Below are positions 1 through 37,828 of a DNA stretch of 37,828 nt, one piece after another. Below the pieces are notes generated by a model. That model saw nothing but the letters and a program-made list of their open reading frames with translations. It searched no databases and was not told the origin of the DNA. Each line of letters starts with the position of its first letter. Positions within the stretch are counted from its first letter, which is position 1. This stretch comes from a virus: positions 1-37,828 of IMG/VR virus record IMGVR_UViG_3300032271_001060; one strand, given 5' to 3'. A program made the translations under genes and the position numbers.

Positions 1-20
1 CCCCCCCCCCCCCCCCCCCC
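1..20. repeat. Left-edge C homopolymer
   Basis: The first 20 bases are all C. A second C run closes the window on the same strand. Two tails added to 3' ends would give G at one edge and C at the other, so same-strand runs fit a circular map opened inside one C-tract, or a separate assembly artefact. The run interrupts a minus-strand gene, so the natural terminus is unlikely to be here. Confidence 0.8.
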
Positions 21-143
21 ACTTTGTCCTACATTAGCGGAATTCAGTGCTGTCCTGGCTAACTCTACGATCTCTTGGAGATCATCGTAATCAACATCGG
101 GGTCTTCTTCCCCAAGTTGCACCAGTGTTGCCAGTTGTTTCAT
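1..143 (-). CDS. Partial small protein, cut by the left edge
   Basis: The ATG at 143 opens a reading frame that runs without a stop into the C homopolymer. About 41 residues are visible before the tract, beginning MKQLATLVQLGEEDPDVDYD and continuing as a probable helix (LQEIVELARTAL). The product is acidic and I do not recognise a family. It lies downstream of the integrase and a possible terminator, and a partial copy of the phage palindrome sits 63 nt before its start, so it may have its own promoter. If the two window edges join, it would continue into the right edge; the frame across the homopolymer cannot be fixed from this sequence. Confidence 0.5.
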   Translation of the reverse strand, partial: MKQLATLVQLGEEDPDVDYDDLQEIVELARTALNSANVGQSGGGGGG

Positions 144-205
144 TGTTAGTGATAGAGGTGTGCTGGGGTGTGTCACGATCTATCTAATACAATTGCTTAC
201 TATTG

Positions 206-219
206 GGTGTCTATAACTT
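206..219 (-). promoter_or_regulatory. Partial copy of the GGTGTATWGACACC palindrome
   Basis: On the minus strand this reads as TTATAGACACC-like, 10 of 14 positions matching the phage consensus with one half-site intact. It lies 63 nt upstream of the truncated left-edge gene. It is weak alone and is supported by the repeated placement of such sites upstream of genes elsewhere. Confidence 0.4.
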
Positions 220-232
220 TTTTAACAAAAAT

Positions 233-255
233 GAAAAAACCCGCATGGTATACGG
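233..255 (-). terminator. Possible intrinsic terminator after the integrase
   Basis: On the minus strand a 5-bp stem (CCGTA/TGCGG, one G-T pair) with a 5-nt loop is followed by G and six T residues. It starts 17 nt after the integrase stop. The stem is short, so the call is moderate. Confidence 0.45.
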
Positions 256-271
256 TGGTGCAACAAGTGTG

Positions 272-1285
272 TTACAACTCCCAAAACGCTTGCGCGTCAC
301 GCGATGAAACAGCATTCGCATAGGTTGAATACAAAAGCGTGGGGTTGGTGTGACCCATCTCAAAAGCCGTTTCTATAGCATTCCCACTTGATTCAAGCAA
401 CATAGTGGCAAACGTGTGGCGCAGGATGTTGCGCGGGTATTTGGTCATTCCTAGCAATTCCGCAAACTTTGCCCACTGCGGTTCAAACTGCTTTTGGGTC
501 TTGCCCTGGCAAAGCAATCCCTCACCGCGGTGCATGTGCCGGATGAATGCCGGACGCATTTTAATGCTCCTCGGACGAGAAGCATGCCCGCCTTTGCTGT
601 CCTCCCGCCGAATAAGGATTTTGCCATGCTCCCAATCAAGTGCTTGCTCGTGTGAGATCCGTCGAACTTCGCAGGGCCGGATACCGGAGAATAGTCCGCA
701 GACGATCCATGAGCGAAAAAATGTTGGGAACGGGTGATCCAGCAGCACCTTGCACTGGTCCACCGTGAGGATCTCCTGCCTGTATCCTTTGGCCTGCTTT
801 GGTGGGGTTGCTACCCCAAACGGGTTGACTGGGCAAATATCAAGCACCGCAGGCCAATTGTAGAAACTCCGGCAACAGGCAAAGAGGTTAAAGATACCCC
901 TCACTTGCAATGACAATCCTTGCGTCCACCCCTTGATCATTCGCGGGTTAAGGTCACTGACATCCAGCCTTCCAAACTTGTCCACCAGTTTGTTGGTTGC
1001 CCAAACCAATTGCCGATGGGTGTCGTAGCCTACCTCGCGTTTTTTCTCCGCTAAGAATGCTTTCACCAAAACGCGGATCTTGGCTCCCTGTTCGTCGGAT
1101 AAATCAATACTTCCAAGAGATGATTGCAGGCCGAGCTTACAAGACGATTGAAATGCCTCAACCTCGGTTTTGTAGAATAGTTTTTTGCGTGTCCCTCCGG
1201 CAAGACTTGCAGGGATATCAATCATCCAGCACTTCCTTTGGGGGTAGAATCGAGGGGTAAATGCAGTGAAAGATTTGTTTCCCAT
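272..1285 (-). CDS. int: Tyrosine recombinase / integrase
   Basis: This 337-residue protein of the lambda-integrase family would integrate and excise the prophage. The catalytic domain shows Arg I at about residue 203 (SGIRPCEVRR), a Lys-containing loop near 231, box II as N-I-L-R-H near 286-290, His in EMGHTNP near 312 and the nucleophile Tyr at about 322. The first box-II residue is Asn instead of the usual His, a variant I associate with integrases of Verrucomicrobiota and relatives (established family knowledge, recalled, not searched). The N-terminal half contains the arm-binding and core-binding regions. The ATG at 1285 is chosen; a TTG three codons upstream gives a duplicated MGN start. 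Two tandem GTTTCCCAW repeats overlap the start region, and a tRNA 3'-end fragment lies about 110 bp upstream, the usual attP-int arrangement. Confidence 0.95.
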   Translation of the reverse strand: MGNKSFTAFTPRFYPQRKCWMIDIPASLAGGTRKKLFYKTEVEAFQSSCKLGLQSSLGSIDLSDEQGAKIRVLVKAFLAEKKREVGYDTHRQLVWATNKLVDKFGRLDVSDLNPRMIKGWTQGLSLQVRGIFNLFACCRSFYNWPAVLDICPVNPFGVATPPKQAKGYRQEILTVDQCKVLLDHPFPTFFRSWIVCGLFSGIRPCEVRRISHEQALDWEHGKILIRREDSKGGHASRPRSIKMRPAFIRHMHRGEGLLCQGKTQKQFEPQWAKFAELLGMTKYPRNILRHTFATMLLESSGNAIETAFEMGHTNPTLLYSTYANAVSSRDAQAFWEL

Positions 1286-1294
1286 GTTTCCCAA
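1277..1294. repeat. Tandem 9-bp repeats at the integrase start
   Basis: GTTTCCCAT and GTTTCCCAA stand back to back, covering the integrase start codons. The same 9-mer occurs twice more, as an inverted pair, on the other side of the putative attP core. Four copies around an att site suggest arm-type sites for integrase or excisionase; binding is inferred. Confidence 0.5.
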
Positions 1295-1318
1295 ATACCA
1301 CCATATTCAATAGAAATC

Positions 1319-1332
1319 AACTTCTATACACC
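1319..1332 (-). promoter_or_regulatory. Half-conserved palindrome upstream of the integrase
   Basis: The minus strand reads GGTGTATAG followed by a diverged second half (10 of 14 positions). It ends 34 nt before the integrase ATG and is preceded by CTTG, as at the site at 37318. It is a candidate integrase promoter or operator. Confidence 0.45.
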
Positions 1333-1391
1333 AAGTTGATAAAACCGCATGAATACTGGGTCTACGGGGTTTTTTTCAACAGAGAAAAAAG

Positions 1392-1414
1392 TGCTCGAAG
1401 TGGGACTTGAACCC
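1392..1414 (-). other. attP: Putative attP core: tRNA 3'-end fragment
   Basis: On the minus strand the segment holds a T-loop (GGGTTCAAGTCCC), an acceptor 3' strand TTCGAGC and discriminator A, followed by CTTTTTT. No 5' half of a tRNA is present, so it is not a tRNA gene. Phages that integrate into tRNA genes carry such a fragment at attP to restore the host gene. Its position between the integrase and the preceding gene is classic. The acceptor implies a host tRNA starting GCTCGAA. A mismatch in the T-stem (GAGGG against CCCAC) suggests that identity with the host ends there. Confidence 0.75.
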
Positions 1415-1430
1415 TCTAATTTACTCTGTA

Positions 1431-1462
1431 TTGGGAAACGGAACCCCTTATTGTTTCCCAAC
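1431..1462. repeat. Inverted 9-bp repeat beside attP
   Basis: TTGGGAAAC and GTTTCCCAA form a perfect inverted pair separated by about 13 bp, overlapping the end of the upstream acetyltransferase gene. The same 9-mer is found in tandem at 1277-1294. The two groups flank the tRNA-like core, as recombinase arm sites do. Confidence 0.5.
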
Positions 1463-1900
1463 TAACATTTTTTGAAAGTAAAAAGCCTTTGATCCTGCAT
1501 ATTTACTTTCTGGTATGTATAGTCGAAACCCGCAGGCGATGAGGGAGTTTGCACTAGCCAGGTTCCAATCAAGCACATAGGTCACGATCTGCTTGAACCC
1601 GTGCCGTTTTGCCATGGCGATGCGGGCGCGGATCAGTCTTTTCTGCATGCCTTGCCCGCGGTGCTTCGTCAGCACCCCGCTGCGGATCATAAAGCAGAGG
1701 CCCTTGTTGCTTTCATGGTGGCAGGGCCGGAGTCCTGCAAAGGCAATACCCTTGCCTCGGTGATCGCGGATCAACCACCACCACCCACCCTCCGGCTCGA
1801 CCGCTACGTCCTCACCAAAAAGGGTCTTGTCGAGTTTGAGAACGTCCTCCCGCACCCGTGCAGGCAGGTGTTCTGGTCGAGCCTCGCACCGGAGAATCAT
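1448..1900 (-). CDS. GNAT-family N-acetyltransferase
   Basis: This 150-residue protein has the GNAT acetyl-CoA binding signature: after a beta strand (LCFMIRSGVLT) comes K-H-R-G-Q-G-M-Q-K-R-L, the Q/R-x-x-G-x-G/A loop that grips the cofactor pyrophosphate, then a helix and the late motif NLASANSLIACGFRLY. GNAT enzymes transfer an acyl group to an amine; the substrate here is unknown (a host protein, small molecule, peptide or tRNA are all possible). The ATG at 1900 overlaps the stop of the upstream winged-helix gene as ATGA. It is the last gene before attP, a position often held by accessory genes that alter the host. Its 3' end overlaps a candidate integrase arm site. Confidence 0.85.
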   Translation of the reverse strand: MILRCEARPEHLPARVREDVLKLDKTLFGEDVAVEPEGGWWWLIRDHRGKGIAFAGLRPCHHESNKGLCFMIRSGVLTKHRGQGMQKRLIRARIAMAKRHGFKQIVTYVLDWNLASANSLIACGFRLYIPESKYAGSKAFYFQKMLVGKQ

Positions 1901-2142
1901 TTTACAATTCGGTAGTGGGGCACCAAGTAGGTTGCCTTGTGACCCGTTTTGATCCGGTACTTGCGTTGCTCGATGCTACCTTCTTCCAATGCCGCGGATA
2001 ATAACCTGCGAGTCTGGCTTTCAGAACGACCCGTTTTTTTGGCAATGGTGCGACAAGATTCCCAATCTGCCGGCACTTGGTCGGTTTTTAGTGATCCAGC
2101 TTGAACCAGTATGGCAAGCCACTCGTTGGGAGTCTTGGTCAC
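1897..2142 (-). CDS. Small winged-helix DNA-binding protein
   Basis: This 81-residue protein looks like a winged helix-turn-helix: helix (EWLAILVQAG), then CRTIAKKTGRSESQTRRLLSAA as helix-turn-recognition helix, then a wing (GSIEQRKYRI...HKATYLVPHYRI). It could be a transcription regulator or the DNA-binding part of a small phage regulator. No ATG opens the frame. GTG at 2142 is chosen because it overlaps the metallophosphoesterase stop as GTGA, the coupling used throughout this genome; GTG at 2157 is the alternative. It is one of few candidate regulators in a genome without an obvious CI-type repressor. Function is inferred from fold appearance only. Confidence 0.65.
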   Translation of the reverse strand: MTKTPNEWLAILVQAGSLKTDQVPADWESCRTIAKKTGRSESQTRRLLSAALEEGSIEQRKYRIKTGHKATYLVPHYRIVK

Positions 2143-2900
2143 AATGGTAGTCTCCACGGTTCATTGGGGCACCGTGTGATGAGGTGGACGCTTGAGGCAC
2201 CCAACTCGTTACAGTATTCAAAGTAGGCAAACCCCTGCATCCATGCCGCGGTGCTTTTCCGGTTCTTTGCGTACTCAAGCGACCCGCGACTTGTGAGGGT
2301 TCCGATGTTGTAGCCGATCCCCCCATGGTCGGATGAGGAGGCAGCGATAGCGCACTTGTGGGTGTGCCCAAAGATCACTTTTCGGACATCGGATCCGTTG
2401 CAGTAGTGCTCTGCCATCGTCTTGGTTGCTTGTTCGTTGAACCATGTCCCGTGGGTGAGGAGGATGTCGGACTGCTCAACCTTCACCTTTTGCCAGATGC
2501 CCGTGTACGGGGTGAGGCGGGCGCGGAGTTTGGTGCAGGACTCCTCGATAGACTCGTATGCCTTGTGTGCCGCGTAGCCGAGCACCCCTTCGCCCTTTCT
2601 GAGGCGATCCAGGCGATCCTCGTGATTCCCTAGCAGCACCTCGTACGTTGCCTTGGAGTCCTTTGGCATCATCTCCTTGAGGTGCATGAGTCCGGTCTCG
2701 ATGTCCGGCGAGACATCTCCCTCGCCCGTACCACCACCCATAAACGCGGAAAGGTCAGTAAAATCACCAAGGCAGGCCACGAACTGCGGCTTCCACCTCT
2801 CGCGGAATGCCAGCATGGTTTCCATGGCAACCTTGTCGGCGTAAATGGCGTGGGAACATGACCATGCCATCCCGCGTTTCCACTTGTGGGTGATGTTCAT
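2139..2900 (-). CDS. Calcineurin-like metallophosphoesterase
   Basis: This 253-residue protein carries metallophosphoesterase motifs in order: GD at 45-46, GNHED at 91-95, LTHG at 148-151 and FGHTHK at 177-182, which supply ligands for a two-metal centre that cleaves phosphomonoesters or phosphodiesters. The first motif, normally DxH, appears as S-C-S-H at 14-17, so the first metal-site Asp seems to be missing, and metal binding may differ. The substrate is unknown; phage members include nucleases and nucleotide hydrolases. It overlaps the endolysin stop by ATGA and ends overlapping the winged-helix gene, placing it in the lysis/accessory operon. Confidence 0.85.
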   Translation of the reverse strand: MNITHKWKRGMAWSCSHAIYADKVAMETMLAFRERWKPQFVACLGDFTDLSAFMGGGTGEGDVSPDIETGLMHLKEMMPKDSKATYEVLLGNHEDRLDRLRKGEGVLGYAAHKAYESIEESCTKLRARLTPYTGIWQKVKVEQSDILLTHGTWFNEQATKTMAEHYCNGSDVRKVIFGHTHKCAIAASSSDHGGIGYNIGTLTSRGSLEYAKNRKSTAAWMQGFAYFEYCNELGASSVHLITRCPNEPWRLPL

Positions 2901-3346
2901 ACAACGGATCGGCCCGCGTCATGCAGATCCCTCATCTCCGCAAGGGTGTGGGATGTCTTCCACTGAATGTGGGGTTCGTCCTGTATGGACTTCCAAGACC
3001 CTCCCCATTCTAGTTCTGGGTGAAGGGCAACAATATCCCCGATCTGACGGTAGAACGGAGTGTCCTCTAGGTAGCGGTTTGGGAGGAACAGACCGCAGTC
3101 CACGGCAATCCCAAAGGTATGGTTGCTATAGCCTCCGCGGGCATTGGTGACAATTGGCCCGCTAGATGTCCGGCCTTTAGCGTAGAGCGCATCTTGTTCC
3201 GCATAACTGCGTGTGCCGGAGATGTAGCGGATATCCAGACCCTTCTGCTCAAAGTGTTTTTTGAGGTCGAGTAGACATTGCGTAAATACGGGTTGAACCT
3301 TGAGGAGCAGGGTGGCGATGACACCCGCGGATCGTTGGTCGATCAT
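2897..3346 (-). CDS. Endolysin, M15-type peptidase
   Basis: This 149-residue protein is the likely lysis enzyme. It shows the VanY/L-alanyl-D-glutamate peptidase pattern: SNHTFGIAVDCG with zinc ligands His76 and Asp83, and EPHIQW with His126, plus the substrate region ISGTRSYAEQDALYAKGR. It would cut peptide bonds in peptidoglycan cross-links. There is no signal peptide, so export depends on a holin, and the 3TM holin gene lies directly upstream with an overlapping ATGA. A second M15-like domain occurs in the internal virion protein at 16734-18650, which probably acts at entry, not at lysis. Confidence 0.9.
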   Translation of the reverse strand: MIDQRSAGVIATLLLKVQPVFTQCLLDLKKHFEQKGLDIRYISGTRSYAEQDALYAKGRTSSGPIVTNARGGYSNHTFGIAVDCGLFLPNRYLEDTPFYRQIGDIVALHPELEWGGSWKSIQDEPHIQWKTSHTLAEMRDLHDAGRSVV

Positions 3347-3747
3347 TTGGTGACTCCTTTGATTTTTTCAAAGGTGCGATACCCTCCCAGACCCAGCATA
3401 CCGATCAGCACCGTCATCAACGCATCGGCTTGAAGCGGAACAACCGGAGCAGGTTGGTGAGTGACCAGTATATACACCCAAGAAAAAATTGGTTGGCCCA
3501 CAAATTGCCAAGCAAATGCGATGGCACACACCCATCCAACGCATGGTCTCCATCCAGAGACAAACAGGTTGGGAGATCCTGCCTCCACTGCGTTGACTTG
3601 ATTTTGTGCTTGAGACATCTGTGCCTCAAACTCAATGAGCTTGGCCTGCAACTCTGCCTCGATTTTGACCTGCTGGTCGCGGTCGGGAACAAACTTGTTC
3701 ACGATCTGACCGACCGTTGTAACCATTTGGGGTATATCCCAGAGCAT
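3343..3747 (-). CDS. Holin, 3TM family
   Basis: This 134-residue protein matches the three-TM holin family first described from gene transfer agents. A coiled-coil N-terminus (VKIEAELQAKLIEFEAQMSQ) leads to the hallmark NLFVSGWRPCVGWVCAIAFAW and hydrophobic helices at roughly 68-88 and 88-98, then a C-terminal helix with MLGLGGYRTFEKIKG. Such proteins form membrane lesions that release the endolysin. Start ATG at 3747 is chosen because the longer frame begins with an unrelated leader overlapping the upstream gene. It overlaps the endolysin gene, completing a holin-endolysin pair. Confidence 0.88.
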   Translation of the reverse strand: MLWDIPQMVTTVGQIVNKFVPDRDQQVKIEAELQAKLIEFEAQMSQAQNQVNAVEAGSPNLFVSGWRPCVGWVCAIAFAWQFVGQPIFSWVYILVTHQPAPVVPLQADALMTVLIGMLGLGGYRTFEKIKGVTK

Positions 3748-3751
3748 AGTG

Positions 3752-4033
3752 TTATCGGAGCAGCTTGTCTTCGATCCTTTTGGTGCGTTGATCAATCTGG
3801 GAAAGTGTCGCCAGTGCTGCGGCAAGCATCTCGCGCCTTTGAACGTTGTCGGATTCCATCACGGCGATTTTGGCATCTTGAATTTTGTTTGCGTCTTCGA
3901 CTCGATCCATCCGAGTAGGAAGCACCGCGTAGATCGTAAAATATGTGATGAGTGACACCACACTCGCGCCTGTTGCCAGCAGGCCGAGAACAATTGTAGC
4001 AGGGTGAGGTAAAGGTGCGTGGTCAGTTGTCAT
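3752..4033 (-). CDS. Small single-pass membrane protein, possible antiholin or spanin-like
   Basis: This 93-residue protein has one strong membrane segment at about residues 13-38 (TIVLGLLATGASVVSLITYF) followed by a charged helical tail with heptad character (DRVEDANKIQDAKIAVMESD and beyond). One TM with a coiled coil fits a holin partner, antiholin or i-spanin-like role; no lipobox or Rz1-like gene is seen to settle it. It lies directly upstream of the 3TM holin and overlaps the preceding membrane protein gene by 11 nt. Confidence 0.7.
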   Translation of the reverse strand: MTTDHAPLPHPATIVLGLLATGASVVSLITYFTIYAVLPTRMDRVEDANKIQDAKIAVMESDNVQRREMLAAALATLSQIDQRTKRIEDKLLR

Positions 4034-4361
4034 GTCTCAGAATCGGTAAGGGGTTAGCAATTCCGCGTGTCTCGTAGAGGTACACGAGGGAGATCACTAG
4101 GAAGACAAGAGCAACTAGGTCATCGTCTTTTATCCCTTTCAGATTCAGTTCATACTTCACCCGTTGCATGGCAATCTGCGTACGGGTTGCGCCAAAAAAT
4201 TGTGACTCGTTGAGGTCTTTGACCACCTTGCTGGCGATAGGGAATGCCGACCGGATCACCTGGAGATCGGCCTTGATGATCTCACGATCACGCCACACCG
4301 CTTCGACTTGGGACTTCCAAGTCTTTAGCGTTGCAATGAAAGCGTGGATTTTTTCTTTCAT
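4023..4361 (-). CDS. Hypothetical protein with C-terminal membrane helix
   Basis: This 112-residue protein has a mainly helical N-terminal part (MKEKIHAFIATLKTWKSQVE) and one hydrophobic segment near the end (ALVFLVISLVYLYETRGI). I do not recognise a family. The ATG at 4361 overlaps the previous stop as ATGA. Its position ahead of two other membrane proteins and the endolysin suggests membership of the lysis cassette, perhaps as a holin accessory protein. Confidence 0.65.
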   Translation of the reverse strand: MKEKIHAFIATLKTWKSQVEAVWRDREIIKADLQVIRSAFPIASKVVKDLNESQFFGATRTQIAMQRVKYELNLKGIKDDDLVALVFLVISLVYLYETRGIANPLPILRHDN

Positions 4362-4666
4362 TGTTTGAGGGATTCCCATGCGGTTTCCAAAGTTGCCGCT
4401 AGTTGTTCCGGCAGTTTGTCCTGCGTTACCACAAAAGTGCGTTCCCCTTGGGGGCAAGCAACGGAGACCGCTGCGCTAATTTGATCGGGTTGCTCAATCA
4501 CGACATTGCTGATTGCCTCGCCTTCAACCATGAGGGAAGAGCACCACGACATGAGTGAGTCGCAGACCTGCTTGATGCCACCCTCAAACGGAACATCAAA
4601 CGCAAAACTGTACCCGTTGCGGGTATCAAAAACCGTGATGGTGTTGTCTTTGAAAGTAAGCGTCAT
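4358..4666 (-). CDS. Hypothetical protein after the fibre gene
   Basis: This 102-residue protein begins with beta-strand-like sequence (MTLTFKDNTITVFDTRNGYSF) and ends in a helix (LPEQLAATLETAWESLKQ). No family recognised. It overlaps the fibre stop by ATGA and couples by ATGA to the next gene. It may be a small tail accessory protein or belong to the lysis module. Confidence 0.65.
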   Translation of the reverse strand: MTLTFKDNTITVFDTRNGYSFAFDVPFEGGIKQVCDSLMSWCSSLMVEGEAISNVVIEQPDQISAAVSVACPQGERTFVVTQDKLPEQLAATLETAWESLKQ

Positions 4667-6210
4667 ACGAGTTTCGTGAATGAAGCAACCGCACCGGACA
4701 ACAAGGTTGATGTGCCAAATGCAGATCCTGTTTGGGAAAACTGAACCTTCATCGTCGGTGCAGTTGATCCTGTCAGAATGTAATATTGTGCGGCAGATGG
4801 GTTATTGGTGTTGCCTGTGGAAGATCGGTTAATAAATGCGTAGAGGTTTCCACTTGGGTTGCTAAATCCAGCGTCTGTCCTTGACCCAAAAATAATGTAG
4901 AATCCTGTTGCAGATGCGTTAGCAATCGCAGCAGTTGAAGAAAGCACTAGGTAATGACTACCTCCAGAAGATGCCGTATGCCGTCCTGCGAATTCAAATC
5001 GGTACATTGTGTTAGCCTCTAGCGTAAAACCCGTTAAACCCGTCACATCAGCAAGAGTTGTTGTTGTACTAGCAATGTCTGCGGTACTTTTTTTGGCAAT
5101 GATTCCGTATCTGGCATCTCCTAGATCTCTTGTCAAAATAGACGATCCACTTGCCGATGTCTGGTTGGGTGCTGTTAAGTTGGTTGATGTAAAAGAAGTA
5201 GGAAGTCGTGCGTTATCAATCGTTCCAGTAGAAAGATCACTTGCAGAACCAGTTGTTGCTATCGTGGCGAGACCAGTAATCTGCGACGACGAAATGCTTT
5301 TATTGGTAAGTGTTTGTGTGCCTGTAGTGGTGACTGCTGTTGCAGGAAGTCGTGCCGCATCAAGTGTTCCATTAGAAATGCTGCTCGCTGATGGGACAGG
5401 ATGAGTGTGATCTAATCGTGAAGCGTACCGAGAAGTTCCAGCACTTAGAATGGAAGTTGGTGTAATTACCGTGTTCCCATGAGTAAATGTTATGGAACGG
5501 GTATAGGTATTCCCATCGGTGTTGCTGACCCCTGTTATGGTAAAGTTTGCAGGATACCCGCTTGAGTTGGAAGTTGTGTATTCTGGGTAATCACCCCCAC
5601 CACCCGTAGCAACTATGTGCCAAAGGTTGTCTGTTGTTGAGTAATATACTTTTAAATGTGAGTCAGAACTCCCGTTGGGTACATAAACCGCAGTAGTCGT
5701 TCCGTAAGTTCCACTTTGTAAAAACCAATATCCTGCCGTAATTTGTGGAACATCAAGGTCAGTAGCATTGTTGACGATGTTGATCCATGCAGGAGGAACA
5801 AATGTTGCAATATCCAAAACAACAGCACCCGTGTTGCCGTTAACGGAAATGACAGGAAACGTAATGCTTTCTGTGGTTGCCAATGTTCCAGAGCCAGGAG
5901 GAAGTGCGTAAGTCTTTTGAGTTCCACCAGAAGGAGTGTAAGCAATCTGACCAGCAGTAAATGCCGTTGAAGTATCTGCAACTTGAAATCCAATTCCATT
6001 AGCATTTAGTGAAAAAGAACTATCCGATGAGGCAGAGTTTCCAATTCCCAATGCTGATACCGTTGTGGTTTGATCGGGGTTTCCATTTGGATCATTTAAA
6101 AATACGGCATTAAATGTTGGCAAATTGCTAGTGTTCAATTCTTGGTCAAACGGATTTCCACCTCCCGATGCATCAAGTTGACCAGTAAACGGGTTAAACT
6201 GGTATGCCAT
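4663..6210 (-). CDS. Tail fibre / receptor-binding protein
   Basis: This 515-residue protein is rich in Ser, Thr, Gly and Asn. It has the features of a trimeric phage fibre: an N-terminal GNP/GNTGAVVL segment, an SRYASRLDHTHPVPSASSIS region typical of fibre shafts, repeats of the form LDAARLPATAVTTTGTQTLTN and IDNARLPTS, and a C-terminal globular part (FEFAGRHTASSGGSHYLVLS onward) that probably binds the host surface. Low codon and residue complexity resembles the 422-residue fibre gene upstream. It would sit at the tail tip. The receptor is unknown. Confidence 0.8.
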   Translation of the reverse strand: MAYQFNPFTGQLDASGGGNPFDQELNTSNLPTFNAVFLNDPNGNPDQTTTVSALGIGNSASSDSSFSLNANGIGFQVADTSTAFTAGQIAYTPSGGTQKTYALPPGSGTLATTESITFPVISVNGNTGAVVLDIATFVPPAWINIVNNATDLDVPQITAGYWFLQSGTYGTTTAVYVPNGSSDSHLKVYYSTTDNLWHIVATGGGGDYPEYTTSNSSGYPANFTITGVSNTDGNTYTRSITFTHGNTVITPTSILSAGTSRYASRLDHTHPVPSASSISNGTLDAARLPATAVTTTGTQTLTNKSISSSQITGLATIATTGSASDLSTGTIDNARLPTSFTSTNLTAPNQTSASGSSILTRDLGDARYGIIAKKSTADIASTTTTLADVTGLTGFTLEANTMYRFEFAGRHTASSGGSHYLVLSSTAAIANASATGFYIIFGSRTDAGFSNPSGNLYAFINRSSTGNTNNPSAAQYYILTGSTAPTMKVQFSQTGSAFGTSTLLSGAVASFTKLV

Positions 6211-6212
6211 GA

Positions 6213-6599
6213 CTAGGACTTGGTTACTGAAACAAGGTTGGAACCGCTATAGGCAAGCGTGAGTGTTGCTACCGTTGACCCAGAAGCACCACCCGTCTTG
6301 TAGACAACACCCGTTAGGTTGCTGCCCGTGTAGGACAGGGAAACATAGTCGTATGGGGGAATGTTGAGACCAGGCAGTTTGATTTGAAGCGGGGCCTGGA
6401 TGTCGGCTTCAATGGAATGCAGAAGACCATTGGTCGTGTTGGGGTCGGAGTAGGGAGGCAGGTCCACCAGCAAGCGACCCGTTGAGGAATCACAGAGTAG
6501 GGGCATGCTCTTGCCCGTCTGCTCCACCGCGGGGAGCGCAGACCCGCTAGTCCACCGCAGCGCAGGCCTCTGCAGGTGGGGATTTAAAAAGTCACTCAT
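6213..6599 (-). CDS. Hypothetical tail-region protein
   Basis: This 128-residue protein starts MSDFLNPHLQRPALRWTSGS and ends with beta-rich sequence (YDYVSLSYTGSNLTGVVYKT, TLAYSGSNLVSVTKS). The C-terminal two-strand repeats (SYTGSNL and AYSGSNL) resemble modules found in phage fibre genes. ATG at 6599 overlaps the previous stop. The neighbours are fibre and fibre-accessory genes, so a minor structural role is inferred. Confidence 0.6.
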   Translation of the reverse strand: MSDFLNPHLQRPALRWTSGSALPAVEQTGKSMPLLCDSSTGRLLVDLPPYSDPNTTNGLLHSIEADIQAPLQIKLPGLNIPPYDYVSLSYTGSNLTGVVYKTGGASGSTVATLTLAYSGSNLVSVTKS

Positions 6600-6774
6600 T
6601 GCGCAGGAACTTGTCCACCGCAGTCCAAGCATCCTTCACGACACCCTCAACCTTTTTGGCAATGGTCTTTTCCAGTGCCTGCGCTCGCTCAAAATGCACG
6701 TTGGAGTGGTGCGTATCGAGCGTCAGCGAGTGATCGTTGTGATCACGGGTTGAAAGTGTCGGTTCAACGTGCAT
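6592..6774 (-). CDS. Small hypothetical protein, His-rich N-terminus
   Basis: This 60-residue protein has a polar, His-rich start (STRDHNDHSLTLDTHHSNVH) and a charged helical C-terminus (FERAQALEKTIAKKVEGVVK). It is coupled to the previous gene by TAATG and to the next by overlap. No family recognised; a fibre or tail accessory role is possible from context. Confidence 0.55.
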   Translation of the reverse strand: MHVEPTLSTRDHNDHSLTLDTHHSNVHFERAQALEKTIAKKVEGVVKDAWTAVDKFLRNE

Positions 6775-7208
6775 TAGTCGTTACCAATCACCGATGTTGG
6801 ATAAGCCGTTGAAATGATTGCACCAATGGTGGTCTGGTTTGAGTAGCTTTCCTGAGCAGTATTTCGGGATGGAAGAATCCCCTCGCTAAATGCAAGCGGG
6901 CCATCAATTGGGGTGCCCGTGTCCACCCACTGCGTTTGAAGCGGGGAAGAGATGCGCACCACAAAAGTTCCGGTGATCGTGGTCGATGAAACGGTCTGAG
7001 AGGCAGAAACCGTGTAGGTGCCTGCGCCCCCCGTGCCTGTCCCGTAGGCAGTGATCGTTGTTCCGGTGGTGACTCCGCTGCCGGAGAGCACCGACCCAAT
7101 GAATAGGGAGCCGGATGTGACCGATGCAATGGTTAGCGTGGTGGTGGTGATTGATCCGGTGCCAGTAAAGGAACCGGAGACTGATTCTGCTTGTGGGGAA
7201 ACACTCAT
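6774..7208 (-). CDS. Tail-associated protein with Gly/Thr beta module
   Basis: This 144-residue protein is built around a Gly/Thr/Ser-rich beta module: [20 protein letters not shown], then [20 protein letters not shown] and [16 protein letters not shown]. This pattern recurs in many phage fibre and decoration proteins. The C-terminus ([20 protein letters not shown]) is less regular. It lies between the fibre-chaperone-like gene and small tail genes, so a role in the tail tip or capsid decoration is likely, but the exact structure is unknown. Confidence 0.6.
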
Positions 7209-7220
7209 GGTATTGGGGGA

Positions 7221-7634
7221 TTAGGGGTTAAGGATATTGGGCCAGACTTCTTTGAGTTCTGGCAAGGTATCGGGGAGGGTGGTCTTCGTGACATCCCGTA
7301 ATTCCTGCTTTTTGACTGCAATCGCTGCGGCTTTAACGGAGTCCTCGGTCTCTAGTGCCCTCATGTACTGGACATCCAACGACTCAAGCAGGGGCTTTCT
7401 CGCCTCGCGGAATTTGTTGAGATGAATGCCCTTGGCCTTCTCAATGTTTACCTCTGCACCTGTCTCTGCGTGATATTCGTAGGCATTGAAGTAATCGTTA
7501 TCAATGGCTGAAAGGTCATCCACGATCTTGTAAGGAACTCCAGATGGAACATCTTTGATGCAATCTTCAATAGCACCCGTAGGGAAGATTAATGCGACTT
7601 GTCCGTTAGCTTGGGGATAGGTAATGAATGGCAT
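7221..7634 (-). CDS. Tail fibre assembly / DUF4376-like protein
   Basis: This 137-residue protein begins MPFITYPQANGQVALIFPTG and has a C-terminal helical region (NKFREARKPLLESLDVQYMR, then AAAIAVKKQELRDVT) typical of small proteins that follow phage fibre genes and help fibre folding or attachment. The ATG at 7634 is one base after the fibre stop. It could act as a chaperone or remain on the virion; sequence alone does not say. Confidence 0.7.
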   Translation of the reverse strand: MPFITYPQANGQVALIFPTGAIEDCIKDVPSGVPYKIVDDLSAIDNDYFNAYEYHAETGAEVNIEKAKGIHLNKFREARKPLLESLDVQYMRALETEDSVKAAAIAVKKQELRDVTKTTLPDTLPELKEVWPNILNP

Positions 7635-7635
7635 A

Positions 7636-8904
7636 TTAGTTTCCGAAGACTTGGACGTTTGCGACTGAAGCATCCCCTGCGGCAGTTGAATTGTATGCAA
7701 TAATGATGCTTACTGCGGAAGCAGTCTGCGCTATTGCTGTGCTAATGTAATTTGTTGGGAATCCGCCACCAACGACGGAACTAGTTATCGTTGTGGTATA
7801 ATTCGTATCAGACATAGCGGTTGTAAAATTCACCGTGTAGTTGCCTGTCCCGTTCTTCGTGATGCTGGAGACATTGTAACTAGAACGAATAGTAGCAGCA
7901 AAAGCACTAAAATTAGAAAGCGATCCAGCAGGAGTAGATAACACCACAAAAGTAAAATTGGTCGTTGAATTAACTGCCGTGATTGCCCATGTGCCATTCA
8001 GTACACTGTTGTTTCCTGTTTGCCCTGTTATGTTAATAAACTCTCCAACAATCAACCCGTGTGCTGAAGCTGTTCCGCATTGGATTGTCGTTCCGCTAAA
8101 AGAAACAGAACTTGTTGTGACAGGGTTATTTGCTCCATTGAAATTTACCCACGCCTTACAAAGCTGCTTTTGCTCGTTGGTTGAAAGTTTTGCTTTGGTA
8201 ACTATTCCATCCGCAAGTTTTGCCGTTGTTGAAACCGCACCATCGGTAATGGCAGATGCTGTTCCTGTAAGGTTTCCTGTGATCCCTCCAGACACGGTTA
8301 ATGAACCACTAAACGACCCTGTTGTAGCGGTTACTGCGCCGTTGATGTTTCCAACAAAAGATGTCGCCGTTAAGTTGCCACTAGCATCCCAACTTGGATG
8401 ACCCGTGGAAAGTTTTGATGCGGTAATTGACCCGTCAGCAATGGCTGAAGCGGTCTGCGACACCCAATATGGAGAAGTTCCAGCAGAAGTGATCCCTAAA
8501 ACATATGGTGCGCTTCCAGATGTAATTGCAGTATCTGGTAAAGTATTCCTACTTAACTGCTGAGTCTCCATCGTTAGCTTGTCCAGGGCCGTCTCAATAC
8601 TGTTTGCCGGAAGGCGATCTCCGGTCGTGAATGAGGTGAGTTGTGTGTAGGGAACCATTCTCTGGATGAGAACTGTACGAGTAGAAGGGATTGCCGCAGT
8701 CGTAGTCACCGATCCTGTAGACCCACCACCACCGGACACCGTGTAATTCGTGGTGATGGTCAGCAGGGTGGAATTGCCGGAAGCATCCACCAAGTAGACC
8801 TTGAGGTCGGCTGCATCGTAAAAATTAAACGGCACCGTGTACGCGGTCGTGGTCGAGCCATTGCCCGTGTACGAAATGGTGGATGTGGAGGACGATACGG
8901 ACAT
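7636..8904 (-). CDS. Tail fibre protein with T7-like N-terminal domain
   Basis: This 422-residue protein opens with a domain like that of T7 gp17: ISYTGNGSTTTAYTVPFNFY, DLKVYLVDASGN and TRTVLIQRMVPYTQLTSF at residues about 10-115, which anchors the fibre to the tail. It is followed by a short helical linker (ANSIETALDKLTMETQQLS), a repetitive shaft (ITASKLSTG, ITDGAVSTTAKLADGIVTKA), an AHGLIVGEFINITG beta module near 285 and a C-terminal part. It starts a new unit: an exact palindrome with an upstream AACAGATTG box ends 18 nt before its ATG. It is shorter than T7 gp17 (553 residues); receptor binding may be shared with the 515-residue fibre. Confidence 0.88.
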   Translation of the reverse strand: MSVSSSTSTISYTGNGSTTTAYTVPFNFYDAADLKVYLVDASGNSTLLTITTNYTVSGGGGSTGSVTTTAAIPSTRTVLIQRMVPYTQLTSFTTGDRLPANSIETALDKLTMETQQLSRNTLPDTAITSGSAPYVLGITSAGTSPYWVSQTASAIADGSITASKLSTGHPSWDASGNLTATSFVGNINGAVTATTGSFSGSLTVSGGITGNLTGTASAITDGAVSTTAKLADGIVTKAKLSTNEQKQLCKAWVNFNGANNPVTTSSVSFSGTTIQCGTASAHGLIVGEFINITGQTGNNSVLNGTWAITAVNSTTNFTFVVLSTPAGSLSNFSAFAATIRSSYNVSSITKNGTGNYTVNFTTAMSDTNYTTTITSSVVGGGFPTNYISTAIAQTASAVSIIIAYNSTAAGDASVANVQVFGN

Positions 8905-8921
8905 CGGTACGTTTTTACCTT

Positions 8922-8946
8922 GGTGTCAATACACCCACAATCTGTT
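8922..8946 (-). promoter_or_regulatory. Exact palindrome plus AACAGATTG box before the fibre operon
   Basis: The minus strand reads AACAGATTG, TG, then GGTGTATTGACACC, in the gap between the giant virion protein gene and the fibre gene. It ends 18 nt before the fibre ATG. It is one of three copies with an exact palindrome and the upstream box. A promoter with overlapping operator is inferred; which bases contact sigma factor is not clear. Confidence 0.7.
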
Positions 8947-8968
8947 TTCTGGACATCTTGGGGGGCAT

Positions 8969-11900
8969 TTACTCGGAGGCTTTGACCGCGTTCTTGCCCG
9001 CGCCAAAGAGGTCGGTGGCAAGGTGGGTGAGGGATGCCGCGGCACTCATGGTGCCATTGAGCATTCCGATGCCACTGACCAAGTGGTCGAGATCCTTGAT
9101 TGCCATCTCCCAATCGGCTTTTCCGTCCATGTATTTGGGGATGTGGGTGAGGGGACTCATGGCACCGTCAATTGAGAATAGGTTGCCTTGTGGCAGGTAT
9201 TCGCCAGAGGCTTTAAATGCCGCGCCCTTGACCGCGTCACCGAGGAGGGGAATGCCTTGTAACCAATCGGTTCCCCAATTGAGAAACAACCTCTTGATGT
9301 TCCAATGCTTTTCGTCAAAGACCTCTTTATCGTCACTGTCTTTGGCATCCCTCCATGCATTTCGGATGATGGTGCCGACCATTGAGTTGAGCACCAGCAA
9401 GGAAACAAGTGTGCGAACTTTTACCGCAGCGGGTCTTTCGGTGAGTGCATAGGCAGCAAGGCCGATGTTCTTGCGAGCTTCCGAAGCAAATGCCCATCCT
9501 GCCCGCGCTAATGGCCCTGTCTGCGTGTTTTCAAAGACCGACCTTGCGCCCATCCGGGTAGGTTGCGCGAGTTTGTCTGTGGCCCGTTCTGCCACGCCAT
9601 GGGCATACTCCTCCGGTGATGGGATCCCCATGCTCTTTGCCTGCGTGAAATGGTAATCGTAGACCATGGCATAGGTGCCCGCGGTGAAGAGGGCATCCGC
9701 GCCGGAAATGAGGCGACCGAGGCTTTCGACGGCATGCTTGAGCTTGTTGGGTTTGTCGGCATGGAGACCTTCCATGGCCTGCCGGACAATCGGTGGCATC
9801 TCCTTGAGTCGGCGTTGGATGTAGTCCGACTTGAGTGCCTCTCCCCAACCGAGGTTGCCGGAGAGAAGTTTGCTCAATCGCAGGATGTAGGCACCCGTGG
9901 GCATCTCCGCGAGGGACGCACCGAGTTGGGTGGACTGAAGAACGATGGTGCTCAATCGACCGACCAGGGCGATCTGTGCGGCGCGACCACCGATTTTGGA
10001 AAGGGCCGCGTTGAGTCCAAGCTGGGTAGCGGCATCACGCACCCCACCTTGGTTCATTATGTCGAGGTGCAGATTGAGCACCCGTTTTGCTTCCTCGCCA
10101 CCCTTGGCATGGATTGCGTTTTGGACATCACGGTTGCGAAGGATCCCGTTTGCCTCCTTCATGAATGGAGCGTATGCCATCCAGTGCTCCATCTGACGGG
10201 TATGGGCAAGGTAAGTCTGGAGAACGTCTTGGAACTTTGGCTCAGAGTAGGAGGTTCCGCGGGTACGCAGCGCACTAGGGGAAGATCCCCTTGCCGCGGT
10301 GACTGATCCGGTGACCGGATCGATTGCCGACCCAGCAGGCGCGGTGACGGGTGCCACCGTCACGGGGGAATAATTGGCGATCTGGGGGAGGGATACCCGG
10401 TTGAGTTCGGAGTAGACCTTGTTGATGTCGTGGTATCCTTTTGCATACTTATCCAACAGGAAGGCACGAAGTGCCTTTGCCTCCGGTGAGAGGGAATCCT
10501 CCAACATATCCACAAACTTCTGGTTGTAGTGCCATGCGGAGATCGGTTGCCCATTCTCATCGAGCTTGCCCTCCATGTGCCTGCGACCGTCCTCCTGCAT
10601 CCAGAGCATGGTCGCAGAGAGTGCCTCCATCTGTGAAAACTCTAGACCACTCCATGGGGTTCCGGTAAACGGCTTGATGGTTTTTTGGGCCATGTTGTAT
10701 CGGAGTTCCTCTCCGGCGAGCCTGCTTCCGGCGAGCTTGGTAAATAAATCGGAAACCTCGTCTAGCTTGGCTTGCGTCCGGTCTTCCTTGGTATTGGATG
10801 CTTCCCGTTCCCCGTTGGCGAGGAACTTGGCGGTTTCACTGTTTTCCCCAAAGAGGATCGAGACAAAGTGATCCCACCCGATAAGGTTGAAGTATCCTTT
10901 CTTGAAATTGCCACCGACACCTTGCTGTTTCTTGTCTTCCTCTTGTCTCTGGGAAAGGAGACCATTTTTGCCTGTGTTGGCAATTGCCTTGGATTGTGCT
11001 GCGTCCCGTTCCTGCTTTTCGACAACTTTATCTGTGAGAAACTTCTGATACCCCTTTGACCATGTGGACTTCATCATGAGCAGTGCCTGCCTCTTGGCAT
11101 CGGAAGTCTTGTCTTTCCAATTCCCGATTGCAGAGACAAGGTCTCCTTCACGGGTGAGCTTTGCTTCCTCCTCCGCGGACAGGGTGCCGCTATCAATCAA
11201 GTGGTCGATCTTTGCCAGGTGGGCATTGACCTCGTCGTCATTCCACTTCTGAGCCTCGCGCACCACCGCAAACATGGACATGAGGTCGGCACCGATTCCC
11301 TTGGGCTTTTCGCCTGCCTCCCGTTTTTTGGGAAGGGTGGTCTGGAGGAACTTGTAGGTAGCTTCGTCGTATTCTTTACCAAGGTAGCGTTCCAGTTCCT
11401 TATCCAGCATCTCGACCCTTTTCTTGAAGAAATCTGCCAGTGCCTTGTCTCCGGTGCCGATATTGGCAAGTACGGACATTCCACCGACCCGCCCGCGGAC
11501 TTCGTATGGGAGGGTCTTGAGGATGCCGTCGAGTTCGATGAGTGCCTGTTTGAGCTTTTCATTGCGGATCGCTTGCGACGATGCGCCGGATGCCTCCATT
11601 CCGAGCAGTGTGTCGCGGTTTTTTTCCAGTACCGAGGTAAAGCGTTGCTTGGCCCTCTCGTACATGGAGAGATGGGGTTCGGTGAAGAGTTGACTGGTTT
11701 GCATGGCAGCGGTCACCGAGTCGATGTTTTCTTGGGAACGGATAGAGTAAGAAATGTCAGAAATCCTTCCGTCACCGAAAACGGCATCCTTTACGAAAAC
11801 CGTGTTGCCAATCTGAAATGCCTCGGACCCGCCGGTGACCTGTCTCATGTCGGAACGGTCGTAGTAGTAGCTATGACGGTCTGGGTTGAACCCTACCTGC

Positions 11901-14900
11901 GTCCAGTTCTCCAAATCATCTGGCAGGGATTGGTCTTCGGACCATTCTCCCTTAATTGCAATGTGCGGACCCTTGTCGCCACCCAATCCGATCTTGAGCG
12001 TTGCCTTTTCGTTGGTGATGAACTGCGGGGTGAGAATCCGTGCGAAGGCGCGATAGGCAAGGCCGGCTGCAGACTTGATGGTGACAACCCCGATGCCATG
12101 GTCGGTGAATGACGGGACATCCTGACGAATGGTCACACTATCGGATTCAGCGGGCATCTCATCAGAGTATTTCTTGCCAATCGCTTTCTTGACCTGTGCC
12201 TGCGTGGGTAGTTCTTTGAGCGACTTGGGTGGCACCACCAACTGCGCTGGGAAGTGCATGTTGGCAGCTTCATTGAACACTTCTTGCGGGATGCTCTCGC
12301 CGGCCTCACGCCGGCGCAGGAGGTCTTGGATGATAGGTGAATACTTCCTGCCTCGTGCCGTTGTCGCAACGCTTTCCCACCCCTCGTATTCTTTGAGAAA
12401 CTCTGCTGCTTTTGAACCTTCGCGTAGTGAGAAAGCAACCTTGCGTCCTACAATCCCATTTCCAAGCACATCACGCGGTTGGATCTTTTCCGGATTGATG
12501 ATTGGGTATCCCCACTTGCCGGTTTCTGGGATGTCGTATTCAGAACCAACCGGAACAAGGTGCTTATCTTCATCCTGACGAAACGATTCCGCATCGGAAT
12601 AGAACTTTGGTTCACCGATCACTGCGAACCCTACATGCTGGGCTTTGCCTTTGCCGGTTCTGACAAGACCAACCCGCTTGCCGATATACGGGTCAAGAGA
12701 ACGGGTGTTTCTAGTCTCTATGGTTTTTTCACCGCGGAGAATCTGATCGGTGAAATCTTGCTCACCGTCATTGATGTTGATGCCTATGCCTTCTCTTGAT
12801 CCGTCTCGGATTGAGTAGGATTGCTCTCCTGTTGCAACATTTCCCTCCTCACTTGCTCCGTTGCTTTGTCCCCCACTTCTCGAATCAAGTCCAGAAATGT
12901 TGCCGATTTTGGCGCGGATTGCTGCTTCTGTGTATCCAGAGATTGATTGGTCGGTTTTTGCATGTGCGTATCCAGCGTTCTTTGCTGATTCAATCATATA
13001 GAACCAACGAATCGCTTGCAAGGCAGAAGGTGGGAGATCTAGTCCCGTGGATGCCTTAAACTGCTCACCAAAGACACGAGAAAAATTTTGGAACAACTGG
13101 TGTTCATCCATGTTGACAGGCAAGCCGGTTCCGGATGCAAACATCTCTGGGAAGTGTGATCTGACAAATCTTGCCTCCCAAATGTCGGTCGTAGTGAAAC
13201 GATCATCACCCGTAGTGTTGAGGGTGTAAGCACCAACCTTTGACCCAAAAGCAAACATGCGCGGGATGAGTTCATCTTGACCCGTTGCCTCCATGACAAC
13301 CTTGCGGATCTTGCCAATGTCACCAACATCTCCCTTGAACCCGATTTCCCTGTTGAATGCGTTGAGTTCCTTTGTAGTTACTGCCTCATGTAGGTAGTCG
13401 TGAACTTTCTGCCAAGAACCAAGTTTATTAAAAAGGGAATCTATTGCATGCAGTGAGAATATCTTCAGTGCCCCCGTTGTCCCTTCAAGTTTGAAGGGAT
13501 TGCCATCTTTGACTTTCCTATTTCCCTTGGGACTCCATTCCCACTCCATTGATTTCAATGATCCCGTCTCCTTCCATAGACGCATCAGTTGAACTGCATC
13601 CTTCATGTTCCCAGCCAACTTCGTGCTTGGGGAGCATAGTCCAGTGATGATTCTAAATCCTACGAACTCATCATCCGTAATATCTGGAAACGCTTGCTTA
13701 AGTAGTGAGTGAGTCAGTTCCCAATCCTTGTGGTAGTAGTTCTGGTACTGTGGGTTTTTTTTCAGCCACTCCAATACATCTGGCAATCCCTTCTTAACTG
13801 CTTTCAGAATGTTTTCGGTTGTTGGCTTAAAGTTCATTCCACCTTTTGCTACCATCTTTGCCCAGAACTCCGAGAAGAAGTGTCCTTCAGCATCTTCGCC
13901 TGCTTTTGCTAAAGCCCGCGCCTGTTGCATAACCTTCTTTGCCAACTCCGCGTTTTGTTGCGCATATTCCACTCCCTTTCCTAATGAATACGCGGTGTTG
14001 TCACCGGCAATCTCCGCAGCAACCCTATCGCTCTCCTTCTCAAACATGATCTGGGGGTCGAGACCTACGGACTCGGCAAGGAAAGATTCAAAGTTCTGGT
14101 CAATCTTGCCCTCGGAAAATGCGTCCTTGAGTTTCAAGGCGCGGAGCATGGATTCCTTGAGCACGAGCAGGAGTTTCTTTACATAGTCCACAAAAGACTG
14201 GGGCATGACCGATTCGTTGATCCGGCCTGCTGCGTAGTCCATGCCGATCTTGGCAATGTTCTCCATGACATCGGTCTCGGTCTCCCGTGCGTATTTTGTG
14301 CCCGTTGCTGCTTCAGTCTGCGCAAGCCAAGACTGCAGTTGCGGCATGGTGACCCGTCCCTCCGCGAGTGCCCGTTTCACAAAAACGTGGTTGATCTCTT
14401 CAAAGGCATCTTCCGGTTTTGCGTTTTCTGCCAGGGAGATGACTCCGCGGAAAACACCCTCCGCGGTGGTTTCTAGCTTGGCACCTCCGAGGATATTGAC
14501 GGTGTTGAGATCGGAATCGGCCTTGATGTCGCCGGACTCAATGGCAAAGGCGATCCGCTCGTGAAGGTTGGCGATTCCCGCGGTGTCACCGACACCCTGC
14601 ATGCGGTCAAGTTCTTGCTGGACGGTCTTGGGTGCCTCAATGGTTGCCGTGTTGTTGGGGTCTTGCTGCTTCCACCAATCCAACAGGTCGTTGACGGTGT
14701 TCTCCTCATTGACCAGTTTGGCTTTTACGCGGTCGGAAATAAGGTTTCTGGCAGCTTCCTCGTCGGCAAACCGACCGATCTCTTTGCCGGCGGGATCGGA
14801 CACCACAAACTCGGCTTGCCCAGCGGCATTTCTGACTGCGGTGTAGGTGTCACTGGTGCCGTTCTTCTCCTGTGCCTTGATTGAGTCTTGCACGAGCAAC

Positions 14901-16729
14901 TCGGTGCCGCGGGCAATGTCTTCCTCGGTCCGCTCCGCATAGACTTCCTTGAAACGGGTGTCTGCCTCGTCCGGTGATTCCGAGGCGAGGACGTATTCGG
15001 CCTGCGCCCCGTGGATGCCGTTGTATCCCATCATGGTGCGGTTAAATTGCCTGCGCGGGTCTTTGAGGTCGCGGAAAGTTGCGACACCTGCGCCGACTCC
15101 ACCCATGAATGCGATGGCCCAAAACCTGCGGGCATCAAAGACATTGAAATCATTCCATGATCCGGTCTGGTTGATGTCATCTCCGATAGCGTTTGCCGTG
15201 CCCTCAATGGCAGCGGGAATGGCATCTTGTCCTGTCTCGATCACATATTCAAAACCGACTGCTTCCGCGGCTCGCAGCAGTGCCCGTACCACCTTGCTTC
15301 CAAACTTTTTGACGTAGTTGTCGATCAGTTTGGGCATCACACCTTTGATCACGTTGATCTCAAGCATGTCTCCCACTGCTTCTAGGGAACCTTCAACCGC
15401 TGCAATAGTGTTCAAATGCTGCAGGTCGGCATCGGGATTTTTGAGCACCAGATCGTTCAAGTGCATGGTGCGGTAGGCTTCAAATCCGGCAACGGGACTG
15501 AGTGCCGTTGCGCCCATGGGTGCAAGGGAGGAACCCACATCATAACTCATCTGCTCAAAGGTTCTCGCCCATGTTCCTGCTTTGGTGATTGGGGTGATGG
15601 GGTCGATGTCACTCTGGGCAAATGCCTTGAGCTTCATGGAAACCTTTGCTGCCTTGATCTTGTCTTCGACCTGCGCCTTGAGTGAGGCGACTTGTTCCGG
15701 TGTTGCCGGAATTCCTGCCTGCTCTTGAACCTGCTGACCTTCCAGCATGGCATTGGGGGTCACGGGCATGACATCACCGACCTTAACTTCTCCGGCTTTT
15801 GTGACGTAGATGTGGTTGCCTGCCTTGATCTGCTTGTCGAGAAGGTCCAGGTTGGTGAGTTCCCCGTTGTTAAGGAAATCTCCGGCAAAGTCGGCACCGC
15901 GGGCAATGCTTTCCCCCAAGTTTTGCAAGAACCCTTTGGTCTGCTTTTTGTCGAGGTGTTCCCGTTTTGCGGCTACCGACACAAAGGAAAGGATCTTATC
16001 GACCTGCTCCGGTGCCATGTCTTTGTACATTGTGGCAAGTTGATCCACCGATGCTTGGTCGGTTTTTCCGGTTGTAAAACCATTGAGCACCTTGAGTGAG
16101 GTGGCGACCTCATTACGGATGGGTGCCACCTGCTTCATGGTCTCTAGATAGAGCGATCGGGCCTGCTCGTGGTAGGCATCCCGTTCCTTCTGGTCGGGGA
16201 TGAGGGGGGCATGCTTCTGGTTCCAAACGGATGCAAGGTCAGTGGGCAATTCTGCCACCCCGCGGTGGGCACCGTGATCAGTGTCTGCAAGTGCTTTGAG
16301 CACGGTGTCCGAATAGAGTTCGTCCAATGCCTGGTGTTTGTTGAACTTGTTCTCTACGTATCCGGCAAGTTGCCCGCGGAACTGCGACTCGGTCGATGGC
16401 ATGTCCCACCCTTGGTTTTTTACAAACTGCTGTTTCTCCTGTTCATAATTGAGTCCGACATCGGAAGAAGGTTTCTGGGTGAGGTATGCCAGACCATTGA
16501 TGTTCATTGATAGGTCTCGGAAATCCTGCGGGTTTTCGTCCACTTTTGATGCGGCAATGGCATCGGGGGTCTTGCCTCCGTTGTTCTGGGGATCTTGGAA
16601 TGCTTGGTGCCACCCACCGAGTTCTGGGTCCATGGACTCAGAAAGTCCTGTTGATGGGGGTTGGAAGTTGTTTAGACCCTTCATGAAGGGGGTCTGCAAT
16701 GAGGCAAGCGGATCGGTGATGTCTGGCAT
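8969..16729 (-). CDS. Giant polyvalent virion protein (2586 residues)
   Basis: This protein takes about a fifth of the genome. Such polyvalent proteins of podophages are thought to be ejected into the cell with DNA and carry several enzyme-like modules. Visible parts: an N-terminal helical region; a hydrophobic/Gly-Ala segment near 540-560; a region near 780 with FEEINHVF, resembling a degenerate zinc-peptidase helix; a helix-rich module around 1000-1250 (ITGLCSPSTKLAGNMKDA); an ASCH/PUA-like domain about 1310-1420 (DFTDQILRGEKTIETRNTRS, YIGKRVGLVRTGKGKAQHVG); a module near 1600-1650 with GFNPDRHSYYYDR and EAFQIGNTVFVKDAVFG, common in polyvalent proteins; and a long C-terminal helical region from about 2150 resembling an LPD38-type associated domain. 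It follows the two internal virion protein genes, matching the T7 gp16 position. Enzyme activities are inferred by resemblance only. Confidence 0.85.
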   Translation of the reverse strand: MPDITDPLASLQTPFMKGLNNFQPPSTGLSESMDPELGGWHQAFQDPQNNGGKTPDAIAASKVDENPQDFRDLSMNINGLAYLTQKPSSDVGLNYEQEKQQFVKNQGWDMPSTESQFRGQLAGYVENKFNKHQALDELYSDTVLKALADTDHGAHRGVAELPTDLASVWNQKHAPLIPDQKERDAYHEQARSLYLETMKQVAPIRNEVATSLKVLNGFTTGKTDQASVDQLATMYKDMAPEQVDKILSFVSVAAKREHLDKKQTKGFLQNLGESIARGADFAGDFLNNGELTNLDLLDKQIKAGNHIYVTKAGEVKVGDVMPVTPNAMLEGQQVQEQAGIPATPEQVASLKAQVEDKIKAAKVSMKLKAFAQSDIDPITPITKAGTWARTFEQMSYDVGSSLAPMGATALSPVAGFEAYRTMHLNDLVLKNPDADLQHLNTIAAVEGSLEAVGDMLEINVIKGVMPKLIDNYVKKFGSKVVRALLRAAEAVGFEYVIETGQDAIPAAIEGTANAIGDDINQTGSWNDFNVFDARRFWAIAFMGGVGAGVATFRDLKDPRRQFNRTMMGYNGIHGAQAEYVLASESPDEADTRFKEVYAERTEEDIARGTELLVQDSIKAQEKNGTSDTYTAVRNAAGQAEFVVSDPAGKEIGRFADEEAARNLISDRVKAKLVNEENTVNDLLDWWKQQDPNNTATIEAPKTVQQELDRMQGVGDTAGIANLHERIAFAIESGDIKADSDLNTVNILGGAKLETTAEGVFRGVISLAENAKPEDAFEEINHVFVKRALAEGRVTMPQLQSWLAQTEAATGTKYARETETDVMENIAKIGMDYAAGRINESVMPQSFVDYVKKLLLVLKESMLRALKLKDAFSEGKIDQNFESFLAESVGLDPQIMFEKESDRVAAEIAGDNTAYSLGKGVEYAQQNAELAKKVMQQARALAKAGEDAEGHFFSEFWAKMVAKGGMNFKPTTENILKAVKKGLPDVLEWLKKNPQYQNYYHKDWELTHSLLKQAFPDITDDEFVGFRIITGLCSPSTKLAGNMKDAVQLMRLWKETGSLKSMEWEWSPKGNRKVKDGNPFKLEGTTGALKIFSLHAIDSLFNKLGSWQKVHDYLHEAVTTKELNAFNREIGFKGDVGDIGKIRKVVMEATGQDELIPRMFAFGSKVGAYTLNTTGDDRFTTTDIWEARFVRSHFPEMFASGTGLPVNMDEHQLFQNFSRVFGEQFKASTGLDLPPSALQAIRWFYMIESAKNAGYAHAKTDQSISGYTEAAIRAKIGNISGLDSRSGGQSNGASEEGNVATGEQSYSIRDGSREGIGININDGEQDFTDQILRGEKTIETRNTRSLDPYIGKRVGLVRTGKGKAQHVGFAVIGEPKFYSDAESFRQDEDKHLVPVGSEYDIPETGKWGYPIINPEKIQPRDVLGNGIVGRKVAFSLREGSKAAEFLKEYEGWESVATTARGRKYSPIIQDLLRRREAGESIPQEVFNEAANMHFPAQLVVPPKSLKELPTQAQVKKAIGKKYSDEMPAESDSVTIRQDVPSFTDHGIGVVTIKSAAGLAYRAFARILTPQFITNEKATLKIGLGGDKGPHIAIKGEWSEDQSLPDDLENWTQVGFNPDRHSYYYDRSDMRQVTGGSEAFQIGNTVFVKDAVFGDGRISDISYSIRSQENIDSVTAAMQTSQLFTEPHLSMYERAKQRFTSVLEKNRDTLLGMEASGASSQAIRNEKLKQALIELDGILKTLPYEVRGRVGGMSVLANIGTGDKALADFFKKRVEMLDKELERYLGKEYDEATYKFLQTTLPKKREAGEKPKGIGADLMSMFAVVREAQKWNDDEVNAHLAKIDHLIDSGTLSAEEEAKLTREGDLVSAIGNWKDKTSDAKRQALLMMKSTWSKGYQKFLTDKVVEKQERDAAQSKAIANTGKNGLLSQRQEEDKKQQGVGGNFKKGYFNLIGWDHFVSILFGENSETAKFLANGEREASNTKEDRTQAKLDEVSDLFTKLAGSRLAGEELRYNMAQKTIKPFTGTPWSGLEFSQMEALSATMLWMQEDGRRHMEGKLDENGQPISAWHYNQKFVDMLEDSLSPEAKALRAFLLDKYAKGYHDINKVYSELNRVSLPQIANYSPVTVAPVTAPAGSAIDPVTGSVTAARGSSPSALRTRGTSYSEPKFQDVLQTYLAHTRQMEHWMAYAPFMKEANGILRNRDVQNAIHAKGGEEAKRVLNLHLDIMNQGGVRDAATQLGLNAALSKIGGRAAQIALVGRLSTIVLQSTQLGASLAEMPTGAYILRLSKLLSGNLGWGEALKSDYIQRRLKEMPPIVRQAMEGLHADKPNKLKHAVESLGRLISGADALFTAGTYAMVYDYHFTQAKSMGIPSPEEYAHGVAERATDKLAQPTRMGARSVFENTQTGPLARAGWAFASEARKNIGLAAYALTERPAAVKVRTLVSLLVLNSMVGTIIRNAWRDAKDSDDKEVFDEKHWNIKRLFLNWGTDWLQGIPLLGDAVKGAAFKASGEYLPQGNLFSIDGAMSPLTHIPKYMDGKADWEMAIKDLDHLVSGIGMLNGTMSAAASLTHLATDLFGAGKNAVKASE

Positions 16730-16733
16730 GAAA

Positions 16734-18650
16734 TTAAGCCCGATAAAAACTCACATGCACATGATTTGTGTGTGGGTTGCTACCGTGATAGGGATGCCAT
16801 CCTTGTTGTGGGTTCCAGATTTCTCCGTTGTGGATGATGTATTTGATGGGTTGGTTTGCTGCCATTTTGACCAACTCATTTTTGAGTTGATAACCAACAG
16901 AAGAAGAAGGAACTCCAATGTCTAAAGCATCTCCCGTATTGTGATCGCTTTTACGTTTTTGATGCGCTTCATCTCCCCATATTCCTTCATTAGATAATCC
17001 TGCAAACCTTGAAGTCACTGCATCCCACACTGAATAAACAGATGGATTGACACCCTCGGATCGAGTCAATTTCTGAGAAGAAGTACCACTAGAATTATTG
17101 TTCATGGTTGTTGGTATTTTAGCCGATGGGATTGGCGCGGTTTTCTTCCACCAGAGCATGCCATCGGTTGGTGGGCTTGGGTCAGTTGCGCGGATATGCC
17201 GAAGTTCCTGTTCGTACACTTTCTGGGCATCGGCATCGGTCTGGGCACCGGATGCACGAACTTTGTTCATGACGGAATTCTTCAGTGCAGAAATTTGTAG
17301 GTAAGTATTTGTGTCCGCTGCCGATGCAGTGCCATCTCTTATGGTCTTGGCAATTTCCGAGAACTTCTTTCCACCATAGACACCCGTGTCAAAAATGGCA
17401 TCGACCTGCTGCGCGGCATTGGTCATGACACCCGTTTCCGGCTTGAGCCTCCCGTTATTGCCAACCATCTCTGCAAACTTATTATCAAGTTCCTTGATCA
17501 GAACGGGTGCCGTTGCATCGGATACGTTGCCAGTGATCCAAGTCTTTCGGTCGAGAAGTTCCTTGGAAGCGTTATCCAAGTCCTTGGGAAACGTGTCCAC
17601 AAGGTTCTGGCCCGCTTTATCATAGACAACCGCTTCGTTTCCAGTGCGAGTGTATGCGGCCCTCATGCGTAGCATCTGCTTTTGCTCCTCCGGCGCGGAT
17701 TGAAACTCTGGGTATTGCTCTAATTGTTTTGGGTCAATGATGTGGTTGGCTTGAATTTTCAAGAGCATCGGATCCACATTTTTTGCCCAGATGTTTTGGT
17801 AATGAATGGACTCACCGATCTTTGCCATCTTGACCAAGTTTTCGGGACTGAGGTCTGGATACTTCTTGAGCACTTCACCGGACTCTCCGGCAGATTTGAT
17901 TTTCTGGTATAAGTCTCCCTGGGGCGAATCGTTGGCAAACTCTGCAAGCAATCCATCTTTTTGCTCACTGATCTTGATGGTTGATTCCATTCTTGCTCCG
18001 TCCTGCGGAGTGATTGCTCCGGTCTGCACGGCATTGTCGCGAACCTTACGCATTTCCGTGTAATTCTTGTTCTGCATCAAAGTGTCCATGATGACGCCTT
18101 GATTGGAAGCAAACTCCTGCTGCTGGAATGCGTGTGCCTCGTTTGCGGTGGACGCTAGTCCCTTGGTAAAAGCATTGGTTGCTTCTCCCATGTAGGCTTG
18201 TTGTTGCATGGGGGTCATGCCCGCCATGAAGCGTCTGCCTCCATCGGTGATTTTGAGCCACTCTGCGGGACGTTGAGCTACGGAAATGTGATTGTCGGGA
18301 TTGTTGACCCGTTCATTGAACTCACCCTCGATGTTGAGTTTGTTGATGTAGAAGTTCTGCATTCCTGTGACTTCTGCCTCTTTGAGTTGTGCGGTCTTTT
18401 CTCCCCTGGCAACATAGAATGCACCGGATGCCACGTTGCCCGCTGCGGATATCATGTCACTTCCAAAACCTGCCTGTGCGCGACCAATGGCACCCGCGGC
18501 TTGTGGGTTTTGCATCAAGCCTTCGTAGCCTTTGTTGATCTCGGCTTTGGCCTCCCCTCCCACCACATCCCCCGTGTATTGGGGATTCATGGTGTAGTTG
18601 GCTACAGCTTGCGGTGCATTGGGAATCTCGGAGAGCTTGATGTTTGCCAT
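16734..18650 (-). CDS. Internal virion protein with C-terminal M15-like peptidase domain
   Basis: This 638-residue protein has a long helical, Gln/Ala/Asn-rich N-terminal part (residues 1-520) and a C-terminal domain with KSDHNTGDALDIGV and NPHTNHVHVSFY. The spaced His-Asp and His residues are those of D-Ala-D-Ala carboxypeptidase-like (ARB_07466/M15-type) peptidases. It would cut peptidoglycan during DNA entry, as the transglycosylase of T7 gp16 does, and sits among the other ejection proteins. The ATG at 18650 is 1 nt after the upstream stop. The catalytic domain is at the C-terminus, not the N-terminus. Confidence 0.82.
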   Translation of the reverse strand: MANIKLSEIPNAPQAVANYTMNPQYTGDVVGGEAKAEINKGYEGLMQNPQAAGAIGRAQAGFGSDMISAAGNVASGAFYVARGEKTAQLKEAEVTGMQNFYINKLNIEGEFNERVNNPDNHISVAQRPAEWLKITDGGRRFMAGMTPMQQQAYMGEATNAFTKGLASTANEAHAFQQQEFASNQGVIMDTLMQNKNYTEMRKVRDNAVQTGAITPQDGARMESTIKISEQKDGLLAEFANDSPQGDLYQKIKSAGESGEVLKKYPDLSPENLVKMAKIGESIHYQNIWAKNVDPMLLKIQANHIIDPKQLEQYPEFQSAPEEQKQMLRMRAAYTRTGNEAVVYDKAGQNLVDTFPKDLDNASKELLDRKTWITGNVSDATAPVLIKELDNKFAEMVGNNGRLKPETGVMTNAAQQVDAIFDTGVYGGKKFSEIAKTIRDGTASAADTNTYLQISALKNSVMNKVRASGAQTDADAQKVYEQELRHIRATDPSPPTDGMLWWKKTAPIPSAKIPTTMNNNSSGTSSQKLTRSEGVNPSVYSVWDAVTSRFAGLSNEGIWGDEAHQKRKSDHNTGDALDIGVPSSSVGYQLKNELVKMAANQPIKYIIHNGEIWNPQQGWHPYHGSNPHTNHVHVSFYRA

Positions 18651-18651
18651 A

Positions 18652-19479
18652 TTAATGGTTTCCCAATGAAAATTGTCCCCCAGCGTAATATTGCGCGGCG
18701 GGGTTTATTCCTCCCGACGATAATAGGGATTGATTGGGCTGAATCCCCGCAGGGGTCTTGAGTGAATTGTAATTCATGTAGGCATATCCCGCGTTGGAAA
18801 TGGCACTTCCTATGGAACTGAGCGCATTGCCGTAGCCGGAAATCATGGAAGCATCAGCGACATTGTTGGCTTGCTGCTGCTGCACTCCTGCAGAGGCGAT
18901 GCCCATCTTTTCACTCCAGTTCGCCATCTGCTCCGCGTACTGGTACTGCTTTGCGGTTTCGCGGGTGACTGCGGCTTGATAGGACTGCATGGTTCCGGCC
19001 CAATCCTTTTCTCCTGCGGCGACATTGGTGGCATAAAGGGCATCCATGCGTCCGAGTTGCTGCATGCCGGCGTTGTAGGCATTGACCACAAGAGGGGATC
19101 CCGAATCGGTGGTGACACCACTGGCACCAACGGCTGCGCGGTTGGCGGAGTTTTGTGCGTCCTGTCCCTCAATCATCCGGTTAATTCCCTCCCCACCAAC
19201 TTTTTCGGTGACCCTGGCCTGCTGGTGGAGACTTGTGGCATTTTTTTCGGCAACATCGGCCTGCGCCATGGCCGTTTTGTAATTAAGTTGTGCTTGGTAG
19301 CGGGCAACGGCTGCGCTTGCAGTGGCTTGTTGGCGTTGCAGTGCCGCGTTTTGTGATGCTGCTGCCTTTTGAGCCGCAGAAGATTGAGACGACCCGTACA
19401 AGGAAACTCCTGTCCCAGCGATGCCTACTGCAAGCGATGCGCCACCAATATAAAGTGCTGCCGTGGCTAAAGAACTCAT
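18652..19479 (-). CDS. Internal virion protein, T7 gp14-like
   Basis: This 275-residue, Ala/Gln/Ser-rich protein has an N-terminal hydrophobic segment (ALYIGGASLAVGIAGTGVSL at about 8-28) followed by a long helical region (AQKAAASQNAALQRQQATAS...). This is the composition and layout of podophage ejection proteins like gp14 that insert into the host envelope. The ATG at 19479 overlaps the upstream stop as ATGA. It precedes the peptidase-bearing and giant virion proteins, giving the usual gp14-gp15-gp16 order. The assignment rests on composition and synteny. Confidence 0.75.
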   Translation of the reverse strand: MSSLATAALYIGGASLAVGIAGTGVSLYGSSQSSAAQKAAASQNAALQRQQATASAAVARYQAQLNYKTAMAQADVAEKNATSLHQQARVTEKVGGEGINRMIEGQDAQNSANRAAVGASGVTTDSGSPLVVNAYNAGMQQLGRMDALYATNVAAGEKDWAGTMQSYQAAVTRETAKQYQYAEQMANWSEKMGIASAGVQQQQANNVADASMISGYGNALSSIGSAISNAGYAYMNYNSLKTPAGIQPNQSLLSSGGINPAAQYYAGGQFSLGNH

Positions 19480-19928
19480 GTAAGCAAAAGATCGTGTTTG
19501 CCACCGAGGTATCCTTGTCGAAAATCCTTGGGAAGCAGTTCGTTTTCCATGCAAGTGATCTCGTTTTCTATTTCTACGGGATCGGTTTTTTCGGTGATGT
19601 GGAAGGTTGACCAGATGGTGTCTTCATGAATGAGTAGCACCCTGCGGGTTCCGACATTGGTGATGCCCGTGTGGGGTGCCTTGAGCAACTCCCTGCTGCC
19701 GTCTTCTTTGACCACTTCAACGACACCTTTGGAGATCACAAACGGGTGTTGGGTTTTATGAGTTCGGGAAGTGACAATGATGCCCGCGGGCATGTGGATT
19801 TCGCGGATATACATGCCATCAGTGAAACGATGGACAAGGGGGCACTCGACCTGCGGGAGTTTTGCATTTTCCGCTTCAAAGATGTCCATCTTACTCTTCT
19901 GGGAAAGGGTATCGAGGGGGAGATCCAT
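19476..19928 (-). CDS. Cupin-like phage protein
   Basis: This 150-residue protein has a beta-barrel pattern: MYIREIHMPAGIIVTSRTHK, PFVISKGVVEVVKEDGSREL and then GTRRVLLIHEDTIWSTFHIT, as in small cupins that are common beside podophage tail genes. His residues lie near the first strands (HMPAG, THKTQH), but a full metal-binding cupin motif is not certain. ATG at 19928 is chosen; a GTG at 19946 would overlap the palindrome region. An imperfect palindrome with AACAGATTG box ends 20 nt before this ATG, so the gene opens the ejection-protein operon. Function is unknown; a small structural or assembly role is plausible. Confidence 0.7.
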   Translation of the reverse strand: MDLPLDTLSQKSKMDIFEAENAKLPQVECPLVHRFTDGMYIREIHMPAGIIVTSRTHKTQHPFVISKGVVEVVKEDGSRELLKAPHTGITNVGTRRVLLIHEDTIWSTFHITEKTDPVEIENEITCMENELLPKDFRQGYLGGKHDLLLT

Positions 19929-19947
19929 GTTGGTGGGTTTTATCACG

Positions 19948-19971
19948 GGTGAATATACACCTCAATCTGTT
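19948..19971 (-). promoter_or_regulatory. Palindrome variant plus AACAGATTG box
   Basis: The minus strand reads AACAGATTG, A, then GGTGTATATTCACC (12 of 14 consensus positions). It lies between the tail nozzle stop and the cupin-like gene and ends 20 nt before that ATG. It is a candidate promoter/operator of the ejection-protein unit. Confidence 0.6.
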
Positions 19972-22657
19972 ATTGGGAGGCCTCCGAGGAGTCCCAACTT
20001 GCCACAATTGCCGCAATGGTGAGTGGCATCGGAAGGGTTTGCCGGAGGGAAATGTCCACCCCGTCCTTCCAGTTGCTTGCAACGGTCACCCTCTCGTATC
20101 CCATGAGAACGGGGGGAAGGGCATCCATGTCATCGGTCAAGTGGCGGGCCACTAGCGGGAACCAATTCACGCCGTCTGTGGAGTATTCTCCGGCGAGGGA
20201 TTGGTAGACTTTGACATTCATTTTGTTGATTTTCATGCGGCGACCCGCGGATGTGCCGTCCTGCATGTCGCGCACCAATTGTTCTGGGACAAGGGTCGAG
20301 GTGAAGGGGATGCCCACCAGCACGTTGGAAGCGGGTGATTGGAGTGTGATGGATCCACTGACAACGATGGGTTGGGTGACAATGGTCGAGCCAACCGCTT
20401 GATCGGCCCAGACCGAGACCGTCTTTCCGTTCAAGTGCGAGAGTCCGGTGATGGTTGTGGAAACATAGTCGAAAGTTAGCGACCCACTGGCAGTTGAAAG
20501 GATCGGAAGGGTCAATGTGAAGGCATTGCTGCTTGTGACCGTGACCACAAAGTTTTCCAAGAGGGTTGTAGAAGATGCCGAGGTGATTCTGACCGTATTG
20601 CCGGAAGAAAGACCATGTCCTGTGGATGTGACGTTGACCGTGTAGGAGATGATTGTGACACCATCGTTGTCATACACGGGTGTGCTGGTATAGGTGCCAC
20701 TGATGCCCGTGGTCTTTCCGGTGGAAGTGGAGGCAATTTGTCTTTTTGCACAATCCAAATACCACCAACTTGCGGTGTCCGCGGTGTCGAGTGCCTCCCG
20801 CATGCCGGTCTTGAATCGCTCGATGTATCGCACGGTAGACCCGCCAATGGTGCGGTTGACTAGGACGTAGACCTCGTCTTCGCTTCCCAGCCCGTTAATG
20901 CAGGCGACCGACTCAAAGGTGCCATTGGTGGTGTGCCGACTGAACCCGACCACCTGCTGCTCGCGTTCATAGGTCATGCCAACCAGTTGACCATCAGATC
21001 GTACCATCCACAGGAGTGCGTCCGGCACCCGTTGGTAGGCAACCTCGACGATCCCACCGCGGGTCGTGTGTTCGGCAAGTGCCGTGATGTCGTTGGACAC
21101 CCAAGTTTCAGAGTTCCACGCATAAACAAACTCTCGGAGCTTGCGACCCATTTTCTGGAGGTAGACAACCGTGTCGTTCATGATGAGAGCAGGAAGGCCA
21201 CCACTTCCGTAGCGTGATTGTTTCTTTGCCATCACGTTGGTTGCTGTCAATGCACTGGCACCAGTGGAAGAAGATAAACTCCACTCTTCTTGTGTGGTTC
21301 CAATCAAGAGTGCCGTCTTGGAAATGATCCACTTGATGAGTCCACCGGATGACGAGGAAAGTGTGAAACTGTAGGAATCCGAGTCGTATGCTCCTTGTTT
21401 GAAGTTCTCAAAGTCCGAGGTGTAGCTTCCCCAGATCGTGGATGGGGAGTCACTGGTTCCTGCAAAAATGATTCGAGACTCGTGAAAAGCGCAGGAATTA
21501 GGAAATCCCTTCATTGCTGAAAATGCTCCCTCACTCCACATGGTGGTTGCAATGGTATCTCCAAGATCGGAGATGGCAGTTGCCGTGACTACGGTGGAAG
21601 AAGTGTATCCGGTGACCCGCACGAAACCCTTTAGGGTTGCGTCGATTGGGGTAAAGACCACACGGGGTGCCGTGGATGCACCTGTGGTGGATGTTCCACT
21701 CACTTTGAGGCGGATTTGACAGGTGGTGATATTTTCACCGGAGGAAATCGCGTTGTAGTCGTTTTTGGAATTGTAGGTGCGGATGGTTTTCCAGTTGGTG
21801 CCCTTGTCATCGGACTGTTGAAGTTCAATGGTGCCAGTCCATGTCCCAAAGGTTTGCAGTGACCATTTGCCAAGTACGGTGATGGGAGTTGCAGTCGTGC
21901 TATTGGCAAGCAACGAGGATTCAATGAATGCCGTGGGGTTGTTGTGGGCGATCTGCCAGTAGCTGCCAACATGACCTGCTTTAAAAATGGCAGAGGATGC
22001 CGTAAGAGTGATGGATGATCCGGTCTTTGCCGATGGGGTGATGGTGGTTGAGGTGATGTTCTGGTCGAGCACGGGTGCCCACTTCCATGGAACTTCCCCG
22101 ATGGTGAAAGGCGGGTTGTAGGTATTGGTTCCCCAATAGGACAAACGCATCGGGACATACGAGGGGTGGGTGATGTAGACCACGTTGTTGACCTGGACGA
22201 TCTGGATGTCGCGCAGGTCACTTTCTGTGTACGGGTGGGGGGTGCCTACGGAACCGGAGGAGGCAGCAAAGACGGGTGCCGTGCTGGTGGAAGCATAGGT
22301 GATCCCGATAGCCTCAAGAATGGAGGAAGTGGTGTAGGAGACACCGTTCCATGTCGCAGACACCGGATGGGTCATGAGCGCACCGTTTTTCCAAAACCTC
22401 ATGTATCCGACACCGAGTTCCATCACGATGCGGTTGCTATCGGAAAGGTTGAGTCCAAAAAGACGGCATCGTGTGTCGGAGTTCTTTGCCTCACCCAACC
22501 ATTCGGTGCCACTGCGCCTGTTGGCAGGCCCGTAGGGGGTGATCAGATAGTTCTCCAGGGTCTTGCACCCACTGCGGTACTTATCGAGAGTTGTCCGGCT
22601 TTCTAGGTAGGGGGAAAGTTCGCCTGCGTTAAAGGAGGCGATGATGTCGTGGATCAT
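19970..22657 (-). CDS. Tail nozzle / tail tubular protein B-like
   Basis: This 895-residue protein starts MIHDIIASFNAGELSPYLES and continues LENYLITPYGPANRRSGTEW, the signature opening of large podophage tail nozzle proteins (T7 gp12-type role). Later recognisable parts are VVYITHPSYVPMRLSYWG, FHESRIIFAGTSDSPSTIWG and LREFVYAWNSETWVSNDIT. A beta insertion near 640-720 (YTVNVTSTGHGLSSGNTVRI) resembles a module in the fibre at 7636-8904. It would form the distal tail tube through which DNA passes. The start overlaps the tail tubular A stop as ATGA, and both belong to one unit. Confidence 0.9.
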   Translation of the reverse strand: MIHDIIASFNAGELSPYLESRTTLDKYRSGCKTLENYLITPYGPANRRSGTEWLGEAKNSDTRCRLFGLNLSDSNRIVMELGVGYMRFWKNGALMTHPVSATWNGVSYTTSSILEAIGITYASTSTAPVFAASSGSVGTPHPYTESDLRDIQIVQVNNVVYITHPSYVPMRLSYWGTNTYNPPFTIGEVPWKWAPVLDQNITSTTITPSAKTGSSITLTASSAIFKAGHVGSYWQIAHNNPTAFIESSLLANSTTATPITVLGKWSLQTFGTWTGTIELQQSDDKGTNWKTIRTYNSKNDYNAISSGENITTCQIRLKVSGTSTTGASTAPRVVFTPIDATLKGFVRVTGYTSSTVVTATAISDLGDTIATTMWSEGAFSAMKGFPNSCAFHESRIIFAGTSDSPSTIWGSYTSDFENFKQGAYDSDSYSFTLSSSSGGLIKWIISKTALLIGTTQEEWSLSSSTGASALTATNVMAKKQSRYGSGGLPALIMNDTVVYLQKMGRKLREFVYAWNSETWVSNDITALAEHTTRGGIVEVAYQRVPDALLWMVRSDGQLVGMTYEREQQVVGFSRHTTNGTFESVACINGLGSEDEVYVLVNRTIGGSTVRYIERFKTGMREALDTADTASWWYLDCAKRQIASTSTGKTTGISGTYTSTPVYDNDGVTIISYTVNVTSTGHGLSSGNTVRITSASSTTLLENFVVTVTSSNAFTLTLPILSTASGSLTFDYVSTTITGLSHLNGKTVSVWADQAVGSTIVTQPIVVSGSITLQSPASNVLVGIPFTSTLVPEQLVRDMQDGTSAGRRMKINKMNVKVYQSLAGEYSTDGVNWFPLVARHLTDDMDALPPVLMGYERVTVASNWKDGVDISLRQTLPMPLTIAAIVASWDSSEASQ

Positions 22658-23247
22658 ACGAGCACCCCGCTAAATCGCGAGTTGACCAAGGGGGAGTTGA
22701 CCCAAGGCTCGATCTTCCTTGGTCGGGTGGAGTTGGCATCGATGCGTCCTGCCTCGGCGACCGAACGTTCAAACTGCTGCAAAAGTTGACTTTTCAAATC
22801 AAGTGATCCGGCAACGGGTTTGGCTAGATCGCTTGCCAACTTGAGGGACATGATGGAAACAAACGTGGATGTGAAAGTGGAGGGGTCGGGGTTGTTGGAA
22901 ATGTAAGCGATGGAGGCATGGTCATCGTCTGTTAATAGGGTGTTTCCGTTGATTTCGTAGTTGCTGATGCGGTCACTGGTTTCAAAAGTGTTGAACTTGG
23001 TGATGCGGTTGAAATCTTCGGGCAATTGATAAGCATACGACCAATCAAAGAGGGGTTCACCGGATAGTTGGGAAAGGTTTGCAAGTTTGGTCGCAAAGTT
23101 CCAAGTGTTGAGCATCAAGCACTCGGAAAGGACAACGGGGTAGAATAGCTTGCAGAAACGGGCCTCCAGCGTGTTGTCGTCCAGGGAGGTGATGGATTGG
23201 TCACCGATCTTGCTGAGGGCGAGATTGCAGAGTGTCGTGGAATCCAT
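22654..23247 (-). CDS. Tail tubular protein A (gatekeeper-like)
   Basis: This 197-residue protein resembles T7 gp11-type proteins: LCNLALSKIGDQSITSLDDN, LFYPVVLSECLMLNTWNFAT and SYAYQLPEDFNRITKFNTFE, then FVSIMSLKLASDLAKPVAGS. It would form the ring between portal and nozzle. It lies downstream of the capsid terminator, so its transcription needs read-through or a promoter I did not recognise in the 74-bp gap. Confidence 0.92.
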   Translation of the reverse strand: MDSTTLCNLALSKIGDQSITSLDDNTLEARFCKLFYPVVLSECLMLNTWNFATKLANLSQLSGEPLFDWSYAYQLPEDFNRITKFNTFETSDRISNYEINGNTLLTDDDHASIAYISNNPDPSTFTSTFVSIMSLKLASDLAKPVAGSLDLKSQLLQQFERSVAEAGRIDANSTRPRKIEPWVNSPLVNSRFSGVLV

Positions 23248-23271
23248 GGTTACAATTTTTGGGGTTAAACA

Positions 23272-23306
23272 AGAAAGGGGGTGGCAGCAATTGCGCCACC
23301 ACCCCC
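23272..23306 (-). terminator. Strong intrinsic terminator after the major capsid gene
   Basis: On the minus strand GGGGGTGG pairs with CCACCCCC, extended inward by four more pairs including G-T wobbles, with a 6-nt loop, followed by TTTCTTGTTT. It begins 16 nt after the capsid stop. The stem and T-run are those of a rho-independent terminator. Confidence 0.85.
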
Positions 23307-23321
23307 AGCCTTGAAGCGGAC

Positions 23322-24242
23322 TTACTGCTTGGTCGTGTCCGTGAGGATCGTCACCACACCGTTGTCGAGCAGACGGGTGGCACCGACAATCGCGGTGGAA
23401 CGGATCTGCAGACCGTGTGAGAGGTCAGCGCGGATGTCCATGTAGCTGCGGCGACCACCGTCACAGAGAACAGCACTGTTCTTCTGGTAGGCGATGCAGG
23501 TACGCACGTTGCTAGAAACTCCAAGCAACTCGGTGCGGACAACCTTGAATCCCAGGAAGGAATCCACCGTCCCGTCCACCAGTGCGCGAACACTGTTGTA
23601 GAGTTGGTTGGTGACCTCGGTCGTGCTGAGCAGGTCGGCAATCTCCGCTGCGCTGACAACCAGGATACGGTCCTCGGCGGGAGCCTCGGCCTTGTCGAGT
23701 TTGTACTTGGCATAACGCACCTTGTCGATGGTCAGACCGGAGTTGGTTGCTGTTCCACCGAATGGCACACGGTTGACGGCAATCTGCTGATTGGTCGTGT
23801 CGTAAGCCGATGTGGTGGTGGTGGGGATGCCCTTGGTCGTGGTGTCGGTGACCACCGCACTGCCTGTGAGGGCCGTGATGAGGATCGAGTCGACCGTACG
23901 ATTGTAGGCAGCGAGTTGGGACTGCATGATCTCGCTGGAAGGATTGCTGACGCTTCCCAAGAAGAACTCGTCGAACTCGTCGATGATGTTGGAAACATCG
24001 TAGGGAGTTGGGTAGGCCCAACGGGTCGGCATCGAGATGTCGGTGTTGGGGGTGGTCGCATTCTTGGTGGAAACGGCTGCCATGCTGGTCAGACCGAGTT
24101 GGTTGAAGCGAACGGCTGCGCCTTTTGCGGCGACGAGCTTGGTGCGCTCCTTGAGGCGGGCATCCTGCTGCTGGAGCAGCTGCTGCCATGAGTTTTCGTA
24201 AGCGATGACGTAGTGGTCATCAACTTTTGTGAGGTTGGCCAT
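23322..24242 (-). CDS. Major capsid protein
   Basis: This 306-residue protein is placed after the scaffold gene and before tail tubular A, as capsid genes are. It begins MANLTKVDDHYVIAYENSWQ and contains KGAAVRFNQLGLTSMAAVST, WAYPTPYDVSNIIDEFDEFF and DEFFLGSVSNPSSEIMQSQL, as in podophage capsid proteins with the HK97 fold. Near the C-terminus are FLGFKVVRTELLG and YMDIRADLSHGLQIRSTAIV. The ATG at 24242 is preferred over a longer frame whose extra 37 residues overlap the untranslated leader. It has a dedicated palindrome 167 nt upstream and intrinsic terminators on both sides, which would allow high, separate expression. Confidence 0.92.
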   Translation of the reverse strand: MANLTKVDDHYVIAYENSWQQLLQQQDARLKERTKLVAAKGAAVRFNQLGLTSMAAVSTKNATTPNTDISMPTRWAYPTPYDVSNIIDEFDEFFLGSVSNPSSEIMQSQLAAYNRTVDSILITALTGSAVVTDTTTKGIPTTTTSAYDTTNQQIAVNRVPFGGTATNSGLTIDKVRYAKYKLDKAEAPAEDRILVVSAAEIADLLSTTEVTNQLYNSVRALVDGTVDSFLGFKVVRTELLGVSSNVRTCIAYQKNSAVLCDGGRRSYMDIRADLSHGLQIRSTAIVGATRLLDNGVVTILTDTTKQ

Positions 24243-24408
24243 GATAGTAGGTGGTTGTGTCTCCGCGGGGGTTGGTTTGCGGGGGACAAGGTTTGTTTGA
24301 GATGACCGGATTGCTCTGATTGTCCCAATCGGGGTCAGACTCATTCGGGGCACTCCACCTACATGGGCCGAAGTTGGTTATCCTTCAGTGGCGTTGGTTT
24401 TGTTCTAA

Positions 24409-24437
24409 GGTGTCAATACACCATACGCAATCTGTTT
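24409..24437 (-). promoter_or_regulatory. Exact palindrome plus AACAGATTG box before the capsid gene
   Basis: The minus strand reads AACAGATTG, a 5-nt gap, then GGTGTATTGACACC. It lies just downstream of the scaffold terminator and 167 nt before the capsid ATG, so it is the obvious place for a capsid promoter. A further AGATGTCCAG stretch upstream is shared with the site at 8922. Confidence 0.72.
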
Positions 24438-24454
24438 CAAACTGGACATCTCAC

Positions 24455-24505
24455 AAAAAGAAACCCCTCCCGATGGAGAACACAAAAAACTCCACCGAGA
24501 GGGGT
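24455..24505 (-). terminator. Strong intrinsic terminator after the scaffold gene
   Basis: The minus-strand transcript can form a 16-bp stem (ACCCCTCTCGGTGGAG with CTCCATCGGGAGGGGT, two G-U pairs) with an 11-nt loop, followed by TTCTTTTTG. It lies 21 nt after the scaffold stop and separates the scaffold and capsid transcripts. Confidence 0.88.
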
Positions 24506-24525
24506 GATCGGAAGCGGGCGAGCAA

Positions 24526-25470
24526 CTACCCGTTCTTGATCAAATCGAGGACTAACGTGTTGATTTCTGGATCCCCGTTCATGTACCTCTCGTGGTACGG
24601 GTTCTGGGGGTTCTTGATGATGTCGATGCCCTTGGCCTTGCCTGCCATGAAGGTTGCCGTGGAGTCACTGGAAACGATTTTGTCATCACTCACCATGCGG
24701 CTGAACCTCTCCAATGCCACAATCACGTTGGGGTCGGAGAGTCCCTTGCTGTTTGGGTCGAGTCCGGTGACCTGGCAGGCTCGCTTGACCACTGCCATGT
24801 TGGTTTCGAATTTCTCTCCCCATGCCTCGGCAAGTGCTTTCTTGCCGGCATCGTATTCCCTGGCAGCGACCTGTTCCTGCTCCGCGGCTTGCGCTGCACT
24901 ACGCTTTGCATCCCAAGACATAATGGCCTCGGCCTGCGCTGGGGTGAGACCCTTCTCGTGGGCAAATGCGTTGAACTGCTTGGCTTGCGCTTCGTTCCAC
25001 TCAAACCCTTCGGGGAGATCCGCGGGCTTGACCGCGTAAGCATCTGGGGTTTCGGGCACACCGATTTTGGATCGGAACGCGGCCCATTCCTCTGGGGTGG
25101 ACTTGTCGTTGGGGAGGATCACCGCATCGGCTTTTTTGCCAAGGAGACGTTGCTGGTTGATCAAGGTTTTTGCCATGGCAGCGGGATCCTTGAACTGACC
25201 GAGGATCTGTTTGGAATCGGCAAACTCTTCTGGGAGTCGGTCGAGCCAACCCTCACCGAATTGACCCTTTTCATTAAGCGACCAGGGGCTATCGGTCTGA
25301 GTCGTTGTCGTTGAGGTACTCGCGCCAGTGGCCTCGATAAGGCTTCCACTGGTTGGTGTGCTCGTCGAACTGCTCGTCGTGCTGGTTACTACTGGGTCGG
25401 CTTGACTTGCCAGTGCCGCGTTTCCGTCCACTGCGACTGCGGTCTGTCCTTCTCCTGTTATCATTGTCAT
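24526..25470 (-). CDS. Capsid scaffolding / assembly protein
   Basis: This 314-residue acidic protein has a Ser/Thr-rich, disordered N-terminus (about 1-60), then SLNEKGQFGEGWLDRLPEEF and LGQFKDPAAMAKTLINQQRL, a helical centre (AEAIMSWDAKRSAAQAAEQE) and a C-terminus with KGIDIIKNPQNPYHERYMNG. This is the pattern of podophage scaffolds, which guide capsid assembly and leave the shell. It lies between portal and capsid genes. Its ATG overlaps the previous stop as ATGA, and a palindrome one base off consensus ends 40 nt upstream. Confidence 0.87.
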   Translation of the reverse strand: MTMITGEGQTAVAVDGNAALASQADPVVTSTTSSSTSTPTSGSLIEATGASTSTTTTQTDSPWSLNEKGQFGEGWLDRLPEEFADSKQILGQFKDPAAMAKTLINQQRLLGKKADAVILPNDKSTPEEWAAFRSKIGVPETPDAYAVKPADLPEGFEWNEAQAKQFNAFAHEKGLTPAQAEAIMSWDAKRSAAQAAEQEQVAAREYDAGKKALAEAWGEKFETNMAVVKRACQVTGLDPNSKGLSDPNVIVALERFSRMVSDDKIVSSDSTATFMAGKAKGIDIIKNPQNPYHERYMNGDPEINTLVLDLIKNG

Positions 25471-25655
25471 TCGGTTTCATGGGGTTGGTGGTTTACTGCT
25501 TCGGAAAGAGGTGGCAATACACCTCCTGCCAAAAACTCGGCATGCTCACTTGGAGAAAAGTTCTCCCTGTGCCACGCGATGAAGGTGGGGTTTTCCCGAA
25601 GGGTTTCGGGCGTTAACTTAGTCTTTCCTTGCGGATGTTTTTTTCGGGGTTTCAT
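25467..25655 (-). CDS. Small basic hypothetical protein
   Basis: This 62-residue protein starts MKPRKKHPQGKTKLTPETLR and has FIAWHRENFSPSEHAEFLAG. No family recognised. It overlaps the preceding gene by 38 nt and the scaffold start by ATGA. Part of its frame carries a near-exact copy of the palindrome (25510-25523), so that DNA is read as both protein and site. It is reasonably likely to be expressed because of tight coupling. Confidence 0.55.
   Translation of the reverse strand: MKPRKKHPQGKTKLTPETLRENPTFIAWHRENFSPSEHAEFLAGGVLPPLSEAVNHQPHETE
25510..25523 (-). promoter_or_regulatory. Near-exact palindrome before the scaffold gene
   Basis: The minus strand reads GGTGTATTGCCACC, one change from consensus. 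It is inside the 62-residue ORF and ends 40 nt before the scaffold ATG. No AACAGATTG box is seen. Confidence 0.5.
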
Positions 25656-25881
25656 GAATAGCGCGGTGGACGCAGGACTCGATGTGGAGGATCACCTGCC
25701 TCTGCCCGTCTCGGATTGCGGCTTTGAGGGGGTCGTAACTGCCGTCCGGTGCCGGAATGAATGCTGGGGAATCAAAACCAAAGGACTTCTTGAGATGCTC
25801 CACGACTTCTTTGCCGGCCTCGGTGGTCAGGCACCCGTAGGAAAGGATCGCCTGCGGAATCGTTGCGATTTCCTGGGTCAT
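25618..25881 (-). CDS. Bbp19-like small phage protein
   Basis: This 87-residue protein follows the portal gene with a TAATG overlap. It carries KAAIRDGQRQVILHIESCV, like the conserved stretch of Bbp19-type proteins found beside podophage portals, preceded by FIPAPDGSYDP. A role in head assembly or packaging is inferred from position; the biochemical function is unknown. The C-terminus is basic (TPKKTSARKD). Confidence 0.68.
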   Translation of the reverse strand: MTQEIATIPQAILSYGCLTTEAGKEVVEHLKKSFGFDSPAFIPAPDGSYDPLKAAIRDGQRQVILHIESCVHRAIHETPKKTSARKD

Positions 25882-27635
25882 TACCTCATCATTTGGTTGA
25901 GTTGGGCACCCGCCGCGGTGTCCGGTTTGACGCTGCCGAGCTTCTGGGCGATGTCGGCTTGGTGGGCCTGCTGTTGCATCATGGACTGCTGTTGGGCTGC
26001 CTGTGCCCTTCCTTGCCTTATTTGCGCAATCTGTTGGGGGTCACGCAGGAACTCAGCGTCTCCACCGTTGGCAAGGGTCTTTTCGCGCACAATCTTGTCG
26101 AAGTCGAAGTTGTCTAGGGGTGACATGTCTCCGGTGGCTTGTGCGACCGCTACGGCACCTTGGACAACCTCATCAATGACCTGCACCGAACGTGTTCCAA
26201 CGGCGATGGACATCCGGTTGTTGAAGATCACCTGCGGTTCGGGGATGAAAGGTTCCCCGTTGGGTGCAAGTTGGATCAATGATTCTGGGGGAGGGGGGAG
26301 CAGGCCGCGGCGGGCGAGGATTCCGTAAACCCGTTTCACAATCGGGATCAAGAGTTCGGTTGTGAGTCGGCTATAGGTCGGGGAGATGAGCACGAGTTTC
26401 TCTGACTCCATGGCCCGCACCTGCGTTGCGGTGATGGGGGTTCCACCGCGTTGGGATTCCTCCTGTGCAAACATTTGGAAGAGGGGGACATTGAAAGCCT
26501 CTTCAATGTGGGCCTGCTTCTGTTTGACTCGATCCTGGCCGATGTCGTAGCGACCTTGGGTGGCCCATTCACGGGGGATGGCATTGGGGTCGGCTGCACT
26601 GTAGTAGGTGATCCCTCCGGCACGGAGATCGACATCCCCGTTCATGTCTTCGGGAACGAGCAGGCGCGGGAAGGCCGCGAGTTCCGCTAGGGCATCGAGT
26701 TGCTTTTGGAGGAAATTGAGTTGCTTGGCATCGGGAAGTGCCACCCAGGAGGGTGACCACCCGTAGACAGAGTCCTGCCACTTGAGGAAACGCGACACAA
26801 AGACGGGCTGCTCATCAAACCCACTGTTGCGGAGCACATGCTTGGTGGCCCATTCCACATGGGTCGAGGCAAAAAGTTTGTTCGGGCCATCCTTTTTGCC
26901 TTTGGTGCGTTCTTTCTCGGTGCGGGGACGGATCTCCCAGACCACCTCGATCTTGGTGTCCCAATTCTTGCCATCTCCGGCCTCGTACATCTTGGCAACG
27001 GTGTCCGATACGTTCTCGATCCCGTAGGCTTCCACGAGTTGCCGGACACTCATCTCGCGTTTGACAAGCACGGTATCGACATAGCCCTCGTGGTTTTCAC
27101 TGGCGACGAAGGAACCGACATCAAAGGTCTTGAAGAGAAGTGGACAATACTCTCCCTCGTCCACAAAAACTGCGGTCGTTCCGAAAGCACCCCTATCGAG
27201 GTGGCTTTCATGGATCACGTTGTAGAAGTTTGATCTCCCCAACTCTTCAAGAATGATTTCGGTGCACTCGGCGAAGTATTCGGCGACCCCACCGTCCTCT
27301 TCGATGTTTTCCGGCGCGGCGAGTTGCACCCAATTGGAGTGGGGGTCGTTCACATAGGCCATGATGCCCGCGGCCATGATCTGGTTGGCCCTTACCGCGG
27401 TGGTGTCAAAAAGCTGGGTTTCCCTATCAAGGTTTGGCCCGATCTGCTTGTTTAAAATATACGACTTGCGCGGCATGACGTAGGTGGCAAGGTTCTGCCA
27501 CATGCTCATCCAGTAGGCGCGGGATGCCTCGAGTGCCGACCAGCGGGCAAGGACTGCCGTTGCCACAGAAGTTTTACCAACAACCTCTTTTGGTGTCTTT
27601 ACACCCGTCGAGGTGATTGATCCTTGCTCAAACAT
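25881..27635 (-). CDS. Portal protein (podovirus head-tail connector)
   Basis: This 584-residue protein matches the podophage head-to-tail connector family. Signature parts are ARWSALEASRAYWMSMWQNL, YVMPRKSYILNK, RANQIMAAGIMAYVNDPHSN, VWEIRPRTEKERTKGKKDGP and NFLQKQLDALAELAAFPRLL, then IEEAFNVPLFQMFAQEESQRG and EKLVLISPTYSRLTTELLIP. A Gln-rich tail follows (RAQAAQQQSMMQQQAHQAD). Twelve copies would form the DNA channel at the capsid vertex and dock the terminase. The ATG at 27635 lies just after the proline-rich gene. A near-exact palindrome falls inside codons 11-15. Confidence 0.95.
   Translation of the reverse strand: MFEQGSITSTGVKTPKEVVGKTSVATAVLARWSALEASRAYWMSMWQNLATYVMPRKSYILNKQIGPNLDRETQLFDTTAVRANQIMAAGIMAYVNDPHSNWVQLAAPENIEEDGGVAEYFAECTEIILEELGRSNFYNVIHESHLDRGAFGTTAVFVDEGEYCPLLFKTFDVGSFVASENHEGYVDTVLVKREMSVRQLVEAYGIENVSDTVAKMYEAGDGKNWDTKIEVVWEIRPRTEKERTKGKKDGPNKLFASTHVEWATKHVLRNSGFDEQPVFVSRFLKWQDSVYGWSPSWVALPDAKQLNFLQKQLDALAELAAFPRLLVPEDMNGDVDLRAGGITYYSAADPNAIPREWATQGRYDIGQDRVKQKQAHIEEAFNVPLFQMFAQEESQRGGTPITATQVRAMESEKLVLISPTYSRLTTELLIPIVKRVYGILARRGLLPPPPESLIQLAPNGEPFIPEPQVIFNNRMSIAVGTRSVQVIDEVVQGAVAVAQATGDMSPLDNFDFDKIVREKTLANGGDAEFLRDPQQIAQIRQGRAQAAQQQSMMQQQAHQADIAQKLGSVKPDTAAGAQLNQMMR
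27592..27605 (-). promoter_or_regulatory. Near-exact palindrome within the portal 5' end
   Basis: The minus strand reads GGTGTAAAGACACC, one change from consensus, 30 nt inside the portal coding sequence. This position could act as an internal operator; the encoded residues (GVKTP) do not otherwise require this sequence. It may be chance. Confidence 0.4.
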
Positions 27636-27638
27636 GGA

Positions 27639-28013
27639 TTACTTGCCGAGCAGAGATCCCGATCCGGTTGCCGTGTTCGTCGTTGGATTGTCTCCCTTGA
27701 GAAGACTTGCTTTTAATCCAAACCCCTTCTGGGCATTGGCATATCCCTGCTGCTGGGCTGCAGCAACATCGGCACTCGATGCCGTTGGTGGAGGGGGTGG
27801 AGGTGGGGGAGTCGGTGCCGGAGGAATGTGAATCACCGGAGGGGGGGGAGGAGGTTGGTAATATGGCACATTATTGCCACCACCTTTGTGCATAGAGAGG
27901 GTTGGCTTATCGTTTCGGGGGACAGGTGGAAAGGACACTCCTCCGGCAAGTGCCATTTCTGGGGTTAGGAGGGAAGAGATGTCCGATATGAAACTAGCGA
28001 GTGCTTTGAACAT
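27639..28013 (-). CDS. Proline-rich small virion-module protein
   Basis: This 124-residue protein has an N-terminal helix (MFKALASFISDISSLLTPEM), a poly-proline region at about 52-76 with runs of six and eight Pro, and a C-terminal part with GLKASLLKGD and GSGSLLGK. Similar small proteins with a repeated L-L-G/K end lie before portals in many podophages, and a minor virion role is suspected. An imperfect palindrome with its AACAGATTG box ends 17 nt before the ATG, opening the head module. Confidence 0.65.
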   Translation of the reverse strand: MFKALASFISDISSLLTPEMALAGGVSFPPVPRNDKPTLSMHKGGGNNVPYYQPPPPPPVIHIPPAPTPPPPPPPPTASSADVAAAQQQGYANAQKGFGLKASLLKGDNPTTNTATGSGSLLGK

Positions 28014-28348
28014 GCTGCGTAAATAACCTCGCGTCTATACACCCGCAATCTGTTTTTCCTTTCGTACGACACATAGGGCAATTCATGGGTTGCTTGCTTG
28101 AATGCGGACATCATGTCTCCGGCATACAAATACAGGTGCCAGCAGTCCGGTTCCTTGTCCCATGTGTTGTGCCATGGGTTGACGATCTTATCTCCCGATG
28201 CGTCATGGGATACGGGTCTACCCATGCAAAAAAGGTTTGGAGTCGAGACCACCACTCCATGGAGCAGGTGTGCCTCTAAGTCCTGTGCAAAGGTGCGGAC
28301 GCATTCTTCCTGCTCGTAGACTGCTGCGGCTTTAAGGACGGGATTCAT
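27965..28348 (-). CDS. Conserved podophage protein between terminase and portal
   Basis: This 127-residue protein starts MNPVLKAAAVYEQEECVRTF and contains VVVSTPNLFCMGRPV and DCWHLYLYAGDMMSAFKQAT, then LPYVSYERKNRLRVYR. I recall similar proteins at the same place in other podophages, but their function is unknown. The ATG at 28348 is preferred; a GTG at 28363 is possible. The last residues overlap both the next gene and the palindrome site at 28030, so they may be less constrained. Confidence 0.72.
   Translation of the reverse strand: MNPVLKAAAVYEQEECVRTFAQDLEAHLLHGVVVSTPNLFCMGRPVSHDASGDKIVNPWHNTWDKEPDCWHLYLYAGDMMSAFKQATHELPYVSYERKNRLRVYRREVIYAACSKHSLVSYRTSLPS
28030..28054 (-). promoter_or_regulatory. 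Palindrome variant plus AACAGATTG box before the head module
   Basis: The minus strand reads AACAGATTG, CG, then GGTGTATAGACGCG (12 of 14). It ends 17 nt before the ATG of the proline-rich gene, within the 3' end of the upstream gene. It is a candidate promoter/operator for portal and scaffold genes. Confidence 0.6.
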
Positions 28349-28407
28349 GTCGATGCCGTGCACACGTTCATGCCCTCGTGTTTAAATTTCTGGGTTTTGT
28401 GAACATG

Positions 28408-28839
28408 TTACCGTTCAAAAATTAGGAGTTTGTTGACCTTGGTGATGCCACAACGCTTCCACCCTGCTATTTTATAACAATATCCAGCATTGGATGAGGC
28501 GACCTTTGACGCATTGACATAGGTATAGTGCCTTTGACCAGGCCAGACAAAATCAGCGATGGAGTCTGCTTGTCTGATAAGCTCACTACTTTTGTGTGGG
28601 GATTCGTTTCGGAATATTGAGCAGTTGATTCCAAGTTGCCCGGAGTCATCTTTAAATTTTCTCCACACAAAAAGAGCGTCTCCTTCCCATGTTCTGAGAA
28701 CAATCTTTTGACCTGGCCCACAGAACAATTTGGGTCTGCGCCCATCTTTGTAGTGGATCTTGCTGTAATGTCTGGAAAAGAGGTCTGCACACACTTCATC
28801 GCCATCTTTTGTGATCCACCAGAGAGGTTCATAACTCAT
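28408..28839 (-). CDS. Possible GNAT-like / Mom-like protein
   Basis: This 143-residue protein begins MSYEPLWWITKDGDEVCADL and has LFSRHYSKIHYKDGRRPKLF, GPGQKIVLRTWEGDALFVWR, GINCSIFRNES, LIRQADSIADFVW and AGYCYKIAGWKRCG. The pattern of strands with HYS and a late N-A-G-Y-C-Y-K-I-A-G-W recalls GNAT folds, and in particular the Mom-like DNA-modifying acyltransferases of phages, where an N/H-YS motif is conserved. That link is a hypothesis from memory. Its ATG overlaps the large terminase stop. A DNA modification at the time of packaging would make sense of the position; an alternative is a conserved terminase-adjacent protein with no enzymatic role. Confidence 0.6.
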   Translation of the reverse strand: MSYEPLWWITKDGDEVCADLFSRHYSKIHYKDGRRPKLFCGPGQKIVLRTWEGDALFVWRKFKDDSGQLGINCSIFRNESPHKSSELIRQADSIADFVWPGQRHYTYVNASKVASSNAGYCYKIAGWKRCGITKVNKLLIFER

Positions 28840-30161
28840 CCTCGGAACCCCATGCGGGCCTGCCTTGGTCGATCCCGTTCAAACCCAAAGTCGATGCGCT
28901 TCGGGATGGCGCGACGATCCACCACCAGACCATGGCTAATCGCTTGAAATGCCATGGAGAATGCGTCCGCGGCGTGGGAGGCATGGTCGTGCACCGGAAT
29001 GTCTCGGATCGTGATCCCGTCCGTTTCGCTCTTGGAATGGTACTGGTCGAGGGCATCGATGCCGTCAGCACACCCATCAGCGTTGAAACTGACCCGTGGG
29101 AAAGCCTCTAGTGCCAGGTTGATGCCGTCCCACACGCTGATTTGCCTTGGTACTGCAATGACATTCTGGAGGCCCGCGGTGAGTAGGTTGCCCTGAAAGA
29201 GTCCACCGTTGGCAGTGGCAGCGTCATGGGGAACGAAGTGCGAGGCATAGTTGTAGGCTTTTGCCTGCAGGCGGGCGACCCACTCAGCCGGAGTGCCGCA
29301 CTCGTGTGATCCAAAAAGACTCTCTAGCATGACGATTCGGTCACCGACCATCTGCCAGACCCAGACCCGTTGGTTCAGCGGGGCACCAATGTCCCAAGAG
29401 GTGAAGACAGGCACCTCCCTGTGCCAGAGGATGTCGTTGGATACGCGGCGTTGATTGCGGGCATCCTCGATGAGTCTTGAATAGATTGCGCCGGCTTTGC
29501 CGACCGTGAAATCGCACTCCATTTCCTGCCTGTAAAGGTGCTCCGGTGTTCCGGCTTGGATCGATGCCAGTTCCTTGGAGTCGATGATGCCGGACTCGCT
29601 CGCCTTCAGCATGAGGGAAAACCATTCTGGGTCATTCAGAGACTGCTGCCACATGCGCCACAGGAACCCGCGTCCCTTGGGGGTTCCGGTGAAGACGCAC
29701 CACCCCTGGTAGTCGAGCAGGGTGGGTCTAATCACCGAGTACCATGCCTGCGGATCCAGATCACTGACCTCATCCAAGATCACCCCATCAAAGAACCCGC
29801 CGCGCAGTCTCTCGTAGGCATCACCGGAGTAGAGTCGGATCGTTGCCTCATTGGGAAAGGTCACCATGAGTTCCTGCTCGTTGTAGCGGATGCCTTCAAC
29901 GGTCGCCGTGAACTGTTTCAGATACATCCATGCGATGTTCTTGATCTGGTCGCGGGTCGGACCGACCAGTGCGTAACGTGTGGGTGGTCCTTCCCGCTTG
30001 AACTTTAATGCACGGGTCACCATGTCCATGATGGCGTGGAAGGATTTGCCGGAACGACGATGCGCCACCACGCACCCAAACCGCTGCTTGCGGAACAGGT
30101 ATCCCTTGAACTGCTCCCGCGGATCAAGCCGCAGGTTAACCTTTAGGTTCTTTGGTGGCAT
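28836..30161 (-). CDS. terL: Terminase large subunit
   Basis: This 441-residue packaging motor has an ATPase domain with Walker A VAHRRSGKS at about 33-40, Walker B GVILDEVSD at 126-134 and motif C CVFTGTP at 155-161. The nuclease domain shows FTSWDIGA and later DIPVHDHASHAADAFSMAFQ, giving the acidic metal ligands. It pumps DNA into the prohead and cuts it at the end of packaging. ATG at 30161 is chosen because the upstream frame overlaps the 94-residue gene; the chosen overlap is 26 nt. It follows the small subunit by one gene. Confidence 0.96.
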   Translation of the reverse strand: MPPKNLKVNLRLDPREQFKGYLFRKQRFGCVVAHRRSGKSFHAIMDMVTRALKFKREGPPTRYALVGPTRDQIKNIAWMYLKQFTATVEGIRYNEQELMVTFPNEATIRLYSGDAYERLRGGFFDGVILDEVSDLDPQAWYSVIRPTLLDYQGWCVFTGTPKGRGFLWRMWQQSLNDPEWFSLMLKASESGIIDSKELASIQAGTPEHLYRQEMECDFTVGKAGAIYSRLIEDARNQRRVSNDILWHREVPVFTSWDIGAPLNQRVWVWQMVGDRIVMLESLFGSHECGTPAEWVARLQAKAYNYASHFVPHDAATANGGLFQGNLLTAGLQNVIAVPRQISVWDGINLALEAFPRVSFNADGCADGIDALDQYHSKSETDGITIRDIPVHDHASHAADAFSMAFQAISHGLVVDRRAIPKRIDFGFERDRPRQARMGFRG

Positions 30162-30420
30162 CGGTGAGCTTGTCCAATCTGTTGAGCAGTCTTGCAAACT
30201 CAACCGCGGTGATCTCGTTGTCGAAATTGATCTCCATGGGCCAATCATCGGTGTCTCCGCAGTTCTCATGGATGAAAGCGCAGAACCGGATCACCGCGTT
30301 GCGCAGCTTATCGGCATTCAAGAGTTCCCGTTCTAGCTCTCTAGCGTGTTCCAAAATGTTAATCGCCAGTGCCCCGTTGGGTCGCAGGAGTGCATCCGTC
30401 CTGGGGGTCTTGCCACTCAT
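30136..30420 (-). CDS. Hypothetical protein between terminase subunits
   Basis: This 94-residue acidic, helical protein begins MSGKTPRTDALLRPNGALAI, with LEHARELERELLNADKLRNA and FIHENCGDTDDWPMEINFD. The N-terminal TPRTDAL and ELERELN pattern is common in small phage proteins of unknown role. The ATG overlaps the small terminase stop as ATGA, and it ends overlapping the large terminase start, so it is translated with them. Confidence 0.68.
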   Translation of the reverse strand: MSGKTPRTDALLRPNGALAINILEHARELERELLNADKLRNAVIRFCAFIHENCGDTDDWPMEINFDNEITAVEFARLLNRLDKLTDATKEPKG

Positions 30421-30914
30421 TCCACCTTGACCCCACCAATGTAGACATCCACCTCCACGTTGGTCTTGCCGGAGTGCTCGATGTCCAGTTTGTCCCCGTA
30501 CTTCTTGGGGGCGAGTTTGCTCATCACCCACTTGAGGGTGTCCACACGCAGCCGGCTGCGCTGCACATGTTCTGCATGAAGCACGATTCGATCCTGTCCG
30601 GTGCGTTCTGCTTCCTGTATTTCCCAATCGTTGCGACCGTCATGGGCGATCTCTTGGATCTGATCAAGAAATGCATCCGCCTGCTTCTCTCGCGCATGCG
30701 CGTACTGGGTACGAAACGATGGAATCTCATCCAACCACCGGAGGATCGTGGTCTTTGATGGCATGTGCGCTAGTAAACAGATGTGTCGCAGTGATTCACC
30801 ATCTGCGAGGCGACGACAAATCTCCTCGGCCTGCTCCTCTGTAAATGACGATGGCCTTCCCAGCTTCTTTTGGGCGGGCACCAGTGCCTTGGATGCTTTC
30901 TTTTTGGCGGGCAT
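30417..30914 (-). CDS. terS: Terminase small subunit
   Basis: This 165-residue protein has a basic N-terminus (MPAKKKASKALVPAQKKLGR), then SFTEEQAEEICRRLADGESL and MPSKTTILRWLDEIPSFRTQ, which is a helix-turn-helix followed by the helical oligomerisation core (YAHAREKQADAFLDQIQEIA). The C-terminus has SKLAPKKYGDKLDIEHSGKT, the KYG-type ending seen in this family. It recognises phage DNA for packaging. TAATG couples it to DUF3310. It lies two genes ahead of the large subunit. Confidence 0.92.
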   Translation of the reverse strand: MPAKKKASKALVPAQKKLGRPSSFTEEQAEEICRRLADGESLRHICLLAHMPSKTTILRWLDEIPSFRTQYAHAREKQADAFLDQIQEIAHDGRNDWEIQEAERTGQDRIVLHAEHVQRSRLRVDTLKWVMSKLAPKKYGDKLDIEHSGKTNVEVDVYIGGVKVE

Positions 30915-31126
30915 TAACTTGTCAACTCGGTGATGTCGCGTTGGATAAACCAAAGAGCTTTCTTGAGGTCTTGAAGTTCGGTGTCTGGGCCACCTTTTTT
31001 GCCTGCACGATAGATGTATTTGATGGCAGCACCGCGGGTGAATGGCAGGTGACCAATCATGTCGATCAACTCGATCCCCTTGGGATTGTCGGTGTAGTGC
31101 TTGGGGTGGTTGACGGGGTCATTCAC
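30914..31126 (-). CDS. DUF3310 family protein
   Basis: This 70-residue protein matches the DUF3310 (SaV-like) phage family: VNHPKHYTDNPKGIELIDMI, GHLPFTRGAAIKYIYRAGKK and LQDLKKALWFIQRDI. The family is common in phages; its function is not established. There is no ATG. GTG at 31126 is chosen because it is directly before the conserved N-D-P-V-N-H and overlaps the stop of a 15-codon ORF as GTGA. It is the last gene before the packaging genes. Confidence 0.87.
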   Translation of the reverse strand: MNDPVNHPKHYTDNPKGIELIDMIGHLPFTRGAAIKYIYRAGKKGGPDTELQDLKKALWFIQRDITELTS

Positions 31127-31170
31127 GGTTTCATTCCTCGTGACCTTCTGAACTGTTCGTTCGATTGCAT
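31123..31170 (-). other. Possible 15-codon coupling ORF
   Basis: An ATG overlaps the SSB stop as TGATG and opens the 15-residue frame MQSNEQFRRSRGMKP, which ends in a TGA overlapping the DUF3310 GTG start. It bridges the otherwise untranslated gap and may carry ribosomes to the GTG start. It could be fortuitous. Confidence 0.35.
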
Positions 31171-31472
31171 CAGAACGGGATGTCGTCGTTCTCGGTGGAG
31201 TCTTGGTGGACGATGCGCTCGACCTTGGGTGCGGGCGCAGGTGCGTCACCCTTGACCTTGTAGTTGCCAAGGATCTGCACCTTGGTTCCGGCATCACGTT
31301 GCTCCTTCGATAGGGACTGCTTGACGGTGCCATCGTTGTCGTACTTGTCCTTGCCGTTCTCATTTTCCCAACAAATGAGGTTGAGGTAGATTGCCTTGGT
31401 GCCGTCCTGCTTGGTGACTTCTTTGAGGAGGGACTTGTCGATCTTGAGAACGTCGATGGATAGTGTGAACAT
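31170..31472 (-). CDS. ssb: Single-stranded DNA-binding protein
   Basis: This 100-residue protein is small for an OB-fold SSB but has the defining end: a Pro/Ala linker (APAPAPKVERI) leading to acidic E-N-D-D-I-P-F, which in SSBs recruits partner proteins. The body (LSIDVLKIDKSLLKEVTKQD, KAIYLNLICWENENGKDKYD) fits a compact OB fold. It would coat single-stranded DNA during replication and ERF-mediated annealing. It lies between a 56-residue gene and DUF3310 in the replication unit. Confidence 0.82.
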   Translation of the reverse strand: MFTLSIDVLKIDKSLLKEVTKQDGTKAIYLNLICWENENGKDKYDNDGTVKQSLSKEQRDAGTKVQILGNYKVKGDAPAPAPKVERIVHQDSTENDDIPF

Positions 31473-31478
31473 GGTGGG

Positions 31479-31649
31479 TTATGGGTACTTGATGACTGTG
31501 CGGTTTGCTTTCTTTAGGAAAACCTCACCTCTAGGGGTGGAGTCTGCCTTGAGATTCGGGAAGTTGGCGCGGAACACGGGAAAGTTGTCGTGGCGGGCAT
31601 CTCCCTTGCCAACTCGTCTTTCGGAGTGCTGGGTGCGTTGTACGGACAT
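31479..31649 (-). CDS. Small basic hypothetical protein
   Basis: This 56-residue basic protein runs from ATG at 31649: MSVQRTQHSERRVGKGDARH, then FPVFRANFPNLKADSTPRGE and a lysine-rich end. It starts 47 nt after an exact palindrome with an upstream box and stops 6 nt before the SSB ATG, so it would be the first gene of that transcript. No family recognised; the charge suggests nucleic-acid contact. Confidence 0.6.
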   Translation of the reverse strand: MSVQRTQHSERRVGKGDARHDNFPVFRANFPNLKADSTPRGEVFLKKANRTVIKYP

Positions 31650-31695
31650 GTGTTCGGTCTTGATCTATGACAGGTGACAGGTGGAGATTTTACCG

Positions 31696-31720
31696 AGGTG
31701 TCAATACACCGCAACCTGTT
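31696..31720 (-). promoter_or_regulatory. Exact palindrome plus AACAGGTTG box before the SSB unit
   Basis: The minus strand reads AACAGGTTG, C, then GGTGTATTGACACC. It sits just past the helicase loader stop, in the only sizeable gap of the replication region, 47 nt upstream of the 56-residue gene. It is a candidate promoter/operator for SSB, DUF3310 and terminases. Confidence 0.7.
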
Positions 31721-32406
31721 TATGCCTTCACGATCTGGGAAAACTCCTTGAGCCTGCGGAGTATCGCGGTGGCGCGATCCGGTGAGAACATCCCGTGCAG
31801 TCCTTGGGCATCCGAATTACTCGTCCAGATCGTGGGCAACCTGCGACTCGTCCGGTATTCTAGCAGGTCGTATAGCTCGCTTTCGGCGCGGTCGGTCATC
31901 CGGCCCTTGCCCAAATCATCCAAGAGCAACACCTCGGCACTCCGGCACATGGTCAGAATCGAGACCGCGATGGACTTGGTTGCCGGATTGTCCGCAAACT
32001 GGTTGGCAGAGTTGAGTGCCAGATCCGTTGCCGAAATGTAGAAAGTGGTATGACCGTCATCGTGCATCCTCTCAAGCAGCAGCACCGCGGATCGGGTCTT
32101 GCACCGGCCAGATAGTCCAATAAGTCCGATTCCCATGGGGTTGTATTCCCACATTTCGGTCGTCTCCCGTAAACGGGCAGGAATGCGTTCCGGTAGGGTG
32201 TCTAGGTAGATCGGAGGGATCATCTGCTTAAAACGATCCCTACGGGCATTATCGCGCCGTTTTTGGGCATCCTGCTCCGCGTAGGCGATTGCTTTTTCGG
32301 TGCATGGGTCGCACTTGGTGGGTGAGAAAACCACTTTGTTGCCAAATGTGATCGGCTCAAAGGTGAAGGGGGTCGCGCAATCAGCGCATGTGGAGGTCTT
32401 GATCAT
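31720..32406 (-). CDS. DnaC-like helicase loader ATPase
   Basis: This 228-residue protein is an AAA+ ATPase like DnaC/IstB. An N-terminal zinc-binding pair C7-x2-C10 and C32-x2-C35 is followed by a P-loop GLSGRCKT at 97-104, Walker B VLLLDD at 159-164, a sensor I TSNS at 195-198 and an arginine-rich RATAILRRL at 211-219. The P-loop has Cys in place of the second usual Gly before Lys. It would load the host replicative helicase, as the phage has no helicase of its own. It follows the DUF1376 gene with a TGATG overlap, the usual initiator-loader pairing. Confidence 0.88.
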   Translation of the reverse strand: MIKTSTCADCATPFTFEPITFGNKVVFSPTKCDPCTEKAIAYAEQDAQKRRDNARRDRFKQMIPPIYLDTLPERIPARLRETTEMWEYNPMGIGLIGLSGRCKTRSAVLLLERMHDDGHTTFYISATDLALNSANQFADNPATKSIAVSILTMCRSAEVLLLDDLGKGRMTDRAESELYDLLEYRTSRRLPTIWTSNSDAQGLHGMFSPDRATAILRRLKEFSQIVKA

Positions 32407-33029
32407 CAGAATGCGTACTCGGATGGAAGGGTGGAGACGGTTGCCGGCATCGGTGCGTCAATCCGGTTGAGCCAATTGACCACAAACCTTCGGGTCTTTT
32501 GCTTGCCTGGTCGGGTGGATAACCAGGCATCCATCTTGCGGGACTCGGCCTCGATATCTAGGTGGGGGTAATGTCCCTTGATCGAATCAAACCATTCCGC
32601 ATCGGTGAGTTTTTGAGTCGGTTGCGGTTTCACCGCGACTGTCTTCTCTTGAGTATTAAGTGGTGAGTCTTGAGTAGTAAGTAGCAAGCGTTCGCTATGC
32701 GATCGGTCAGCGATCGGTGTGCGTTCGCTATGCGATCGCTTTGACCGTGCAGACTGCCTTGCCTTTTCTGACCGTTCATAAGTTTTAGCAAGTTCCTTAT
32801 CAACAACCGGATGTATGTATCCATTGTCGGTATGGATAAAAAACTCGCGTAGCACCACAAGGACGGTTTCCTCACTCATGCGAACCTTTCTTGCAAGTCC
32901 TTCTAGTGTGATTGGTCGCTCCGTGTCGTATGCAATGTCCAGTAGTCTGCGATAGCACAGATCCTCTTCATTGGTGAGGTGGACAGTTGCGTGTGCGTAT
33001 GCCTTGATGTCGAACTGGTAATAGTGCAT
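32406..33029 (-). CDS. DUF1376 replication initiator-like protein
   Basis: This 207-residue protein has an N-terminal DUF1376 domain (MHYYQFDIKAYAHATVHLTN, EEDLCYRRLLDIAYDTERPI and a winged-helix-like RKVRMSEETVLVVLREFFI), then a charged linker with two SHSER repeats and a C-terminal helical part (KLTDAEWFDSIKGHYPHLDI). DUF1376 proteins sit beside helicase loaders in phages and are believed to initiate replication. The linker DNA holds iteron-like repeats (32647-32740), which suggests that the origin lies in this gene as in lambda O. The start overlaps the methyltransferase stop as TAATG. Confidence 0.87.
   Translation of the reverse strand: MHYYQFDIKAYAHATVHLTNEEDLCYRRLLDIAYDTERPITLEGLARKVRMSEETVLVVLREFFIHTDNGYIHPVVDKELAKTYERSEKARQSARSKRSHSERTPIADRSHSERLLLTTQDSPLNTQEKTVAVKPQPTQKLTDAEWFDSIKGHYPHLDIEAESRKMDAWLSTRPGKQKTRRFVVNWLNRIDAPMPATVSTLPSEYAF
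32647..32740. repeat. Iteron-like repeats, candidate replication origin
   Basis: Two pairs of direct repeats lie within the DUF1376 gene: an exact 18-mer GCGTTCGCTATGCGATCG at 32688 and 32721 (33-bp spacing), and TCTTGAGTAKTAAGT at 32647 and 32668 (21-bp spacing, 14 of 15 identical). A further GCGATCGG copy lies between the 18-mers. Location in the initiator gene and helical spacing resemble the lambda origin. Function is inferred. Confidence 0.45.
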
Positions 33030-33766
33030 TAGCTTAAAACCCTCCATGCTGTTGCTGCCACGATAGGAACCTGGGCATTTCCAAGGCTTTTAATGCGGTC
33101 CACATAATCGGGAACCCCATCACGAGTTCCGTTATAAAAACACTCGCTTTCAGCGGGTCTTTTTCGGATTTCCTCAATCCTTCTGCCAAGTTGGCTCCCC
33201 GATATTCCGGTGATCCTGCGAACCGGTTTCTCGTGGTCCCGCGCCACATGCCGGCTACAGGAGTTGGCAACCAACCAGAACCTGGAGCGGCGATGAGGCA
33301 ACGCGGCGATGTCTGCTCCCAAACGACCCCACCTTGCATCATACCCCATGCCGGCAAGGTCACCGAGGACCATGGCAAGTCCTCCTCCCACAAGTGTTGG
33401 TGTGTTTTCCACGAACACTCTTTTTGGCAATACCTCACCGACGATTCTCGCCATATGCCTCCATAAGCCACTGCGGGAACCTGTAATGTCCCCAGGGATG
33501 TGCTTCCATCGCCTTCCCGCGACACTGATGTCTGTGCAGGGGAAACCTCCGCAAATGACATCGACCTTTCCTCTCCAAGGTTTTCCGTCAAATGTCGCGA
33601 CATCGTCCCAGATGGGGAATCTTGGAAGTGCCCGATCCCGTTGTCTTTGCAAAAGGACGTGCCTGCAGTAGGGGTCAAGTTCAACAGCACACACGGTGGT
33701 ATGTCCGAGAAGGTGCCCGCCGAGGATTCCTCCCCCGATGCCAGCAAATAGGTGTAGCTCATTCAA
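33029..33766 (-). CDS. DNA (cytosine-5)-methyltransferase
   Basis: This 245-residue enzyme has C5-methyltransferase motifs: I as LFAGIGGG near the start, IV as CGGFPCTDIS with the catalytic Cys, VI as FVENTP (usually ENV), VIII as RRSRFWLVAN and X as SLGNAQVPIVAA. It would methylate cytosine using S-adenosylmethionine, probably to protect phage DNA from host restriction. The target-recognition region between VIII and X is very short, giving a minimal enzyme. The frame has no ATG near its start: TTG at 33766 is chosen since GGAGGAG lies about 7 nt upstream, with GTG at 33784 as alternative. A second long ORF occupies almost the same DNA in another frame. Confidence 0.88.
   Translation of the reverse strand: MNELHLFAGIGGGILGGHLLGHTTVCAVELDPYCRHVLLQRQRDRALPRFPIWDDVATFDGKPWRGKVDVICGGFPCTDISVAGRRWKHIPGDITGSRSGLWRHMARIVGEVLPKRVFVENTPTLVGGGLAMVLGDLAGMGYDARWGRLGADIAALPHRRSRFWLVANSCSRHVARDHEKPVRRITGISGSQLGRRIEEIRKRPAESECFYNGTRDGVPDYVDRIKSLGNAQVPIVAATAWRVLS
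33034..33762 (-). CDS. Long overlapping ORF in a second frame of the methyltransferase gene
   Basis: This 242-residue frame lies almost wholly inside the methyltransferase gene on the same strand. Its ATG is directly after the DUF1064 stop, about 10 nt from the same GGAGGAG. The product begins MSYTYLLASGEESSAGTFSD, has LPAWGMMQGGVVWEQTS and GWLPTPVAGMWRG, and ends ITELVMGFPIMWTALKALEM. I recall database proteins near phage cytosine methyltransferases with a similar W-P-T-P and W-L-M-G-W-P-I-G-W-T-D-L-K-P-L region. It may be a real dual-coded protein or a shadow kept open by conserved methyltransferase motifs. I lean only slightly to real. Confidence 0.4.
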   Translation of the reverse strand: MSYTYLLASGEESSAGTFSDIPPCVLLNLTPTAGTSFCKDNGIGHFQDSPSGTMSRHLTENLGEERSMSFAEVSPAQTSVSREGDGSTSLGTLQVPAVAYGGIWRESSVRYCQKECSWKTHQHLWEEDLPWSSVTLPAWGMMQGGVVWEQTSPRCLIAAPGSGWLPTPVAGMWRGTTRNRFAGSPEYRGANLAEGLRKSEKDPLKASVFITELVMGFPIMWTALKALEMPRFLSWQQQHGGF

Positions 33767-34116
33767 AACGTCTCCTCCACCCACATGCCGCGTTTGCGTG
33801 TGAATGCCTTGAACAAGAACATCGGGAATATCTCCGCGGCGAGCTTGATTTTGACCCTAGCATCGTCCTCCCAAAACCCTTTGACCTCGTGGAGTTCGAT
33901 GGTCATGTCGTTGGTCACGACCATGAAGTCGGGGGTGTAGGTGGTTCGGTCGGCAAGCCGGATCTTAATAGGTTCGTACATGAACGACCGGATCTCGCCC
34001 GCGGCTGCCATCAGCGCAAGCGAATCCCTGTACGCGGTTTCTAGCTTGTTCATGGTGCCCGCGACCCGCGGTGCCCGTGCTCGTGCGTATCTCATTCTGC
34101 TGCCTCCACCGTTCAT
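33763..34116 (-). CDS. DUF1064 nuclease-like protein
   Basis: This 117-residue protein matches the DUF1064 phage family, regarded as PD-(D/E)XK-type. After a basic N-terminus (SRMRYARARAPRVAGTMNKL) come helix AYRDSLALMAAAG, YEPIKIRLADRTTYTPDFMV with the catalytic-type PDF, and ELHEVKGFWEDDARVKIKLA with E-x-K. A Holliday-junction or other structure-specific endonuclease role is possible. It overlaps the zinc-finger gene by ATGA, and its last codons form the GGAGGAG that probably serves the next gene. Confidence 0.82.
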   Translation of the reverse strand: MNGGGSRMRYARARAPRVAGTMNKLETAYRDSLALMAAAGEIRSFMYEPIKIRLADRTTYTPDFMVVTNDMTIELHEVKGFWEDDARVKIKLAAEIFPMFLFKAFTRKRGMWVEETF

Positions 34117-34544
34117 ACTCCAACCTCCTCGTCCATCAACTGACCGAAGTCATAAACAGACCTGTAGCGGGATGCAGACATAGCGTCATACTCTCGCCGG
34201 CAATCTACACAGCAAAACCTCTGTGTTCGCTTAGACTTAACAAACTTATCCCGACACAAAGCGCACTTGCCCATTATTTCAGTAGCACCCCTCACAGTGC
34301 GTTGCTGGTCTCTCACTGCCTTATACGAACAATCCTTGGAGCAATACTTTTTAACTCTAGTGTGAGTGGTAAATTTAGACCCGCATTTCCCGCAAATAAG
34401 CTCGATGGTCTCTTTGGCTAATGCTGTCTTCATTCTGGCCCTCTCCTTAATGGCGATGCCCGCGCACTTGTAGGAGCAGGCTTTTTGTGCTGCTTGATTT
34501 GATGCAAATTCCGCATTGCACACTACGCATTTTCTTGGGTTCAT
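34113..34544 (-). CDS. Triple zinc-finger protein
   Basis: This 143-residue protein is built of three Cys4 units: C-V-V-C then CSYKC; C-G-K-C then YCSKDC; and C-A-L-C then CCVDC. Each has a C-x2-C ... C-x3-C pattern as in treble-clef fingers, separated by basic helices (KERARMKTALAKE, KAVRDQQRTVRG). Nucleic-acid binding is likely, with or without HNH-like nuclease; I see no HNH core. The ATG at 34544 overlaps the previous stop. It lies next to DUF1064 and the methyltransferase among DNA-metabolism genes. Confidence 0.72.
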   Translation of the reverse strand: MNPRKCVVCNAEFASNQAAQKACSYKCAGIAIKERARMKTALAKETIELICGKCGSKFTTHTRVKKYCSKDCSYKAVRDQQRTVRGATEIMGKCALCRDKFVKSKRTQRFCCVDCRREYDAMSASRYRSVYDFGQLMDEEVGV

Positions 34545-34858
34545 TGATCCATCTCCTGTCCCTGGGCCTCTCGGATTTCCAAGATGCAGTTTTTGAGCAG
34601 CAGGCACCTTTCGTCATCCTTGGAATGGAACGTCTTGAGGGTCTGGTACTGGTGGTAGAGCAGGCCGATTGCGATCTCAATCGCCTCATGCTTTCCCTCT
34701 GCCACCCCATCGGCATGGCCCAGGCCGTACCCGTGCTTGAATCCGTACTCGCACCGGTCCTTGGGGGTGGGGATGTATTCCTCCGGCGGAACACCTAGGT
34801 GCCGGAGTCCCAGGGTCTGCCAAAACTGCTTCCATTTCGCGTGGATCTTTTCAGTCAT
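34541..34858 (-). CDS. Hypothetical protein
   Basis: This 105-residue protein begins MTEKIHAKWKQFWQTLGLRH, has RCEYGFKHGYGLGHADGVAE and a helical end (LLLKNCILEIREAQGQEMDQ). The G-x-x-x-G repeats (YGFKHGYGLGHADG) resemble those in small helical phage proteins. No family assigned. ATG at 34858 overlaps the wHTH-like stop by 8 nt, and a palindrome variant lies 21 nt upstream. Confidence 0.62.
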   Translation of the reverse strand: MTEKIHAKWKQFWQTLGLRHLGVPPEEYIPTPKDRCEYGFKHGYGLGHADGVAEGKHEAIEIAIGLLYHQYQTLKTFHSKDDERCLLLKNCILEIREAQGQEMDQ

Positions 34859-35159
34859 TGTCTTCGGGGGTTTGGGGTCGTGTATATACACCAAGGACAC
34901 TAGCGTGTCGTTCTGGGCGGGTTGCTTGCCGATAACCGATTCGGGTGACGATCCCTGCGCGGCATGCCGTGAGGAACAATGCACCCATGGCATTGGGGGT
35001 GGGGGGTTCTCCGATCCATTGCCGGACATCCTCCGCGGTGATCTCGTTGCCGTTGGCGACAAGGGTCATGATCACGGAAAGGCCGGAGTCCCTCCATGAC
35101 TGCGGGGTGTTCTTACTCACTCGGTAGACACCAAGGTCTCGTAGGGTGGTGCCGTTCAT
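34851..35159 (-). CDS. Winged-helix-like phage protein
   Basis: This 102-residue protein has SWRDSGLSVIMTLVANGNEI, then ITAEDVRQWIGEPPTPNAMG, ALFLTACRAGIVTRIGYRQA and PERHASVLGVYTR. The helix-turn-helix plus basic loop and beta hairpin resemble small phage proteins that bind DNA in replication or recombination operons. It lies between two hypothetical genes downstream of the exonuclease and is coupled to both by overlaps. A transcription or replication regulator role is possible. Confidence 0.68.
   Translation of the reverse strand: MNGTTLRDLGVYRVSKNTPQSWRDSGLSVIMTLVANGNEITAEDVRQWIGEPPTPNAMGALFLTACRAGIVTRIGYRQATRPERHASVLGVYTRPQTPEDND
34879..34892 (-). promoter_or_regulatory. Palindrome variant within the early operon
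   Basis: The minus strand reads GGTGTATATACACG (12 of 14), near the 3' end of the wHTH-like gene and 21 nt before the next ATG. No AACAGATTG box. The spacing matches that at five other sites. Confidence 0.5.
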
Positions 35160-35482
35160 TTTATAGTGCGCTTGAACTTCCGGCTTTTGAAACCAAGTCG
35201 GGTGCGGATTTGGCAGGCCGGAATCCCGACAAACCGTGCGAGGATGTCGAGTTGTGGAGAGTTGAAGAACCAGATGAGTTCCTCGACTGCTTGCGGGCTT
35301 TCAATGTTGATCGGGCGGTTCCAACTCCCATCTTTTCGCCTGCTCCAGAACTTTTGGTTAACCGTGTGGTCGGGCCGAATGACGGTGAGTCGTCGCAGGT
35401 AGCGATAATCGTCCACTGCCTGCGCCAATATCTCACTGGCAAGTTCGCGGTAGTTGTCCAGGAGGTGGGTTTCATCGGTCAT
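35156..35482 (-). CDS. Conserved hypothetical protein after the exonuclease
   Basis: This 108-residue protein begins MTDETHLLDNYRELASEILA and has QAVDDYRYLRRLTVIRPDHT, QAVEELIWFFNSPQLDILAR and a basic end (CQIRTRLGFKSRKFKRTIK). The NSPQLDILARF stretch occurs in small proteins of phage recombination operons. The function is unknown. It overlaps the exonuclease stop by ATGA and its own stop overlaps the wHTH-like gene start. Confidence 0.7.
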   Translation of the reverse strand: MTDETHLLDNYRELASEILAQAVDDYRYLRRLTVIRPDHTVNQKFWSRRKDGSWNRPINIESPQAVEELIWFFNSPQLDILARFVGIPACQIRTRLGFKSRKFKRTIK

Positions 35483-36411
35483 TTGGATTCAACCAGTGAA
35501 ATTGTGTCCTCTCCAATGGTTGCCGGAATGGGTTCGGTCGTAAGTTCCTTCCAGCGCGCCTTCACTGCCTTGGTGTCCAACCTCTCGGAACCCTTTCGGG
35601 ACTGTATCTTCCATCCGGCTACAGGTGTGCCCGATACAATGGACTCCTTCACAAACCCAGCCACATCCATGTCCTTTTCCACAAGTGCCTGCAGCTTCTT
35701 GTACGCGGTGAGAAAGCGTCCGGCATTCTCCGGCGAAGCAAGGATCCACTCACGGGTAAGTGTTGTCGGCATCGCCGGCATGACCGTTAGTGCTCGCTGA
35801 GCGTCCGGCAACCATACAGGACAAGCTGAACGCTTCGCACACCACCCGCAGTATTTGTTCTCGCGGGGGGGGTCGCTCTTTGCAGTGACCCTTGAAATAA
35901 TGCCATCCACCATGGACTTGGTGGCATCGTATTGCCACGAGTGGATGTGATCCTCTCCGGTGTCGATCCCGACGATCACCGAGATTGCGGATGTTGCACC
36001 CTCCCGATCCATGAGCATGAGGGCATACACACCCATCTGCTCAAAGTAGGAGTTGGGATCCTCTAGTCGACCGGACTTGTAATCCACCAAAACCAGGGTC
36101 TTCTCATCCCCCTCGCCATGGTAGCCCCACATGTCCGCGGTTCCGAAGGTGATCTCATTTAGCTCACCGTCAATGTAGGTGAGGCGCGACTCCACTCCGC
36201 GGATGTCGGAAATAAACTCCTTCGCCCGCGCATAAGCCGATGCTGCTCCGGCATCCTGGATTGGGGTGCCCTTGGTGTGATGTTGCTCAATTGCCTCGTG
36301 CAGTTCGGTTCCGCGTTTGGCAGCAGGTCCGGCAACGGGGTTGGACTTGTACTCAATGCAAAGGTTGAGCTTTGGAAACGACGAAGGAGACAGGGATTCG
36401 TGGTGACTCAT
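35479..36411 (-). CDS. PD-(D/E)XK exonuclease, RecB/Cas4-like
   Basis: This 310-residue nuclease starts MSHHESLSPSSFPKLNLCIE and shows RGTELHEAIE (His38), FGTADMWG (Asp93), VLVDYKSGR (Asp110, Lys112) and QMGVYA (Gln125, Tyr129), the RecB/DUF2800-type catalytic set. C18, C188, C191 and C197 (NKYCGWCAKRSACPVW) are placed as in AddB and Cas4 Fe-S nucleases. It would resect double-stranded ends to produce single strands for the ERF annealing protein, which is directly upstream and overlaps by ATGA. The ATG at 36411 is chosen for this coupling. Confidence 0.88.
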   Translation of the reverse strand: MSHHESLSPSSFPKLNLCIEYKSNPVAGPAAKRGTELHEAIEQHHTKGTPIQDAGAASAYARAKEFISDIRGVESRLTYIDGELNEITFGTADMWGYHGEGDEKTLVLVDYKSGRLEDPNSYFEQMGVYALMLMDREGATSAISVIVGIDTGEDHIHSWQYDATKSMVDGIISRVTAKSDPPRENKYCGWCAKRSACPVWLPDAQRALTVMPAMPTTLTREWILASPENAGRFLTAYKKLQALVEKDMDVAGFVKESIVSGTPVAGWKIQSRKGSERLDTKAVKARWKELTTEPIPATIGEDTISLVESK

Positions 36412-37064
36412 GCTGCCACCTCCGTTCCGAATGCGTAAGCCACGACATCGGCCCACTTGGTGCAGAGACCTTTTAAGAAGTTGACCGGAAGGTCGCGGAC
36501 GTACTCAGCTTCAACACTTGCTCCCTTTTCGGAAAGATAAGCAAAAATGTCGGCCTCGGACACCTTGTCGGTATCCATGCGCTTGAACACTTCGCTTGAC
36601 CAATCCTTTGCAGGTGCTTTTGGTGCCGTTGCAACTTTTGCCGCGGCAATCTTCTGCGCGGGTGCCGCTGCCTGCTCCGGCTTGCATGCCTCGTTGCCAT
36701 CATCGTCGGACGCACTCAAACTCAGCAGACTCTGCAAAGAATACCGTCTCTGATAACTGCAAGCAGAACCGAGTCCCTGCATGTCGTGTTTGGCTACGAT
36801 CAACGGTGCCGTGGTTTCGATGAACTCGCCACTCTCGTGGAGAAGAATCGTCGTGAGGGTGTTGTCCCCCAAAAGTTGCAGGACGCTCAGACCGACATTG
36901 GCTAGGGGGATTCTGATGACTTCCAAGATCCCGCTAAGATCGGCAAAGCGATTCTTGAAATGAGGATTCTGGGCATTCTTGACGATGGCGGGTGCCGTTG
37001 CGTGGAACTTCGCCAGTGCTTTGGCAAGTGCCGTTATTGACTCTGACCGACTCATGTTGCTCAT
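36408..37064 (-). CDS. erf: ERF-family single-strand annealing protein
   Basis: This 218-residue protein matches the ERF recombinase family: ALAKFHATAPAIVKNAQNPH, FKNRFADLSGILEVIRIPLA, LSVLQLLGDNTLTTILLHES and then GLGSACSYQRRYSLQSLLSL followed by SASDDDGNEA. It anneals complementary single strands in phage recombination. A linker rich in Ala/Pro (AAAPAQKIAAAKVATAPKAP) leads to a small C-terminal helical domain. The ATG at 37064 is preferred; an upstream alternative start adds 22 residues of unrelated character. Confidence 0.93.
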   Translation of the reverse strand: MSNMSRSESITALAKALAKFHATAPAIVKNAQNPHFKNRFADLSGILEVIRIPLANVGLSVLQLLGDNTLTTILLHESGEFIETTAPLIVAKHDMQGLGSACSYQRRYSLQSLLSLSASDDDGNEACKPEQAAAPAQKIAAAKVATAPKAPAKDWSSEVFKRMDTDKVSEADIFAYLSEKGASVEAEYVRDLPVNFLKGLCTKWADVVAYAFGTEVAA

Positions 37065-37089
37065 GGGTTTCGTGTTTTGGGTTGTGTCC

Positions 37090-37203
37090 TTACGGACGGG
37101 TTGTTGACCGAATCTTTGGTTCTGAACCACTGAAAGGGCAGGGGCGCGGGCGATAGCCGACGAAGCGCAGGTAGGCTTCCCAGAGGCGGGTGAGGTACTT
37201 CAT
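37090..37203 (-). CDS. Small basic ORF
   Basis: This 37-residue frame starts at an ATG overlapping the previous stop as ATGA: MKYLTRLWEAYLRFVGYRPR, then PCPFSGSEPKIRSTTRP. It is basic with an amphipathic N-terminus. No family recognised. The coupling on its 5' side and lack of another gene in the gap support expression. Confidence 0.4.
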   Translation of the reverse strand: MKYLTRLWEAYLRFVGYRPRPCPFSGSEPKIRSTTRP

Positions 37204-37301
37204 CGGGTGAAGCGGGTGACGATCCATGTGAGGATCTCTGCGGCTTCCTCGCGGCATAGGACGAGGGTTGCGGTGGTGACGAGTAGGAGTAGTGCGATCA
37301 T
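37200..37301 (-). CDS. Tiny membrane protein
   Basis: This 33-residue frame has a hydrophobic N-terminus (MIALLLLVTTATLVL) and a helical rest (CREEAAEILTWIVTRFTR), so it would be a single-pass membrane peptide. It starts 17 nt after an exact palindrome and overlaps the next small ORF by ATGA. It could be an exclusion or regulatory peptide; none is proven. Confidence 0.45.
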   Translation of the reverse strand: MIALLLLVTTATLVLCREEAAEILTWIVTRFTR

Positions 37302-37317
37302 GTGTTTTGTGGGTTGA

Positions 37318-37331
37318 GGTGTCTATACACC
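37318..37331 (-). promoter_or_regulatory. Exact palindrome between the excisionase-like gene and the recombination operon
   Basis: The minus strand reads GGTGTATAGACACC, preceded by CTT. It lies 17 nt before the tiny membrane protein ATG and so fronts the ERF-exonuclease operon. There is no AACAGATTG box, which may separate early from later sites. Confidence 0.65.
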
Positions 37332-37335
37332 AAGA

Positions 37336-37563
37336 TTAAATAGAAGGAGATTCAACCAAGGCATCCAGGTCAGTGATTTTGATCAAGCGGGTGCGTCCCA
37401 GCTTGTGAAACCGGAGGGATCCATTGCTCATGAGCTTGTAAATGAACGCGGTGGTCACGCTGAGTCGGGTCGCGGCGTGATTGGGTCGAAGGTACTTGGG
37501 TTCGCTATATACACCCTTCTTAAATAGAGAGGGCTTGGTGGTTGGTGTAACGGGTGTTGTCAT
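37336..37563 (-). CDS. Excisionase-like / MerR-type HTH protein
   Basis: This 75-residue protein has a helix-turn-helix-wing pattern, YLRPNHAATRLSVTTAFIYK, LMSNGSLRFHKLGRTRLIKI and TDLDALVES, as in the HTH_17/excisionase family. Such proteins bend attachment-site DNA to direct excision or act as repressors. It overlaps the RHH gene by ATGA, making a two-gene regulatory unit at the right edge. A weak palindrome (9 of 14) lies inside it at 37502-37515. A role as excisionase is plausible because the integrase is in the same genome, though the gene is far from attP in this linear map and would be near only if the map is circular. Confidence 0.8.
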   Translation of the reverse strand: MTTPVTPTTKPSLFKKGVYSEPKYLRPNHAATRLSVTTAFIYKLMSNGSLRFHKLGRTRLIKITDLDALVESPSI

Positions 37564-37709
37564 TTTGATTTCTTTTTCTTTTCTAGGGATTCGGTAACGG
37601 GAAGTTTCAAGAATTCACTTTTGTTCAGACCAGACCTGCGAACCAGCAATGCTAGTTCCTTCAACTCTGCAGGGTCTAGCCACAAGGTCACGAGCTTCTT
37701 TCCTTTCAT
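37560..37709 (-). CDS. Ribbon-helix-helix DNA-binding protein
   Basis: This 49-residue protein has a basic start, a beta strand KLVTLWL, helix PAELKELALLVRRSG and a second helix after G-L-N-K-S-E-F-L-K, the standard ribbon-helix-helix (CopG/Arc type) layout. RHH dimers bind inverted repeats in DNA. It is the first gene read from the right, 31 nt downstream of a near-exact palindrome, and is translationally coupled to the excisionase-like gene. It is therefore a leading candidate to bind the palindromes, including its own promoter. The ATG at 37709 is used; a GTG six codons upstream is possible. The longer overlapping frame at 37615-37815 is rejected. Confidence 0.72.
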   Translation of the reverse strand: MKGKKLVTLWLDPAELKELALLVRRSGLNKSEFLKLPVTESLEKKKKSK

Positions 37710-37739
37710 TCTTGAATTTGGCACAACCCAAACTTGGAT

Positions 37740-37753
37740 CGTGTATAGACACC
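37740..37753 (-). promoter_or_regulatory. Near-exact palindrome upstream of the RHH gene
   Basis: The plus strand reads CGTGTATAGACACC, so one of 14 positions differs from consensus. It ends 31 nt before the RHH ATG. This fits autoregulation by the RHH protein, which is inferred. Confidence 0.6.
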
Positions 37754-37814
37754 TGTAAAGGTTTATTTTGCATAGTTGAATATGGAAGAGGCGAAACGGA
37801 CATCAATAATTCCA

Positions 37815-37828
37815 CCCCCCCCCCCCCC
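37815..37828. repeat. Right-edge C homopolymer
   Basis: The last 14 bases are C. The base before is A, and the run has the same polarity as the left-edge run. See the left-edge entry for interpretation. Confidence 0.8.

Follow-up and report, generated by a model that had tools for sequence, protein, structure and literature searches.

A 54-residue RHH protein as the candidate autoregulated repressor of a genome-wide set of palindromic sites in a freshwater podovirus

The RHH proteins Arc and Mnt of phage P22 and CopG of plasmids are autoregulated and bind two half-sites about 9-11 bp apart, and they regulate one or two promoters locally rather than genome-wide networks. In the archaeal fusellovirus SSV1, the RHH lysogeny regulator F55 (55 aa) keeps the carrier state; its site, the 11-mer ATAGATAGAGT, is found in several copies in a handful of promoters, among them early ones and that of F55 itself (PMC9608457). 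The repressor of phages L5 and TipsytheTRex, a two-domain HTH monomer on an asymmetric 13-mer, has more than 20 sites genome-wide, in promoters and in short intergenic gaps, oriented with transcription, and at these operators and stoperators it was proposed to block both initiation and elongation (PMC9283540). MrpR of SPbeta has a tyrosine-recombinase fold and recognizes a 15-bp element, SPBRE, with peaks in promoter regions (PMC10516654). LUZ100, T7-like but with temperate features, has an RNA polymerase of its own, and a MarR-like repressor was proposed to act there at one promoter (PMC10134795). A full-text literature search, which reached few subscription papers, returned no tailed phage in which an RHH protein serves as the master repressor of a site network.

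Here, we analyzed a freshwater phage sequence, an IMG/VR virus record 37,828 bases long (hereafter the window, meaning the whole of this stretch) together with relatives among metagenomic viral contigs, which were gathered by TerL, RHH and HTH_17 searches. The minus strand carries every recognizable gene of the window, including those for Erf, an exonuclease, a DnaC-like loader, terminase, a T7-type portal, capsid, tail tubular proteins, a tail fibre, holin and endolysin, with a tyrosine integrase at the far end. A gene for a C5-cytosine DNA methyltransferase lies in the replication region (33029-33784; PF00145, E=4e-22). By terminase, HTVC010P-type podoviruses (Pelagibacter phages and Rhodoferax phage P26218) are among the nearest isolates, at 32-38% identity. 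The gene content points to a phage with T7-type head and tail genes but without a recognizable RNA polymerase of its own: a search for single-subunit polymerases gave no PF00940 match, the control genomes being likewise silent, and there was no PHROG polymerase match among the ORFs scanned. The window resembles LUZ100 in joining T7-type virion genes to temperate features and a proposed small repressor, and differs from it in that LUZ100 encodes a polymerase and uses a MarR-like protein at one promoter.

Poly-C runs stand on the plus strand at 1-20 and 37816-37828, which fits a single long C/G homopolymer at which the assembly of a circular genome broke; on the circle, it would separate a small minus-strand ORF (3-143) from the RHH promoter. 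In the relative G021, a (GGAAC)n repeat occupies the place of the poly-C (L074, about 9711-9746); thus, the stretch directly preceding the repressor promoter may hold a simple repeat that changes fast. Once the genome is circular, the integrase gene lies just upstream of the RHH module, by the module order in relatives.

The first-pass annotation of this locus had described an RHH gene of 49 residues, coupled by ATGA to an excisionase-like gene and flanked by palindromes. The ATGA overlap was confirmed at 37560-37563 on the minus strand, and the excisionase-like product matched HTH_17 above the cut-off. The RHH gene itself also stood, but its length probably needs correction: translation is more likely to begin at the GTG codon, giving 54 residues, because the relatives all begin with MPNQR or MSNQR and the window frame reads (V)PNSRMKGKK. 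Taken alone, the window protein matched PF01402 with E=1e-3, slightly below the cut-off. However, this weak call is secured by its homologs, which exceeded the cut-offs for RHH-fold families (NikA-like, Antitox_RHH and RHH_1), and by profile matches to CopG, ORF56, ParG, AvtR and NikA, so that the protein can be assigned to the RHH fold by sequence. A monomer model of medium confidence has helices at residues 18-31 and 35-53, with the strand not formed in the monomer, and a Foldseek search with this model returned mostly RHH proteins, at poor E-values. W15 is invariant in all RHH rows, and the GGTG/CACC arms are invariant in the best sites. The fold and the proposed autoregulation are those of Arc, Mnt and CopG; the genome-wide sites described below are unlike them. 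The protein was also considered as an antitoxin or, from the NikA-like match, as a relaxosome protein, which we rejected because no toxin or relaxase family was present among the ORFs scanned. As a single query, the window protein found no match in viral contigs, and relatives were found only with an alignment; the RHH protein of the relative G003 had no match in 50,697 phage records, and no RHH relatives were found in bacterial genomes.

The order integrase, RHH, HTH_17 and small membrane ORF is kept in relatives, with all module genes on one strand and sites at the same three places. The integrase gene lies a short way upstream of the RHH gene in most RHH genomes (G001, G002, G004, G017, G018, G020 and G021). 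G001, G002, G004 and G021 are continuous where the window is broken and read integrase and then RHH; in G021, the small ORF found between the two is also present at the left edge of the window. In G003, the integrase and RHH genes are at opposite ends of the contig. The annotation had further suggested lysogeny control without a CI-type repressor, and this held at the genome junction, since no CI gene lies across the broken ends in the relatives intact there. Additionally, HTH_3 (PF01381) and Peptidase_S24 (PF00717) had no match in nine genomes, whereas the search controls were positive. A CI/LexA-type switch, with an HTH_3 or S24 repressor usually divergent from the lytic operon, therefore appears to be absent on sequence grounds. 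As a separate observation, G017 (L067, 10001-10304) has two tandem RHH genes before a different HTH gene, and its only two sites adjoin these genes.

The two flanking palindromes turned out to be members of a larger set, about 13 sites spread over the window, with the 14-bp consensus GGTGT-N4-ACACC (Table 1), comprising sites A to K and the weak half-sites L (3465) and M (1319). The earlier description of the pair needed adjustment. The downstream palindrome (37318-37331, GGTGTCTATACACC), called exact, matches at six of seven pairs, both 5-bp arms being exact; the upstream one (37740-37753, CGTGTATAGACACC), called near-exact, is upheld as a site but matches at only five of seven pairs. A third site of the same kind, at 37502-37515 in the HTH_17 coding sequence, had been missed, and the annotation had described neither the placing of sites in promoter spacers nor their presence within coding sequence.

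Table 1. Genes of the module and members of the repeated site set, in window coordinates.
Feature	Position	Strand	Sequence	Description
RHH gene	37560..37724	-		GTG start probable, 54 aa; alternative ATG 37709, 49 aa
HTH_17 (excisionase-like) gene	37336..37563	-		75 aa; PF12728, E=4e-8; kept in relatives
Membrane-type ORF	37206..37307	-	MIALLLLVTTATLVL...	33 aa; directly downstream of site C; 82-97% identical in G001/G002
Tyrosine integrase gene	272..1294	-		phrog_1, E=2.5e-22; PF00589, E=6e-6, slightly below cut-off
Site A	37740..37753	-	GGTGTCTATACACG (minus strand)	Putative operator in RHH promoter spacer
Site B	37502..37515	-	GGTGTATATAGCGA	In HTH_17 coding sequence (GVYSE); right arm diverged in window
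Site C	37318..37331	-	GGTGTATAGACACC	Between HTH_17 stop and small membrane ORF
Site D	34879..34892	-	GGTGTATATACACG	3' end of ORF 34851-35159, about 20 nt before next ATG; kept in G001 and G002
Site E	31697..31710	-	GGTGTATTGACACC	Spacer of TTGCGG-N16-TAAAAT, after DnaC-like gene; N17 in G001
Site F	28030..28043	-	GGTGTATAGACGCG	Spacer of promoter TTGCGG-N17-TATTTA
Site G	27592..27605	-	GGTGTAAAGACACC	In portal gene N-terminus (GVKTP)
Site H	25510..25523	-	GGTGTATTGCCACC	Coding (GGVLPP), about 40 nt upstream of next gene; DNA identical in seven genomes
Site I	24409..24422	-	GGTGTATTGACACC	Spacer of TTGCGT-N17-TAGAAC, upstream of major capsid gene
Site J	19948..19961	-	GGTGTATATTCACC	Spacer of TTGAGG-N17-TAAAAC, after tail tubular protein B
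Site K	8922..8935	-	GGTGTATTGACACC	Spacer of TTGTGG-N17-TAAAAA, upstream of tail fibre gene
Site L	3465..3478	-	GGTGTATATACTGG	Weak, left half only; holin gene, upstream of endolysin gene; kept in G001 and G002
Site M	1319..1332	-	GGTGTATAGAAGTT	Weak, left half only; immediately upstream of integrase gene; related half-site in G003 and G004

Allowing up to three mismatches, the consensus matched 12 times in the window compared with 3.17 +/- 1.83 in shuffles, and none of 100 shuffles reached 12. In a search over 2816 combinations of half-site and spacing (all 4-base half-sites), GTGT-N4-ACAC ranked first among the over-represented inverted repeats of the window (7 versus 0.41 expected, p=3e-7). 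The site also has a directional reading, GGTGTA[TA][AT][GT][AC], nearly all copies of which lie on the gene strand: the counts on the gene strand and the other strand were 11 and 1 in the window, 8 and 1 in G001, 8 and 0 in G002, 11 and 1 in G003, and 13 and 2 in G004, with about 0.15 expected, although orthologous sites are not independent and the counts across relatives are not to be multiplied. G001-G004 and G021 carry counterparts of sites A, B and C at the corresponding positions. Neither intrinsic terminators nor folded RNAs explain the set, as no terminator-like stem listed in a scan of 23000-37828 coincides with a network site and no Rfam match was obtained. At 1319-1332, upstream of the integrase gene, CAACTTGGTGTATAGAAGTTG combines the half-site with a separate 6-bp inverted repeat and may belong to a region to which integrase or excisionase binds.

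Six of the sites lie in promoter spacers, and many of these promoters have the form TTG...TANNNN. The window promoter around site A reads TTTACA (37759-37754)-N17-CAAGTT (37736-37731), with a poor -10 element, and the same geometry is found in G001-G004 and G021; in G003, the promoter reads TTGACA-GGTGTATATACTTCTAC-TAGTTT and its 17-bp spacer is filled by the site. A late site in G021 lies within TTGCAG-N17-TACAAT. Over 23 sites from four genomes, likeness to the -10 sequence TATAAT after the upstream TTG peaked at a distance of exactly 17 (4.17 versus a background of 2.25, p<1e-5; 0 of 100,000 random-offset draws reached the peak). Among sites with a good -10 element, the offset of the site from the TTG ranges from 4 to 8 nt while the -10 element stays at 17; therefore, the site is an element laid over the promoter. 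The peak is relative to this upstream TTG and not to the TTGACA within GGTGTATTGACACC, and the site itself was rejected as a -35 box since the late sites have no -10 element at the right distance from it. Promoters of a T7-type polymerase were likewise set aside because no polymerase was found, though the control of that search was silent. Because the site falls within the 16-17-bp spacer of a sigma70-type promoter, we propose that its binding blocks initiation, although a promoter-spacer site could also serve an activator. The anatomy of the F55 system, with sites in its own promoter and in other promoters, is matched by the window RHH protein, whose function here is predicted.

A conserved block, AACAGRTTG, overlaps the -35 region of the five late promoters (8922, 19948, 24409, 28030 and 31697) but not the promoter at site A. 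This pattern suggests that a second regulator exists, and the block may be the target of a late activator. T7-like phages place late promoters where the window sites lie. With the block that precedes the five late sites, this placement counts for a reading in which the sites are promoters or binding elements of another phage or host factor, such as a late activator or an unusual sigma factor, and the RHH protein is a passenger. We consider that reading very improbable: some sites are promoterless and lie inside genes with frozen codons, the N4 spacing gives way to N2 or N5 as the RHH protein changes, and GGTGG-type sites accompany a changed RHH protein.

The remaining full sites are found outside recognizable promoters. 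Three of them (B, G and H) are inside genes, and the other two (C and D) are near gene starts without a promoter-like context. Across all six genomes compared, the portal gene keeps one codon at only 12 of 164 fully conserved degenerate residues. At site G, however, the residues G, V and T are all codon-frozen, whereas neighboring residues of the N-terminal tail vary, which points to selection on the DNA rather than on the protein. At the positions of two window sites, the more distant relative G018 carries the variants GGTGGCATCACACC at the portal N-terminus (site G) and GGTGGCATGCCACC after the portal, in gpX (site H). Several sites encode GV-T-P, as expected if the set were a chance or coding artefact of GVYTP-like peptides, but the shuffle counts, the intergenic position of the majority of sites, the frozen synonymous codons and the conservation over seven genomes leave that explanation a negligible probability. 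In having many sites, in promoters and elsewhere, oriented with transcription (11 versus 1 in strand bias), the window is like L5; unlike L5, it would use an RHH protein on a near-palindrome, and some of its sites are within coding sequence.

The relatives allowed us to ask which protein reads these sites. G001 and G002 have roughly 75-92% identity to the window in shared DNA; the share of portal residues in common with the window is 67-80% for G003, G004, G009 and G021, 49% for G018 and 50% for G005. In our computational comparison, every genome with this RHH family also had sites, and site sequence and spacing changed together with the RHH protein, through GGTGT-N4, GGTGG-N4, GGTGT-N2 and N5 forms. 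G018, whose RHH position 13 is Q and not T, has 13 GGTG-N6-CACC sites, mostly of the GGTGG type, compared with 1.25-2.6 expected. G019 has five GGTGT-N2-ACACC sites and G020 has four GGTG-N5-CACC sites. This co-variation covers about six distinct RHH variants, which entered the comparison as matches of RHH searches. TerL and HTH_17 searches supplied G005 and G022; both have integrase and HTH_17 genes, but their RHH slot is taken by another small protein and they carry no such site.

Since the sites co-vary with the RHH protein and are absent from G005 and G022, the RHH protein most likely reads the network, as the annotation had proposed when it named this protein the best local candidate. An RHH dimer on short inverted repeats is a candidate arrangement consistent with the same co-variation. 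HTH_17, a MerR/Xis-like protein, was weighed as the reader, with some other role left to the RHH protein. MerR regulators bind palindromes in promoter spacers, and site B lies within the HTH_17 gene. However, the window spacers are 17 bp compared with the 19-20 bp of MerR promoters, G017 and G020 carry RHH genes and sites without a close HTH_17 homolog, and G005 and G022 have HTH_17 but no sites, so that we rejected HTH_17 as reader and regard this explanation as improbable.

Two further repeats were set aside. In G005 (L053, minus strand, about 20150-20560), different RHH-like genes occupy the RHH slot, and an exact palindrome, GGTTCAGTGAACC, stands in the promoter-like spacer before them, with a second copy just after. 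This slot has the same architecture as the window with a different protein and site, and it is local only (12 matches versus 15.9 expected genome-wide). TAACG-N7-CGTTA repeats at locus L094 of a Verrucomicrobia MAG are also clustered and local.

Overall, we propose a putative mechanism, to which we assign a probability of about 0.68, in which the phage is a temperate podovirus whose RHH protein, an autoregulated repressor, acts through spacer operators and roadblock sites. We infer that RHH dimers, probably two per site, bind GGTGT-N4-ACACC directly. At site A and at the five late promoters (E, F, I, J and K), the protein bound in the spacer would block initiation. Sites B, C, D, G and H, in or between genes and without a recognizable promoter, would serve as roadblocks to elongation. 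With B and C right behind the RHH gene, a prophage could make RHH from its own damped promoter while these two sites hold back read-through into Erf, the exonuclease and the replication genes. Lysogeny would then be the state that the network maintains. Several observations weigh against this mechanism: the poor -10 element at site A of the window, the AACAGRTTG block confined to the late promoters, the two local sites of G017, the many late sites of G003 and G004 that keep the left arm plus GTATATAC only, and the failure to find a lysogen or prophage in the genomes scanned (below).

The main rival is that the RHH protein is a timing regulator of the lytic cycle, made early, which damps its own operon and holds the late promoters until replication titrates it off roughly 13 sites per genome copy. 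The RHH gene comes first in an apparent early operon that runs in the same direction as every lytic gene, a high number of sites per genome would favor titration, and scans with RHH and TerL found no lysogen or prophage of this exact phage in 84,980 genomes, the best cellular match by terminase being a Verrucomicrobia MAG (56%), a weak hint of a host in the Verrucomicrobiota. Nevertheless, we think lytic timing unlikely. The integrase gene lies close by in most RHH genomes, sites within coding sequence suggest that elongation has to be stopped, as in immunity of the L5 type, and no separate immunity repressor of the HTH_3 or S24 type was found in the nine genomes.

As a repressor of lysogeny, the RHH protein would resemble several described regulators in part. 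Like F55, it is a tiny RHH protein with a short site repeated in promoters, its own included; unlike F55, which comes from an archaeal virus, it has sites inside genes, described only here as far as the available part of the SSV1 account goes, and the likeness is one of fold, size and site arrangement. Like MrpR, it is proposed as a non-CI master repressor with an element repeated in many phage promoters, whereas MrpR has a tyrosine-recombinase fold and a 15-bp element. No homolog of L5 gp71, with HTH and stoperator domains, was present among the annotated ORFs. By analogy, the window system resembles a combination of the F55 and the L5 operator/stoperator features in a different phage group. 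We also advance, tentatively and at somewhat under even odds, a wider statement: in an aquatic temperate podovirus family, one 54-residue RHH protein is the only immunity repressor, acting through spacer operators and coding roadblocks, and arm sequence and spacing re-evolve with the protein and define immunity groups.

If this is true, silencing of a whole tailed-phage genome would be achieved in a minimal form, with one very small protein and about 13 sites replacing a lambda-type switch, and RHH recognition would be paired with stoperators of the L5 kind in phages of T7-like build. The case would further suggest how virion modules of the T7 type that lack a polymerase of their own can live as prophages. 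Moreover, the N2, N4 and N5 spacings and the GGTGT and GGTGG arms form a natural series: at fixed positions in the genome, the operator changes along with its repressor, so that tiny proteins and synthetic sites allow a direct test of how immunity specificity evolves.
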